Virus record (IMG/VR): IMGVR_UViG_3300020442_004221
Location: 1-53,072 of that record
Direction: 5' to 3' (one strand)
Origin: a virus
DNA length: 53,072 bases
The translations under genes and the position numbers were made by a program. The notes below the pieces were generated by a model. The model was given only the letters and a program-made list of their open reading frames with translations, made no database searches and was not told the DNA's origin. Within the stretch, counting starts at the first letter, position 1; every line of letters starts with the position of its first letter. Positions 1 through 53,072 of this stretch are shown here, one piece after another.

Positions 1-545
1 ACATCTAATCTTTTAGCAATAACATCTATAAAATTAATTTGATTATTAGTTATTTTAGTAACATTATCAGGGCCAATATCATCTTCTGTTGCGTCCACTA
101 CCTCTTCAGCAGCTAACACCTTACGAAGCCTTAAAGCTCTTCTTAACGCACGACCTTCTGCTCTAGTTTCAGCTACAGCTACAGGATGATTTCTAAAAAC
201 TTTGTCACAATTGCCCCAATATACGTCTGCTGCGCCATTTACAGTCCTGGATTTAGTTTCTGGTGTAATATCTTTACCATTTAAAACATAGCTGAGAGAA
301 TGGACTACAGTAGCTCTTTTCTCATTATCTGGCCTCGGTGATTGCACTACTTCTGAAGTAGAATCTATAATAGCACAATTCATAGCGGTTTCAAATATTC
401 TTCTCAATCCATCTGTAGTAGGATTTCCTTGTATTTTTTCATCATCTGAAAGTAGACCAAGAACATGATCTGTCCAATCTAAGTCAGCAATAGTTGGAAT
501 TTTATTATCGCTTGCAGTTTCTACTTCTGCTTTTTTTCTAGGCAT
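1..545 (-). CDS. Phage protein, 3' end cut by window edge; possible annealing/recombination role
   Basis: The frame is open from an ATG to the window edge, giving at least 181 residues. The ATG shares its A with the stop codon of the upstream nuclease gene (TAATG), which suggests translational coupling. The most conserved-looking stretch is around residues 118-145, with the motif AETRAEGRALRRALRLR; the segment before it (DVYWGNCD, residues ~105-112) is also phage-like. From memory, AETRA-x-GRAL-type motifs occur in phage single-strand annealing or Rad52-like proteins, but the match is too short to assign a function. The N-terminus starts with a basic MPRKKAE. The real gene continues beyond the window, so its total length and C-terminal domain are unknown. 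Confidence 0.75.
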   Translation of the reverse strand, partial: MPRKKAEVETASDNKIPTIADLDWTDHVLGLLSDDEKIQGNPTTDGLRRIFETAMNCAIIDSTSEVVQSPRPDNEKRATVVHSLSYVLNGKDITPETKSRTVNGAADVYWGNCDKVFRNHPVAVAETRAEGRALRRALRLRKVLAAEEVVDATEDDIGPDNVTKITNNQINFIDVIAKRLD

Positions 546-1330
546 TATTTGTCCTCTATTTCTATAATTTTAGAATTTCTACTATTAATATTTTCTAAAA
601 CTTTATGTAGTTTTTCGCAAACTATGATAGCCCTACTTTTAGAAAAATCTTTCGTTTGCTTAATCCTAATAAGTTTATATCCTTTACCAACAATCAATCC
701 AGATTTCTTTTTATCATAAGTTTTGTTTCTTGCTAAAGACTCTTCTCCCCAAACTGGAGCAAAGTGAGATGGTCCATCTACTTCTATAGCTATATTTATT
801 TTAGGCAGGAACAAGTCTATTTGCAAACGGGTGTTCGCTAAGATTTGTTCTTTATGGAAATCCACCTTATACCCTTTAGAAATGAGATCGTCTAAGATAT
901 AGTGTTCCATTTTAGAACCTACTTTGCTACTTTCTCTTACAGCTAAGTTACCTTTAGATGTCATATCTTTTTTATTTTTTTCTGTTCTGTTCTCCCAAAT
1001 CTTTTTAGCCATTCGGCTTTTTTCTTTAATTTTTTTATCATCAGCCTTTTGCCAGTTCTTAAAGACTCCCAGCCCTATTTTTTCCTTTTCTTGATCTGTT
1101 CTCTTTTTGCCCTTTGTTGGGTGTGGATGCAAACCTGAATTTATGGCATTCTTCATTGCTTCTGATCTATTCCTTACAGGTATTTTAAATTTTCTTGCAT
1201 CTCTATCAATTTTTTGACGATAGGTATTTAATTCCTTAGCTATAGCTCCAAAGCTTTTCTTTTCTTTTAAATATTTTGTTTTGATAATGTCAAATTTTTC
1301 AGAATCGCTTAAATCACTATAGTTCTTCAT
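545..1330 (-). CDS. EDxHD / PD-(D/E)XK-like endonuclease with N-terminal HTH (homing-type)
   Basis: The 261-residue protein has three parts. Residues ~20-55 form a helix-turn-helix (FGAIAKELNT with a following recognition helix). Residues ~65-90 are a NUMOD3-like Gly/His/Lys segment (LHPHPTKGKKRT). The C-terminal half carries a nuclease fold with LQIDLFLP near residue 172 and AIEVDGPSHF near 183-192, matching the D...E-x-D/H pattern of Vsr-like and DUF559 nucleases. This architecture is usual for free-standing phage homing endonucleases. It overlaps the upstream gene by 4 bases (ATGA). Catalytic activity and target are not visible; a DNA repair nuclease is the alternative. Confidence 0.6.
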   Translation of the reverse strand: MKNYSDLSDSEKFDIIKTKYLKEKKSFGAIAKELNTYRQKIDRDARKFKIPVRNRSEAMKNAINSGLHPHPTKGKKRTDQEKEKIGLGVFKNWQKADDKKIKEKSRMAKKIWENRTEKNKKDMTSKGNLAVRESSKVGSKMEHYILDDLISKGYKVDFHKEQILANTRLQIDLFLPKINIAIEVDGPSHFAPVWGEESLARNKTYDKKKSGLIVGKGYKLIRIKQTKDFSKSRAIIVCEKLHKVLENINSRNSKIIEIEDK

Positions 1331-1704
1331 TCTATTGCTTCCTTAATATCATACGCTATGCTAGGCGCATCTTGATCGGCCTTTACATATATTATATCCT
1401 GATAACCTGATAACTCAACAAGAGAGTCTTCTTGTGTCACTATAAAGATGATTTTATGATTATGTTGTATGCTCTTGAGTATTTTCACATCTTCTAAAGT
1501 AAAAGTTATTATATATGATGAATTTTTTACTTGTGGTATATAGCTAGTATGAAAAATATTATTTTCTGACATAAAAATGCCGCAGTAATCTGTAAAAATA
1601 ATCTTCTTGGATATATTCAAAAACTCACAAATAAAATTATAACATTGAATTCTAGATATATCTTGAGTTTCTTCATTTAGTAAATTTTGTTGAAATAAAA
1701 ACAT
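1327..1704 (-). CDS. Hypothetical protein, 125 aa
   Basis: I do not recognise this protein. It is 125 residues with alternating hydrophobic beta-like stretches (IITFTLED, KIIFIVTQED, DIIYVKAD) and no cysteine motif or membrane segment. The start is supported by GTGAG upstream of the ATG. It ends in an ATGA overlap with the nuclease gene and closely follows the nucleotidyltransferase-like gene, so it is co-transcribed with the left-hand transferase cassette. The strand pattern would suit a small alpha/beta domain. Confidence 0.6.
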   Translation of the reverse strand: MFLFQQNLLNEETQDISRIQCYNFICEFLNISKKIIFTDYCGIFMSENNIFHTSYIPQVKNSSYIITFTLEDVKILKSIQHNHKIIFIVTQEDSLVELSGYQDIIYVKADQDAPSIAYDIKEAIE

Positions 1705-1714
1705 TTTCTCACAT

Positions 1715-2389
1715 TCATATAGTGTTCATTAATCTTTTGGCTTTTAATAAACTGTCTGGATGGTCTAGATGTACTGAGTTTATATTTGTAAAATATATAT
1801 TTATATCCATATTATGTTTAATCAATATATTAGATATTTCAAATAAGTACATATATTTTTTAACACAAGCGTTGCATATTTGCTTAAATTGCTCTAAGTC
1901 TTTGGAGTGTATATAAAGGAATTCAAAAAGTCTATTATTTAAGTCATAAAAAATAGATTCTATTTGATTTTGGTTTTTTACTATACATCCTATTTTAGAT
2001 TGAAATTTTTTATTATGACTAGATATCATAGCTGTTTTTGATATTTTTAAGTCTTTTATACCCGATATGTTAAATATTAATCCAACATTAAAAATACATA
2101 TACTTTGATTCTTTATGTCTGATATAACTTCTGTTAGCATACCTCCAATATTCATAAATTCATCAAAGCATACATTAATATACTTAACCTTTTTCCTTTT
2201 AGCAAGATCCATATCTGTAAAGTCTCCAATAACTATGATATTGGATCTTGGATAAGCTTTAAAAATATTTTGTATCTGATAATTAATCAAATAATCATTT
2301 TTAAGTTTTATGGATAATTTATTATTAAATTGAGCCCAATATTGATCTGTTTTCGGGGCTAAAATAATAAAACAAGTATTTTGTTTCAT
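1715..2389 (-). CDS. Nucleotidyltransferase-like (GT-A/NTP_transferase fold), degenerate
   Basis: This 224-residue protein resembles sugar nucleotidyltransferases only in layout. An N-terminal beta strand (CFIILAP) is followed by a helix with YLINYQIQNIFKAYP and then NIIVIGDF, which corresponds to the usual order of pyrophosphorylase signature, homing helix and second strand. The Gly-rich GxGTRL-type loop is missing, and no clear metal-binding Asp pair is seen. It may therefore be a divergent glycan-cassette enzyme or an inactive relative. It overlaps the next gene's stop codon by ATGA and sits with methyltransferase-like and glycosyltransferase genes, which supports a role in surface-sugar chemistry. 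Confidence 0.45.
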   Translation of the reverse strand: MKQNTCFIILAPKTDQYWAQFNNKLSIKLKNDYLINYQIQNIFKAYPRSNIIVIGDFTDMDLAKRKKVKYINVCFDEFMNIGGMLTEVISDIKNQSICIFNVGLIFNISGIKDLKISKTAMISSHNKKFQSKIGCIVKNQNQIESIFYDLNNRLFEFLYIHSKDLEQFKQICNACVKKYMYLFEISNILIKHNMDINIYFTNINSVHLDHPDSLLKAKRLMNTI

Positions 2390-2805
2390 GGTTTATTTGC
2401 TACGATATAATATTCTATAATATTACTATACTTCTTTACATTGGTTTCAAAACCTATATCTTCTAGATATTTTAATATATCGGACATATTATGTATAGAT
2501 TGTTTGTCTGGGTACAAGATGTCTTTAATCATTGATGATTCTATCATATTAAAATTTAAAGCAACTCCAAGCTGTTTTAAATCTGTTCCTTGAATATACA
2601 ATTCTCCTTTTGATTTTAATTTTTGGAATATTTTTTCCAGAGCCAAAGGCACATCGATCTTTTTTAAATAATCACACATATTCTGTATAATTATTGTCTC
2701 TATAGATCCGTCATCGTAATTGTCTATATTAGTAATATTTTCGTATATAGAGTTAGATGGAGGAAGTTCTTGATCGGACACATGAAAAAAAATTGATTTA
2801 TCCAT
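2386..2805 (-). CDS. Class I methyltransferase-like fragment, 139 aa
   Basis: The pattern SIETIIIQNMCDYL ... ALEKIFQKLKSKGELYI ... DIGFET is that of the C-terminal half of a Rossmann-fold SAM-dependent methyltransferase: strand 4, a helix, the lysine-glycine turn before strand 5, and the late hairpin. The N-terminal SAM-binding motif (E/DxGxGxG) is absent, so this is either a truncated or degenerate domain or a partner of another subunit. It overlaps the upstream gene by 8 bases and the downstream nucleotidyltransferase-like gene by ATGA. Confidence in a coding gene is good, and in the family moderate. Confidence 0.45.
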   Translation of the reverse strand: MDKSIFFHVSDQELPPSNSIYENITNIDNYDDGSIETIIIQNMCDYLKKIDVPLALEKIFQKLKSKGELYIQGTDLKQLGVALNFNMIESSMIKDILYPDKQSIHNMSDILKYLEDIGFETNVKKYSNIIEYYIVANKP

Positions 2806-3271
2806 AGTATTTAAATATTGTTTTAGAGGTGTTATAAATTAATTCGGACCAGTACTGTTTGTTATTAGTTTCTTCTTCTTTTATGATTTTATGATAGTTG
2901 GTTGTCCATGATTGAGCAATAGTTTCATTCATTGCTACGTTGTATTGTGTCGGAAAATTATATACAGTATTATCATCTTCCCCAGTATCTATGAGGTTTT
3001 GAGGTTTTACGACATGGTCTATTACGATAATAGGTATGTGAAATTGAATAGATATATCTCTACATTTTTTATGATATAAAACCTTATTGTTGCATATAAT
3101 AATATTAGGGGTGTCTTTTGCAAAGTATAAATGATCAAATGTAATAAGATTATGATTTAAAGATTTGATGGTTCTTTCAAAACTTAAACTATCTAAGTGA
3201 GTCCATAGTATATTCAATGTACTTGTTGGTGTGATTAATTCTCTAGATAGTATGCCTGTTACTATATTCAT
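2798..3271 (-). CDS. Hypothetical protein, 157 aa, in glycan cassette
   Basis: No family was recognised. The protein has repeated hydrophobic strand-like segments (LNILWTHLD, PNIIICNN, HIPIIVIDH), compatible with a Rossmann-like half-domain such as the N-terminal domain of a GT-B enzyme, followed by a helical C-terminus. It begins in an ATGA overlap with the upstream glycosyltransferase, so translation is likely coupled. Its position between a GT-B enzyme and a methyltransferase-like gene suggests a glycan-related role, which is inference from context only. Confidence 0.5.
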   Translation of the reverse strand: MNIVTGILSRELITPTSTLNILWTHLDSLSFERTIKSLNHNLITFDHLYFAKDTPNIIICNNKVLYHKKCRDISIQFHIPIIVIDHVVKPQNLIDTGEDDNTVYNFPTQYNVAMNETIAQSWTTNYHKIIKEEETNNKQYWSELIYNTSKTIFKYYG

Positions 3272-4377
3272 GATAATAATTTATTTCTAAAGTTTTCTTC
3301 ACTAAATAAGGATTTATCAAAATTGTTTAATTTTTTTTGTTTTTCTTTTTCGTTAGTTTCATAAGCTTGTCGCATTTTATGTCTGATGGAGTTTAGATAC
3401 GGCTCTCTCCACATTTCGTGTATAGTATATTCATATTCCATAAAGAAATCTTTACTATATATATTAGTCAACACACTATCAATCTCGAAGCCGTTACTTT
3501 CATTAATATAAGTATTCGGTCCGCTGCCAGCATTAACAATAGTTAAGTTGTCAAACAGCATTGACTCTATTGAACTTGATCCAAAATTTTCACATTTACA
3601 GACATTAACAAAACAGTCCGCTTGAGCATGTAGTCTCATAATATATTCTTGATCATAGTGTCCTACTAAAATACGAGGCTTGATTATAGATGAATGATTA
3701 ATTCTTAAAGCCTTTTCAATTTGTTCTATATCAAATATAACAATTTGTTCAGCTTCATGATTCTGATAGCCTTCTACATGAGTTTTAATTACTAAATTAA
3801 CATCATCATGATTTTTAAATTCTAAGAAAAAAGCAGCTAATAGGGCTTTTATATTATTATGATCTTTATAACTAGCTACATAATAAAACACAAATGTTCC
3901 TTTATCATTCTCAAATATTGGTTCGTATTCTTTTTTTTCAAATTTGGAAAGATCAAAGGGTTCCGGAATACGTTTAATTGGTATGTCACACCCAGCATCT
4001 TCAAGAGATTTTTTAGACCAATCTGAAGATATTACAACAGTATCCATCATATTGATTCTTTCGACCCATCCAGTATGTCCTATATTATATGTATTAATTT
4101 CAGGTATACATATGTTTTCACCAAATTCTTTACGATACTCAAAGCAATTAGCATAACCATGCTGAATAACAGCGTCATACGACCGACTACTATTATCCTC
4201 AAATTCCATGTAATCCTTACCGGACTCATTGCCATAATCTAAATTATTACTAAAATAAATTGGTCTAATGCTAAGGTTTACATCTAAACTATACCCTAGA
4301 GCATCAACATATTTTCTAGCGGTTCGACCTAAACCTGTGTTTTCTTTATATGGACCTATATATAAAATATTCTTCAT
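3268..4377 (-). CDS. GT-B glycosyltransferase (GT1/GT4-like)
   Basis: The 369-residue protein has the two-domain GT-B layout. The N-terminus NILYIGPYKENTGLGRTARK carries the glycine-rich acceptor-side loop. The C-terminal nucleotide-sugar domain shows NFGSSSIESMLFDNLTIV, which corresponds to the E-x7-E donor-binding motif of GT4 enzymes with one Glu conserved. It would transfer a sugar from an NDP-sugar donor; the acceptor is unknown. It lies three bases after another GT-B gene, so the two probably act in one pathway. No signal peptide or membrane anchor is seen, so it should act in the cytoplasm. Confidence 0.75.
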   Translation of the reverse strand: MKNILYIGPYKENTGLGRTARKYVDALGYSLDVNLSIRPIYFSNNLDYGNESGKDYMEFEDNSSRSYDAVIQHGYANCFEYRKEFGENICIPEINTYNIGHTGWVERINMMDTVVISSDWSKKSLEDAGCDIPIKRIPEPFDLSKFEKKEYEPIFENDKGTFVFYYVASYKDHNNIKALLAAFFLEFKNHDDVNLVIKTHVEGYQNHEAEQIVIFDIEQIEKALRINHSSIIKPRILVGHYDQEYIMRLHAQADCFVNVCKCENFGSSSIESMLFDNLTIVNAGSGPNTYINESNGFEIDSVLTNIYSKDFFMEYEYTIHEMWREPYLNSIRHKMRQAYETNEKEKQKKLNNFDKSLFSEENFRNKLLS

Positions 4378-4380
4378 TAT

Positions 4381-5985
4381 TTAATACTTTAGAAAATCTC
4401 TATTTGGTAATATTTTGTTATCTTCTAAAAATCTGTGTAAAAATGTTTTATTATTAAACCACATCTCTAGAACCTTTATAGCATCTTCTTTCTTATAGGG
4501 TATGATCTTATCATCGTCTAAAAGATAGCCATTGTCTAGTGCTTTAATTAAACTTTGCACAAAAAAACTATTTTTAAGTTCTGGTTCTTCCAATACTTTA
4601 TCTACTACATTATAGATTAGTTCTCTATTTGTGCCATCTGCTACTGAATTCTTATTAATATTATCAAAGTGTTTAATAGGTATGGGCTTCCAACCCTTAG
4701 AATTGCTTATATCTATACTATCTATAATTTTTTCAAATTCTTTAGCAGTAAAATCCCAAGAATATTTTTGTAAAACTTTATTCCTATATTGCTCTTTGAT
4801 ATTTATCATTTCAATCATATCAGTATTAATCATGTTTTTAATTTCATTGATACAGCTATTGTTATCTGGATGTACCCTGTCCGAAGAATTGTCCCCATCC
4901 CTGTACCACTCTCCAATATCTACTAAATTAGCGTTTAAGTCTTCTCCTAATTCTTTCATAGCTCCGTGATTGACTGTAATTAAAGGTATCCCGCACGAAG
5001 CAGCTTCTAGTGGAGGTATGCCGAAGCCTTCACAGATAGCATATTGTATATATATATCAAATGTATTATATATCATAGCTAATGTTTCTTCGCTGACACC
5101 TCTAGATGAACTAGGCAATACTAATTTGCGCTGCCTACACTTTTGGCATTGATATACTTCTCCTTTCCATGTCATTGGTGCGACATGTCCACAATTTTTA
5201 CAGATATATGTGAATATCACCCTATGGAAAACATCAAATTCCATAAGTAGCTGTGGTATATTCCATCCTTTGGTTTCTGGATAGCTAGTATGTAAATATA
5301 AATATGTATCTGGATACTCTTTCAATACTTCAGACAATATTCTCATCAGCTCCGGTATAAGTTTACGCTTCTGATTTCTCATTACGCTTCCTATAATAAA
5401 AGCATTAGGATTAGCAATACCTAGTTTATTCCTCGCTCCAATTTTATTTATAGGTTTAAATACATCGGTATCAATAGAATCTTTAACAACTCCTGATACA
5501 TTAATATTATATCTATTTTGTATTTCGTTTTTAGCCCAGTGTGTATGGGTTAATAAAGTATCGCAGCTACTTAAAGAATCTAACCACTCAGGTCTAACTG
5601 GAAATGAGTCTATTGTAGGAGCTATTATCCAATGAAAATGATTTCTAAATACCGATGTTCTTTGGTATAAAGACATAAAGACATCCCTGAAGTCTATTAC
5701 TATATCAGGTTTAAAATGACCTACTACTAAATCAAATCGCCATTGACCAAATTGATTTTGTAAGACGCTGTTGTATTTTTGATATCTTTCATCATCAACT
5801 GATACAGCATTAGGATAGACTTTCCAAGGAAATTTATTTTTAGTATCTACAGTTTTATAACAAGATAACTCTGCGATATCATATTTATTGGTATTATATA
5901 ATCTAGTTAGAATAGATTTAGTGTAGTTACCATAACCAGTTGAGAGATCACCGCTTTCTGTACAAAATAAGACTTTCTTTTTCAT
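4381..5985 (-). CDS. GT4 family glycosyltransferase with inserted zinc ribbon
   Basis: The N-terminus MKKKVLFCTESGD..TGYGNY is a typical GT-B start. The donor-binding site appears as EGFGIPPLEAASCGIPLI, with both glutamates of the E-x7-E motif. Between the two Rossmann domains, near residues 260-285, there is an insertion with two CxxC pairs (CKNCG and CQKC), a zinc-ribbon pattern not normal for GT4 enzymes. A C-terminal extension of about 100 residues of unknown fold follows. I chose the ATG at 5985 rather than the in-frame ATG at 6000, because family members start at this point and 6000 lies too close to the terminator hairpin; no strong ribosome site marks either. The gene is downstream of the ssb terminator. 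Confidence 0.75.
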   Translation of the reverse strand: MKKKVLFCTESGDLSTGYGNYTKSILTRLYNTNKYDIAELSCYKTVDTKNKFPWKVYPNAVSVDDERYQKYNSVLQNQFGQWRFDLVVGHFKPDIVIDFRDVFMSLYQRTSVFRNHFHWIIAPTIDSFPVRPEWLDSLSSCDTLLTHTHWAKNEIQNRYNINVSGVVKDSIDTDVFKPINKIGARNKLGIANPNAFIIGSVMRNQKRKLIPELMRILSEVLKEYPDTYLYLHTSYPETKGWNIPQLLMEFDVFHRVIFTYICKNCGHVAPMTWKGEVYQCQKCRQRKLVLPSSSRGVSEETLAMIYNTFDIYIQYAICEGFGIPPLEAASCGIPLITVNHGAMKELGEDLNANLVDIGEWYRDGDNSSDRVHPDNNSCINEIKNMINTDMIEMINIKEQYRNKVLQKYSWDFTAKEFEKIIDSIDISNSKGWKPIPIKHFDNINKNSVADGTNRELIYNVVDKVLEEPELKNSFFVQSLIKALDNGYLLDDDKIIPYKKEDAIKVLEMWFNNKTFLHRFLEDNKILPNRDFLKY

Positions 5986-6005
5986 AATAGATAAGACCAT
6001 TCACG

Positions 6006-6034
6006 ATATAAAAAGAAGCCCCTTTCGGGGCTTC
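6006..6034 (-). terminator. Intrinsic terminator after ssb
   Basis: An 8-bp perfect GC-rich stem (GAAGCCCC / GGGGCTTC, 6015-6034, tetraloop) is followed on the minus strand by a U-rich tract (TTTTTATAT). It is the only strong intrinsic terminator I found in the window. It sits about 20 bases past the ssb stop codon and should end the ssb transcript before the glycosyltransferase genes. Confidence 0.85.
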
Positions 6035-6055
6035 TCGTGCTACACACCCACACTC

Positions 6056-6439
6056 TTAAAACGCAACAGTTTCTTCTGTTGTTTCTGTGGTCTGTTTGGT
6101 TTCGTTTTTTGCAACTTTTTGGATACGAGCAAAATTATTTACACGAATCTTCATAGTTGATCTCTTAACGCCATCCTTCTCCCACGAATCATTCCTTAAA
6201 GATCCTTCGATCATTACTAGATCGCCCTTCCTGAAGGAGGACGCAATAGCTTCTGCTCCAGTATCCCAGGCTTCACAATTAACAAAAGTTGTGACCTTGT
6301 CTCTTGTGCCATTGTTCTTTGTAAACTCTCTAGAAACCGCTACAGTAAAGTTCACTACAGATGTTTCCTTGCCTGCTGAATTAACATTTCTTAATTCTGG
6401 ATCTCTAGCTAGGTTACCTCTCAAAATTACTAAATTCAT
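6056..6439 (-). CDS. ssb: Single-stranded DNA-binding protein (OB fold)
   Basis: At 127 residues this is a bacterial-type SSB. It opens with MNLVILRGNLARDPELR and continues with FTVAVSR, FVNCEAWDTGAEAIASSF and KGDLVMIEGSLRNDSWE, the strands and loops of the OB fold in order. A short linker rich in Thr and Glu ends in EETVAF, a weak version of the acidic DDDIPF tip that binds partner proteins. A strong ribosome site (GAGGAG) sits six bases before the ATG. It is flanked by its own promoter and a terminator, which suggests a separate transcript with higher or differently timed expression. It coats single-stranded DNA at the phage fork. Confidence 0.93.
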   Translation of the reverse strand: MNLVILRGNLARDPELRNVNSAGKETSVVNFTVAVSREFTKNNGTRDKVTTFVNCEAWDTGAEAIASSFRKGDLVMIEGSLRNDSWEKDGVKRSTMKIRVNNFARIQKVAKNETKQTTETTEETVAF

Positions 6440-6483
6440 AATTTCTCCTCAATTTTAAAATTTATAACGAAAACTAACAACTT

Positions 6484-6511
6484 ATTATAATAACTGGCTG
6501 GCTTCAGTCAA
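6484..6511 (-). promoter_or_regulatory. Sigma70-type promoter for ssb
   Basis: On the minus strand a -35 box TTGACT (6506-6511) and a perfect -10 box TATAAT (6484-6489) are separated by 16 bases. The predicted start is near 6477, about 38 bases before the ssb ATG, leaving room for the GAGGAG ribosome site. The -35 box lies just downstream of the polymerase gene's stop codon. Confidence 0.7.
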
Positions 6512-6512
6512 G

Positions 6513-8120
6513 CTATACTTGCCAGCATTTCTTCACTATGTACGAATCCTTATTTTTTGACCTTTCGAGCTTAATTAATAGGGTATTATCTTCTATCAGT
6601 AATTCCCTGTATTTCTTATATTCTTCTGGAAATACAACAATATCACAACTGCCAGTAGAATCACCTATTTTTAGAAAAGCCATTTCCTGGCCCGGATTAA
6701 CACCTCTTTTGGTTTTGATAACATTAATTCCATTTATTTCAGCACCTACTACCGGGTGTTTAGAACAGCTATCATTTATTAGGTCTTTGCATTCACTATT
6801 GGCCGAATAAATATCACAGCCATCTATTTTATGACAGGTTAACGACACACCGAGATAGAATTTTTCATTACTAGCCAACCATTCTGGTGTGTCTTCTAAG
6901 TTATAGGAAGGTTTCTTCATAGAGTTTATTACGGAAACTATAACATCTTTTCTCCTAGCTGTAATTTTTTTATTTGGATTATCTAAAAGGTATTCTAGAA
7001 TTTTAATTAGATCTTCTTCTTTATCAAATTCTTCTGCGATTATTTCAATTTCACGATTAGTTAAATTATCTAGAAGTTCATAATAAAATAACATTCTATT
7101 TCTAGAAATGGGAATATGATCAACTGCACCTATAGACATCAAAGCTTTGGCAGCTGTAGAATTAATATTTCTTAAAAGTTTATAATAAATTTGACCAAAA
7201 TTCATACTAGTAATATCTAAATCTGACATTATACCTTGTATCTTTTCGAATACAGAATTACCAACACCTTTGATATTAGTTAGTCCAAAATAAATGAAGT
7301 TATCTTCACCAATAAAAAACTCTTTTGCTGGTTTTTGTAACGAGGGCTTTCTAACTTCTATATCCATTTGATTAGCATTACTAATTAGTTCTTGAATTTC
7401 TTGTAATGGATCTATTTTATCTTTAGCGAACTTTAAATAAGCTACGAAAAAATGTCTAGGAAAGTGAGCTTTTACATAGGCAGATAAATAAGCATTATAA
7501 GCGTAACTTACTGCGTGACTTTTGTTAAAAGAATATCTTTGAGACTTTTCGATCCAACTAAATATCTGTTCAGCCTCATCTTTTGTAATAATTTTGGTTT
7601 CTTGAGATTTTTCCAGAAATAGCTTTTTGATTTTTGCCATTTCTTCTGGTTTCTTTTTACCAATAGCTTTCCTTAGTCTGTCAGCTTCTGTTAAGTCAAA
7701 AGAAGCGATATGTTGACAAATTTGCATCGCTTGTTCTTGGTATACCATTTCGCCGTATGTGTTTTTTAGTATGGGCTCTAAGGCGGGATGAAAAAAATCA
7801 ATTTCTTCTTCTTGATTTTTCTTATCTATGTAGTGATTACTAACTGATTTACCATCTCTATAAGCCTCTAAGCAACCTGGACGCATAATACTAATTAGTG
7901 CAGAGAGTTGTTCTATATTTTCTGGTTTTAGCTTTTTAGACATCATTTGTCCAAGCCTAGACTCTAGCTGGAAACAACCTTTAGTATTACCTTCTGAGAT
8001 TAATCTCCAAGTGCTTCTACAATCTAAATCAACACTTTCTATGTCTATGTTCAGATCTATATGACCATGTTCATCTACATCAAAAGTACAAGAGCAATCT
8101 TTGAAAGAAATATTTTTCAT
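6513..8120 (-). CDS. dnaE: DNA polymerase III alpha subunit, C-terminal half (fingers, HhH, OB)
   Basis: This 535-residue protein aligns by eye with the part of DnaE after the palm. It contains RSTWRLISEGNTKGCFQLES, ALISIMRPGCLEAYRDG, YQEQAMQI, ADRLRKAIGKK and the fingers signature YSFNKSHAVSYAYNAYLSAY. A helix-hairpin-helix segment (FGLTNIKGVGNSVFEKI, ~265-285) and a C-terminal OB-fold-like part follow. The three catalytic aspartates are not here; they are in the separate N-terminal half encoded upstream. A clear beta-clamp motif is not visible. Its ATG overlaps the exonuclease stop by ATGA, so the halves and exonuclease are translationally coupled. It should assemble with the N-terminal half to make a working polymerase. 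Confidence 0.9.
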   Translation of the reverse strand: MKNISFKDCSCTFDVDEHGHIDLNIDIESVDLDCRSTWRLISEGNTKGCFQLESRLGQMMSKKLKPENIEQLSALISIMRPGCLEAYRDGKSVSNHYIDKKNQEEEIDFFHPALEPILKNTYGEMVYQEQAMQICQHIASFDLTEADRLRKAIGKKKPEEMAKIKKLFLEKSQETKIITKDEAEQIFSWIEKSQRYSFNKSHAVSYAYNAYLSAYVKAHFPRHFFVAYLKFAKDKIDPLQEIQELISNANQMDIEVRKPSLQKPAKEFFIGEDNFIYFGLTNIKGVGNSVFEKIQGIMSDLDITSMNFGQIYYKLLRNINSTAAKALMSIGAVDHIPISRNRMLFYYELLDNLTNREIEIIAEEFDKEEDLIKILEYLLDNPNKKITARRKDVIVSVINSMKKPSYNLEDTPEWLASNEKFYLGVSLTCHKIDGCDIYSANSECKDLINDSCSKHPVVGAEINGINVIKTKRGVNPGQEMAFLKIGDSTGSCDIVVFPEEYKKYRELLIEDNTLLIKLERSKNKDSYIVKKCWQV

Positions 8121-8815
8121 GTTTTAAAAGCGTCCTTGAATTGAATTTTTTGGCTCAAATTTTTATGTAGTCTTAAGAATCTTATAACAATGTTAGCACA
8201 GTCCTCTACGTCTTTAACTGCATCATGAGCATTGTCTTTGCTGATGCCTAGATAATCTCTCATATTGTCTAAGGATAAAGATCTAATATCTGAATTATAA
8301 CTCATCCATAAGAACAGAACATGCATCAGATCAATTTTATCTCTAGGGTGAAATAAACAAGTTTCTTTTTCTCTATTCGTATTACCATATTTTACGCTCA
8401 GTCTGTTTACAATTGTCATATCATATCTTAGGATATTATATCCACAAGCAATTGGGGCCGTAAACTGCGACTTTTTACCTCCATTTGCTTTTAAATGATA
8501 TTTATCTAAATATGATACAAATTGCATCCAAGCTTGTTTTTGCTCCGGATAGTCTTTCCATTCAGATAATACTTGTTCAGCAGAAATAGCTCTTACTTTA
8601 CCATGCCATTCTAGAATGTCTGAATCCGTGTATGGGTTATCAACTTTATTATCTTCTAGTCTTTCTGGCTTCAGATTGATGTTAAAGTGTGATTTATCAA
8701 TTATTTCTAATTTATATGGATCTACAATTACAGCAGATAGTTGCACAGGACTACATTCATTTGGGTTCTTTCCGTCTGTTTCAAAATCGAAAACACATAT
8801 TTTATTACGAATCAT
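8117..8815 (-). CDS. 3'-5' proofreading exonuclease (DnaQ/DEDDh family)
   Basis: The 232-residue protein shows the DEDDh signature. Exo I is FDFETDG near residues 9-15, exo II is the ACGYNILRYD segment around 125-134, and exo III is NAHDAVKDVEDC near 191-202 with the His and Asp in the right spacing. It would remove misincorporated nucleotides, as the epsilon subunit does. The gene lies between the two halves of dnaE. Its ATG abuts the stop codon of the N-terminal half (TAAATG), with GGAG eight bases upstream, and it ends in an ATGA overlap with the C-terminal half. Stoichiometric production of all three parts is therefore likely. Confidence 0.9.
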   Translation of the reverse strand: MIRNKICVFDFETDGKNPNECSPVQLSAVIVDPYKLEIIDKSHFNINLKPERLEDNKVDNPYTDSDILEWHGKVRAISAEQVLSEWKDYPEQKQAWMQFVSYLDKYHLKANGGKKSQFTAPIACGYNILRYDMTIVNRLSVKYGNTNREKETCLFHPRDKIDLMHVLFLWMSYNSDIRSLSLDNMRDYLGISKDNAHDAVKDVEDCANIVIRFLRLHKNLSQKIQFKDAFKT

Positions 8816-10702
8816 TTATTTCTCCAGAAAGGTTTGTTGTGATAAGCTAGTCTTAGCATACATTATTTTATCTAACAATGCAATACCCAAAATGTCAAAT
8901 TTAATAACCCCTATAGATTCTAAATCAGCCATTTCAAAACCAGCTATGCTTTGTTTTGTCTTAGTATCCCATAGCATAGGACATATAGAACTCAATTGAT
9001 TATTAGCAATTGCTATACCGGCAGCATGTTTAGACTGATTATATTTAGAGCCTTCCAAACGAATAGCTTGTTCAAATCTTTTAGATAAAGGTCCTTGCAG
9101 TTCATTATTATCGTCTATATAACACCACTCTTTTAATTTATTACCATTATTTTCTAATGCCCATCTAATAATAGATGCTTCGCCATTTTCATCTTTCATT
9201 TCTTGCAACTCATCTGCAATCTTAGCTTCATCAGGAATGCTCTTGGTGATTTTATTCATTTCTTGGAATGAAATATTACCATACACTCTTAGAACCTCTT
9301 TTAAAGCTCCTCTGCCTTTTAACGTATTAAAAGTAATCATCTGAGAAACTTTATCATGTCCATATTTTTCTTTAATATAGTTGATAATATTTTCACGATG
9401 TTCTATAGGAACGTCTACGTCAATATCTGGCATAGAAATATGATCTTTGGTGTTTCTACCAGTGTTATAGAATCTTTCAAAAATAAGATCATACTTAATA
9501 GGGTCTATAGCTGTAATACCAATCAAATATGAAACTAAACATCCAGCAGCACTACCTCTACCGGGACCGGGTAAGCAGTTTTGGGATCTAACATAGTTGA
9601 CAATATCTCTGACAATCAAAAAATAACTTGCAAGATTTGCAGACTCTAAAACTTCAAATTCTTTCTTGACTCTATCTACATATACTTGGTGTTGCTCTTT
9701 AGGTATTTTATTTTGTATTTTTTTACGCCAACCTTCACGACACAGCTCTGTGATATATTCAATAGCAGACTGTTTATTAGGACATTGAAAGTCTGGTAAT
9801 TGTGGAGATATTAAAATGTCATACTCTTTACATTGTTTATCTATCTTTATAGTATTTTTTAGTTCTTCTGGGTCGTGAATCGCTTTCATTTCTTTAGGAG
9901 AAAGTATATAGTATTTATCTGAAGTAAAAAAAGTTGACAATGGTACTTTTTCATTGTTTATAATTTTTTGTGATATTTCAGGCAAAGTTGTTTTTAATGA
10001 ACTACACAGTAGCACTCTTTGGTCTACAGCATCAGCCATATCACAGTAATGAGCATCCATTGTGGCTACTCTGGGTAGATTATTATCTATAGCTAATTGC
10101 CTTAAATTTTTACCAATAGTTTGTTGATGTGTATTTTCAGTGTCCATAAGCTGTATTTCCACATACACATTCTTTTCACCAAAAACTTCTTGAAGTTCTT
10201 TAATATGCTGTAAGCCCTTAGTTTGCCATTCCTCCACTAGGGACTCTTCTGTAAAACTATAAATTTCATTACCTAGCGTGGAACCTGGGTGTCCTGATAT
10301 ACAGATAATATCTTTTGTTCCGGATAGCACATCTTTAATGATTTTAAGATCTAATCTGGGCTTGTGGTAGAAGTATTCTTGACTATTAGAAACAGAAACT
10401 AACTCTATTAGTTTTTGCCAGCCTTTATAATTTTTAGCAAGGACTACTAGGTGAGAGAGAGATTTATTGTCTTTATCTTTCACAGAGGCGTCTTTACTAA
10501 TATATAGTTCGCAACCCATAATTGGTTTAATGCCAAATTTTTTCATAGTCTTATAAAAATCAACATTACCTGATATTGTACCATGATCAGTAATAGCGCA
10601 AGATTTAAACTTTAATTTTTGACATCTTTTAGCTATTTGTTCAGGTTTAGAGAGTCCGTCTAACAGACTGTAATGTGTATGTACATGTAAAGGAGTATAC
10701 AT
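8816..10702 (-). CDS. dnaE: DNA polymerase III alpha subunit, N-terminal half (PHP and palm)
   Basis: The 628-residue protein begins with a PHP domain whose metal-site motifs are intact: HVHTHYSLLDG at 6-16, ITDHG near 38, GCELYI near 63, and MDAHY. The palm follows with PGRGSAAG near 379 and the catalytic pair PDIDVDV near 424-430. The third catalytic Asp is in IKFDILGI near 600. The protein stops about 25 residues later, exactly at the palm-fingers border of normal DnaE proteins, with no intein or frameshift signature at the end. The C-terminal half is a separate gene after the exonuclease. The preserved PHP residues suggest a possibly active phosphoesterase. Family assignment is secure. 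Confidence 0.92.
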   Translation of the reverse strand: MYTPLHVHTHYSLLDGLSKPEQIAKRCQKLKFKSCAITDHGTISGNVDFYKTMKKFGIKPIMGCELYISKDASVKDKDNKSLSHLVVLAKNYKGWQKLIELVSVSNSQEYFYHKPRLDLKIIKDVLSGTKDIICISGHPGSTLGNEIYSFTEESLVEEWQTKGLQHIKELQEVFGEKNVYVEIQLMDTENTHQQTIGKNLRQLAIDNNLPRVATMDAHYCDMADAVDQRVLLCSSLKTTLPEISQKIINNEKVPLSTFFTSDKYYILSPKEMKAIHDPEELKNTIKIDKQCKEYDILISPQLPDFQCPNKQSAIEYITELCREGWRKKIQNKIPKEQHQVYVDRVKKEFEVLESANLASYFLIVRDIVNYVRSQNCLPGPGRGSAAGCLVSYLIGITAIDPIKYDLIFERFYNTGRNTKDHISMPDIDVDVPIEHRENIINYIKEKYGHDKVSQMITFNTLKGRGALKEVLRVYGNISFQEMNKITKSIPDEAKIADELQEMKDENGEASIIRWALENNGNKLKEWCYIDDNNELQGPLSKRFEQAIRLEGSKYNQSKHAAGIAIANNQLSSICPMLWDTKTKQSIAGFEMADLESIGVIKFDILGIALLDKIMYAKTSLSQQTFLEK

Positions 10703-10707
10703 GATGC

Positions 10708-11772
10708 TTAAACTTCTCCAGGAGCTTTATATTTATCTACAGAATGCCCAGGCATTTGATAATGCTCAACGACATAATTCATACCATTCATGTCGTTATC
10801 ATGTTTGATTTGTTCACACTGGGTCATTAGTTGATCTTTGGGTGTTATTTTACCATCTCTGTACTCTATCATAGGTGTTACATGCTCATCATCCAAGAAT
10901 GTATTTTTACCAAAATGACATAACTTTGTACACTTCCATGTTTTCTTTAATAAAGGTCTTTTAGTATTTTTTATTCTTTCGAATTTTTGACGAATCATAT
11001 ACTCAGCCTTAATAGCATTATCTTCATTATCAAAACATACTGAGAATGGTCCGCCATCATTCATAAAATTAATGGTCATAATAATATGTTTAAATTGAGG
11101 AAATAATTTATGTATAGCATAATGATATATACTAAGCTGCGCATCTTGTTCTAATTTTTCTTGTGTCTTTTCTTCGCCCGTAGCCCAATTTAATCTTTTA
11201 CCCGTTTTCCAATCAATAATTTCTAATGTGTCGTCAGAGACTTGTGTAATTAAATCCACTGTTCCTTTCATAGATAAATTACCTTCTATCTCTCCATTAG
11301 GCGTGTCGTACTTATATTTAGCCCAATCTTTATCTATTGAGAAATCAAAGTGTTGCTCTACTCTGAAAACGTTTCTCAATCTAGGATCAAAGAGTCTATT
11401 ATTTCCAGTTAAAGTTTTCCTGACCCATTCTATACAATCTTTACGATCTCTGTCAGACCATTGATGATGCTTAAACTGTGAAGTATAATAATCATATACA
11501 GTATTACATAAATATAATACATATTTATTATCAAACATATCACATTCAGTTAAATCTATATCTCCTACTACGTCGTCTGATACTACATTTGTTTCATCTT
11601 GAATTCCTTTTTTCATTACTGCTAATATTTCTAGTACCTTATGAACTATGGTTCCTTTGTCAGCTTTTTTATTAGATGATCCACGACGACCTAATACATA
11701 TTCAATGAAATATTGTTGCTCACACATATTATGCGTTCCATACGACGAGCTTCTAAAATATGTTATTATAAT
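10708..11772 (-). CDS. RecB/Cas4-type PD-(D/E)XK nuclease, probable non-AUG (ATT) start
   Basis: The nuclease core is clear: GTIVHKVLE (His of motif I), MKGTVDLI (Asp), LEIIDWKTGK (Glu/Asp-x-Lys) and QLSIYHYA (motif with Gln and Tyr). The first ATG is at 11727, but the frame stays open upstream, and the extra codons read SSSYGTHNMCEQQYF, which is the family's usual N-terminal S-S-Y/L...C...Y-F motif. A strong AAAGGAG lies seven bases before an ATT codon at 11772, inside the end of the kinase gene. I therefore extend the start there; ATA at 11769 is an alternative. The enzyme is probably a DNA exonuclease or recombination nuclease of the replication block. C-terminal Cys and His residues (WKCTKLCHFG) are few, so no Cas4-like iron-sulfur cluster is certain. 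Confidence 0.8.
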   Translation of the reverse strand: MIITYFRSSSYGTHNMCEQQYFIEYVLGRRGSSNKKADKGTIVHKVLEILAVMKKGIQDETNVVSDDVVGDIDLTECDMFDNKYVLYLCNTVYDYYTSQFKHHQWSDRDRKDCIEWVRKTLTGNNRLFDPRLRNVFRVEQHFDFSIDKDWAKYKYDTPNGEIEGNLSMKGTVDLITQVSDDTLEIIDWKTGKRLNWATGEEKTQEKLEQDAQLSIYHYAIHKLFPQFKHIIMTINFMNDGGPFSVCFDNEDNAIKAEYMIRQKFERIKNTKRPLLKKTWKCTKLCHFGKNTFLDDEHVTPMIEYRDGKITPKDQLMTQCEQIKHDNDMNGMNYVVEHYQMPGHSVDKYKAPGEV

Positions 11773-12350
11773 GATATTTCTCCTTTAGATTTTAGGAAAT
11801 TGTAAATTATATTATTCTTTTCTTCAATACTTCCCTCAAGATTGGCAATCACTAAATCGAAATTAGATTGATCATAATTAATATCATCTAGTGCTGTTTC
11901 GCTTGCGTGTGTGGACTCATACAGGTTTCTGTTAAGTTTTATTACTATACCCCCAGCATTTTTAACAGCCTCAACTTCATTCGGAAATCGACAATCAGCT
12001 ATTAAAGCTATGTCTGGTTGTTCTTTCTTTATTAATCTAATAGTTGCTGATGACCAAACGTTATGCTGCATGCTTCTGAACACATCTGTTCCGACATACT
12101 GAAGCACCTCTCTAGATGTCATTTTAGAGTCTGTTCCGGGCCAACAACAATCTACCAATTCATTTTTATCTTCATCTGTACCATAGCACTGATTATATGT
12201 AAGCCCAAAAATATCTATACATAATTGCTTTAAAGGATCTGCAAAGTTATATATCTTTGTTTTTTTATTTGAAAATAAACTTTGTACAAATTCACACGAA
12301 GTTGTTTTACCAGATTGTTTTCTGCCAGCAAAAGCTATTACCTTAGTCAT
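11766..12350 (-). CDS. Deoxynucleoside monophosphate kinase
   Basis: The 194-residue protein has the P-loop FAGRKQSGKTT at residues 7-17, followed by NFADPLKQLC and SREVLQYVGTDVFR, motifs of the phage dNMP kinase family (T4 gene 1-like). DCRFPNEVEAVKNAGG is the Walker B-like region used by this family. It phosphorylates dNMPs to dNDPs and works with the dCMP deaminase and ribonucleotide reductase encoded upstream. GGAG lies eight bases before the ATG. Its 3' end contains the ribosome site for the next gene, which overlaps it by seven bases. Confidence 0.85.
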   Translation of the reverse strand: MTKVIAFAGRKQSGKTTSCEFVQSLFSNKKTKIYNFADPLKQLCIDIFGLTYNQCYGTDEDKNELVDCCWPGTDSKMTSREVLQYVGTDVFRSMQHNVWSSATIRLIKKEQPDIALIADCRFPNEVEAVKNAGGIVIKLNRNLYESTHASETALDDINYDQSNFDLVIANLEGSIEEKNNIIYNFLKSKGEISL

Positions 12351-13503
12351 AACAATTCTCCAGTTTTGGTTTTATTTCATTTTCTATCTGCTCTGTAGTC
12401 ATTTCTCCAATATCTGTAGTCAAGCTATCAATAACTTTAATATTATAAGTTCTAGAGCATTTTTCTTTAATTTTTTCAATACCCTCACTACCTGCTGTAT
12501 CTGGATCTAAAATAATTATTAAAGACATTGCACCAGAGCAATCTAAGAGAAGTTTTTGTTTGTCTCCTAAAGAAGTGCCAAAAATTGCTACTGAATTTTT
12601 AATACCAGCTTCTTCTAGTCTCCATACATTTCCAGGACTTTCAACAATTATTGCTGTATTATTTTTAGCGATATATTTTTTAGCAAACCATAGGTTGTAT
12701 AGATGGTCTTTAGATTTAAAATCTTTATTATGTTTCCACTTAGAATACTTCCATGAATATTGACTACTTATACAATCGCTATTTGGATTATGGTATGAAT
12801 TACATTTGTCGCATTTTTCATATATACTACGACCAGTACAACCAACCATATACTTATAATCTATATCATAGATAGGAACTACTACCCTTTGATACATTGC
12901 TTTTGATTTATTATCACATAAACCAACATCATATTTATCTAGTATTTCTTCAGAAAAACCCCTATCTAAATAGTATTGAGCAGGAACTTTTAGAGTGCTA
13001 CGTATAAAATTTCTAGTAATATTAGATTTAATATCTTTTTTAGATTCTGCTATTGTATGTATATGTTTAGTAAATGTTTTCTTTTCTCTATCAGATTTTT
13101 TAATTTTTAGGTCTTTGGCGTCTTTTTTAATAATTTTTAATGCAAAGTCCATGGTCTTATTAAAAGAATACATCTCGTCACCTTTCTGCCTCCAATTATT
13201 TTCATTGACAGATAAGATGCCTCTTAAGAAACCTATGATAGAAGGCTGAAATATTTCTTCACAGTGATGTGTTCTACACACCCAATTCCCTTTATAGTCA
13301 TCTCCAGTGTGATATAGGTTCAAAGCTGACGGATTGTCTCCACCATGAATAGGGCAGCACATAGTTAGCATTTTAGGACTATGCTTGCAGTCTAAATCAA
13401 ATATTTCACAAACTTCATCTAAATTATCACATAGATGATCGCAAATATTTTTAATTTCTTCTTGACTATACGAACGGTATTTCTTCTTGATTAGTTGATT
13501 CAT
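12343..13503 (-). CDS. DnaG-like DNA primase
   Basis: An N-terminal zinc-binding domain shows CCPIHGGDNPSALNLY and WVCRTHHCEE, the CHC2 primase arrangement. The TOPRIM part carries AIIVESPGNVWRLEEAG, FGTSLG and IIILDPDTAG, with the acidic residues needed for metal binding. Between them is an extra Cys cluster (EKCDKCNSYHNPNSDC) that may bind a second zinc. The protein lacks a helicase domain, consistent with a separate DnaB-like gene immediately upstream. The frame is open back to 13581, but the first ATGs are at 13503-13512, so I use 13503; no clear ribosome site is present, and translation is probably coupled to the helicase gene, which it overlaps by about 38 bases. Confidence 0.87.
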   Translation of the reverse strand: MNQLIKKKYRSYSQEEIKNICDHLCDNLDEVCEIFDLDCKHSPKMLTMCCPIHGGDNPSALNLYHTGDDYKGNWVCRTHHCEEIFQPSIIGFLRGILSVNENNWRQKGDEMYSFNKTMDFALKIIKKDAKDLKIKKSDREKKTFTKHIHTIAESKKDIKSNITRNFIRSTLKVPAQYYLDRGFSEEILDKYDVGLCDNKSKAMYQRVVVPIYDIDYKYMVGCTGRSIYEKCDKCNSYHNPNSDCISSQYSWKYSKWKHNKDFKSKDHLYNLWFAKKYIAKNNTAIIVESPGNVWRLEEAGIKNSVAIFGTSLGDKQKLLLDCSGAMSLIIILDPDTAGSEGIEKIKEKCSRTYNIKVIDSLTTDIGEMTTEQIENEIKPKLENCYD

Positions 13504-14929
13504 CGTCATCATTAATTTTAAAAGTATCTTGAGGATTATTAGCCAATTCCAATTTAGTTTTACCTTCTGTAATTTTAGCACACCAGCCTTTCATGTGACA
13601 ATTAATATAATCGTTGTCATCTAGTCCGCCACCATGTCTACTTACAATAGGTAATAATTTTCGATTGCCTCCACTAGGACCATCTTCAGCAATCTCTTCA
13701 TCTGTTTTTCTCTTAAAGATTGAGAAGTTACTACACAACCATATGATTCTATCCGAACCTGAAGCTGTATCAGTACTCTCTTTTGTAATACCATCACGAT
13801 TAAGCTGAACAAATGCAACTATAGGTATTTTATATTTTGTAGCAAAATTATGTAGTTGTGTCATCATAAAACCAAGTACTTGATATTCTTTCATATCTTG
13901 ACTAATTCCTTGACTATCCATTAATTTTAGATAATCGTAAAATACCACGCAGTCTTTAGCTGTTCCGTCATCATTTAGACCAACTTCTTTAATAATCCAT
14001 CTTCTCATGATAGAGACTTGTTCTTCAAATGCCTTACCAGCGATAGATTTATAATAAAGAGGTAAAGATTTCATTTGGTCAATGCCTTCATGTATTTTCG
14101 TCTTTAGATCTATTGAATCTTTAAACTTTCCAGTTTCAATAGTAGACATATCAATTTCGGTCATCATTGCCAAAATTCTATTTATATGATCCTCTGTAGT
14201 CATTTCTGTATCCATATTTAAAACTGGTATACCATTACTAGCTAAAGCATAACCCATGTTATCAGCTAATAACGTTTTACCCGTTTTTGGTCTAGCAGCT
14301 ATGACATTGACAGTACTTTTCCTTAATCCTCCACCAATAGCTTGATCGTATATAGGAAATCCTGTAGATAATCCCACTTGGTCGATAGGGTTTTCTTCTA
14401 AGTTTTTAATATATTCTTCTAGATTTTTACCAATAGCCTCAGGCTCATTACTGCCATCTCCTAATAATTGACCTAAATCTAATACCTTATTTTCTGCAAT
14501 ATTTAATATATCTGTAATACTTTCAGATCCACTAATGTCATCGATTTCGTTTTGTGCCAAAGAAAGTTTTTCTTTTACTATTCTAGCTATTTCTAATTTC
14601 TTTATTTTGATAGCAAAGCGTCTAAGGTTATTTTCTTCAACAGGAAATACCAAGATAGCCTTAATATGCAAAGCTTCATCTTTAGATGATAAGATCGTAC
14701 TACAACCTAATTCTTGAGATGCTGAGAGTATGGATGCAAGATCTATACTAGAAGCATTGTTTTCTTCATAAATATGTTTTATACAATTAAATATTAATTG
14801 ATTGGTATCTATAGTAAAAGATGCAGTAGATATTAAATCTGCTATATCTAAGTATGCAGACTCTCCATATTTACACAAACCTGCTAGAACTGCTCGTTCT
14901 GCGGATGGATCAGATAAAATTTTAGTCAT
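13466..14929 (-). CDS. DnaB-like replicative helicase
   Basis: The 487-residue protein has the DnaB N-terminal domain (PSAERAVLAGLC at 8-19) and a RecA-fold motor with Walker A AARPKTGKT near 210-218, LNMDTEMT and VVFYDYLKLMD as motifs H2 and Walker B, and a QLNRDG loop near 370. It would unwind DNA ahead of the split polymerase. The C-terminus is acidic and ends in EEIPFV, close to the SSB partner-binding tip and unlike a usual helicase end. The gene overlaps the primase by about 38 bases, which fits helicase-primase coupling. Confidence 0.92.
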   Translation of the reverse strand: MTKILSDPSAERAVLAGLCKYGESAYLDIADLISTASFTIDTNQLIFNCIKHIYEENNASSIDLASILSASQELGCSTILSSKDEALHIKAILVFPVEENNLRRFAIKIKKLEIARIVKEKLSLAQNEIDDISGSESITDILNIAENKVLDLGQLLGDGSNEPEAIGKNLEEYIKNLEENPIDQVGLSTGFPIYDQAIGGGLRKSTVNVIAARPKTGKTLLADNMGYALASNGIPVLNMDTEMTTEDHINRILAMMTEIDMSTIETGKFKDSIDLKTKIHEGIDQMKSLPLYYKSIAGKAFEEQVSIMRRWIIKEVGLNDDGTAKDCVVFYDYLKLMDSQGISQDMKEYQVLGFMMTQLHNFATKYKIPIVAFVQLNRDGITKESTDTASGSDRIIWLCSNFSIFKRKTDEEIAEDGPSGGNRKLLPIVSRHGGGLDDNDYINCHMKGWCAKITEGKTKLELANNPQDTFKINDDDESTNQEEIPFV

Positions 14930-14932
14930 TTT

Positions 14933-15355
14933 TTAACCAGCTGATGAGGAACACTTATTACATTTATATCTTTCTTTTCCACTAGAAATTAGTGATGAAG
15001 ATACTTCTTCTTGTTTACCGCAAATTCTACATTTTACAGCAATCAACTCTTTCTTGGGTCTTCTTTTCATCGGTGGTTTTGAATATAGTTTTTTTGCGAT
15101 CTCTGGGTTTTCTTTGAACATCCCAGATTCTGACATTTGATCAAATTTATTAACTGCCAATGATTTTGCCTGCTTAGGTTTTCTAGTAGTAGTTGTTTTC
15201 TTTTTGGTGGTCTTTTTCTTTGTTGTTTTCTTTTTGGTTGACCTGCGTTTAGTTTTTGGTTCTGTGTCGCTATCTTCCAGCATAGAACTTAATAAAGCAA
15301 TCATTTGTTTAATTTGTTCTGGATTGTTTTTAATATCCTCAGGATTGATTGACAT
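14933..15355 (-). CDS. Basic-linker zinc-ribbon protein, 140 aa
   Basis: An acidic N-terminal helix (residues 1-35) is followed by a strongly basic, low-complexity tract made of repeated KKKTT units (residues 38-60). A C-terminal treble CxxC zinc ribbon (CRICG ... CNKC, ~108-135) ends the protein. The basic tract suits DNA or RNA binding. No named family was recognised. It lies between the helicase and recombination genes, so it may be a DNA-binding accessory factor, possibly a loader or recombination mediator; that is inference from position and charge. Confidence 0.6.
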   Translation of the reverse strand: MSINPEDIKNNPEQIKQMIALLSSMLEDSDTEPKTKRRSTKKKTTKKKTTKKKTTTTRKPKQAKSLAVNKFDQMSESGMFKENPEIAKKLYSKPPMKRRPKKELIAVKCRICGKQEEVSSSLISSGKERYKCNKCSSSAG

Positions 15356-15836
15356 TTTTCACCTTATTTCTTTGAATAGAAAGTAGAATATCTGATAAGT
15401 TTTTAAGATTATTAGCTAAATAGGATAATCTATCCATTCTTTGCTTAGCATATTTCTGTATCTTATATAAGCTATTAGCTTTATCATTATTTTTTACTGC
15501 TTGATAAAATTTTTCTATATAGCCATATCCCTTATAGTTATTTAATTCATCAGCAATTACCATTTTAGCACTATCCTCAGCCCAATTATGTCTGGCAATT
15601 TCTCTGTTTAATGTTCTTTGGATATGAAATGACATTTGGCCTAGTCTATAAGATATTTGGGCGCAATCTTCCGGCGTTAATTTTTCTATAACATCTCTAG
15701 ACATAGTTAGATATTGATTTAACTCTTTAGAATTTTCAATCTGAGATGTAGACAAATTGGGTAATCCTGTAGAATTTTCATATTCATCTAGAATTTTGTC
15801 CCAATATTCTAATTCCTCTTTACTTGTTTTATGCAT
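15339..15836 (-). CDS. Hypothetical helical protein next to recombinase, candidate recombination mediator
   Basis: I do not recognise a named family. The 165-residue protein looks all-helical, with an acidic N-terminal helix (EELEYWDKILDEYE), a middle motif ISYRLGQMSFHIQRTLNREIARHNWAE and a basic C-terminal helix. T4-type phages keep a small helical mediator (UvsY) with their UvsX; size, helicity and position close to the recombinase make that role possible here, but I see no sequence match. It overlaps the zinc-ribbon gene by 17 bases and the upstream nuclease-like gene by 8. Confidence 0.55.
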   Translation of the reverse strand: MHKTSKEELEYWDKILDEYENSTGLPNLSTSQIENSKELNQYLTMSRDVIEKLTPEDCAQISYRLGQMSFHIQRTLNREIARHNWAEDSAKMVIADELNNYKGYGYIEKFYQAVKNNDKANSLYKIQKYAKQRMDRLSYLANNLKNLSDILLSIQRNKVKNVNQS

Positions 15837-16233
15837 TGTTAATAATTTCCAGCCATTCTTCTTGTTTATTATATGGTAGTTCTATATATATAATATTATT
15901 TATCTCACACCACTCTTTTTTATCTCTATCTCTTTTTTGTTGTTTTAGAAAATCTAATTTGGTTCTATGATAAAATGGAGTAAATTCATAATGCTGTTCT
16001 CCATGAACTTCTATACATTTTTTATTTAATGGTATAAAAAAATCCATATATAATGTTTCGGATTTTCTAAGATGTATTGTGACTTCTTCTAGTACTTGTA
16101 AAGTTGGATATACGTTTTTGATAATTTCTCTAGCTTCTAAATGAAGACTGGATTTATTATTAAGTGTGCTTTTAGAAGCTAGTCCAGTTAGGGTAATGTT
16201 AAATTCATTACCGTCTAAACCCATAGTTTTCAT
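15829..16233 (-). CDS. PD-(D/E)XK / Vsr-like endonuclease, 134 aa
   Basis: The small protein has the central nuclease pattern LYMDFFIP (Asp), then KKCIEVHGEQHY (E-x-HGEQH), followed by RDRDKKEWCEINNIIYIELP. This is the one-domain layout of Vsr-like or DUF559-type nucleases and resembles the C-terminal part of the EDxHD-like protein at the left end. No DNA-binding add-on domain is present. It overlaps the recombinase stop by ATGA, so it may be a repair nuclease working with it, or a homing-type element inserted in the operon. Confidence 0.55.
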   Translation of the reverse strand: MKTMGLDGNEFNITLTGLASKSTLNNKSSLHLEAREIIKNVYPTLQVLEEVTIHLRKSETLYMDFFIPLNKKCIEVHGEQHYEFTPFYHRTKLDFLKQQKRDRDKKEWCEINNIIYIELPYNKQEEWLEIINNA

Positions 16234-17237
16234 ACTAAACCCATAGTCTCTTTTGTAACTTTCAGTATTATATCATAAGCTTCAGGATTGTCAACAAAAA
16301 ATTGTCTCAATTTTTCAGTACCTTGAAATTTCTTCTTCTCTCCTTCTATTTCAAAACTATACCATGCACCGCCTTTGGATATAACTCCAATATCAATAGC
16401 AAGCATCATGATTTCTGTTATTTTGTCAACACCAGAACCATATCTAATATATGATGTAGTAACACCTCCGGGAGGACTTAAAGCAGAGCATAGCACTTGC
16501 CATTCAACGGTTTGTCCTATTTGAGTATTATCTGTTAGTGTCCACGGTTTAAAGGTTTTGGCTCTCATCTTAATATCTGTTTGATAAGCAATAGCTTGTC
16601 CACTTTTTTCTTTAAACTCAGCACCATAGCCTGTAGGATTACCCATCAAATGTGTAATACCTATTACAATATTTTTATTTACAGGAATAACATTCGCTAC
16701 TTTCCTGCAAAATTTAGCCAATAACTTAGCACCATCTGCTCTTTGCATTTTATCCATACTAGATGTTATTTCTGCTTCTGTACATAATGCAGAGTATGAG
16801 TCTATGATCACTATAGATCCCGGTTCTTCATTAATGATGCGCTCTCCGATAGAAAGGTATTCTTCACCACTTAGTATTTTACCTTCTTGCGAACCAATAA
16901 TATCAAAACGATCTAAATCTAAATGAGAAATACCTTCTAAATCTCTCTTTTTAAGTCTGCCTTCAATATTTAGATAATAAACATGTCTGGGTTTTTTTAA
17001 ATCACCTTGATATTCAGGTTTTTGAGCTGTTGCGGCTAGATCCAGTGACGTTGTAGTTTTGCCACATTTAGGCTGTCCCGTCAAAACAACGAAACTACCT
17101 TCAGGAACACCACCCCCTAAAACCATGTCCAAAGAAGGACTAACAGGTATTATAATAGACTGCCTGTCTACTAAAGCATTTGCACTCATCATTATATCAG
17201 AGCCAAAATTCTTTTTTACATCATCTTTAAGAGCCAT
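16230..17237 (-). CDS. RecA/UvsX-like recombinase
   Basis: The 335-residue ATPase carries Walker A GQPKCGKTT at residues 54-62, a conserved Glu after YLNIEG near 95, and Walker B SIVIIDSYSAL near 145. ITHLMGNPTGYG and the following Lys-rich segment form the DNA-binding loop region. The region before the motor (DVKKNFGSDIMMSAN) looks like the UvsX/RecA oligomerisation strand. It should catalyse strand exchange and recombination-dependent replication. It is embedded with a possible mediator, nucleases, helicase and primase. The ATG is preceded by GGAAG at short spacing; its first codons overlap the upstream gene by 11 bases. Confidence 0.88.
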   Translation of the reverse strand: MALKDDVKKNFGSDIMMSANALVDRQSIIIPVSPSLDMVLGGGVPEGSFVVLTGQPKCGKTTTSLDLAATAQKPEYQGDLKKPRHVYYLNIEGRLKKRDLEGISHLDLDRFDIIGSQEGKILSGEEYLSIGERIINEEPGSIVIIDSYSALCTEAEITSSMDKMQRADGAKLLAKFCRKVANVIPVNKNIVIGITHLMGNPTGYGAEFKEKSGQAIAYQTDIKMRAKTFKPWTLTDNTQIGQTVEWQVLCSALSPPGGVTTSYIRYGSGVDKITEIMMLAIDIGVISKGGAWYSFEIEGEKKKFQGTEKLRQFFVDNPEAYDIILKVTKETMGLV

Positions 17238-17661
17238 CGTCTTCCATCTCTCTGAGTTTAGAAATAATACTTTTTTTGTTTACGTTTTTTCTGAATTGTG
17301 TATTTTTGATATCTCGTTTTTCGGTATAGTCAACAGATTTATCTTCTGTTTTTAATAAAATTTCCTGTTCTGTTTCTATGATAGGTAGTAAATGTGGTGC
17401 TCGCAAAGAGTAAATTCTACGAGCTTTATTACTTTTTAATGCTTTTATAATCGCCTTTGCGTCATATTGCTTTAGCAACTTATTTGCAGTAGCTATTTGA
17501 TTTCGATAAAAAGCTGCCCAATTTTTATTAGTCCAAAACCTATAATGCAAGTCTTTCTTATCTTTGATAGCTTTATTTTCGCATATCATCTCTGTAATAA
17601 ATTGTGCTGCTGACACAAGTTTACCATTAGAGTATTTAGATGGATATTTATTCGGAGTCAT
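17227..17661 (-). CDS. Conserved phage protein of unknown function, 144 aa
   Basis: The N-terminus (YPSKYSNGKLVSAAQFITEM) and YSLRAPHLLPII look familiar from phage recombination or replication operons, but no function is known to me. The sequence is basic and helical, with a central AAFYRNQIATANKLLKQY helix and a Lys/Arg-rich tail, consistent with nucleic-acid binding. It overlaps both neighbours slightly (11 and 14 bases), placing it in the tightly coupled recombinase operon. Confidence 0.6.
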   Translation of the reverse strand: MTPNKYPSKYSNGKLVSAAQFITEMICENKAIKDKKDLHYRFWTNKNWAAFYRNQIATANKLLKQYDAKAIIKALKSNKARRIYSLRAPHLLPIIETEQEILLKTEDKSVDYTEKRDIKNTQFRKNVNKKSIISKLREMEDDGS

Positions 17662-17977
17662 TAGGTCTAAAAATATGATCCTGAGTGTCTTTATTTTTAC
17701 CTACATACTTCTTTCGTAAATTATCATTAAGGGCAGAGGCTTCTCCTGTCATGATCGAAACATTTTTAGTGCCTTTACTTGATGTTTCGCTAATCATTAA
17801 ATCTTTTGACTTAGAAGCTTTCTTAGCTTGCTTAGATTCTTCAGGAGACTTATTTGCCCTAATTGCTGCATCTACTTTATCAACAGAAATATTCAGTTCT
17901 TCTGCGATATCTCCCATCTTTTTGTTTTGAGCGTGTAACCATAATATTGCATATTCTTGTTTTTTATTTCTTCTCAT
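17648..17977 (-). CDS. Small helix-turn-helix protein
   Basis: The first 40 residues form a sigma-region-4-like or MarR-like helix-turn-helix (ILWLHAQNKKMGDIAEELNI followed by VDKVDAAI), matching the pattern of helices that read DNA. The remainder is a Lys/Ser-rich, poorly ordered tail. A GAGG ribosome site lies before the ATG. A regulator or DNA-binding accessory of the replication operon is likely; target sites are unknown. Confidence 0.6.
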   Translation of the reverse strand: MRRNKKQEYAILWLHAQNKKMGDIAEELNISVDKVDAAIRANKSPEESKQAKKASKSKDLMISETSSKGTKNVSIMTGEASALNDNLRKKYVGKNKDTQDHIFRPNDSE

Positions 17978-17984
17978 TTTTTCC

Positions 17985-18326
17985 TCACTTTGGCCATTGG
18001 ATTTTTTGGGATGGTTTCTTCATTCTCGTCATACCTTTAGGTAGTTCTCTTTGACTTGTTTGCTTATAATCATTATGTTTTCTATTTAAAGCTGCTTTAT
18101 GATCGTCACTCATTCTATCACGATTTCTATTAGCCAAGTCTCCTAATGTTTTCAATTCACTGTCAGACTTTTTCACTGAACTATTAAGTGTTAGCATGTC
18201 GTCATAATTTCTAGAACACTGCTGTTTACATTTAGGACATTTGACTATCTCTTTGTACTGACTAATCGTTGCAAATAAGTCGAAAGACTCATCGCATGAT
18301 TGACAGAAGTAAGTGTATGATGGCAA
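17985..18326 (-). CDS. FmdB-type zinc-ribbon protein (TTG start)
   Basis: The N-terminus PSYTYFCQSCDESFDLF and the later CPKCKQQC make the CxxC...CxxC ribbon of the FmdB/CxxC_CXXC_SSSS family, whose members begin almost identically (MPxYxYxC). This family start fixes the initiation codon at TTG (18326), supported by AGGAG eleven bases upstream. The C-terminal 60 residues are basic and lack a recognised domain (RNRDRMSDDHKAALNRKHND). In bacteria the family is regulatory or of unknown role; in phages it is a common small accessory gene. Confidence 0.7.
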   Translation of the reverse strand: MPSYTYFCQSCDESFDLFATISQYKEIVKCPKCKQQCSRNYDDMLTLNSSVKKSDSELKTLGDLANRNRDRMSDDHKAALNRKHNDYKQTSQRELPKGMTRMKKPSQKIQWPK

Positions 18327-18327
18327 T

Positions 18328-18744
18328 TTACTTCAAACTCCTATTAATATCTTTTAATATTCTAACATTTTTACTTTTTAAGAAATCTATATATTTGTCA
18401 AAAACTAATTGGTCAACTTCTAAGAAAGACCATTCATCTTTACACACGCTATCGATGAAAGAATTTTGAGCTTTTTCCTTAATGCTGCTATGTAGCTTAA
18501 TAGGATTGTACACTTCTTTATTTGGGTTACATTTAATATAATATATATTATAAGCTTTTCTGTCTGTAATATGTTTAGATTTTTTACCAAAGACCTTTTT
18601 AGCACAAGCGTCTTCAGGCTTATTTGTTCTAGGATTGCCGTTATCGTCCAAAAATTCTTGATTATCTATTAGAGTATAATACTCATCTTTTTTTACATCA
18701 ACATTATGATGTTTAATTAAGAACTCCGATGTGTTTACTTTCAT
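18328..18744 (-). CDS. Hypothetical protein, 138 aa
   Basis: No family was recognised. It is a charged, soluble protein with scattered Cys residues (CAKK, IKCNP, VCKDEW) that do not form a clear zinc motif. The start is supported by AAGGA about ten bases upstream within the end of the HNH gene, with which it overlaps by 32 bases. The region IKLHSSIKEKAQNSFIDSVC is helical. Its position in the replication operon is the only clue to its role. Confidence 0.55.
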   Translation of the reverse strand: MKVNTSEFLIKHHNVDVKKDEYYTLIDNQEFLDDNGNPRTNKPEDACAKKVFGKKSKHITDRKAYNIYYIKCNPNKEVYNPIKLHSSIKEKAQNSFIDSVCKDEWSFLEVDQLVFDKYIDFLKSKNVRILKDINRSLK

Positions 18745-19312
18745 ATCTCAATTCCTTAGGTATAAACAAGGTCCATTCTGGTATATATTCTATGTTAGTC
18801 AAAACCTCATACCAAGGCAAGTATTTAAAACTAAATCTAGGCTCAATAGGTTCTAATAATAACTTCATATTAGCTTGAGAGGGTGTTTTATCTGCTTTTT
18901 TTCTATTGCAAATATTACACGCAGTTACTATATTGTTCCAACATGTAGGGGAAGTATGATATTTCCATTTGGATTTAGGTATAACATGATCATATGTTAA
19001 CTTACTAGTATTATATTTTTTACCACAATATTGGCAAGTATAATTATCTCTCAAGAATAAATTTTTACGAGTAAATTTAACTGATCCACTATGACCTTTC
19101 ACAAACCTGTTAATTTTAATTATACAGGGGATATCGTAGGACTTCCCACACCCAATAATTTTATCTTTATTATAAACTTGCACTATATCTATTATTGGTT
19201 TTTTTTGATGATTTATTTTAAAAGACCAATTAATAGCTGTCTTCCAATCTATGATTGATAGTGGGGTATAGTCTACGTTTAGTACTAGGCAGGGTTTATG
19301 ATTCATTCTCAT
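18713..19312 (-). CDS. HNH endonuclease
   Basis: A typical HNH_5-type nuclease of 199 residues. The N-terminal strand PCLVLNVDYTPLSIIDWKTA is the family's usual start. The nuclease core is RDNYTCQYCGKKY ... LTYDHVIPKSKW ... CWNNIVTACNICNRKKADKT, with the catalytic His in YDHVIP, the Asn in WNNIV and two CxxC zinc pairs. Related genes lie next to phoH in bacteria and phages. It may be a free-standing homing endonuclease or a DNA-processing enzyme. It overlaps phoH by 17 bases. Confidence 0.82.
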   Translation of the reverse strand: MRMNHKPCLVLNVDYTPLSIIDWKTAINWSFKINHQKKPIIDIVQVYNKDKIIGCGKSYDIPCIIKINRFVKGHSGSVKFTRKNLFLRDNYTCQYCGKKYNTSKLTYDHVIPKSKWKYHTSPTCWNNIVTACNICNRKKADKTPSQANMKLLLEPIEPRFSFKYLPWYEVLTNIEYIPEWTLFIPKELRYESKHIGVLN

Positions 19313-20006
19313 AAGTTTTTAATCTATTAACAATATCTGCTATAATAGGATTACGAACAATGTCAGAAGCTTCTAATTGAACCATGCCCACACCTAATAA
19401 ATTATCTAGTCTTTCAGACAGGTTAGCAAAACCACCTTTGAGATGTCTTTGTAAATCTGACTGATCTACATCTCCTGTAAGTATCATTTTACTATTCATA
19501 CCGATACGAGTTAAAAGCATTTTTAATTGATCATAAGAAGCGTTTTGACATTCATCAGCTACAATGAAAGCATCGTGAAAACTTCTACCTCTCATTAATC
19601 CTAAAGGCACTACTTCTATTAGTCTTTGACTTTTTAGTTTAGCAAAATGTGCAGATTGAATAAAATAATGTATTTCATCTATAATAGGTAGTAAATATGG
19701 GTGTAATTTTTCTTCAGCAGTACCGGGTAAAAATCCCAAACGCTCTCCTGCTTCTACTACTGGTCGTGTAATAACAATTTTTTTAACCTTAAAATCTAAT
19801 AAATATTCTAAAGCCATACCAATTGCTATATGGGTTTTACCACTACCAGCTGCACCTTGACAAAAAGTAACAGTATTTTCTGCTACGGTTCTAATATAGT
19901 CTTTTTGATTTATAGTTCTAGGTTTTAATCTATTTTGAAAACCTACTACATTTTCTGGAACCTTTATAGCAGCTGTGTCTAAACGTTTTTTGCGGTTTTT
20001 CTTCAA
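19296..20006 (-). CDS. phoH: PhoH-like P-loop ATPase (TTG start)
   Basis: The 236-residue protein has Walker A FCQGAAGSGKTH (50-58), the family motif ITRPVVEAGERLGFLPG near 80-95, and Walker B FIVADECQNA near 148. TGDVDQSDL and the helicase-like end match PhoH. Many large phages carry it; the role is probably RNA-related but is not firmly known. The start is TTG at 20006 with AAGG eight bases before it; no ATG lies nearby in frame. It follows ribonucleotide reductase by 27 bases. Confidence 0.9.
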   Translation of the reverse strand: MKKNRKKRLDTAAIKVPENVVGFQNRLKPRTINQKDYIRTVAENTVTFCQGAAGSGKTHIAIGMALEYLLDFKVKKIVITRPVVEAGERLGFLPGTAEEKLHPYLLPIIDEIHYFIQSAHFAKLKSQRLIEVVPLGLMRGRSFHDAFIVADECQNASYDQLKMLLTRIGMNSKMILTGDVDQSDLQRHLKGGFANLSERLDNLLGVGMVQLEASDIVRNPIIADIVNRLKTYENES

Positions 20007-20033
20007 GTTGATAACCTTCTTTCAAGGAAGAGT

Positions 20034-22232
20034 TTAAATTAGACATGCCCCACCTGCGCAACTAATTTCCTCTATTCCTATTGTGTTATCCTCTGTTTCT
20101 AATAGTTGGGTATAATCTACCCTAGAAAAACTATCGTATAAATCTGTATAAATTTTCCAATTATATACATCTTTCATACAATATGTCAATCTTTTAATAT
20201 CATCATCGAAATATTTTTTGGCAAATCGATTCATTTTTGTAGCAAATAATTTTTTTGCATCAGAATCTTCATCTGTTGCTTGAGACAGGGTCATATAATC
20301 GCATGCTGCCCATAAATTTAAATCAAAAGCATTTAACCCTAATTCGATTAAACCAGAACACCACAAAGCAGCATCTCCATATTCTTTTACAATTTCTCTT
20401 GGAGTATATACTGTAGTAAATGGTGCCTGCGGATAATCTTTGTCTCCACTTTGAGGTATCAAGCTAATACCAGCGAAAAATTTTCTATTATTATAAATAA
20501 ATTTTGTTACAGCTTCCCATTCCTCTGGTTGTACAGTAACTGTATTGCTAACATTATGACTTAAAAAATCTTGTGTACATAGGGATCTGTTTTTACCTGA
20601 ATGAACCCAATTTTTCTGAGCATCTTTTACTACAGATAGCATTTCTACCGCTGGTAGCTGATTTTTAAGTTTAGATCCATCAGGAACTTCAATAGGGAAT
20701 TTAACAACTTCGTCTGTATCATTTGCAGACCAAGCAGATTTTTCACATGCCTGAGGATTATAGCTTTTAAAGTGTTGAAATGGAGCTTCTAAGGTATTTG
20801 CTTGAACATGCCTAATGTATCTTTTAGCATGATGTGGGTGAATACCAGAACTTGTACCAAGCATACTACTGCTAGTGCCTTCTGGCTTCAAACAAGTTAC
20901 TCGTGCTGCTTGATTAATATTAATTTTTTTAGCTAGTTCTTTATTAGTATCCACAGCAATTTTAGCACCTTTTTTCAATACTTTTTCTGTTAATACTAAC
21001 TCGTGTTTCTCCATAATTCCTGTTAAAGAAACGCCAAGTAAAGCCTCTCTTTCAAAAATAGCGTTAGTAATATCTCCTAGATATTCTAAATTAGTAAATC
21101 CTGCTTGCAAAGTTCCGATAATTGCAGCAGCTTTACATCTTTCGTAGAAATCTTCTTCATCTGTTACAGACGAGCAATTGATGGTGGAAAGATTACAACC
21201 TTGCCAACCAGATTTACCTGTCTTCTCATCTACAGGCCACATACCCACTTCGACACATGGATTAAAAGTCATCTCGGTAGAATCGCTCCAAATAAAACCA
21301 GGCTCACCAAATTCTTTAACAGATTCCATTAAAGCAGCAAACTTTTCGTATGATGTATCGTCTTTAATAAGCAAGGCAGAATTATTACTTCTAGCTCTTT
21401 GTGGATTATCTATATACCAATTGCCAGTTTTAGCTTTAGCCATTTCTTCATCATCAGCGCTAAATAATGCTAACGACGCACTTCTACGAACACCACCAGA
21501 TAATACAGCATCGCTGCTGTGCATAATAATATCATAAGCATCGATAGGTCGTAATTTTTTTTGTTTTGTTTCAACACAAGCCTCCAATAATTCTCTAATT
21601 TTTTCTAAGCCATTTTGCAAAGGCTCAAAGCCGGGAGCCTTTCCAACACCAGAAGATAATTTAGAGCCTTTCGTTCTGATATTGCTATAATCAAAAACAA
21701 TATATTGGTCTTTATATTCTTTGAATTTTGTTTCACTTGGGCGAACGAAAAATGAACTAAGAAGAACGCCGAGAGCATCAGCCCAGCCTTCGATACTATC
21801 TTCTACAGTATATTTTACACCTTTTCTTTTATCTTTTTTGCTCAAGGACAACGAGGGTAGTTTTTCAACATGATGTTTTTGCACACTGAAACCGGTACCA
21901 CTACCGCAAAGCAATAACCAGAAACATTCTTGAAAAAACCTAAGTCTATCACAATAAGAACTAGTGCAGTTGTAAATCTTTGCATGACGCTTTAAAATGG
22001 GCTCTCCGCCAAATTGTAAAGCTCTTTGGCTACCTAGTACCCTTTTTTTAAACATAAGGTCGTAGGCCCAATCTATTTCTTGGCTTATATTATAATCGGC
22101 ATATTGTGTATGCATCATGTTTTTAACACGATCCACAGCTTCTTTCCATGTTTCTCTACGGTTTTCGCTTTCTATCCATCTTGCATATTTACTAACGAAA
22201 GTATAGTTTTGAAGCTCATTCAATGCCGACAT
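20034..22232 (-). CDS. Class II (adenosylcobalamin-dependent) ribonucleoside triphosphate reductase
   Basis: The 732-residue protein fits the monomeric RTPR type. NCTSSYC near 88 holds one active-site Cys, NPCVEVGMWP near 326 holds the radical Cys and Glu, and QGCNLSTINC near 343-352 holds the partner Cys. The C-terminal SCAGGACLI carries the CxxxxC redox pair that regenerates the active site. It needs vitamin B12 from the host or medium and no oxygen or iron cofactor partner, so no small subunit is expected. An AAGGAG ribosome site precedes the ATG, with a sigma70-type promoter and a long, possibly folded leader further upstream. It supplies dNTPs with the neighbouring dCMP deaminase. Confidence 0.93.
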   Translation of the reverse strand: MSALNELQNYTFVSKYARWIESENRRETWKEAVDRVKNMMHTQYADYNISQEIDWAYDLMFKKRVLGSQRALQFGGEPILKRHAKIYNCTSSYCDRLRFFQECFWLLLCGSGTGFSVQKHHVEKLPSLSLSKKDKRKGVKYTVEDSIEGWADALGVLLSSFFVRPSETKFKEYKDQYIVFDYSNIRTKGSKLSSGVGKAPGFEPLQNGLEKIRELLEACVETKQKKLRPIDAYDIIMHSSDAVLSGGVRRSASLALFSADDEEMAKAKTGNWYIDNPQRARSNNSALLIKDDTSYEKFAALMESVKEFGEPGFIWSDSTEMTFNPCVEVGMWPVDEKTGKSGWQGCNLSTINCSSVTDEEDFYERCKAAAIIGTLQAGFTNLEYLGDITNAIFEREALLGVSLTGIMEKHELVLTEKVLKKGAKIAVDTNKELAKKININQAARVTCLKPEGTSSSMLGTSSGIHPHHAKRYIRHVQANTLEAPFQHFKSYNPQACEKSAWSANDTDEVVKFPIEVPDGSKLKNQLPAVEMLSVVKDAQKNWVHSGKNRSLCTQDFLSHNVSNTVTVQPEEWEAVTKFIYNNRKFFAGISLIPQSGDKDYPQAPFTTVYTPREIVKEYGDAALWCSGLIELGLNAFDLNLWAACDYMTLSQATDEDSDAKKLFATKMNRFAKKYFDDDIKRLTYCMKDVYNWKIYTDLYDSFSRVDYTQLLETEDNTIGIEEISCAGGACLI

Positions 22233-22254
22233 ACTTGCTATCTCCTTAGATCAG

Positions 22255-22318
22255 ACCCTTGCTAGAAAAAATTTAGTCTTATCGATATGATAATTTAGAG
22301 TAGACATAAATCAAGGGT
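22255..22318 (-). promoter_or_regulatory. Folded leader RNA of the reductase gene (candidate)
   Basis: In the ~120-base leader of the reductase mRNA, ACCCTTG (minus-strand pairing at 22312-22318) can pair with CAAGGGT (22255-22261) over seven bases. Inside this loop a further hairpin TTATC/GATAA (22279-22293) and a GTCT/AGAC pair (22276-22279 with 22302-22305) can form; these two share base 22279, so not all pairs coexist. The outer stem ends eight bases before the AAGGAG ribosome site, a position able to affect translation. No cobalamin-riboswitch GCCACUG box is present. Confidence 0.35.
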
Positions 22319-22361
22319 TAGGGGTTAAAAGAATTGTTATTAATCTATTGTTGTATACACC

Positions 22362-22390
22362 ATCATATCAAGAATCATATTTGATTTCAA
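22362..22390 (-). promoter_or_regulatory. Sigma70-type promoter for ribonucleotide reductase
   Basis: TTGAAA (22385-22390) and TATGAT (22362-22367) are separated by exactly 17 bases; each differs from consensus by one base. The -35 box overlaps the last codons of the dCMP deaminase gene. Predicted transcription begins near 22355, giving a leader of about 120 bases. Confidence 0.65.
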
Positions 22391-22842
22391 ATTTTTTTTA
22401 TCCAAGATAAATTTGGTTCAACTTTTACTATTTGCATACCAGTTTGCTCTACAAAAAAATCAAAAAGTTTTTTTTGCCTTTCATCGAATAATTGTGTACC
22501 ATGATTATTTGACATAATTACTTTTGTAATTCCTTCTTGCCATAAAGCCATGACACAATCATTGCAACATTGACCTGTTACATATGCCACTCCATTATCA
22601 GGACGTATCACACAATTAGACAAAGCGTTTCTTTCTGCATGAATCATCCAATGATATTTTTCTGGTCTAGTTGTAGGTAATGTTTCATCTAACATTCCTT
22701 TAGGAAAACCATTATAACCAACACCTAATATTCTATGTTGTTGATCAGTAATCACACAACCATGTTGAGTATGTAAGTCGTGGCTTCTTTGAGCAACAAC
22801 TTTAGCTAGTCCTAAAAAATAATCTGTCCAATCTGGTCTCAT
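22387..22842 (-). CDS. dCMP deaminase
   Basis: The 151-residue enzyme has the zinc-dependent deaminase motifs HAERNAL (zinc His 68 and catalytic Glu 70) and CCNDC (zinc Cys 93 and 96), plus the family N-terminus RPDWTDYFLGLAKVVA. It converts dCMP to dUMP for thymidylate production. The family N-terminus makes the first ATG the correct start, yet no ribosome site precedes it. Instead a promoter's -10 box ends six bases before the ATG, so the mRNA is probably leaderless. It starts a small transcription unit that runs into ribonucleotide reductase. Confidence 0.92.
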   Translation of the reverse strand: MRPDWTDYFLGLAKVVAQRSHDLHTQHGCVITDQQHRILGVGYNGFPKGMLDETLPTTRPEKYHWMIHAERNALSNCVIRPDNGVAYVTGQCCNDCVMALWQEGITKVIMSNNHGTQLFDERQKKLFDFFVEQTGMQIVKVEPNLSWIKKI

Positions 22843-22848
22843 GTGTTT

Positions 22849-22876
22849 ATTGTATCTAAAATTTCTGCACTGTCAA
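22849..22876 (-). promoter_or_regulatory. Sigma70-type promoter for dCMP deaminase, leaderless position
   Basis: A perfect -35 TTGACA (22871-22876) and a -10 TACAAT (22849-22854) lie 16 bases apart. The -10 box ends only six bases before the ATG, so the predicted first transcribed base is the A of the start codon or a neighbour. Confidence 0.7.
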
Positions 22877-22882
22877 TAGTAT

Positions 22883-22898
22883 TTGTTTCGTGAAACAA
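22883..22898. repeat. Perfect 16-bp palindrome, candidate operator
   Basis: TTGTTTC-GT-GAAACAA is a perfect inverted repeat with seven-base arms six bases upstream of the -35 box of the dCMP deaminase promoter. The two-base centre is too short for a good hairpin and no U tract follows, so a dimeric regulator binding site is more likely than a terminator. Confidence 0.4.
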
Positions 22899-22900
22899 TA

Positions 22901-24670
22901 TTAATTATCTTTTTTATGCAGGATAGAAAAGTCGTAGTATCTCTTAAATTCTTCTACAGTAGTAGATGAATCTTTTTCTGAACTTAGATTGTAGATTAAA
23001 TTGTTACATACGTAATGCTTAGATATAAAATTCCAAATTTTCACATTCTTTAAATCGAAATCAAGAAAGTCTTGTATCACTAAGTATAGTAAATAATCAT
23101 AAGGCATAGCTGGCAAAATATGATGTATATATAGTGGAAATATAGATTTACAAAATTCTAACCATAATTGCATTTGTTGATTACCAGTGGCATACAGACA
23201 AACCCCACCATTTAAATGGTTTTTATAAATATGATTTTGGAAAACATTGTTATCGCTATAGTTTTTAGATCCAGAAACCCAAAAGCTGCCTGCATATCGA
23301 CAATAATTATATATATTATTCAACCAATCTTCGCTAAAAAAAACGTCAGATTCCAGCATTAGGGTTGTGTTGTAATTGCTTAATTGTTTAATGGTTTCAA
23401 AAAAGCACCAGTTTGGACCAGCTAATTTACCATAAGTAGGACATGGTTCCTCTAGCATATATTTATCGTACTGAGTTGGTATATCTAGGTGTATTATATT
23501 TACATTTCTAAATGCATTTTCCAAAATAGTTAAATATCTATCTGGTATAGCATATTGTGTGCTAATGTTAAAATCTAATAGTTTTGCATGCTCTATATTA
23601 TCTGATAAGTTTTCTTCAAGCCTATGCATGAAGGTGTCGAAATTATTATTTTGTAATTCTTTACCTGTTAGCAACAAACAAATACTTTCTAATTTATTTG
23701 TATAGGGTTTGAGCATACTCGTTATTAGAAATTTTCTTATATTTAATTTATTATGGTCTATTAAATTATTTTTTAATGGATATGAATCCCTATTCCTCCC
23801 AGTTCTTCTGTCTAAATGTATAGCGTTAACCCTCGGATATAAATTAATAAAATTAATTTTACATTCATCCTCAATGTATTCCTTAAATAATCTATCGCAA
23901 TTTCCTATACCTAATTCAAAATTTATAGAGTGTTCATCTGGCATAGGAAATAATAATTTTTGATATATCCAACAGTCATGAGAATAATATGGATTTGTAG
24001 GAGAAGAACTGTCACCATATGAGTCGTGACTTTGTACAATATTATTGTCAAGATCAAGATCTTTACGGGTGATTGCATATAAAGTTTTTTCTGAAAAATC
24101 TTGACTCTTTACATATTCTAAAGTTTTATCAAAATATATATCCGTATTGGCTAAAATTTTAATATATGGACGATAGTATTTATTAGCATATTGCATCCAT
24201 AGCGCATAAGTAAGTCTTTCATGAATATTATAAGTATCAATCTTGGGATGATTAGCAAGATGTTCTGGTAAATTTATATTTTTAGATTCTAAAAATACAC
24301 ATATTTTGTGAATCGAGGGATTGCTTAAATTATTTTCTAAGCATTTGGTAATATTTTTTAATGTTTCATCATCTTTGGGCTCATACCATTGTATAAATAA
24401 AACAATATTTGTAACATAGTCACTATCTATATTCAATGAATGTTGATTATACGAAATGTTTTTTGTAATTTCACTCCCGCTAGTCCGAGTGTATAGTCTA
24501 TTCTCTTGTTTACCAAATTGCAAATAATGCATTATAGCACCATCTTCTGTGTCTATGCCAGCATGCACTAAATCAGGATTAGCAACTAAATAATATTCCC
24601 AATTAAAAGTATTTGGTAGTACTTTTATAATTTTTAAACGCTGTTCTTCAGTAAATGAAAAATCTTTAAA
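22901..24670 (-). CDS. Large glycosyltransferase-like protein with NPD repeat domain
   Basis: About 589 residues. Near the N-terminus, WEYYLVANPDLVHAGI followed by HYLQFGKQENR is the YLxxNPDV...HYxxxGxxEGR repeat that is common in front of polysaccharide-modifying enzymes. A GT-A-like part follows (IKILANTDIYF, near 170-180), then a second transferase-like region with TTLMLESDVFFSEDWL and LNGGVCLYATG. Both contain acidic metal-type residues. The start is ATG at 24670, because the longer frame uses TTG at 24691 inside gmd and GAGG precedes 24670. It follows the GDP-fucose genes closely (eight-base range), which suggests transfer of fucose or a related sugar. Confidence 0.65.
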   Translation of the reverse strand, partial: FKDFSFTEEQRLKIIKVLPNTFNWEYYLVANPDLVHAGIDTEDGAIMHYLQFGKQENRLYTRTSGSEITKNISYNQHSLNIDSDYVTNIVLFIQWYEPKDDETLKNITKCLENNLSNPSIHKICVFLESKNINLPEHLANHPKIDTYNIHERLTYALWMQYANKYYRPYIKILANTDIYFDKTLEYVKSQDFSEKTLYAITRKDLDLDNNIVQSHDSYGDSSSPTNPYYSHDCWIYQKLLFPMPDEHSINFELGIGNCDRLFKEYIEDECKINFINLYPRVNAIHLDRRTGRNRDSYPLKNNLIDHNKLNIRKFLITSMLKPYTNKLESICLLLTGKELQNNNFDTFMHRLEENLSDNIEHAKLLDFNISTQYAIPDRYLTILENAFRNVNIIHLDIPTQYDKYMLEEPCPTYGKLAGPNWCFFETIKQLSNYNTTLMLESDVFFSEDWLNNIYNYCRYAGSFWVSGSKNYSDNNVFQNHIYKNHLNGGVCLYATGNQQMQLWLEFCKSIFPLYIHHILPAMPYDYLLYLVIQDFLDFDLKNVKIWNFISKHYVCNNLIYNLSSEKDSSTTVEEFKRYYDFSILHKKDN

Positions 24671-25643
24671 CATTACTATAAGCCTCTTCAATCATTTCAT
24701 CTATTAACATTTCGAAATCATATTCTGGTTTCCAATTTAATTCCTTTTGGCTTTCGCTACTATCGCCTCTTAAAAAATCTAATTCTTCCGGTCTTTGATA
24801 TCTTTGATCTATCCGAACATGATCTGCAATATCTAAAGAAAGCTTAGAAAAAACATAAGATAATAAATATTGAACAGATTTTGCTTTACCTGTAGATATG
24901 ATATAGTCTTTAGGTTTTTCCTGTTGTAGCATTAGATGCATAGCTTTCACATAGTCTTTTGCATGACCCCAATCTCTATAAGCATCTAAATTACCTAAAA
25001 ATAAATATTGTGATTTTCCTAATTTGATATCAACTGCTCCTTTTATAATTTTATTAGTAACAAAATTGATACCTCTCCTCGGAGATTCGTGATTAAATAA
25101 AATACCAGATGAGATAAACATATTATACGAACGCCTATAGTTTTTGCATAGATGATATGCAAATAATTTGGAGCATCCGTATGGACTTACAGGACACATA
25201 GGGGTTGTCAACCTTTGGTATCCATCGCTATCAATAGTATTTCCAAACATCTCAGAAGAAGCAGCATTGTATATTTTAGCTTGAGGCATATTGGTTTTGG
25301 TAGACTCTAGCACATTCAGTGTTCCTCCGCAATTTACATCTGTTGTATATTTAGGCATATCAAATGATATCCTAACATGACTTTGCGCTGCTAAATGATA
25401 AATTTCATCAGGTTGAGCTATTTTAATAGCATGATCTATGGAAGACCTATCCAATAAATCCGCATAAATTAGTTTTATTTTTTCTTCTGCGTGTATTTTG
25501 GCGATTCTTGTTGTTTGGGATTCTGGTACTGAATTTCTCCTAATTGTACCATATAGATCATAATCTAAATAATTTAGATGCTCTATTAGATATGAAGCAT
25601 CTTGACCATTAGCTCCTATAATTAAAGCTTTCTTTTTAGTCAT
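24666..25643 (-). CDS. gmd: GDP-mannose 4,6-dehydratase
   Basis: The 325-residue short-chain dehydrogenase has the NADP-binding ALIIGANGQDASYL (7-20) and IRRNSVPESQTTRI, typical of GMD. The catalytic Tyr and Lys are in SPYGCSKLFAYH, and GILFNHESPRRG and YRDWGHAKDYV are GMD-specific motifs. It converts GDP-D-mannose to GDP-4-keto-6-deoxymannose, the first step of GDP-L-fucose synthesis in the cytoplasm. It follows the next pathway gene by four bases. GDP-mannose must come from the host. Confidence 0.93.
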   Translation of the reverse strand: MTKKKALIIGANGQDASYLIEHLNYLDYDLYGTIRRNSVPESQTTRIAKIHAEEKIKLIYADLLDRSSIDHAIKIAQPDEIYHLAAQSHVRISFDMPKYTTDVNCGGTLNVLESTKTNMPQAKIYNAASSEMFGNTIDSDGYQRLTTPMCPVSPYGCSKLFAYHLCKNYRRSYNMFISSGILFNHESPRRGINFVTNKIIKGAVDIKLGKSQYLFLGNLDAYRDWGHAKDYVKAMHLMLQQEKPKDYIISTGKAKSVQYLLSYVFSKLSLDIADHVRIDQRYQRPEELDFLRGDSSESQKELNWKPEYDFEMLIDEMIEEAYSNV

Positions 25644-25647
25644 GAGA

Positions 25648-26592
25648 TCATACTCTCTTACTGGCTTCTGTATTATTTTGAAACCAATATATAGTGTCTT
25701 TCAAACCTTCTTTGAGATTGATCTTGGCTTTCCAGCCTAATTCATTAATTTTACTTACATCTAAAAATCGTCTAGGAGTCCCATTAGGATAAGATGTATT
25801 CCACTTTATTTCACCATTATATCCAACCAATTCCTTAATAGTTTCTGACAATTGTTTAATACTGACTTCTCTACCGTTACCCACATTAATAATATCAGAA
25901 CTATTATAGTGCCTCATAAGATATATCGCAGCATCCGCTAAATCCTCAACGTGCAAAAATTCTCTAGTAGGAGTACCATCTCCATAGCATTCAACAAAAT
26001 TCTCATTTAATGCCTTTGCTTGTATAAATTTTCTAATTAATGCTGGTATTACGTGACATTGGGATATATTAAAGTTGTCATTAGGTCCATATAAGTTAGC
26101 TGGCATCAAAGATATAGTATTCAAGCCATATTGTTCTTTATATTTAGCGCACATAATATGTCCAGCTATTTTAGCTATAGCATATGCAATATTCGTTTCT
26201 TCCAATGCTCCTGTTAAAAGACTAGATTCTTTTATGGGTACATCAGCCATTTTAGGATATATACAAGCAGAACCTAAAAAACAAAACTTAATAACACCAT
26301 AGTCACACGCTGCATTAATTACATTCGTTTGTATCAACAGATTATCTTTAATAAAGTCGGCTGGATATTTTTTATTACAAGTAATACCACCGACTTTTGC
26401 AGCTGCTAGAAATACATATTCTGGATTAGTTTTTTTAAAGAAATCTTGCACATCATTTTGATTTCTTAAATCTAATTCCTGTTTGCTCCGAACTATAAGA
26501 TTGCTATAGCCTTCTTTTGATAATTTTTCCACTAAAGCAGAACCCACCATACCATTGTGGCCTGCGATGTAAATTTTAGCTTTATTTTCCAT
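25648..26592 (-). CDS. fcl: GDP-L-fucose synthase
   Basis: The 314-residue enzyme begins KIYIAGHNGMVGSALVEKL, the NADP-binding loop, with IVRSKQELDLRNQNDV after it. FLGSACIYPKMADVPIKE and YAIAKIAGHIMC give the catalytic Ser/Tyr/Lys of the epimerase-reductase, and MPANLYGPNDNF is family-specific. It epimerises and reduces the Gmd product to GDP-L-fucose. Order fcl-gmd then a large glycosyltransferase is an operon for making and using the sugar; the same pair occurs in several large phages. Confidence 0.93.
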   Translation of the reverse strand: MENKAKIYIAGHNGMVGSALVEKLSKEGYSNLIVRSKQELDLRNQNDVQDFFKKTNPEYVFLAAAKVGGITCNKKYPADFIKDNLLIQTNVINAACDYGVIKFCFLGSACIYPKMADVPIKESSLLTGALEETNIAYAIAKIAGHIMCAKYKEQYGLNTISLMPANLYGPNDNFNISQCHVIPALIRKFIQAKALNENFVECYGDGTPTREFLHVEDLADAAIYLMRHYNSSDIINVGNGREVSIKQLSETIKELVGYNGEIKWNTSYPNGTPRRFLDVSKINELGWKAKINLKEGLKDTIYWFQNNTEASKRV

Positions 26593-26596
26593 AGTT

Positions 26597-28249
26597 TTAT
26601 ATTATATACAATTTAGAACTCTGCAAGGAATAAGGTATAATACCAGACAATATTCTTTCCCATGAATGGGTGTATGTAGGTTGATGATTCTTTCTATAAC
26701 CTGTCTCTAAGGTTAAATAATGATCCAAAAGATTAACCTTATATTTTTCAATAAATTCATTAAACATTTTATGTTTACAAACAAACATAGTTCCTGCAAA
26801 AAAGTCTATTTTGGAAGAATCTATATCTATGTTATATTCTTTGCAAAAGTTATCAATAATAGGCTGGTTTACAGTATCTAACATCATGTTCTTTTGTTGT
26901 GGTCCAGCTATATAGCAATTGTGTTTATTAGTCAATATATATTGAGTATATAGCATATTATTTAATATAGTATCAAAGCATATATCTCTAAATCCATGAT
27001 GTGTTTTACTGTGAAGTTTAACAATAAAGTCATAATTATCTTTCAGTATATAGTGATATAATATGTATAAAAACGGACCTATATCAGCTCCTTTATTAGG
27101 CAGGATAAAGGTTTTCATATTATCAATTTTTGTATTTGATGTAATAAAATATGTAGTATTAAAATAATTTAATTTATTTATAGCTGTTTGTATAGAATCA
27201 AGAATTCTAGGATTTGTATTGCCTATATGTATATGACATGCTATGCTGTGGCTTTTATCGTACGTTTTAACAGACGATTTTAAATTATCTATGATACTAG
27301 TAGATTTTATAGATGTTCCATTTAGAAAACAATTATGAAGGTTTTGACGCATAGTTTCATATGCCCAAGAGCTTACGCATGGGATTTTTAGATTATCCAC
27401 TAAGGTTTGATAATCAAGTAATTTTAAGCCAAATAGGTTATACCAAAAAACCTCTTTAACTTGCGTATGTGCGGCGTAATATTTATAGGATATATTTTGC
27501 TGTTTTAAAAAATTAGTAAGAGAGTAACATAAATTAATATTAAAATTATATCTAATTGTTTTTAAGATCTTAATTAATATTTTATTTTTAATTAATAATA
27601 AATTAGGGTTAACGCACCTATAGAATCTATTATTATAATTGTGATAAACATCACATACAGATTTTACATCTTCATCAAAATCATTTAAAAAATCACAAAG
27701 GTAATCATTAATACATATATCATTGTTTGCAAATAATGTATACTTATATTTATTAGATATTTTTTTTAAAGTCCAGATATCTTTAATATCAACTATATAG
27801 TCGTGATATGTTTTATTAAAAATTTCTTCATCTTTTAAAGATTCTGGAAGAATGATATAGATTCTATCAACATTATGTTTTATTTTTTCAATAGATTCTA
27901 GGGCTATGTTTTTAGATATCTCATCTGTTTTTTTAACTACATATACACAACATATTTCAGAACTATCTAATTTATCAAACTTTACATCTGTATGTTTTTG
28001 ATTAAATAAATATTTATACTTTTCTCTATGCTTTAAATAAAATTCCAAAGCATGGTATTGATTTACTAAGATAATATCAGACCAATTTAATTCACTAATA
28101 AAAACACCATAATCGAAATTATCTTCAATTACAGCAGGATGGATATACCTTCCATCATGAATACAATCTTGTATATATTCGCTAACATTAGATGTGCATG
28201 CATAATACTCGTTATAAAACTGTTTATCAAACAGTTCCTGTATGTCCAT
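26597..28249 (-). CDS. RgpF-like rhamnan synthesis glycosyltransferase
   Basis: The 550-residue protein has an N-terminal NPD-repeat-like part (FDKQFYNEYY, YIHPAVIEDNFDYG). A middle GT-A-like section (TLFANNDICIND) follows. The C-terminal 200 residues match RgpF/Rhamnan_synth_F: ILPNKGADIGPFLYIL, DFIVKLHSKTHHGFR, DFFAGTMFVCKHKMF and THSWERILSGII. Streptococcal RgpF adds rhamnose side chains. The same motifs recur in the 49 kb gene, so the two are paralogues. An AGGAT ribosome site precedes the ATG. It is upstream of fcl and gmd in the same transcript. Confidence 0.75.
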   Translation of the reverse strand: MDIQELFDKQFYNEYYACTSNVSEYIQDCIHDGRYIHPAVIEDNFDYGVFISELNWSDIILVNQYHALEFYLKHREKYKYLFNQKHTDVKFDKLDSSEICCVYVVKKTDEISKNIALESIEKIKHNVDRIYIILPESLKDEEIFNKTYHDYIVDIKDIWTLKKISNKYKYTLFANNDICINDYLCDFLNDFDEDVKSVCDVYHNYNNRFYRCVNPNLLLIKNKILIKILKTIRYNFNINLCYSLTNFLKQQNISYKYYAAHTQVKEVFWYNLFGLKLLDYQTLVDNLKIPCVSSWAYETMRQNLHNCFLNGTSIKSTSIIDNLKSSVKTYDKSHSIACHIHIGNTNPRILDSIQTAINKLNYFNTTYFITSNTKIDNMKTFILPNKGADIGPFLYILYHYILKDNYDFIVKLHSKTHHGFRDICFDTILNNMLYTQYILTNKHNCYIAGPQQKNMMLDTVNQPIIDNFCKEYNIDIDSSKIDFFAGTMFVCKHKMFNEFIEKYKVNLLDHYLTLETGYRKNHQPTYTHSWERILSGIIPYSLQSSKLYII

Positions 28250-28278
28250 TCATCCTATTTTCTGCTTTAAAAACTTAA

Positions 28279-29916
28279 CTACGGTAATAGATCCTTCACA
28301 TCAACCAATAGAGAGGATGCTGAATAACACGGAGGATCTGTCACACAGTCACCCGCATCATTATAGCCCAAACTTTCGCATGTAGCATTGGGGTCTCCAA
28401 TTTCGATTAAATTAATACTTATACTAACGGGTTCTGATCCACTACACTCGCAGCATACTAATTCACAATTACTTTCACTATCACTACAATCTGTTCCAGA
28501 TCCGCAGTCACACTCTTCTATTTGGAAGTCTACAGCTCCCTTAGTTTTAACCAAAATTCCAGGATCGAATCCTTCGAGATCATTAGGGTCTATATCTATC
28601 GTTACAGTACTACCGGGGCCACCGCCAAAACCTAAATCTAATTCTAATGTGTATACGCCAGTTTGCTCATTATATGTATAGCCACTTGCTGTAAAATGAT
28701 GATCGGCACCTTGCGGCCCTTTCATCTGTTCATTTAAAGTCCCCATAAGATCTGAATCATTCATGAGTTCAGTTATGTTGATAGGACTACCAGTAGCTAC
28801 TTGGTCATTGTATAAATCAGTGAGTTTTTGTTTTGCATCTGCGCCAAGTGTATCTCCAATATGGTCTAGCATTGTAGTGCCTGATAAAGTTCCGTCCTCG
28901 TTATAAGTTTGCATAGTCAGCATGTTATTCAAAAAATGAGTCATATTTTGAAAATCATTACTGTTATTGCCGTTTGGATGACCGTTTTCTGGATCACCAT
29001 TAGTGTGCATAGGTACATGAGAGCCATCATTAAGCCTCTTTATTATGTAGTCTATTAAAAGCTTAGGATCATTAGCAGATCCTGGAGGTCTTATCAGAGG
29101 TATAATTCTCGCTCCTTTTTCCGCAAAACACTCACACTCTACTACTCCTTCTCCAAAAGTTCCGTCTTCCAAAAATTGTGCGCATTCATCATCATTGATA
29201 ACTGGTATGCAATTACATGGTCGATTGTTTGCGTTTTCTTGAAAAAATTCTGCTAGAACATTTGAACAAGCATCTGTCATTTTGGGTCCCTCTTCACCTG
29301 CCGGACGATACATAGGTATAGGAGATCCCTTAGATGGTGGTGGTGGAGGTGGAGGTGCTGCTTGCAGTGAGAAATTACCACCAGATATAAAGGTAGTTTT
29401 ATTAGGCGAGTTATCATCCAAAAAGCTAGTATTAGAGATAGGAATAGGAGAAGATGTAGAATCATATCTAGCATCTCCCATGCCTGCACATCCCATCATT
29501 TTTTTATAATTTATTTCTTGATCTTCTGGTATAATCCCAGCTTGTTTTAATCTATCATTTAATATTTGAATCAGCGGTACAGTCTCACAACACGGGTTAT
29601 CATAAACATAACCTTCATTATCGCTAGTGGTTTGATCTATAACAATTCCATCTTCAATTTTTTTTTCGGTTAGTGGAATTGCCTTACTAGCATGTGGCAT
29701 TACTTGCTGATTATTAATCATTACATCAGGAGATGGTTGTGCTCCATTAGGCGCTTTCGTTTTAACACTTCTATATGGCGGATAGATAACAGCCCCAGAT
29801 CTTGATGCGGTAGGAGGTGGTGTGTTGGTGTCACCAGCAGTGTAGCTTCCTGCCCTGTATACAACATACGAACCATCGGGTCTACATTTTTGGAAATGTT
29901 TTGGTGACTGACTCAT
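28279..29916 (-). CDS. Pro- and Cys-rich virion-like protein
   Basis: I do not recognise a family. The 545-residue protein opens with a polar segment (SQSPKHFQKCRPDGSYVVYR), has a poly-proline tract AAPPPPPPPSKG near residue 190, and many short acidic Gly/Asn-rich linkers. Cys pairs are scattered (PCCET, CNCIPV, CECF) and the last 80 residues are Cys-rich (CDCGSGTDCSD, CELVCCECSG). TYTLELDLGFGGG near 420 suggests beta sandwiches. Such composition suits a fibre or decoration protein; the similar Pro/Cys make-up of the gene at the right end supports a shared structural role. Confidence 0.55.
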   Translation of the reverse strand: MSQSPKHFQKCRPDGSYVVYRAGSYTAGDTNTPPPTASRSGAVIYPPYRSVKTKAPNGAQPSPDVMINNQQVMPHASKAIPLTEKKIEDGIVIDQTTSDNEGYVYDNPCCETVPLIQILNDRLKQAGIIPEDQEINYKKMMGCAGMGDARYDSTSSPIPISNTSFLDDNSPNKTTFISGGNFSLQAAPPPPPPPSKGSPIPMYRPAGEEGPKMTDACSNVLAEFFQENANNRPCNCIPVINDDECAQFLEDGTFGEGVVECECFAEKGARIIPLIRPPGSANDPKLLIDYIIKRLNDGSHVPMHTNGDPENGHPNGNNSNDFQNMTHFLNNMLTMQTYNEDGTLSGTTMLDHIGDTLGADAKQKLTDLYNDQVATGSPINITELMNDSDLMGTLNEQMKGPQGADHHFTASGYTYNEQTGVYTLELDLGFGGGPGSTVTIDIDPNDLEGFDPGILVKTKGAVDFQIEECDCGSGTDCSDSESNCELVCCECSGSEPVSISINLIEIGDPNATCESLGYNDAGDCVTDPPCYSASSLLVDVKDLLP

Positions 29917-29938
29917 GATATGGGCATGCTCCCGTAAA

Positions 29939-30187
29939 TTATTTCTTAACTAGTTTATTGTATAGGAGTAATGCAACACAACCTCCAGCAACACCCATAA
30001 AAATACCTGCTGGTTCTAGAGCAGAATAGCTACCTAATAGGTATAATACCGCACCTCCCATGTAGGAGCCAGCAACTCCAAGAGCTATAGTTTTAAAAAA
30101 GCCGAAATTTTCTTCTCCAGGTATAATTGATTTAGCAATAGAACCTACAAATATACCATAAACACACCATATTAAAATACTAAACAT
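29939..30187 (-). CDS. GlsB/YeaQ/YmgE-type membrane protein
   Basis: The 82-residue protein has three hydrophobic helices (3-20, 30-50, 58-78) and the family motifs GIFVGSIAKSIIPGEE and GVAGSYMGG. In bacteria these are small stress-related inner-membrane proteins annotated as transglycosylase-associated. It starts in a TAATG overlap with the gene downstream in the sequence listing (upstream in transcription) and lies in a run of small membrane proteins. A membrane-stabilising or lysis-timing role is possible but is inference. Confidence 0.75.
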   Translation of the reverse strand: MFSILIWCVYGIFVGSIAKSIIPGEENFGFFKTIALGVAGSYMGGAVLYLLGSYSALEPAGIFMGVAGGCVALLLYNKLVKK

Positions 30188-30561
30188 TATTTATTAGCCT
30201 CCAGTAAAGTTTTAACTTCATCTTCCGTGATAGACACTCCTTTTTTAAAAATTGCATCACACAAAGATGCGGAATATTCTTGGTAGTCTGATCTACTTAG
30301 TTCATTACGCATAAACTTTTTTAATCTCATGCGAGCAAACCACCATTTTCTATCAGATATATCATGTATCCTTTGAGTATAAAATGCCACCTTATCATCT
30401 ATATTTTTAGATTTGTCACATTCTTGCATAACTCTCATAACGCTTACTATAATACTAATCATCATTAGCACCATAATAACACTACCAAACTTATCTTCAG
30501 GTAGAGTTTGGTCGCTAAGAATATCATTAGCTATATGTTCTAATTTTTCTTTGTTAGTCAT
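30187..30561 (-). CDS. Single-pass membrane protein, unknown, 124 aa
   Basis: One clear transmembrane helix (GSVIMVLMMISIIVSVMRV, residues ~25-43) is followed by a cytoplasmic, basic, helical domain (KWWFARMRLKKFMRNEL). I use the ATG at 30561; the longer form uses GTG at 30573, which overlaps the previous gene without a ribosome site, whereas the ATG has GAG eight bases upstream. No family was recognised. It overlaps the GlsB-like gene by TAATG. Confidence 0.6.
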   Translation of the reverse strand: MTNKEKLEHIANDILSDQTLPEDKFGSVIMVLMMISIIVSVMRVMQECDKSKNIDDKVAFYTQRIHDISDRKWWFARMRLKKFMRNELSRSDYQEYSASLCDAIFKKGVSITEDEVKTLLEANK

Positions 30562-30562
30562 T

Positions 30563-30799
30563 TTATGGCTCACAGTATTGACAATTGATCTTAGCTATAC
30601 CATCACCGCTAATATACCAACCCTTACCTTTGCATACAGGACAATCTTTTCTTTTATACTTTTCTATTACACTATTTTCTTGAGAAGCTATTTTTGCTCC
30701 TACTAGTGTAACTACTGCTTTGGTATTATAATGCACATGACCTGAACCAAAAAATATAGGTAAAGAGATTATGGAAGCAAATAAAATTTTATTTATCAT
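30563..30799 (-). CDS. Small exported protein with DnaJ-like CxxCxGxG motif
   Basis: An N-terminal signal-like helix (INKILFASIISLPIFFGSG) is followed by about 55 residues ending in CPVCKGKGWYIS and CQYC. The first is the CxxCxGxG zinc motif of DnaJ and of tRNA-binding tail proteins; only one motif plus a second CxxC is present, enough for one zinc site. No family with this layout was recognised. It overlaps the 53-residue gene by ATGA. Confidence 0.55.
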   Translation of the reverse strand: MINKILFASIISLPIFFGSGHVHYNTKAVVTLVGAKIASQENSVIEKYKRKDCPVCKGKGWYISGDGIAKINCQYCEP

Positions 30800-30957
30800 T
30801 TTTTAAACCACTTGTCTAGTAAGTCTCGAATAGGTCTTTTAGGTTTAGGGTCTGTAATATCTTTACTGTGTGGTACAAAGATTTTTATTATTGCTAGTAT
30901 AAAACTAGTAATAGTTTTAATTAAACTATTCAATGCTATTTTATCTAATAATTTCAT
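30796..30957 (-). CDS. 53-residue hydrophobic protein
   Basis: A short open frame exactly bridges two genes with ATGA overlaps at both ends, which strongly suggests that it is real. It has one hydrophobic helix (SLIKTITSFILAIIKIFV, residues 11-28) and a basic, proline-containing tail (KPKRPIRDLLDKWFKK). The size and charge suit a small membrane-active peptide, holin-like or an antagonist, but no family was recognised. Confidence 0.6.
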   Translation of the reverse strand: MKLLDKIALNSLIKTITSFILAIIKIFVPHSKDITDPKPKRPIRDLLDKWFKK

Positions 30958-31880
30958 AAGTAATCTACGAAGCCGTAGTCCGGGAGTTTTTGTGGTGGAA
31001 ATCCATTAAAATCACTAAAGGCATAAGCTCCATTTTGCCTCAACATACCTTCTGCAATATCTGCATGTATTAAAAATGAGCCATCAGGAATTGGGCCCCA
31101 TTCTGGATGCCCTCCATCATTCCATTTGCCCCAGCTATTTTGTACTAGAAAAGCTGGCTCTTTACCTGTGTCGTCACAAGCTGTCCAGGACATCGCATGG
31201 GCCCATGATCCACTTTTTCGCGCAAATCCCTTAGAATCTCTACGATTAGAAAATCCATAACTACTACACACACTTAGACCATACCCATTGGCTAGTGCAT
31301 CTCTAGCTTCTTCCACTGTGCGAATTAAGGACACTGTTTTCACTTGATGATCATCTGCCTTATCTATTACTTTATCCGGCAAGCCTCTTGCTCCCCATTT
31401 AGCGCCCATACTGCCATTATATTTACTAAAATCAGCTACTCCACGATAATTTTTACGAACTAATATACCGCCTGTTTGACTTACAAAAGTAGCAGCACGA
31501 CTACAACTCATACCTTGACCACCATGACCTCTACAGCCATATATAGCTTCAGTAGCTCCTCTTGCTATCCAACTTTCCCTATCGCCTTTGATATCAATTT
31601 CTACTGCTCTAGTAATATCGCAGGCATTTCTAGTAGCATGTGAAACGCAATCTCCTGTGGTCTGTCTTTCTATGTATGCGTTCTTATCAAACTTTAATGC
31701 AGATTTGAAAGGTGTGGATAGTTTGCCTTTGCCGCTATTTTTAATTTTTTTAGCGCCATCCTTGAAGTAAGCATATCTAGAAGTACTAATTAATTCATCA
31801 AATACATGAGGCTCAGAAATAGAACCTATAAAACCTTTTTTATATTCATTGTATAGTTCGTTTGGGGTCATTCTTGGCAT
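30954..31880 (-). CDS. Papain-family (C1) cysteine protease
   Basis: The 308-residue protein has the C1 catalytic set: oxyanion Gln 73 and nucleophile Cys 78 in ERQTTGDCVSHATRNA, His 228 in SWAHAMSW, and Asn 248 in LVQNSWGKW. There is no signal peptide, but it sits among membrane and exported proteins, so it may be packaged in the virion or released at lysis. Substrates are unknown; cell-wall peptides, host surface proteins or phage structural proteins are possible. It begins after a TAATG overlap with the upstream gene. Confidence 0.85.
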   Translation of the reverse strand: MPRMTPNELYNEYKKGFIGSISEPHVFDELISTSRYAYFKDGAKKIKNSGKGKLSTPFKSALKFDKNAYIERQTTGDCVSHATRNACDITRAVEIDIKGDRESWIARGATEAIYGCRGHGGQGMSCSRAATFVSQTGGILVRKNYRGVADFSKYNGSMGAKWGARGLPDKVIDKADDHQVKTVSLIRTVEEARDALANGYGLSVCSSYGFSNRRDSKGFARKSGSWAHAMSWTACDDTGKEPAFLVQNSWGKWNDGGHPEWGPIPDGSFLIHADIAEGMLRQNGAYAFSDFNGFPPQKLPDYGFVDYL

Positions 31881-32380
31881 TATTTACCACCTTCGTAAAA
31901 AGCCCAACTCAAAGCCCTAAAAGCACTTACCGCTTTGCTTCTTAGTTCTACATCTAAAACTACATCATCATCTCCGATACTACTAGACAGCAAATCTCTA
32001 GCAGCTTCAGCTAATCCTGGATATTTATCTTTAATATTTAATCTAAGCATTTTACCTGCTAAACTATTTGCTTCTTTAATATTAGAGGTATCAGCTATTA
32101 CTTGATCTTTTTCATCTAGTTCTATTAAAACTGCCATATCAGCATATAAAGAAGATAATTTAAGACAATCAGATTTTCTTGTAGAATCATTAGATTCTTT
32201 TACAATACTAGTAATTGCTCTAGCTTTTTCTAATAGAATATCATCAGATGGAGCGTCTACAACACAGGTATCAGTAGTACATGAAGTATTACTAGGGAAA
32301 CTAATAGAAGATAAATCTGGTTTAGCTATACCTATATACACAAGCACTCCAGCTAATGCTAAAAGCCATTTATTATTCAT
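31880..32380 (-). CDS. Signal-anchored protein, unknown, 166 aa
   Basis: Starting at ATG 32380 (GGAGATAAAA before it), the protein has a signal-anchor helix (KWLLALAGVLVYIGIA, 3-18), a Cys pair (SCTTDTC) shortly after it, and a helical domain with EKARAITSIVKES and LKLSSLYADMAVLIE. The longer frame to 32413 overlaps its neighbour and lacks a ribosome site. No family was recognised. It belongs to the membrane-protein run around the papain-like protease. Confidence 0.6.
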   Translation of the reverse strand: MNNKWLLALAGVLVYIGIAKPDLSSISFPSNTSCTTDTCVVDAPSDDILLEKARAITSIVKESNDSTRKSDCLKLSSLYADMAVLIELDEKDQVIADTSNIKEANSLAGKMLRLNIKDKYPGLAEAARDLLSSSIGDDDVVLDVELRSKAVSAFRALSWAFYEGGK

Positions 32381-32783
32381 TTTTATCTCCAGAAAAGAAT
32401 GGTTTGTCATCACAAATGGTTGGGCTTAAATATGGAAACATTTCATCGGCTACTTCAACAGCTTTATCACAACCACTTTTTTCAGCTAAATCTCTGGTCT
32501 GTTTCCAAGATACTACTAAATCAAAAAATACATCTTCTGAATTGGATTTTTCTGTTTTTGTAGTTTTAGAAGGAAATGAATCAGGAATAGCTGGAACAAT
32601 AACGTCTATACTATCTGGTAATTGTTGTTTAATGTTATTAAACATACCCATTAATATCTTTTGAATAGGGCTAAGTTTGTCTTTAAATAAAACCCATAAT
32701 ATAATACCTATACCAGCATATAAAGCTAGGTCTACAGGAGCCAATCCTTTACTAAATTCTTCAAAAGTTTGTGTATAATTCAT
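32373..32783 (-). CDS. Single-pass membrane protein, unknown, 136 aa
   Basis: From ATG 32783 (AAAGGACAATT before it), one transmembrane helix lies at 16-34 (PVDLALYAGIGIILWVLF), followed by a linker rich in Ser/Thr/Lys and a helical acidic C-terminus with two Cys residues. The helical end (FFDLVVSWKQTRDLAEKSGC) resembles the corresponding part of the preceding 166-residue protein only loosely. No family was recognised. It overlaps the next gene by about eight bases. Confidence 0.6.
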   Translation of the reverse strand: MNYTQTFEEFSKGLAPVDLALYAGIGIILWVLFKDKLSPIQKILMGMFNNIKQQLPDSIDVIVPAIPDSFPSKTTKTEKSNSEDVFFDLVVSWKQTRDLAEKSGCDKAVEVADEMFPYLSPTICDDKPFFSGDKNE

Positions 32784-32793
32784 AATTGTCCTT

Positions 32794-33225
32794 TCATGGG
32801 ATTTTGATTGTGAGTACTTGACTTGATGGATAAGTAGTACCATCTTCTATTTGCTTTTTAATAAATATACCTGTTTGTCTAAACGTAGCTACCAAAGCAT
32901 CAATACTAGAGCCAACTAAAATCATTAGGAAGGCTTTAACGGATTTATGTATGATAGGTTCTAAAATATTAGGTATAATAGGAATGTCCACAGCTAAAAA
33001 TACCTTATCATAAAAATCTGATAATAATTTTAAAGCTAACTCCTTTTTTTCTGGACTACTGATATCCGTACCAATTTTTTCAATAATTTGTATAACACTG
33101 GCAGTTACTACTTGTAAGATTTTCCAAGCTTCTGCAACTGCAAATCTTTTAACGTTTTTTAAGCTCTCCTTAACTTGATCCGTTAAATTATTAACTTCAT
33201 TAGTTATAAGTTCTTTACTATTCAT
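32794..33225 (-). CDS. Hypothetical helical protein, membrane-associated, 143 aa
   Basis: The sequence is helical with an amphipathic N-terminus and a hydrophobic helix (KAFLMILVGSSIDALVATF, ~100-118) that may insert in the membrane. PIIPNILEPIIHKSV is a proline-containing hydrophobic stretch before it. No family was recognised. It lies directly after the ComEA-like gene and before the next membrane protein. Confidence 0.55.
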   Translation of the reverse strand: MNSKELITNEVNNLTDQVKESLKNVKRFAVAEAWKILQVVTASVIQIIEKIGTDISSPEKKELALKLLSDFYDKVFLAVDIPIIPNILEPIIHKSVKAFLMILVGSSIDALVATFRQTGIFIKKQIEDGTTYPSSQVLTIKIP

Positions 33226-33232
33226 TTAAGCC

Positions 33233-33712
33233 TCATACGTATGTGTAGTGTCTAATCTCTTGATAAATTGATTCGCCAATACCACTAATATCAATTAGTT
33301 GTTTAGTGTCTGTAAATCTTTTGTTTTGTCTATAATCTATAATTTTTTGCGCTGTCGCAGGGCCGATGCGTGGCAATTGAATTAACTCACCAAGACTAGC
33401 TCTATTTATATTAACTTCAGAAATTTTCTTGTCTATTCCTACATAATCTTCTAATTCTTTTCTTTGATTGTCCTGTTCTTTTTGTTTTGTTATTTCTCTT
33501 TGTACTTTTTCCTTTTCTCGCTTTTTAAGATATCGAGATAAAACCATAAATTGACCACCTATTAGAATAACGCTTTCTACAGCATGTGTGACTGCGCTAA
33601 TAAGGTCGTCTTTGGTGTCTGGTTCGGTAATTACTCCGATTATAAATAAACCACTAATAATGAAGCTAACTAATGTAAACCAGAATTCACTTGTTTGGTA
33701 AGATTTTTTCAT
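33233..33712 (-). CDS. Membrane-anchored helix-hairpin-helix (ComEA-like) protein
   Basis: Starting at ATG 33712 (AGGGGA before it), two transmembrane helices (FWFTLVSFIISGLFIIGVIT and VESVILIGGQFMVLS) resemble a small phage holin hairpin. A Lys/Glu-rich coiled linker follows. The C-terminal 60 residues are a ComEA-type tandem helix-hairpin-helix domain: VNINRASLGELIQLPRIGPA, then DIYRQ-like and DISGIGESIYQEI. Such domains bind DNA non-specifically. The membrane anchor plus DNA-binding end suggests a role in DNA handling at the membrane. The longer frame uses GTG at 33742 inside a promoter-like element and is rejected. Confidence 0.75.
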   Translation of the reverse strand: MKKSYQTSEFWFTLVSFIISGLFIIGVITEPDTKDDLISAVTHAVESVILIGGQFMVLSRYLKKREKEKVQREITKQKEQDNQRKELEDYVGIDKKISEVNINRASLGELIQLPRIGPATAQKIIDYRQNKRFTDTKQLIDISGIGESIYQEIRHYTYV

Positions 33713-33736
33713 AAAGCTATCCCCTGTTATATAATT

Positions 33737-33744
33737 ATACACCA
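33737..33744 (-). promoter_or_regulatory. TGGTGTAT element (late-promoter candidate)
   Basis: TGGTGTAT followed by AATTATATAA lies 25 bases before the ATG of the ComEA-like gene. It is shared with the elements near 35080 and 43192 (and 22355). Confidence 0.4.
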
Positions 33745-33763
33745 GAGGATGCTTATTGAGTCA

Positions 33764-33955
33764 TTATGTTGTATAATATGTGATATCGTCAAACTTATCA
33801 TCATATTTAGCTTCTATATCAGCTATCACAGGCTTGTTTGACACATATGTATTAATTTTATCTTCAGCTGCTGGGCCTGTAGGTTTGGTAGAAACTACAA
33901 TAGTTCCATTTTTAATATCATTAGATAATATGCTCTTCTGTATATCGTTTGCCAT
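33764..33955 (-). CDS. Small acidic protein, 63 aa
   Basis: No family was recognised. The protein is soluble and acidic, with an N-terminal helix (NDIQKSILSNDIKNGTI), a proline-containing middle (STKPTGPAAED) and a C-terminus rich in Asp and Tyr. It lies between two membrane-related genes, with a 2-base gap to the next gene. Coding status rests on its position in the tight gene run. Confidence 0.5.
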   Translation of the reverse strand: MANDIQKSILSNDIKNGTIVVSTKPTGPAAEDKINTYVSNKPVIADIEAKYDDKFDDITYYTT

Positions 33956-33957
33956 AA

Positions 33958-34293
33958 TTATGACCTTTCTATTCTATTTTCTAAAGCCTCTAAGGTATTG
34001 CCTAATGTCGCCATTTGAACTTTTAGTTCTGTCATAACTTCTGTATTTTTTTCTAACGCTCTAAATAATATACTAGTATCTTCTTTATGAGAATTTAGTC
34101 TCTCCATTATAAATTGTCTATCTTTGGCATATTGACTGCTTTGTGATTGGTTTAAAATCATTTGTTCTACTTCTTTTCTGTTAACCAAATTTCTAACAAA
34201 TCCGGTCCAAAAGCCTATAAGGGCTATGACCACACTTGCCATGTGTGTTGTGAAATTTTCAAAAAAATGTCCTAGTGTGTTTGGGTCACTCAC
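33958..34293 (-). CDS. Single-pass membrane protein with coiled coil (GTG start)
   Basis: The start is GTG at 34293, in a GTGA overlap with the preceding stop codon, with AGGGG upstream. A transmembrane helix (ASVVIALIGFWTGFV, ~18-32) is followed by a basic stretch and then a coiled coil (ILFRALEKNTEVMTELKVQ, LGNTLEALENRIERS) to the end. The layout is like small phage holin partners such as XhlA, but no sequence family was recognised. Confidence 0.6.
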   Translation of the reverse strand: MSDPNTLGHFFENFTTHMASVVIALIGFWTGFVRNLVNRKEVEQMILNQSQSSQYAKDRQFIMERLNSHKEDTSILFRALEKNTEVMTELKVQMATLGNTLEALENRIERS

Positions 34294-34520
34294 TTATCAC
34301 AGCCCCTACAGCAACCCATAATCCTTGACCAAAAGCTACATTTTGGTGGCTTTTTAGTAGACCAACAATCGCAGCATTTGTTTAGATCAATGAATTTTTT
34401 ATTGCCATCAGCTAGAGATCGCTCAAATGCTTGAACGATCTCATCGTGACTAAGTAAAAGATCCAAGCACCGATCATCTACATAAACAGTAGTATGAAAC
34501 AGTCTTTGATACTTTGCCAT
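34290..34520 (-). CDS. Small Cys-rich protein, 76 aa
   Basis: The N-terminal half (FHTTVYVDDRCLDLLLSHDEI) could be a small helix-strand domain. The C-terminal 30 residues hold seven cysteines (CCDCW, PKCSFW, MGCCRGC). Nothing like a standard zinc finger spacing is complete. No family was recognised. It precedes the coiled-coil membrane protein with a GTGA overlap. Confidence 0.55.
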   Translation of the reverse strand: MAKYQRLFHTTVYVDDRCLDLLLSHDEIVQAFERSLADGNKKFIDLNKCCDCWSTKKPPKCSFWSRIMGCCRGCDK

Positions 34521-34525
34521 TAAAA

Positions 34526-35026
34526 TTATCCTTTAGCTGGGTAATTTTGTGAAGTAGGAACACCACCGGTTGACAAAAATGTTAATGATCCAGGTATAGC
34601 AAAACTAGATCTAGCAGCTGTATCATTACCAAAACTATCTGTTGCTTCTACTGGATGGCCCGGTGTAAACTCTCCAGTAACTAAATTGAAAGCACCTGCT
34701 CTGAATGCAGATGCAGTTCTAGCTGTTGTAACGCTTTCGCTTTTATTTATTGAGTTTACATGCTCAGGATAAATAGAAGCATTTATAAGTACAGCAGATG
34801 TAGGGATAAGATCCTTCGATCTCTGCATTACTACATCTGTAGAAGCACTTGGGAAACCCTGCCCGCTAACAGATTGTTGGGCATCAGCTCCGTCATGAGG
34901 TGTAGAACCAAATACACCAGTTTGGCTATAGTAATTAGATGGTTTAACGCTATCTGTACCACTGCTCATAGCGATAGTTGCACCAACTACTTCAGCACTA
35001 CCGGATACATAATGTATAGTAGCCAT
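34526..35026 (-). CDS. Virion-like protein, unknown, 166 aa
   Basis: The sequence is rich in Ser, Thr, Gly and Ala with beta-prone segments (TIHYVSGSAEVVGATIAM) and no membrane or Cys motif. It resembles small capsid decoration or fibre proteins in composition only. It is preceded by AAGGAG and by a TGGTGTAT element 54 bases upstream, which fits strong late expression. No family was recognised. Confidence 0.55.
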   Translation of the reverse strand: MATIHYVSGSAEVVGATIAMSSGTDSVKPSNYYSQTGVFGSTPHDGADAQQSVSGQGFPSASTDVVMQRSKDLIPTSAVLINASIYPEHVNSINKSESVTTARTASAFRAGAFNLVTGEFTPGHPVEATDSFGNDTAARSSFAIPGSLTFLSTGGVPTSQNYPAKG

Positions 35027-35079
35027 ATTTAATAAACTCCTTAAGTCGTTTTGAGGTTATAGGCGTGTTTCATATTAAA

Positions 35080-35087
35080 ATACACCA
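35080..35087 (-). promoter_or_regulatory. TGGTGTAT element (late-promoter candidate)
   Basis: TGGTGTAT followed by TTTAATATGA lies 54 bases upstream of the 166-residue virion-like gene, in the only sizeable gap of this region. Confidence 0.4.
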
Positions 35088-35089
35088 TT

Positions 35090-35848
35090 TTATACAAAAA
35101 GTTTTTCCCATTCTGTAGTATCCTCAGTATGATTATTCCTATTTTTACAACTACTGGCACTTTGAGTTCTAGAGCCAAAATCGGTCCTAACGCCCACCAT
35201 TCTGATATTTGAACATAATAATGTGAATTTTTCGATATTATTCGAAATAGAGCTATCTATTTGCTGTTGTAATGGAAATACATATTTTAAGATTTTTGCT
35301 GCTCCTTTGTTAGATAAAATATATCCATATAATCCAGTAATTAATCCTCTAGGTTTTGCAATGGCGTTATTTAGTATGTTTTTCTGAAAGCCCGGTATTT
35401 CGTTATATCCCAAATATATAATGTCATATTCAGTATCTAAATTTTCATTATGTATACTAGTCAATAAATATGAAAGATTTTTATCAAATGTTTCATTTAT
35501 AATTATATCATCTTCAAATATTAGATATGGCTTATTTCGTTTACTACATTCTTCATAAATAAGATAGTGAGACAAGGCACACGCTGCTGATCCATATGTT
35601 AATGATATTCCATATGTGCTTTGGGATTTTTGTTTAATTTCATTTTTAGCTTTTTCAGATATAATTTCCTTTGGTATAATTCTAATATCTAGATTTTCAC
35701 CATATACAGCTTCATATCTCTTGCATTGCTTATCCAGTAAAGATGATTGCTTTTGTTGTGATTCAAAATATGTTCTTTTCTTTTGGTCATTATTAAGATT
35801 GATATAATATATCTTATCAAAATATTTATAGATATCTATATTTTCCAT
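35090..35848 (-). CDS. GT25-family glycosyltransferase
   Basis: The 252-residue enzyme has the GT25 layout: IYYINLNNDQKKR (residues ~14-26), GSAACALSHYLIYEEC, and the metal-binding YLIFEDDII. LYGYILSNKGAAKIL and QIDSSISNN follow as in LPS galactosyltransferases of this family. It transfers a sugar, often galactose or glucose, to lipooligosaccharide or protein. It has a TAATG overlap with the upstream GT2-like gene. Confidence 0.85.
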   Translation of the reverse strand: MENIDIYKYFDKIYYINLNNDQKKRTYFESQQKQSSLLDKQCKRYEAVYGENLDIRIIPKEIISEKAKNEIKQKSQSTYGISLTYGSAACALSHYLIYEECSKRNKPYLIFEDDIIINETFDKNLSYLLTSIHNENLDTEYDIIYLGYNEIPGFQKNILNNAIAKPRGLITGLYGYILSNKGAAKILKYVFPLQQQIDSSISNNIEKFTLLCSNIRMVGVRTDFGSRTQSASSCKNRNNHTEDTTEWEKLFV

Positions 35849-36912
35849 TATTTTACAGAATAGTAGTAGTTCTTATCGTCGTATTTTTTATAAAATGTTT
35901 CTTCGCCCCATTCATCCCAAATGATTTTAATAGAGTCGTCATCTATATATTCAAAACTACCATGATCATTATTATCTATATTGTACATTCTATTGTTTCT
36001 TTTATTTAATATTACATAAGATTTCCAATACTGGTGTTCAAACAAGCAAATACTACAAAAATCATTTTCTATATTATTGTATAATGTTGGTTTTGATTTA
36101 CGAATATTAGGTGATGAGACATTATTTTGATGTTTATGGTACAGTACATGGTCAAATTTAGGTATAACGTAAGAAAGTAAATTTTTTTCTCTCCATCTAG
36201 TTCTCCAAACAGGATCTTCAAAAGGATGTATTTTATGATTTTCTTCTGGAGTGAGTTTTAATATTATGTCTAAAGCCTTATTATTAAAAGCGTATGTACA
36301 CGGCATACCAAATTTAATATTGCTTTGTAAATCCGGACCCCAAGCTCCTGAAACAGTATCGAATTCTCCTTCGGATATATGATTGGATTCTATTTGATAT
36401 TTAATTTTAGCTGATATGATGTCTATTTGATGTTTTGAAAAATTATCAATAATATTTTCTAAGTATGAGTGTTTATAAATATCATCATCATCTATTTTAA
36501 TAAATAAATTATATTTATGATAATCTATTTTTTTGATAGGGTAGATGTAATTTTCATGTTGATCCATATTTTGATGATAAAAAATTTGTAGTCTATTATC
36601 CTTAGCAAAGTCTTGTAATAATGTTTCATATTGTTTTTTTTCTATATCGTTATCTATGCATATTCCAACAATATATTTAATGTCTTTATATGATTGATTA
36701 TTTAATATATTATTAATACAATTAAAGATGTGGTAGGGTCTTTTGTAAGATGTGGTAAAGCATACAGGTCTAGCGATATATCTACCTTTTCTCTTCTGAA
36801 TTGCAGACTGATTGGCAACCAAGCTTTTTTGATTAGTTACAGTTTTCTTTCTTTTTGTTACTTTCTTTTTACTAGTTTTAGTATTTGTTGTCTTTTTTGT
36901 TTGTTTAGCCAT
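35848..36912 (-). CDS. GT2-like glycosyltransferase with Lys-rich N-terminus
   Basis: A low-complexity Lys/Thr tract (residues 1-28) precedes a GT-A domain: VCFTTSYKRPYHIFNCI, NNQSYKDIKYIVGI, and LFIKIDDDDIYKHSYL with the DxD-type metal site. KFGMPCTYAF and HPFEDPVWRTRWRE are in the acceptor region. The donor and acceptor are unknown. The basic N-terminus is unusual and may bind nucleic acid or an acidic partner. It forms a three-gene glycosyltransferase block with its neighbours. Confidence 0.7.
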   Translation of the reverse strand: MAKQTKKTTNTKTSKKKVTKRKKTVTNQKSLVANQSAIQKRKGRYIARPVCFTTSYKRPYHIFNCINNILNNQSYKDIKYIVGICIDNDIEKKQYETLLQDFAKDNRLQIFYHQNMDQHENYIYPIKKIDYHKYNLFIKIDDDDIYKHSYLENIIDNFSKHQIDIISAKIKYQIESNHISEGEFDTVSGAWGPDLQSNIKFGMPCTYAFNNKALDIILKLTPEENHKIHPFEDPVWRTRWREKNLLSYVIPKFDHVLYHKHQNNVSSPNIRKSKPTLYNNIENDFCSICLFEHQYWKSYVILNKRNNRMYNIDNNDHGSFEYIDDDSIKIIWDEWGEETFYKKYDDKNYYYSVK

Positions 36913-36915
36913 CTG

Positions 36916-38217
36916 TTAAACCTTTATAATAATTTTTTCTACCCAATCGCCATCTTTAATATGAGGAATAATAACACAATGGTCAGGCTTGCCACTACAA
37001 GAAAATACAGATCTATGTGTATTACTTTTTTTATTAAAGATATTATTATAGTAAGTATTATCTTTTTCTATATGCATATCTTTTCTCCATAATAGATTAT
37101 CGTCTTTATCTTCAAATCCAAAAAACCAAAAATCAAATTCAACATCGTCAGGAACATCTTCGTAGTTCCAAGTTATATCTATAGTATGTTTATTAAGCAT
37201 ACCTTCATGCCATTCTTGTTCTGTCATTATAAATGGCTCAGGCATATCTCTTGCGTCATTGAGCCTAGCCGCATATTTATGAACCCTTCTGTTTTTAAAG
37301 TCTAAACCAGCGTATAGTTCATAATCATGTAAAGATCTCACATTACCTAATCCGTAGTGCTTAAAGTCTAAATTATTAGGGTCCATATTAAATAATGCTC
37401 TTTGTCGTTGCTTGGATCTTTTATCTCTGGTACTAGCTAGTGTGTCAAAGTCAGATATTTTTGTATGATCTCCCCAATGTTTATGTTCACGTTGTCTAAG
37501 GTATTCATGCCAAACAACAGATCTAGTAGGATGAAACATATCATACCCATGAGTATACGCCCTAGCACTAAGTGTTATCTCTTCACCTCTAAAATATAAG
37601 TTAGGATCATATATACATTCTCGAACAAACATACCGGAACTAAAAATAAAATGACCAGACAACAATCTTGCATTAATTAGATTAACATTATTAGCTTTAT
37701 GATTATCGTGCTCGATTATATGTTGAGGTCTAGAAACTATATCTCCATCGTCCGTAAAGGTGTCAAATGTTACAATACGATACGGCTCTTCTATAAGTGG
37801 CTCTGTATCTTCTCTATCCGGCCAATATGTAGTTCCATAAGTTCCAATAATTGGTTTAGATGATGGCGCTTCATCATATAAATTTTTTAAATATTCGTCC
37901 CAGTGCTCTTTAAACCTATGATGTGAATCTAATTGAAAATAATACTCTTCTCCTTCGTATAAAAATTTTTGTATAATATGTCTAGCCCAACAAGCTCCCT
38001 TACTTTTTTGCCAATCGCATTCATAGATTCTAATATTTTCATTATCTATAAATTCTTCTATAGACTCAGATTCATCTTTTTGCCAACAAAGACCTACTCT
38101 TATTAGGTCTGGATATTTAGCTTTAATGAATAGATCTCTCAAGGTAGGCAAAAGCTCAGGATCTCTATATGAAGCTATGCTTACAAATATCAGATTATTG
38201 TTTTGCGTTATTGACAT
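36916..38217 (-). CDS. GT60-like (GlcNAc-transferase domain) glycosyltransferase
   Basis: The 433-residue protein matches the GlcNAc transferase Pfam family seen in the Skp1 enzyme: LIFVSIASYRDPELLPTL, ARHIIQKFLY, EEYYFQLDSHHRFKEHWD with DSH as the metal motif, and SSGMFVRECIYDPNLYFRGEE. VWHEYLRQREHKHW completes the family signature. A C-terminal domain (GWHEG-like, then beta-rich ~340-433) is specific to phage. In eukaryotes this family adds GlcNAc to hydroxyproline; here the acceptor is unknown. Confidence 0.8.
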   Translation of the reverse strand: MSITQNNNLIFVSIASYRDPELLPTLRDLFIKAKYPDLIRVGLCWQKDESESIEEFIDNENIRIYECDWQKSKGACWARHIIQKFLYEGEEYYFQLDSHHRFKEHWDEYLKNLYDEAPSSKPIIGTYGTTYWPDREDTEPLIEEPYRIVTFDTFTDDGDIVSRPQHIIEHDNHKANNVNLINARLLSGHFIFSSGMFVRECIYDPNLYFRGEEITLSARAYTHGYDMFHPTRSVVWHEYLRQREHKHWGDHTKISDFDTLASTRDKRSKQRQRALFNMDPNNLDFKHYGLGNVRSLHDYELYAGLDFKNRRVHKYAARLNDARDMPEPFIMTEQEWHEGMLNKHTIDITWNYEDVPDDVEFDFWFFGFEDKDDNLLWRKDMHIEKDNTYYNNIFNKKSNTHRSVFSCSGKPDHCVIIPHIKDGDWVEKIIIKV

Positions 38218-38845
38218 GTTCTTTTAATAAATTTAATGATTGCATATGCTTGACGCTGATATATTTACATTCAGATTTTATAATAAGATTAATATGTTCA
38301 TCAGTCCAGATATCTCCATTAAAAATAGTCTTTATACCTGATTTTTGTTGTAAATATTTAGATGCTATAATGTTATCAAAAATATTATCTAAGAAAAATG
38401 CACTAGAGGGATATATAGTATCAAGCCCATATTCTTGCAGGATAGAGCAAAACTTAACTAAAATATTATGATTATATTTTCTATAATCTAAAATATATCT
38501 AATAGATGTTTCTTCCGGTATAATATCTTTTAATTCTGATATTTCTCTTCTAATTTTATCATACTTTCTATTAACCAATAAGTATGAAGGTGCCACAATA
38601 GAAATAATTCCAGATTTTTTTGATATTTCCTCTATCTTTTTTAATCTAATCGCTATGCTACTTAAACCTAGAGGAAAATCTAAATGGATATTAATTTTAT
38701 TGGGGTGAAAGAAAATCTTAGCTAGTCTATATTGATGTTCATTGATTAATATAGAATTAACAAAATCTGATTCGTGTAGTGATTTGAGGGTTTCTTTCGT
38801 TTCTTGATCATTTAAAAATGAATCAATGTAATATTCTACAAGCAT
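38195..38845 (-). CDS. DeoC-like TIM-barrel protein, probably lacks Schiff-base lysine
   Basis: The order of elements follows deoxyribose-phosphate aldolase: SILINEHQYRLAKIFF, INIHLDFPLGLSSIAIRLKKIEE, IRYILDYRKYNHNILVKFC, GLDTIYPSSAF and KTIFNGDIWTDEHINLI. Strand 6, where DeoC has the catalytic Lys in a VKTSTG-type motif, reads DTIYPSSAF without the Lys. It may be an inactive or altered member, or a binding protein. It abuts the ClpP-like gene (TAAATG) and overlaps the GT60-like gene by 23 bases. Confidence 0.4.
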   Translation of the reverse strand: MLVEYYIDSFLNDQETKETLKSLHESDFVNSILINEHQYRLAKIFFHPNKINIHLDFPLGLSSIAIRLKKIEEISKKSGIISIVAPSYLLVNRKYDKIRREISELKDIIPEETSIRYILDYRKYNHNILVKFCSILQEYGLDTIYPSSAFFLDNIFDNIIASKYLQQKSGIKTIFNGDIWTDEHINLIIKSECKYISVKHMQSLNLLKEHVNNAKQ

Positions 38846-39514
38846 TTAATAGTTGTCTTTTAAGTATTTTATAATGTCATCTACATAAGTATATTCATCA
38901 GATCCAAATATACCATCAGCAAATCCATAGTGAATCGATTGTTCCGGAGATAGTATCCAATCAGCTTTATTGTCTAATTGAGAAAGTATATGTTTTTTAG
39001 CGTTTGGTCTTTTCCATTTTTTTTCTTTTAGCATTGGCGATACCATGAACTTATCTGTAAAAATATCCACCATCTTCGACGCTTCTTCTTGTGACCATTT
39101 AAGATTAGAAACTGCAACCTTATGATCTCCATCTACGAATGTACTACCATAATGAATTAAAGTGTAAGCATTTGGCATCATAATTCTTAGATCAGCTGCT
39201 TGTAGTATAATACTACCAGAAGATTCCGCTCTCGAATAAACTATAATAGCTATAGGGGATGGACTCAGTCTAATCGCATCATACATACTCATGCAATCAG
39301 ACCATTCGCCGCCAGGAATATGCATGTGTATGATAATTGGATCAAAAGATGTTTGATTTAAATATCTTAGATTTTTATGTAAGGATACAGCAGATTTAAA
39401 ATCAACACCATTATCTTCATCTCCATACATTGCAGAATGTAGATAAATTTCTCTATTCGTTGGGTCGAGATTGTAATTATGTAAATAATCAATATGATGA
39501 TTAAAGTTTCTCAT
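38846..39514 (-). CDS. ClpP-like serine protease
   Basis: Starting at ATG 39514 (AAGGA before it), the protein has REIYLHSAMYGDEDNGVDF, IIHMHIPGGEWSDCMSMYDA, SRAESSGSIILQAAD with the catalytic Ser, and TLIHYGSTF with the catalytic His. ADGIFG at the end is also typical of ClpP. Phage ClpP-like enzymes often mature the prohead or degrade host proteins; its place near virion-like genes favours capsid maturation, without proof. The longer frame starting at TTG 39568 is rejected. Confidence 0.82.
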   Translation of the reverse strand: MRNFNHHIDYLHNYNLDPTNREIYLHSAMYGDEDNGVDFKSAVSLHKNLRYLNQTSFDPIIIHMHIPGGEWSDCMSMYDAIRLSPSPIAIIVYSRAESSGSIILQAADLRIMMPNAYTLIHYGSTFVDGDHKVAVSNLKWSQEEASKMVDIFTDKFMVSPMLKEKKWKRPNAKKHILSQLDNKADWILSPEQSIHYGFADGIFGSDEYTYVDDIIKYLKDNY

Positions 39515-39944
39515 AAAGATTTCCTTGTATGTTTTGCATAATATCCCTGTCTTGAAAGGCTTTACCAATAGCTATACGAAATCTATATCGGGTAAAAATA
39601 TCTAATGTCTCTACACCTTCTGTTGTTTCGATTATATTTTTATATTCTTCTGAAATTGTAAAATTAGTATGACCTATCCAGAACTTAAAGGTTTTAGTGC
39701 ATGCTGTTTGTTCATTGAGAGGTATCATACCCATAGGGGTCATAATGGCTTTAGTGTGGTGTTTAAAAGCCATTAGGTCTTCATCATTTTGATTTAAATT
39801 TTCAGTGTTTTGTTCGTTTTCTTCATACGTATTCCAATTGGCTTCTTCAAAATCAGATGGGTTTATATCTTCTAGTAGCTTTCCTTCTTCTGGAGGTAAT
39901 TCGTATGGATTAATCCATTTTTCCCATAAAATTTTAGGAGTCAT
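39501..39944 (-). CDS. Conserved phage protein, unknown, 147 aa
   Basis: No family was recognised. The N-terminal third is acidic and Asn-rich (residues ~28-55), followed by an ordered domain with FKHHTKAIMTPMGMIPL, KTFKFWIGHTNFTI and LDIFTRYRFRIAIGKAF. The last motif suggests a beta-rich domain. It overlaps the ClpP-like gene by 14 bases. Confidence 0.55.
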   Translation of the reverse strand: MTPKILWEKWINPYELPPEEGKLLEDINPSDFEEANWNTYEENEQNTENLNQNDEDLMAFKHHTKAIMTPMGMIPLNEQTACTKTFKFWIGHTNFTISEEYKNIIETTEGVETLDIFTRYRFRIAIGKAFQDRDIMQNIQGNLYEKL

Positions 39945-40323
39945 GCTTAAGTACTTCCGAAGGTTTAATCCAGGGTGTGTCTGCTGATCTGTTTTTATTG
40001 ACTATATTTTCTAAAATTCTAGTTTGAGCCTCTATATTTGTTATAGTTTCTTTTACAATATCTTTATCTTGCTTATCATCACTATCATATTCTTTTAATA
40101 TTTCTAAAATATCCTTAGCAAAAAAACCATAATTTAAACCTAGCATTAAATTACATAAAGCATTTACTGTTTTAGTTTTATCTTTAGCATTCCATCTAAC
40201 TTCGAAATTATACTCATCGTCATTACTCATAGCTAGAACAATAGAACATAATTCATTTTGTCTTTGTGTATTATCAATATCTTCTGGTTTTGGCTTATTA
40301 AATAGTTTTTGAAATAACTTCAT
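39934..40323 (-). CDS. Hypothetical helical protein, 129 aa
   Basis: No family was recognised. The protein is helical and charged (ELCSIVLAMSNDDEYNFEV, YGFFAKDILEILKEY, ITNIEAQTRILENIV) with a C-terminal proline motif (TPWIKPSEVL). It overlaps the next gene by 11 bases. It could be a small scaffold or accessory factor, without evidence. Confidence 0.55.
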   Translation of the reverse strand: MKLFQKLFNKPKPEDIDNTQRQNELCSIVLAMSNDDEYNFEVRWNAKDKTKTVNALCNLMLGLNYGFFAKDILEILKEYDSDDKQDKDIVKETITNIEAQTRILENIVNKNRSADTPWIKPSEVLKHDS

Positions 40324-40696
40324 TTATAATACCTAATTCTGTTTGAATTGAAGGATCAAAAATATCGAATGATTTCCAAAATAAATTTGTGCTTTTAATG
40401 CTTAGTTTAGGACAAATACAACCATACAGAAAGTATAGGCTTTTGTCTGAATTCTTAAAAAGTTTAGATATATTAGCATCATTAATACTAATAAATTTAG
40501 GATTAATATATCCATTAGATAATTTATTGTCCATAAAAATATCGCTTGATATATGCTTTTTAACGTTATTTTCTAAATCTTTATAGTTATCTATTTCCCA
40601 GTTGGGCAATTGGATAGAATCCTCTTTTTCTGATAAAATATATTTTTCTTCTTTGTAAAAATCATTGGTAATTAGAGCCACAACAGCATTAATCAT
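40298..40696 (-). CDS. Hypothetical protein, 132 aa (NUDIX-like start, box missing)
   Basis: The first strands (NAVVALITNDFYKEEKYIL, QLPNWEID) look like the start of a NUDIX hydrolase, but the catalytic NUDIX box (REUxEExGU) is absent. A C-terminal FLYGCICPKLSIK carries two Cys residues. It may be a binding protein with that fold. It overlaps the sigma gene by eight bases. Confidence 0.4.
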   Translation of the reverse strand: MINAVVALITNDFYKEEKYILSEKEDSIQLPNWEIDNYKDLENNVKKHISSDIFMDNKLSNGYINPKFISINDANISKLFKNSDKSLYFLYGCICPKLSIKSTNLFWKSFDIFDPSIQTELGIINEVISKTI

Positions 40697-41351
40697 TAGT
40701 ATCTAAAACCTCTCTAAGTATACTATATGTTTTATTTAGTCCTTGCCTGACTGCCTCTCTAGTAATATTAAACTTTTTTCCGATATTTTCAAGTGTCATT
40801 TCTTCAAAATAATACATTCTAATATACTCCGCTTGTCTTTCAGACAGTAATTCACTATTTAGTAGATCTTCAATGTCTTTAGTTAAATTACTTTTATTTT
40901 CATTATCTATAACCTGATGCAATATTGAGGAATGAATATCACCTGATAAAATATTATTAAGATTTAATTCATCATCATCATAGTTTTTGTCAAGTGATAG
41001 GTGTTTACTTCTAATAGTATTCTTTTTACCATACTGTCTAGTGATATAACTTTGAATTGCCCAGATCGCACACTGGTTTCTGTAAGAATACTGCGTTTTG
41101 CTCTTGCCAGTTAAAGCTCCTTTGCGGTCTTTATCCCATCTCCAATCAGCCATCATGATACCATTAGCGACATTTGCGATAGCATCTTCACTAGAAAGCA
41201 TTCTTTTAGTAGCCCCTTGGCAAATTTGGTCAGCAAATTTTGCTATATTTTTCTTAGCCAAAGTTAAATAAAAATTCAAACTTTCAAATTTAATATTATC
41301 TTTGTTATTATATTTAGTTTTATACGTACCGATATCTACAATATCTATCAT
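40689..41351 (-). CDS. Phage RNA polymerase sigma factor (region 2 and region 4)
   Basis: I start at ATG 41351, because CTAGGAGG lies seven bases upstream; the frame up to 41375 also begins with ATG. Residues ~60-115 resemble sigma70 region 2, with DAIANVANGIMMADWRWD and SYRNQCAIWAIQSYITRQ in place of the -10-melting helix. Residues ~180-225 are region 4: LSERQAEYIRMYYFEEMTLE and IGKKFNITREAVRQGLNK, a helix-turn-helix for promoter recognition. Regions 1 and 3 are missing, as in late sigma factors such as T4 gp55. It should redirect host RNA polymerase to phage promoters; the TGGTGTAT elements are candidate targets. Confidence 0.75.
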   Translation of the reverse strand: MIDIVDIGTYKTKYNNKDNIKFESLNFYLTLAKKNIAKFADQICQGATKRMLSSEDAIANVANGIMMADWRWDKDRKGALTGKSKTQYSYRNQCAIWAIQSYITRQYGKKNTIRSKHLSLDKNYDDDELNLNNILSGDIHSSILHQVIDNENKSNLTKDIEDLLNSELLSERQAEYIRMYYFEEMTLENIGKKFNITREAVRQGLNKTYSILREVLDTND

Positions 41352-41393
41352 ATCAATTCCTCCTAGTAATTCCAAAATCCTATAAATTAAATT

Positions 41394-41807
41394 TTATTTT
41401 TTATCTTTTTCAGTACTTTTTTGTGCTGGTACTGTATTTTTCATACCTTGCTGTTTTGCAGGATCGATGGGTGGGTTTTTAGCTTGTTTATTCTTGCCTT
41501 TACCACATCCACAGCCCGCTGTACTTTTATCGTCATCTACAGGAGCAAACTTTACATAATCATGTATAGTTTTCATGTACTCTTCTGTTACAGCAATTTT
41601 ACCCTGTAGCCAACTTGCTGTCAAGTTCTTTTTTACGTTTGGGTCAGATATTGAATCTAAAATAGATTTTGCATTAGTTAAAATAGATTTTAAAGAACCT
41701 ATATTCATATCAATAAAGTCTTCTTTATATTCTGTAAAGCTTTCTTCATTTGAGGTAGCTGTTTGAATATTTTCTTGAACTTGTGTTAATATTTTTTTAT
41801 ACCTCAT
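41394..41807 (-). CDS. Hypothetical protein with Cys/Gly turn, 137 aa
   Basis: The protein has a helical first part (YKKILTQVQENIQTATSN, LKSILTNAKSILDSIS), then a short CGCGKGKNK turn near 105 and a proline/lysine-rich tail. No family was recognised. Coiled-coil character suggests a scaffold or tail accessory. It precedes the sigma gene with a gap of 42 bases. Confidence 0.55.
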   Translation of the reverse strand: MRYKKILTQVQENIQTATSNEESFTEYKEDFIDMNIGSLKSILTNAKSILDSISDPNVKKNLTASWLQGKIAVTEEYMKTIHDYVKFAPVDDDKSTAGCGCGKGKNKQAKNPPIDPAKQQGMKNTVPAQKSTEKDKK

Positions 41808-41810
41808 TGT

Positions 41811-42509
41811 CTACAACTCCTTTTTTAAAGCTTTAAGTTTTAATTTGTTATGTAAATTTTTTAATTTAGGATATAATTTAGAAATTAGTAATTTAGAAGC
41901 ATTGTGATCAGATCTGTAATGAACACCCTGTAACATTCTAGCATAACCACACTGATTAGCTAATTCGAATAATTCCTTTTTGTGATTAGGATAAAAATCT
42001 GCACACACATGAGCTAAAAGGAAAGCATATGCACTGTGTCCAGATGGGTATGCTGGTGTTTGATGTGTTTTAGTTTCAATCACTTTAATATCTATATTTA
42101 ATATTTTGGCAAGTTGTATAGGTCTGGGTCTATTAAAAAAGTTTTTTAAATCTGTAATAATAGTCTTGACGTATTCTTCATATAATGGTTTGAAAATTTT
42201 TACAGGTACTTTGGCTTTATATTGTGTTAAGTAATCATTAAACACATCTATTGGCTCACGGTCTACAGCGTATATGAATTTAATTTGTTTGGGTGTTAAT
42301 TCCTGGGTTATGCGTTCTAATTCTTTTAGATCTAACAAAGTAGATTCACTATTATTCGTAGGAGGAGCAGGAATGAATTTAAAATAATCAAAACCTAATA
42401 CATCTTTTAAATTACTAATAGGGGTTGTGTTGATTTCGTATGTTAAATCATTTGGTACTGATGCCTTGAGCACATGATCAATTTGATTTAATAATTTATA
42501 GTTTTTCAT
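41811..42509 (-). CDS. PAP2-family phosphatase
   Basis: The 232-residue protein has the three PAP2 motifs in order: LKNFFNRPRP (KxxxxxxRP), AYPSGHSAYAF (PSGH) and ARMLQGVHYRSDH (SRxxxxxHxxxD, Ser replaced by Ala). There are no obvious membrane helices, so this is the soluble acid-phosphatase/haloperoxidase-like type. In phages it may remove phosphate from lipid-linked sugar carriers or nucleotides; with the glycosyltransferases here, a role in glycan-carrier recycling is attractive but unproved. It overlaps the next gene by ATGA. Confidence 0.75.
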   Translation of the reverse strand: MKNYKLLNQIDHVLKASVPNDLTYEINTTPISNLKDVLGFDYFKFIPAPPTNNSESTLLDLKELERITQELTPKQIKFIYAVDREPIDVFNDYLTQYKAKVPVKIFKPLYEEYVKTIITDLKNFFNRPRPIQLAKILNIDIKVIETKTHQTPAYPSGHSAYAFLLAHVCADFYPNHKKELFELANQCGYARMLQGVHYRSDHNASKLLISKLYPKLKNLHNKLKLKALKKEL

Positions 42510-43153
42510 TTTAAAAGATCTTTTACAGATTTATTGGATTCCCAAAACTTACAAGACCAATACCGAGCCTTCCATTTTGGTCCAGGATTTGTATCACATT
42601 GATGTCTAGCTCTAAAGCTTTTCCTTCTAGCTGGATCATCTCTTTTAATGTCCATGTTAGGATCTCCAAAGTTAACTTTAACAACATTGTCTTTTTCATT
42701 CTTAACATAGACACTAAATTTTTTAGGACCATCAGGAGTTCTGAATGGTTTATTTAAAGTTACTTTACGTCCTTGGTATTCATTAGCTTTAATTAAATAT
42801 CTATCATTTTTTTTGTGAGGTCCAACCCTGTTGTAAAAATATACTTCACCTGTTTTAGGATCTTTATATTTGTATATTTTAGCTTCAGTATATTCTGTTT
42901 CTTCAAGATCTATGTAATCTTTTGCATCTGGGTTGACATAAGTATGCTCATTCAATTCTTCAGTATATCCAAAAGCTTCATATTCGTAAGCTATATTAAA
43001 ATCATCTAATAGCGATCCTTCAGAGGCGTTAGATAAGCACATAGCTAATCTTTGTGATGAATCTGGAAATTCTTTTTTACTTTTTTTATCTGACATGCAT
43101 CTGGATACAAATTTATCTCGTTTTTCTTCAGATCTTCTTTGAGGTAGGGGCAT
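42506..43153 (-). CDS. Conserved phage virion-associated protein
   Basis: The 215-residue protein has two conserved ends: an N-terminus QRRSEEKRDKFVSRCMSD followed by RLAMCLSNA, and a C-terminus ARRKSFRARHQCDTNPGPKW with RYWSCKFW. Both are found in phage proteins linked to prohead or portal genes, usually of unknown role. The middle is variable. It is preceded by a TGGTGTAT element and CGGAG, consistent with late expression. Confidence 0.65.
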   Translation of the reverse strand: MPLPQRRSEEKRDKFVSRCMSDKKSKKEFPDSSQRLAMCLSNASEGSLLDDFNIAYEYEAFGYTEELNEHTYVNPDAKDYIDLEETEYTEAKIYKYKDPKTGEVYFYNRVGPHKKNDRYLIKANEYQGRKVTLNKPFRTPDGPKKFSVYVKNEKDNVVKVNFGDPNMDIKRDDPARRKSFRARHQCDTNPGPKWKARYWSCKFWESNKSVKDLLK

Positions 43154-43191
43154 GCGTTATCTCCGAATTGAAAGTATTCTTATATTATATA

Positions 43192-43199
43192 ATACACCA
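43192..43199 (-). promoter_or_regulatory. TGGTGTAT element (late-promoter candidate)
   Basis: TGGTGTAT followed by TATATAATATAA lies 39 bases before the ATG of the conserved virion-associated gene, in a 57-base gap. A weak -35 TTGTGA is 16 bases from TATTAT, but the -10-like sequence is shared with other copies. Confidence 0.45.
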
Positions 43200-43210
43200 G
43201 ACATTCTCAC

Positions 43211-44224
43211 TCACAACTCTTTTATGTCCAAAGTTTCGCCTTCTTGGTAGTATTTGACATATTTTTGGTTATTTTTGACATAAACAACTCTTAATGTTTT
43301 GGCGATTCCTTCTGCTGGATCGGAGCATAAATCATTATCAATTTTAATTTCTGTTATACCTTCTTGATATGCTTTTTCTATCGCAGATTTAGCATCTAAT
43401 GATATGCCATACAAGGCTTGAGATATATTGTTTGCATCAAAATCAATATTTAAGCAATTAAAGTATTCATATAATTCATTTATTTTTTTAATGGGATGAA
43501 AAACTGCTTGATTTAATATATTACTATTTTTATATTGCTTTAGAGTATTTAAGCAATATTCTGATTCATATGTAATATGCTTGTTGATAGGTGATATAAG
43601 ATTAGGGTTATTAAAAGTAGATAAGTCGTAATTCTTACAGCTAGATAGTATCGTTCCATATTTAATTTCAGAAAATACATTATTAATTTGAGGATATTTT
43701 TTGATGTTATCTATGATCTCAATAACTGCCTCGTCAGAAAGCATCATACAGCAAATAGGGCTACAAGATGTTAGTTCATGTATTCCGTAAATATTTTTTA
43801 CTATCGGGTTTGTGCTAAATTGTTGAAACCAATGATAATCTTTACGCTGGTCATATGTAAGAGTTTGGGCAGACATTACTCCGTTATGATCGTTTATAGT
43901 GGTAGTATCTACATTTAAGAAATCTAAAATATTCATGTTAGCATATGTATCATGCTCAATAATAATATATTGTTTATATCTCTTTTTTGGGTTAGATAGA
44001 TACCAATACAAGAATAAGTTATCACAGCACCACCACATTTCTTTACCGGACCATTCGGATATATGTTTTCTACCTAAAAAATCATAATAATAATTAAGGT
44101 AATCGTGTTGACTAGATGTATACACATCGCAGCCTTCGCTATGATCTAAAATGCTTTGATAATTTATAGCGGTTAAATTATCCTTGGTACCATGAATAAA
44201 TATTATAGCTACTTGATTACTCAT
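43211..44224 (-). CDS. GT-A-like glycosyltransferase, uncertain, with C-terminal extension
   Basis: The start VAIIFIHGTKDN, the CDNLFLYWYLSN helix and QYIIIEHDTYANMNILDF with an acidic EHD site resemble GT-A enzymes with a divergent metal motif. Later TSCSPICCMMLSDEA may bind the donor. The last 60 residues (ITEIKIDNDL, KTLRVVYVKNNQKYVKYY) are a separate small beta-rich domain. No close family was identified. The gene is coupled to a GT4 gene by an eight-base overlap. Confidence 0.45.
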   Translation of the reverse strand: MSNQVAIIFIHGTKDNLTAINYQSILDHSEGCDVYTSSQHDYLNYYYDFLGRKHISEWSGKEMWWCCDNLFLYWYLSNPKKRYKQYIIIEHDTYANMNILDFLNVDTTTINDHNGVMSAQTLTYDQRKDYHWFQQFSTNPIVKNIYGIHELTSCSPICCMMLSDEAVIEIIDNIKKYPQINNVFSEIKYGTILSSCKNYDLSTFNNPNLISPINKHITYESEYCLNTLKQYKNSNILNQAVFHPIKKINELYEYFNCLNIDFDANNISQALYGISLDAKSAIEKAYQEGITEIKIDNDLCSDPAEGIAKTLRVVYVKNNQKYVKYYQEGETLDIKEL

Positions 44225-45317
44225 ATAGATACTGAATCATTTGACTAGCGGTGTGATTCCAGCTAAATTGAGATGCTGTTTTAACACCCTCGGCGTTATC
44301 TATAATACGATTTTTGTATACATATTTCATATGCTCTATGCATTGATCTATGGCATCAGTTGTTAAGCTTGCCCAACGACCTCTACCATGAAAAAATTTA
44401 CCGTCAACAGCATCTTCCAAAGTATTTACGTCTACCAAATAACTGTTTTTATTATTCGCATATTGCGTATGGCCAGAATAATTTGTTAGTATAATTGGTT
44501 TATTCATAGACATAGTCTCTAATGCTTCATTATTCCATCCCTCAGCTCTTGCTGGATAAATGCCACAATTAGAAAGTTTAATTAACTTAGCAATATGCTC
44601 TTGTGTTGGAAGACGGGGAAATATACGTATTTTATCTCCAAGTTTACTATTTTTGTACATTTTTTCCCAATGTTTATTTTCTTTTTCAGATAAAAAAGCA
44701 TTACTATTAAGCATCCATAGTTCTACATCATCATTTTCACTAAAAGCTTTATTGAAAATATGTACCAAAAGATCATGACCTTTTCTAATTTCCCATTTAC
44801 CTATATTTAAAAAGATATATTTATCTTTATCTACATCAGCTTCGTCTATCTTAATATCTGGAGTAAATACATCTCTATCGACTCCAGAGGGAGCTATCTT
44901 GATCTTGTTTTCATCCAACCCATTATCAATTAAAACATCTTTTGCCCAAGATGTAGGAGCAAAAATGATATCAGATATACTATATGAGGATATCTCTTCT
45001 TTAGCTAATTTATCAACTTCAAAAAAACTATAAGTACTATATAATCCTTTATTGCAAGGTTTAATGCTTAAATCAGAAGGATGCCAGATTTTTAAGCATG
45101 GATTTTGCAATGATTCAGAATTGTATTCCTGTTGCTTATAAATGTCTCTAAGTAAACTTTCTTTGTCCCATTGTTGTTCTACATACATATCATGAATTAA
45201 AAATAAAGTTATATCTAATTTCTTGCTAAGTGCTTTCCACACGTTATAAGAGGTAATTCCATAGCCCATATTATTTATAGGGCAATTAAGGCTTATTTTT
45301 TTCATATTATTTTTCAT
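44217..45317 (-). CDS. GT4-family glycosyltransferase
   Basis: The 366-residue enzyme shows GT-B features: NMGYGITSYNVWKAL, FAPTSWAKDVLIDNG, GVDRDVF (UDP-sugar domain start), YIFLNIGKWEIRKGHDLLV and PARAEGWNNEALETMSMNKP for the donor site with the E-x7-E pattern. SGHTQYA follows. It lies in a block with a GT-A-like gene and GMP reductase. AGGAT precedes its ATG, which overlaps the end of the reductase gene. Acceptor unknown. Confidence 0.8.
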   Translation of the reverse strand: MKNNMKKISLNCPINNMGYGITSYNVWKALSKKLDITLFLIHDMYVEQQWDKESLLRDIYKQQEYNSESLQNPCLKIWHPSDLSIKPCNKGLYSTYSFFEVDKLAKEEISSYSISDIIFAPTSWAKDVLIDNGLDENKIKIAPSGVDRDVFTPDIKIDEADVDKDKYIFLNIGKWEIRKGHDLLVHIFNKAFSENDDVELWMLNSNAFLSEKENKHWEKMYKNSKLGDKIRIFPRLPTQEHIAKLIKLSNCGIYPARAEGWNNEALETMSMNKPIILTNYSGHTQYANNKNSYLVDVNTLEDAVDGKFFHGRGRWASLTTDAIDQCIEHMKYVYKNRIIDNAEGVKTASQFSWNHTASQMIQYLYE

Positions 45318-46419
45318 ATATCCTATTATGTGTATTATTAACTCTAATAAAAGTTGTATTCTTTCCCATATCTTTTAGACTCTTAGCACCGATGTATGTA
45401 CAGCAACTCCTCAAGCCACCTAGAATGTCCATAAGAACATTTTCTGTTTTACCTTTATATGGTATGCTTACACACCTACCTTCACTAGTTCGGTAGTCAG
45501 CAACTCCACCAGTATGTTTATTCATTGCTTCTTTACTACTCATACCATAAAATTTTAGAGATACTTTTCTTTTTTCTGTAGGATATTTAGGATCAAAAGG
45601 TTGCCACCATTCTTTATTACTTCTATCGTCTTCCCCTAAAGTCTTACATCTCCATTCATACTGCCATTCTCCCGAACAACAATCTGTTCCTGCCAGCATT
45701 CCACCTAACATTACAAAATCAGAATTACCACAAAATGCCTTGCATACATCTGCTGGCGTAGTACATCCACCATCGCTGCATACGTGACCTCCTACACTAT
45801 GAGCAGCGTCAGCACATTCTATCACAGCAGATAGTTGAGGATAACCAATACCTGTTTTAAGTCTTGTAGTACACACACTACCTGATCCTATACCTATCTT
45901 GACTATATCAACACCTCCATGAAATATTAGTTCTTCTGTCATTTCTGGAGTCACTACATTTCCCGCCATAATAATAATATCAGGATACCATTCTCTAATT
46001 TTTTTAATTGTAGATACAAATTTTTCGTTATATCCGTTAGCTACATCAATACATAAATTAGGTTTATTTTGTAAGTTATCGTACACAGTACTTAGTTTTT
46101 CTATATCTGGTTCAGATATTCCCGTAGAATAAAAAGCATACTGCTTATTGGAGGAAAAATATTTGATTAATTCTTGACTCTTGTAATGCTTGTGTAAACA
46201 AGTTATGCAATCAAAACTAGAAAGTGTATCCTCCATTTCCATAGAGCCTGTAGTATCCATATTTGCAGCTATAATAGGTACACAATTTAGTTCTCTCGTA
46301 GAGTGAGGAAATTTAAAAACTCTATTTAAATCTACCTGCGACCTACTAGATATATTAGATCTTTTAGGTTTAATCAAAACATCACTAAAATCTAACTTAG
46401 TATCTTGAGTAATTTTCAT
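45307..46419 (-). CDS. guaC: GMP reductase (IMPDH/GMPR family)
   Basis: The 370-residue TIM-barrel enzyme starts DTKLDFSDVLIKPKRSN as in GuaC. VPIIAANMDTTGS, IMAGNVVTPEM, and VKIGIGSGSVCTTRLKTGIG with the catalytic Cys are present. HVCSDGGCTTPADVCKAF and GMSSKEAM complete the phosphate- and nucleotide-binding loops. About 40 extra residues lie around CCSGEWQYEWRCK. GuaC converts GMP to IMP with NADPH. In an AT-rich phage this would move guanine into adenine nucleotides. IMP dehydrogenase is a less likely reading. Confidence 0.85.
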   Translation of the reverse strand: MKITQDTKLDFSDVLIKPKRSNISSRSQVDLNRVFKFPHSTRELNCVPIIAANMDTTGSMEMEDTLSSFDCITCLHKHYKSQELIKYFSSNKQYAFYSTGISEPDIEKLSTVYDNLQNKPNLCIDVANGYNEKFVSTIKKIREWYPDIIIMAGNVVTPEMTEELIFHGGVDIVKIGIGSGSVCTTRLKTGIGYPQLSAVIECADAAHSVGGHVCSDGGCTTPADVCKAFCGNSDFVMLGGMLAGTDCCSGEWQYEWRCKTLGEDDRSNKEWWQPFDPKYPTEKRKVSLKFYGMSSKEAMNKHTGGVADYRTSEGRCVSIPYKGKTENVLMDILGGLRSCCTYIGAKSLKDMGKNTTFIRVNNTHNRIYEK

Positions 46420-47249
46420 TGCACCATCATGATCTGCGAGGGGTTGTAGAATAATTTAAAGTTTTGGAACTTATTGGTTAAATTTTTATGAAGCATGACA
46501 TGCTCGCAATCTTCTCCGGAATACAATGGCTTATAAAATTCTTTTCTATATATGCAACAACCACCGAAACCGCTGAAAACTTCAAAAGGTTTAGATCCTA
46601 TAGGTAAATAAAACTCAGGAAACCAAGGAATATTTTGTTCATTCCAGTGATTCAGTCTGAAAGCAAAAGAATCATAGTTTGTATATTGATTATTACTTTG
46701 GTTTTTAATATAACTATTGCCACACATAGCACTAATTTCTGGATTATCTTTCATCCATCCTAGTGAATTAAAAAGCCCATTTGTGCTAAAATTTAAAAAA
46801 TCAATATCTAGTACTACAAAAAAATCATATGAATTTAAGAGTTGTTTATCAATAGAATTGTAGCATGCTATTCTGGCTCTAGCCATATTAAAAGTTCTAA
46901 CAGTATTTCTAGATAAAGGCAAGTATTTTGTGTCTAGCTTTTCAGAAACAATGGAGAAATTACTATATTCTGGCTTATTAAATAATTCTTGGATTAATGC
47001 AGGAGTATCGTCATTAGAGTCGTTTTCGTAAACATAAACATTTGATTCTTTATGGAAATTTTCTAAAAGTAATCTAATTTGCCTCATAGGAAATTTAAAT
47101 TGATTAGCTATATTTCTAGCTAAACATAGGATAGCTATTTTTTTATTTTCAGCATACTTTAAACCAGTTTGTAATTTATCTTGATACTCTGTGACACAAT
47201 CTGTATGTACAGGAAAGAGAGTGTCTATATCATATATAATTTTATTCAT
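46416..47249 (-). CDS. GT-A glycosyltransferase (GT69/CAP59-like)
   Basis: The 277-residue protein has ILCLARNIANQFKFPMRQIR, VYVYENDSNDDTPALIQEL (acidic DSNDD), and FFVVLDIDFLNFSTNG as the metal site. SGFGGCCIYRKEFYKPLYSG and CEHVMLHKNL match the later acceptor part of the family that adds mannose in fungi (CAP59/CMT1). The reaction here is unknown. It overlaps GMP reductase by ATGA. Confidence 0.7.
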   Translation of the reverse strand: MNKIIYDIDTLFPVHTDCVTEYQDKLQTGLKYAENKKIAILCLARNIANQFKFPMRQIRLLLENFHKESNVYVYENDSNDDTPALIQELFNKPEYSNFSIVSEKLDTKYLPLSRNTVRTFNMARARIACYNSIDKQLLNSYDFFVVLDIDFLNFSTNGLFNSLGWMKDNPEISAMCGNSYIKNQSNNQYTNYDSFAFRLNHWNEQNIPWFPEFYLPIGSKPFEVFSGFGGCCIYRKEFYKPLYSGEDCEHVMLHKNLTNKFQNFKLFYNPSQIMMVQ

Positions 47250-47776
47250 AAGTTAAAAAAATACCATCTATTATAGTTATTAATATTTTCAGAATTGTTG
47301 ATATGTTCTAGATATCCATATATATCGTTCCAATCAGAAAAAATCATTTGATGTGGGATAACACCAAAAAGCCAATCTGGAGTATTATGCTTACCTTGAC
47401 ACATATGCATTAGTATAGGTTTTTTTTGTCTATTTGCCCAGAAAATTTCTTCGTAAGTTCCACAAGGGTGTATATTTAGATCTAAGTTGACTATAAGAAA
47501 ATCACTAATATCCACCAATCTTAAATCAACAGATCTAATTACTTTCATTACGGAAGAAAGTTCGTCATATCTTTTTTGTTTCTTTAATTTTAATTTATGT
47601 GCATGTGTATGACTATCTTCAAGACCTATATCTGTTGGTTTTAATATGGGATTAAACACTATAGCTTCTAGGTTTTCTAAAAATGGAGTAATCTCTTCTC
47701 TCCAACCCTTACCTCGATCTATTACTCGATCCATAGCTCCAGCTAGATATACTCTTTGATTTCTTAGTCTATTCAT
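47246..47776 (-). CDS. Nucleoside 2-deoxyribosyltransferase-like protein
   Basis: The 176-residue protein has the family features VYLAGAMDRVIDRGKGWREE, VFNPILKP, DLRLVDISDFLIVNLD with the acidic residue, and HPCGTYEEIFWANRQKKPIL, where GTYEE holds the catalytic Glu. Such enzymes exchange bases between deoxynucleosides or hydrolyse dNMPs. In phages it may salvage host nucleotides or prepare modified bases. Its ATG lies inside the overlap with the 34-residue gene. Confidence 0.75.
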   Translation of the reverse strand: MNRLRNQRVYLAGAMDRVIDRGKGWREEITPFLENLEAIVFNPILKPTDIGLEDSHTHAHKLKLKKQKRYDELSSVMKVIRSVDLRLVDISDFLIVNLDLNIHPCGTYEEIFWANRQKKPILMHMCQGKHNTPDWLFGVIPHQMIFSDWNDIYGYLEHINNSENINNYNRWYFFNL

Positions 47777-47873
47777 TTTCTTGTTCGTATGCTGTTTTTC
47801 TAGCTCTTAAATTACCTTGAACAATACCTATATATAAGCAGAACGCAAACGCTATAGCATTAAGCCAAATCAT
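47769..47873 (-). CDS. 34-residue membrane microprotein
   Basis: An open frame of 34 codons fills the gap with an ATGA overlap at its start and an overlap with the next gene's ATG at its end. It has one hydrophobic helix (IWLNAIAFAFCLYIGIV, 2-18) and a basic-acidic tail. Nothing further can be said; coupling supports that it is translated. Confidence 0.5.
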   Translation of the reverse strand: MIWLNAIAFAFCLYIGIVQGNLRARKTAYEQENE

Positions 47874-48376
47874 ACTAACTCCAATTCTATATTATTGCTA
47901 TTTAATTTAAAAGCAACTGAATCTAAATCTAAATTTACTAAATTTTGAACAATAGATTTAGAACTGTAAGAAGACCATTCATCGCTAAACAAGATATATT
48001 TACAGTTCAATAAATCATTTTGATCGATAAAAGTTTTTAAGCTATCTGTATTAGATTGATGGTATTTATTGAAAAAATTTAAAATCCACTGAGAATTTTT
48101 AGCAATAAACGGGATTAAATTCAAAGGCATTTCTGTAATTGTAGGTAAAATTAAATGATAGTTATTCATTAGATTTTTGATATAGCCTTTGAGATCTAAA
48201 GTTTTTAATATACAATAATTGTTAATCCCTACCATAACATCATTATCGACTATGTTTTCAAGAAAGTTTACTTTATATTTTTTGTAGACCATGTCATTTT
48301 TAACTGCTATATATTTATGATAAGGTAAAGCTTCTTTTTCCAAGATCTGAATATTTGAAGTATTTTGTAAAATCAT
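47870..48376 (-). CDS. Hypothetical protein, 168 aa
   Basis: No family was recognised. It is a soluble alpha/beta protein (IQILEKEALPYHKYIAV, GYIKNLMNNYHLILPTI, CKYILFSDEWSSY). The motif LFSDEW near 125 looks like an acidic strand end as in nucleotide-binding or glycan enzymes. It follows the macro-domain gene by two bases and is coupled to the microprotein by ATGA, so it belongs to the same transcript. Confidence 0.55.
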   Translation of the reverse strand: MILQNTSNIQILEKEALPYHKYIAVKNDMVYKKYKVNFLENIVDNDVMVGINNYCILKTLDLKGYIKNLMNNYHLILPTITEMPLNLIPFIAKNSQWILNFFNKYHQSNTDSLKTFIDQNDLLNCKYILFSDEWSSYSSKSIVQNLVNLDLDSVAFKLNSNNIELELV

Positions 48377-48378
48377 AT

Positions 48379-48927
48379 TTATAGATAATTATCATATACT
48401 TGAGTAAAAATAGGCTTTTTAAAAGTATCTAAAATTAGTTCTTTAATAAAAGGCCAATCAGCACCTAAAACACCCATATGAAATTTTGGTGAATATACTT
48501 GTAGTTTTGTATCGTATTCAGAATTATATCTTTTAATATATTCTTGAGTTCTATATAAGCAGTTGCCTAAATAATAATAATTTAATGGTCGAGGATTTGT
48601 TTCTGAAATAATTCCTGTTTGACATATCATGTTAGCAATAATAATACTATTTTTATATTTTTTATTTGTTCTGGCTTTTACGAATTGGGTATAGCCTAAT
48701 GATACTTTTATTTTTGATGCACCTAGAAGGTGGTAGTTTTCTTTAACTGCTGGGAATGCTTTAGCAATAGTTTTATTGAAGCCTGCACCAAATGTATTCA
48801 TATTGTTACATATATTTAATATGATAACAGAGTTATTTGTATTATCTATTAGATTATTAGCATCATCGATAAGACTATATTTTTTATTTAATATTTTAAT
48901 ATTTTTATGATGTTCTTTGGTAAGCAT
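48379..48927 (-). CDS. Macro-domain protein (ADP-ribose binding, Poa1p/ALC1-like)
   Basis: The 182-residue protein has the macro-domain sequence order: SVIILNICNNMNTFGAGFNK with the Asn/Gly-rich ADP-ribose loop, IAKAFPAVKENYHLLG, IIIANMICQTGI, a helix, and a late GVLGADWPFIKELILDTF near 155-172 with the G-A-D-W loop. These are features of enzymes that remove ADP-ribose derivatives. It is the first gene after a sigma70-type promoter, with GAGGTG as ribosome site, so it can be expressed early. A role against NAD- or ADP-ribose-based host defence is inference. Confidence 0.8.
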   Translation of the reverse strand: MLTKEHHKNIKILNKKYSLIDDANNLIDNTNNSVIILNICNNMNTFGAGFNKTIAKAFPAVKENYHLLGASKIKVSLGYTQFVKARTNKKYKNSIIIANMICQTGIISETNPRPLNYYYLGNCLYRTQEYIKRYNSEYDTKLQVYSPKFHMGVLGADWPFIKELILDTFKKPIFTQVYDNYL

Positions 48928-48955
48928 AAATCACCTCGCCTGTAGGGTTTATGTT

Positions 48956-48984
48956 ATTATAGCTTTTAGCTTTCTGCGAGTCAA
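48956..48984 (-). promoter_or_regulatory. Sigma70-type promoter for the macro-domain gene
   Basis: TTGACT (48979-48984) and a perfect TATAAT (48956-48961) are 17 bases apart. Predicted transcription begins near 48949, about 22 bases before the ATG. A five-base inverted repeat (AGTCA-GTAT-TGACT) overlaps the -35 box and may be an operator. Confidence 0.7.
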
Positions 48985-49007
48985 TACTGACTTTTGTTCT
49001 TTTAAAC

Positions 49008-49940
49008 TTATTGTTTTATAATTTTATATCTATCAAATTTCTTATATCTAACAATAGGCTGATTATCAAAATGATACCATTTTATATCTATATATTTTTC
49101 ATCTTGATAGTGAATATAACCGAAAACGTGCAAGTCTTCTGTTAAATAACATAGCTTATTGTATGTAATTCTTAAGTGTAGTTTTCTGTATTGACTGTTA
49201 AAAACAGTATAATTTTGTGTAATACAGGGTGAGAACTTTAAGCCTTCTGATGTGATAATATATCCAAATATTCTTTCTAAGGCATGACTATATGTTCCTG
49301 TGGAGGTGTTACCATCATAAACCTTACCGGTTTCCGTAGATAGCAAGGTGTCTAAATAAGAAAAATGCTTCGATAAATATTTTTGAAAAATTTTAGTTTT
49401 AGATAAAAACATTGATCCTGCCGCAAATTTTGTATCACTAACAGTACTGTAATCAATTCCTATTAAATTGCACAAAGTATCAATTTTTTGAACATTACGA
49501 CCTTGGTTATTTTTTAAGGTTAAGAAACCATGTGATACAGTGCCTATGTGTTTCGAATTGATTGAAGATATGTTGGATTGGTAATTAAATAAATCACCTA
49601 TTAGACTATCTATAAGTATAGTTCCCCAATCAATATCTCCGTTCTTACCAAATAAAGATTGTTTAGAGTGTATCTTGATGAAATAAGGAAATTCTTTATG
49701 GCTTATTCTGGATAGTTGATGTAAAAAGGGTGCTATATCAACACCATAATTTTCATGATAGCTTATATCAACTATTCTATCTTTAAATTTATTAATAAAA
49801 CTATCTAGGAGAATATGTTTTTTATTTTTGATATTAGCAGATATAGCTATTGCAGGTTGTTTTAGTACGTTCAGTAGTGATGATAATTCTTGTAGTCTTT
49901 CTAGAGAGTATAGCTGTAATAATAAAATTGTATTACTCAT
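49008..49940 (-). CDS. RgpF-like glycosyltransferase (second copy)
   Basis: This 310-residue protein resembles the C-terminal part of the 26.6 kb gene: ISYHENYGVDIAPFLHQL, YFIKIHSKQSLFG, TKFAAGSMFLSKTKIF and TYSHALERIFGYIITSEG correspond to its motifs in order. A C-terminal tail of about 60 residues (YLTEDLHVFGYIHYQDEK) is extra. It lacks the N-terminal NPD and middle GT domain. I start at ATG 49940; 49946 is TTG. It overlaps the FGE-like gene by eight bases. Confidence 0.7.
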   Translation of the reverse strand: MSNTILLLQLYSLERLQELSSLLNVLKQPAIAISANIKNKKHILLDSFINKFKDRIVDISYHENYGVDIAPFLHQLSRISHKEFPYFIKIHSKQSLFGKNGDIDWGTILIDSLIGDLFNYQSNISSINSKHIGTVSHGFLTLKNNQGRNVQKIDTLCNLIGIDYSTVSDTKFAAGSMFLSKTKIFQKYLSKHFSYLDTLLSTETGKVYDGNTSTGTYSHALERIFGYIITSEGLKFSPCITQNYTVFNSQYRKLHLRITYNKLCYLTEDLHVFGYIHYQDEKYIDIKWYHFDNQPIVRYKKFDRYKIIKQ

Positions 49941-50907
49941 TACCAATAAATACTTTATTTTTTATAGGTGGTGTTTCGTGCTGATTAGATTTAAATAAAC
50001 ATTTAGAATTTTTATAAATTTCATAGTAATTCTCATAATGTTGATTATTATTTTTAACATATATTATATAGATATATTTCTCTAAAGTTTCTATTTGTAA
50101 ATCAAACGATAATGGGCCGTATCCATCTTTAAGAGCAATTTTATCTGCTATAATATTGTTGGATGAATCTGTCACACGAATGTAATTATCTTGCCATCCG
50201 TCACCATACACATCATATAATAAAATAGATATAGTATGGGTATCGCATTTTTTACAAAGCCTACCACTAATATAGGAACTATGATAATTATTTGACACAT
50301 AAAACTTTACCCCAGCCTTAGCGTTGGATGGATGTCTATTTTGTGCTCCACCAGCAATTAAATATTTGTTTTTTTTATTATTATCTCTTAGAATATTGAA
50401 AAACTTAAAACCAGCATTTATTAAGCCGTATGAAGAAATGTGATTTTCGTTGACATTAATCTTATCTACATCATCTTTATTATTTGGAAATATAGAATAT
50501 TTTTGTTTGTATGGGTTATAATAAACTGATTTATAGAATTCATTATAATTTGGGATCCAGTATTTATTTGATACTGAACTTTCTATTGTATCATCATTGT
50601 TTATTTCTTTATTGTTTTTCCAGTTGCAGTATTGTTGTAATTTTTCTAAATTGATGTAGGTTGCAGGTAAGTTAATGTCAATTTCATCCTTGGTATTAAA
50701 AACATTATTACTATAGTAAATTACTTGCTGTAAGTGTTCATCATATATATTTAATTTTATAGCTTCATTTCCTATATCATTTAGAAACATAGTAAAATCT
50801 TTGTAAGTAATAAAATTTCTTTGAATGAAAAAAGAATAATCTACAGAACCATATCCGTTGATATCTGATTTATTACATTTATTTTTTATTAAACAAAAAT
50901 CATTCAT
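49933..50907 (-). CDS. Degenerate FGE/SUMF1-like segment plus YGDGW domain protein
   Basis: The protein has about 190 residues related by layout to formylglycine-generating enzyme and other C-type-lectin-fold proteins: SFFIQRNFITYKDFTMFLND, KYWIPNYNEFYKSVYYNPYK, then SSYGLINAGFKFFNIL and AGGAQNRHPSNAKAGVKFYV. The late part follows FGE order but lacks its catalytic Cys pair. Residues ~235-300 are a separate beta domain with CDTHTISILLYDVYGDGWQD and IRVTDSSNNI, the YGDGWN pattern found in surface proteins. It is probably a receptor-binding or decoration protein. It overlaps the next gene upstream in sequence by eight bases. Confidence 0.55.
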   Translation of the reverse strand: MNDFCLIKNKCNKSDINGYGSVDYSFFIQRNFITYKDFTMFLNDIGNEAIKLNIYDEHLQQVIYYSNNVFNTKDEIDINLPATYINLEKLQQYCNWKNNKEINNDDTIESSVSNKYWIPNYNEFYKSVYYNPYKQKYSIFPNNKDDVDKINVNENHISSYGLINAGFKFFNILRDNNKKNKYLIAGGAQNRHPSNAKAGVKFYVSNNYHSSYISGRLCKKCDTHTISILLYDVYGDGWQDNYIRVTDSSNNIIADKIALKDGYGPLSFDLQIETLEKYIYIIYVKNNNQHYENYYEIYKNSKCLFKSNQHETPPIKNKVFIGNE

Positions 50908-51598
50908 ATTGAGTTTGTATTGATAAAGAATTTATAGTTTCATTAACTGGATTATTTAGTATTGTATAATTACTAAAATCAAATTTAATTTTTTCGCAAG
51001 GTATTCTATTGAATTCATCATGTGAAATATTATTATAGTTATATACAGAAATTATATCAAGATCATTATTTATATTAACATTGTCTACATTCTTGCGGAT
51101 AGAAGTTAGAAAAATAGACTTGTTATGAAATATATATATGTATGCATAAGCAATATAGTCTTTGTATTTATTAATACATGTCCATACTTGGTTATAACCT
51201 ATCCACTTTGTAAAAATAAATTTACTTCCATTATCAACAGACAACAGTATGTTAGGTAAGTTTTTAACGAAAGTATTATCCTGGCATATGCAATTCATTT
51301 CATTTAAGTCATAATTTAATTTAATTAATTCAATAGCATCGCTTGAAGGTATTAGTATGTTTTTAATATTTGTATCTAAATTTTTTACGCCCCAATTTGT
51401 ATTTATATTTAATGGTAGTGTACCCTCGTCTGCAATCTTGATTGTATCTATATGCTTTTTGTTATTTAGTGCAATTATAATTTTATTATAAGGTGTGTTG
51501 CGTAAGCTATATAAATAATTATTCCTAATAGGTGTAGAAGAATTAGAATTATTTAATAAATAGATATTATCTGAATGAAAATTGATACTTAAATGCAT
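50900..51598 (-). CDS. Hypothetical protein, 232 aa, Asn-rich
   Basis: No family was recognised. The protein is Asn- and Ile-rich, probably beta-rich (NIYLLNNSNSSTPI, IFTKWIGYNQVWTCIN, IAYAYIYIFHNKSIFLTSI). It has no signal or membrane segment. It lies between the FGE-like and the small acidic gene in the virion-like block at the right end. The very low GC of this stretch is shared with its neighbours. Confidence 0.5.
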   Translation of the reverse strand: MHLSINFHSDNIYLLNNSNSSTPIRNNYLYSLRNTPYNKIIIALNNKKHIDTIKIADEGTLPLNINTNWGVKNLDTNIKNILIPSSDAIELIKLNYDLNEMNCICQDNTFVKNLPNILLSVDNGSKFIFTKWIGYNQVWTCINKYKDYIAYAYIYIFHNKSIFLTSIRKNVDNVNINNDLDIISVYNYNNISHDEFNRIPCEKIKFDFSNYTILNNPVNETINSLSIQTQYE

Positions 51599-51607
51599 TG
51601 CTTATTT

Positions 51608-51802
51608 TTAATCAATTTTAAATATTGATGCAAAATCCTTTATGTCTGATATATTAGGTTCATTTAGAGGATCTATTACTTCTACGTTTAGATCTGATGT
51701 TATTATAATAACTTGATATGAAGATAGGCTCAAGTTATTAATTTTTGATGTCAACTTATCGTTATTAATATAATTAAATATATTTAAATTATTAACATTC
51801 AT
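51608..51802 (-). CDS. Small protein, 64 aa
   Basis: No family was recognised. The protein is acidic with short strands (YQVIIITSDLNVEVIDPL) and could be a small beta-hairpin domain. It overlaps the right-end gene by 11 bases and precedes the 232-residue gene, so it is part of the same transcript. Confidence 0.45.
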   Translation of the reverse strand: MNVNNLNIFNYINNDKLTSKINNLSLSSYQVIIITSDLNVEVIDPLNEPNISDIKDFASIFKID

Positions 51803-53072
51803 TTTCTGTATTTAACCAATTAAGCGATTTCTGCTCGTTGTGTTCAATAATAACATCCTGTTTAAATGGGTGTGGAGGACATTCTTGATCTTGTTCTATC
51901 ATAAGCATTTGTTTGGGGCTAGCAATATTATCGGAACAGTATTTATCGTATAGACACCACTTATATGGACTAGATGAAATCTTATCTTCTTTACATGGTT
52001 TTTCTGAACATGTATTTTGACAGCAATATCCTGTTTTTTGGACTATTTTAACAGAACAGTTATCTGAGCATTTATCTTTGTATTGAGATTTACATCTATC
52101 AAGCCATCTATCTGTATTAATTAATGTTATATCTAATTTTGTATATGGTCCATTGAGAATTGTGGTATCTTGACAACCATCTGTATATTCTATGTAATAA
52201 TAAATACAAATATCGTCATCTAAGCAATATTGAGTTTGCTGTACTGCTGCTGTAGTAGCTACTTGTGTAGTTGGTGGTACTGTTGGAGTTACTGTTGGAG
52301 GAGGACTGCATACTCCATCTACACAAACCTCACCAATAGCACAACACACCCCATTACAGCAAGAAAGGCTGTATTGACAGCATATAAGTCCACAGCATCG
52401 ACCCACTGCTGGGTTACAACATTGTCCTACCCCACTTTGGCAAGCTGAAACACCCCCGCAGAAAGTAGTACCGGGTATTGTTGGACAACAAACAGGTGTA
52501 CCAGCAGGATTATAACAAATAAGTTGAAAACCAATGGGGCATGGGTTTCCTGGCGGCGGTGGTGGAGGTGGTGTTGGGGGCGGAGGTGGCGGCGGTGTTG
52601 GTGGAGGAGGAGGTGGAGGAGGAACTGTTGTTGGGGGTGGTGGAGGAGGAGGTGTTGGAGGAACAGTTGGTGTTGCTGTTGGAGGAACAGTTGGCGTTGC
52701 TGTTGGTGGTACTGTTGGAGGAACAGTTGGTGGTACTGTTGGAGGAACAGTTGGTGGTACTGTTGGTGGTACTGTTGGTGGTACTGTTGGTGGTACTGTT
52801 GGAGGAACAGTTGGAGGAACAGTTGGTGTTGCTGTTGGTGGTACTGTTGGAGGAACAGTTGGTGGTACTGTTGGAGGAACAGTTGGTGGTACTGTTGGAG
52901 GAACAGTTGGAGGAACAGTTGGCGTTGCTGTTGGAGGAACGGTTGGAGGAACAGTTGGTGTTGCTGTTGGAGGAACGGTTGGAGGAACTGTTGGTGTTTC
53001 TGTTGGAGGAACGGTTGGAGGAACTGTTGGAGGAACTGTTGGTGTTTCTGTTGGAGGAACGGTTGGAGGAAC
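51792..53072 (-). CDS. Thr/Pro-repeat, poly-Pro and Cys-rich virion-like protein, 5' end beyond window
   Basis: The frame is open from the window edge to a stop at 51792 (426 codons here). In order: more than 35 four-residue units of type TVPP, TATP or TETP; a poly-proline stretch (PPPPPPPTPPPPPPPT); and a Cys-rich module with many CC pairs (QCCNPAVGRCCG, LICCQYS, CCNGVCCAIGEVCV). A shorter TVTPTVPPTT linker and a C-terminal Cys-rich domain (residues ~130 before the end) follow. A GTG at 52406 is not the start, because the coding pattern continues upstream. Such a stalk is like mucin or other O-glycosylated fibres. Pro/Cys composition is shared with the 28 kb virion-like protein. Confidence 0.75.
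   Translation of the reverse strand, partial: VPPTVPPTETPTVPPTVPPTVPPTETPTVPPTVPPTATPTVPPTVPPTATPTVPPTVPPTVPPTVPPTVPPTVPPTVPPTATPTVPPTVPPTVPPTVPPTVPPTVPPTVPPTVPPTVPPTVPPTATPTVPPTATPTVPPTPPPPPPPTTVPPPPPPPPTPPPPPPPTPPPPPPPGNPCPIGFQLICYNPAGTPVCCPTIPGTTFCGGVSACQSGVGQCCNPAVGRCCGLICCQYSLSCCNGVCCAIGEVCVDGVCSPPPTVTPTVPPTTQVATTAAVQQTQYCLDDDICIYYYIEYTDGCQDTTILNGPYTKLDITLINTDRWLDRCKSQYKDKCSDNCSVKIVQKTGYCCQNTCSEKPCKEDKISSSPYKWCLYDKYCSDNIASPKQMLMIEQDQECPPHPFKQDVIIEHNEQKSLNWLNTENEC
52632..53072. repeat. 12-bp in-frame tandem repeat (TVPP/TATP/TETP)
   Basis: About 36 copies of a 12-base unit, with variants ggaggaacagtt, ggtggtactgtt, ggtgttgctgtt, ggaggaacggtt and ggtgtttctgtt. Variants alternate irregularly and continue past the window edge. 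As the unit is a multiple of three, copy-number change would lengthen or shorten the stalk without breaking the frame. Confidence 0.85.

Follow-up and report, generated by a model that had tools for sequence, protein, structure and literature searches.

A Thr/Pro-repeat stalk protein of a probable planctomycete phage and a phage-encoded GT60 enzyme as its candidate glycosyltransferase

The question raised by this locus is what a protein built from a long Thr/Pro repeat and a Cys-rich part does for a phage, and whether it is sugar-coated by the phage's own enzymes. The DNA analysed, here called the window, is an entire virus record of 53,072 bp. The original prediction had placed the repeat, a poly-proline segment and a CC-rich module in one frame running past the window edge, and this was confirmed by an ORF fragment of 426 residues with the following parts:

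51792..53072, minus strand: stalk ORF, without a start and open at the record end
52656..53072, minus strand: Thr/Pro stalk, 34 complete TVPP/TATP/TETP tetrads and a cut VPP, leaving the contig edge
52551..52655, minus strand: poly-proline linker of 35 residues, in the same frame
52305..52550, minus strand: head part 1, a NPCPIGFQLICYN..PVCC domain (NPCPIGF...PVCC) and a CC module (CCNGVCCAIGEVCVDGVC)
52230..52304, minus strand: Thr/Pro-rich linker of 25 residues within the head
51795..52229, minus strand: head part 2, a conserved C-terminal domain ending in TENEC, with the stop codon at 51792-51794

The complete in-phase tetrads comprise 27 TVPP, five TATP and two TETP units; a TPPP junction ends the array and the cut VPP lies at the contig edge. 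The long in-frame array that had been predicted was therefore present, but the claimed "more than 35 units" fell to 34 complete ones when TVPP, TATP and TETP alone were counted. With 29% T and 45% P over 139 residues, the stalk is mucin-like in the sense of an extended region of Thr/Ser- and Pro-rich tandem repeats. The longest tetrad run numbered 35 (TPPP junction counted) against a mean of 1.1 and a maximum of only 3 after residue shuffling of the same protein, and is thus not expected by chance. No second array of this type was seen in the six frames of the window. The DNA repeat unit is 12 bp, with exact higher-order copies at 24, 36, 48 and 60 bp, which suggests repeat expansion. If a polyproline-II conformation with a rise of 0.31 nm for each residue is assumed, the part of the stalk seen here would by arithmetic form a rod of ~43 nm, or ~54 nm with the poly-proline linker. 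Scans for promoters and terminators gave results at chance level. In eukaryotic mucins and Thr/Pro stalk glycoproteins such as PsA of Dictyostelium, tandem Thr/Pro tetrads of variable copy number are located between an anchor and a head. The present protein differs from these in being viral, in its putative glycosylation and in that no signal peptide was seen by eye in a complete relative.

Two syntenic relatives of the virus were found in IMG/VR, namely G006 (36 kb) and the tailed phage G010 (195 kb). Some 30 orthologous ORFs link G006 to the window (28-92% identity), and the G006 contig, like that of the window, stops within the stalk gene. The contigs of two further relatives, G045 and G046, start inside a neighbouring giant Thr/Pro gene. 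Counting the window, there are five related records, and in four of them the sequence breaks off in Thr/Pro repeats. In G010, terminase and tape-measure matches mark a structural block at 18-64 kb, after which the whole gene order of the window follows. A profile search detected a complete ortholog of the stalk protein in G010, which starts with MSLFRDIIRGGILKFGHEALTKFKHAKPDNLRLCCCD (MSLFRDIIRGG...) and consists of a 37-residue N-terminal part, the stalk and then the head. Its stalk has 1,319 residues (661 P, 402 T; 81% Pro or Thr), a figure which comes from metagenomic repeat assembly and is uncertain as an exact length, and the corresponding polyproline-II rod would measure ~400 nm. A frame change was noted in an ACC/ACA run near the start of this ortholog; as ribonucleotide reductase and DnaE are also broken in G010 but intact in the window, it is suspected to be a sequencing error. 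It could be proposed that the ORF is due to chance or artefact, read antisense from a low-complexity GGT/GGA repeat or produced by a collapsed assembly, since the contig terminates in the repeat and the repeat leaves several frames open. This is most improbable given the protein-level conservation after the stalk in two orthologs and the 1,673-codon open frame in G010. A different poly-Pro and Cys-rich protein of 545 aa, without a family match, is encoded at 28282-29916 of the window; no ortholog of it was seen in G006 or G010.

The Cys-rich head comprises two Cys-rich domains with a short Thr/Pro linker between them and contains 32 Cys among the 252 residues from Gly175 to the C-terminus. It could be aligned end to end in the three phages, with G006 and G010 showing 46-48% identity to the window, and most of its Cys are invariant in this alignment, with variation in the copy number of the CC module. 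The motifs YIEY..GPYT..GYCC..WCxYxKYC..NIxSPK..ECxPHxF..NEC were identified in head part 2. It is probable that the head is held by disulfides or metal; its predicted structure was poor (pLDDT 61). The search for the CC-rich module, suggested as a check with the original prediction, led to a conserved head in both relatives but to no family, PHROG or PDB match. Neither stalk nor head gave a match in Pfam, PHROG, NCBIfam or PDB, and no recognised fibre or virion domain was detected in the stalk protein with Pfam, PHROG and PDB. Single-protein searches with the head returned only module look-alikes in viral contigs and nothing in INPHARED phages, and profile searches returned nothing in GTDB genomes or in 37 other large phage records. 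The CC-x-G-x-C modules recall the MXAN_6577-like Cys-rich family (NF041328), but the window protein has no match to that model. Modules of the MXAN_6577 type also make up a protein of 1,454 aa, 281 of them Cys (L010:6365-10726), in a related phage, G003, whose 165-kb record carries a divided DnaE too. This protein scored 58.8 bits against NF041328, below the curated cut-off of 100. Collagen-like GPPGPP stretches were observed alongside repeated Cys modules (TGACCVGDYC...GGDYFGD) in large phage proteins of L026, L028 and L073.

The stalks of the window, G006 and G010 have their composition in common and not their sequence, and both stalk length and sequence differ greatly between species, whereas the length differences between isolates in the original prediction are putative. 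The orthologs retain the head on differing stalks, which supports a stalk role for the repeat. The free drift of stalk sequence and length, along with the retention of most head Cys, would also fit a metal- or receptor-binding head as the working part and a stalk that is a mere linker of neutral length. This is considered rather improbable, since the ortholog stalks diverge in sequence yet remain Thr/Pro-rich, which indicates selection on stalk composition.

The original prediction also held that the stalk is glycosylated by the phage's own enzymes. The genes of the window relevant to this, together with those next to the stalk gene, are:

50903..51598, minus strand: next gene, 232 aa, no function assigned, syntenic in both relatives (38%)
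49936..50907, minus strand: 324-aa gene with a weak, sub-threshold FGE-sulfatase-like match and a GDGW-type domain by eye, syntenic in both relatives (43-46%)
49011..49940, minus strand: glycosyltransferase-like gene, judged by its neighbours and its paralogy to 26600-28249, no Pfam match
36919..38217, minus strand: PF11397 (GT60) polypeptide GlcNAc-transferase with a GalNAc-T-like fold, candidate initiator of stalk glycosylation
35851..36912, minus strand: GT2-like glycosyltransferase, weak match under the curated cut-off
35093..35848, minus strand: GT25-family glycosyltransferase (PF01755), candidate extension enzyme
24669..26592, minus strand: GDP-mannose 4,6-dehydratase and GDP-fucose synthase-type epimerase, presumed GDP-fucose supply

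In the relatives, a Thr/Pro and LamG-like gene for a protein of 2.6-2.7 kaa lies just upstream of the region corresponding to 49011..49940. This protein, with GDGW and LamG-like domains and Thr/Pro linkers, adjoins the stalk gene (L099:12845-20665; L098, G006:25313-33445) and is absent from the window.

The GT60 gene is present in the window and both relatives, and in the window it is not adjacent to the stalk gene but 14 kb away. Its product matched PF11397, the family of the Skp1 hydroxyproline GlcNAc-transferase, with 219.9 bits against a cut-off of 21 (HMM, E=8.5e-65), and the DxH metal-binding motif (D97-S98-H99) is invariant in 39 phage homologs. An AlphaFold2 model built with these 39 homologs (pLDDT 90.5) retrieved polypeptide GalNAc-Ts as about its top 40 PDB folds (E down to 1e-10), at a global TM of only 0.4-0.5, and thus has a GT-A fold resembling that of polypeptide HexNAc-transferases. 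The best solved matches were human GalNAc-T2, T4 and T12, fly PGANT9 and Toxoplasma GalNAc-T3. The three human enzymes initiate mucin-type O-glycosylation. Although these animal enzymes (GT27) are the nearest solved folds, the phage enzyme shares ~11-18% identity with them, shows no lectin domain and has no secretory pathway. The GT60 enzyme acting on Skp1 is cytosolic and is related to the Golgi enzyme that initiates mucin-type O-glycosylation (PMC8724618). The window enzyme resembles it in PF11397 membership, solubility and the DxH motif, and differs in being phage-encoded and linked to Thr-Pro-rich virion proteins instead of Skp1, with Thr or hydroxyproline as the possible acceptor. Prolyl hydroxylase candidates (PF13640) were detected in six of 45 records, G010 and G004 included, and not in the window, G006 or G005; hydroxyproline is therefore possible but not required.

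To test for linkage of this enzyme to Thr-Pro-rich proteins, the best 80 of 550+ GT60 loci in IMG/VR were taken with 10-kb flanks (57 after dereplication), and the best 80 GDP-mannose-dehydratase loci (70 after dereplication) served as control for glycan-rich phages. An ORF was called Thr-Pro-rich when a 40-residue window contained T >=25%, P >=20% and T+P+S+A >=70%. Such an ORF lay within 10 kb in 34 of 57 GT60 loci and in 1 of 70 control loci (Fisher P=1.6e-14), counts which are not fully independent because its presence is clustered on the GT60 tree (at least 12 changes over 80 rows, in more than one lineage). The remaining 23 of the 57 GT60 loci had none within 10 kb. In a third set, about 56 chance loci without GT60, one had such an ORF, and this one belongs to a relative of the window. 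For 18 of the 34 loci, fewer than 90 bp separate the Thr-Pro-rich ORF from GT60.

Outside their Thr-Pro parts, the GT60-linked proteins matched only virion families wherever a PHROG function was named (baseplate wedge and hub, tail fiber, head closure, major head and virion structural), and five Laminin_G_3 matches were found among them. Within INPHARED, GT60 occurred in three isolates only. Xanthomonas phage XacN1 and Stenotrophomonas phage RAS14 each encode a giant protein with a TPTPTP segment within ~10 kb of GT60, and that of XacN1 directly follows two baseplate wedge genes. In G005, a record chosen for its TVPP repeats only, the GT60 gene lies between portal-like and scaffold-like genes. 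The association of GT60 with Thr/Pro-rich virion proteins in many phages suggests that sugar-coated particle stalks occur in phages. It should also be noted that the GT60 gene of G005 (L118) is replaced by a 2OG-Fe(II) oxygenase gene in the equivalent place of G004 (L121:15514-16620), again with portal-like and scaffold-like flanks, which suggests interchangeable virion-modifying enzymes.

In a rival reading the stalk is a bare Thr/Pro spacer, a polyproline-II rod in a virion fibre, and GT60 and the other glycosyltransferases have a different target, such as glycans of the host surface, DNA or some other protein of the virion. Pro-rich stretches are stiff even without sugars, the G010 stalk contains long Thr-poor PPAPPTPP and poly-Pro runs, and phage glycosyltransferases often have DNA or host antigens as their target (PMC12619734). 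This is considered unlikely, as both family and fold of GT60 are those of polypeptide HexNAc-transferases and many phages carry its gene directly beside a Thr-Pro-rich ORF, with odds that greatly exceed those for the other glycan gene.

A further possibility is that the protein is not part of the virion and is made in the infected cell, to be displayed or released, whether for surface masking, for superinfection exclusion or by leaving the cell with the lysate. Its gene in G010 (~126-131 kb) is indeed outside the structural block, within a glycan and host-manipulation region, and the protein has no known virion domain. On the other hand, no obvious export signal could be seen by eye in the complete G010 relative starting MSLFRDIIRGG..., the Thr-Pro-rich proteins adjacent to GT60 in other phages match virion families, and on a T4-like contig a comparable Thr-Pro/Cys protein is encoded with an S74-type fibre gene on one side and a cluster of glycan genes on the other. 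Like the linker-only reading, the non-virion one is hence given a rather low probability. The protein of the T4-like fibre region (L023:7341-9086 of G001, same as L018) has 582 aa and consists of TAAP/TVPP stalks and Cys-rich modules.

The best explanation, which we favour with some reserve, is that the protein is a phage surface stalk that is O-glycosylated by the phage's own GT60 enzyme, the glycan being extended by other phage enzymes. A self-glycosylated fibre stalk appears well supported by computation, owing to the family and fold of the GT60 enzyme, its linkage to Thr-Pro-rich ORFs, the virion-family matches and the pairing in XacN1 and RAS14. Of the original prediction, an enzyme suited to the task was borne out by PF11397/GT60 with its GalNAc-T-like fold, in the same genome and from a family linked to Thr-Pro-rich virion proteins. 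The fibre or decoration stalk gained from the orthologs that keep the head and swap the stalk but lost from the lack of a known fibre domain and the gene position outside the G010 structural block. A virion location of the window protein is what we infer, and the glycosylation, its acceptor residue and its function are likewise putative. As proposed, an N-terminal anchor (37 residues in G010) would be followed by a long, extended Thr/Pro stalk of variable length and by the Cys-rich head. The cytosolic GT60 polypeptide HexNAc-transferase would initiate O-glycosylation of the stalk on Thr or hydroxyproline, and the remaining glycosyltransferases and sugar-nucleotide genes would lengthen the glycan. 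The sugar-coated stalk may keep the head clear of the particle, and the coat may give the particle hydration and resistance to proteases and may either make it adhere to the surface glycans of the host or shield it from them. Shielding, hydration or adhesion to planctomycete surfaces is the presumed role of the coat. Additional glycan genes were found in G010, namely NeuB, a CMP-sugar cytidylyltransferase family member, UDP-GlcNAc 2-epimerase, GT11, GT92 and several sulfotransferase-like genes, about four of which were confirmed by Pfam. The NeuA/NeuB/NeuC-like, GT11, GT92 and sulfotransferase-like genes at 130-190 kb of G010 (L108-L110) resemble a large charged-glycan toolkit.

Self-glycosylation of virions is known from a few actinobacteriophages, and in the mycobacteriophages Che8, Corndog and Myrna the virions are glycosylated by enzymes that the phages themselves encode (Freeman et al., 2023, as cited in PMC12363180). 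In that system, too, phage-encoded glycosyltransferases act on the phage's own virion proteins; the targets in the account given there are capsid and tail-tube subunits, and it names neither a mucin-like Thr/Pro stalk nor GT60. Mucin-type initiating enzymes with dedicated Thr/Pro acceptor stalks would be new, as a literature search on phage mucin-like, Thr/Pro or Skp1-type glycosylation found no precedent on point. A wider proposal, tentative and somewhat short of an even chance, is that phages run mucin-type O-glycosylation, with GT60 initiating on Thr-Pro stalks of baseplate, fibre and head proteins in many large phages. In the window lineage, pathways encoded by the phage would add fucose, nonulosonic acid and sulfate to glycans on stalks that reach ~1,300 residues, giving a sulfated mucin-like coat. 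If true, it would explain in general why TPTP repeats are common in phage fibres, for which there has been no explanation so far; it would also give bacterial viruses a counterpart of mucins and provide simple cytosolic enzymes for producing mucin-like glycopeptides in bacteria, and the gene pair would be directly testable in cultured phages.

The host of this lineage is probably a member of the Planctomycetota, by extension also for the window. G010 encodes a DUF1559 pseudopilin (L109:13891-14853; PF07596, E=3.4e-43) with best GTDB matches in Mariniblastus, Pirellulaceae and other Planctomycetota, and this family has been described as apparently restricted to Planctomycetes (PMC10632474). Markers in the window include Pol III alpha (in two pieces), PhoH, RecA, SSB, ribonucleotide reductase and a ClpP-type head protease. 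An IMP dehydrogenase/GMP reductase family gene is located at 45310-46419 and shows 84% identity in G006. The DNA polymerase III alpha gene is split within 6516-10702: its two parts, 8819-10702 and 6516-8120, flank an exonuclease-like gene (8120-8815, by eye), an order which is the same in G010.
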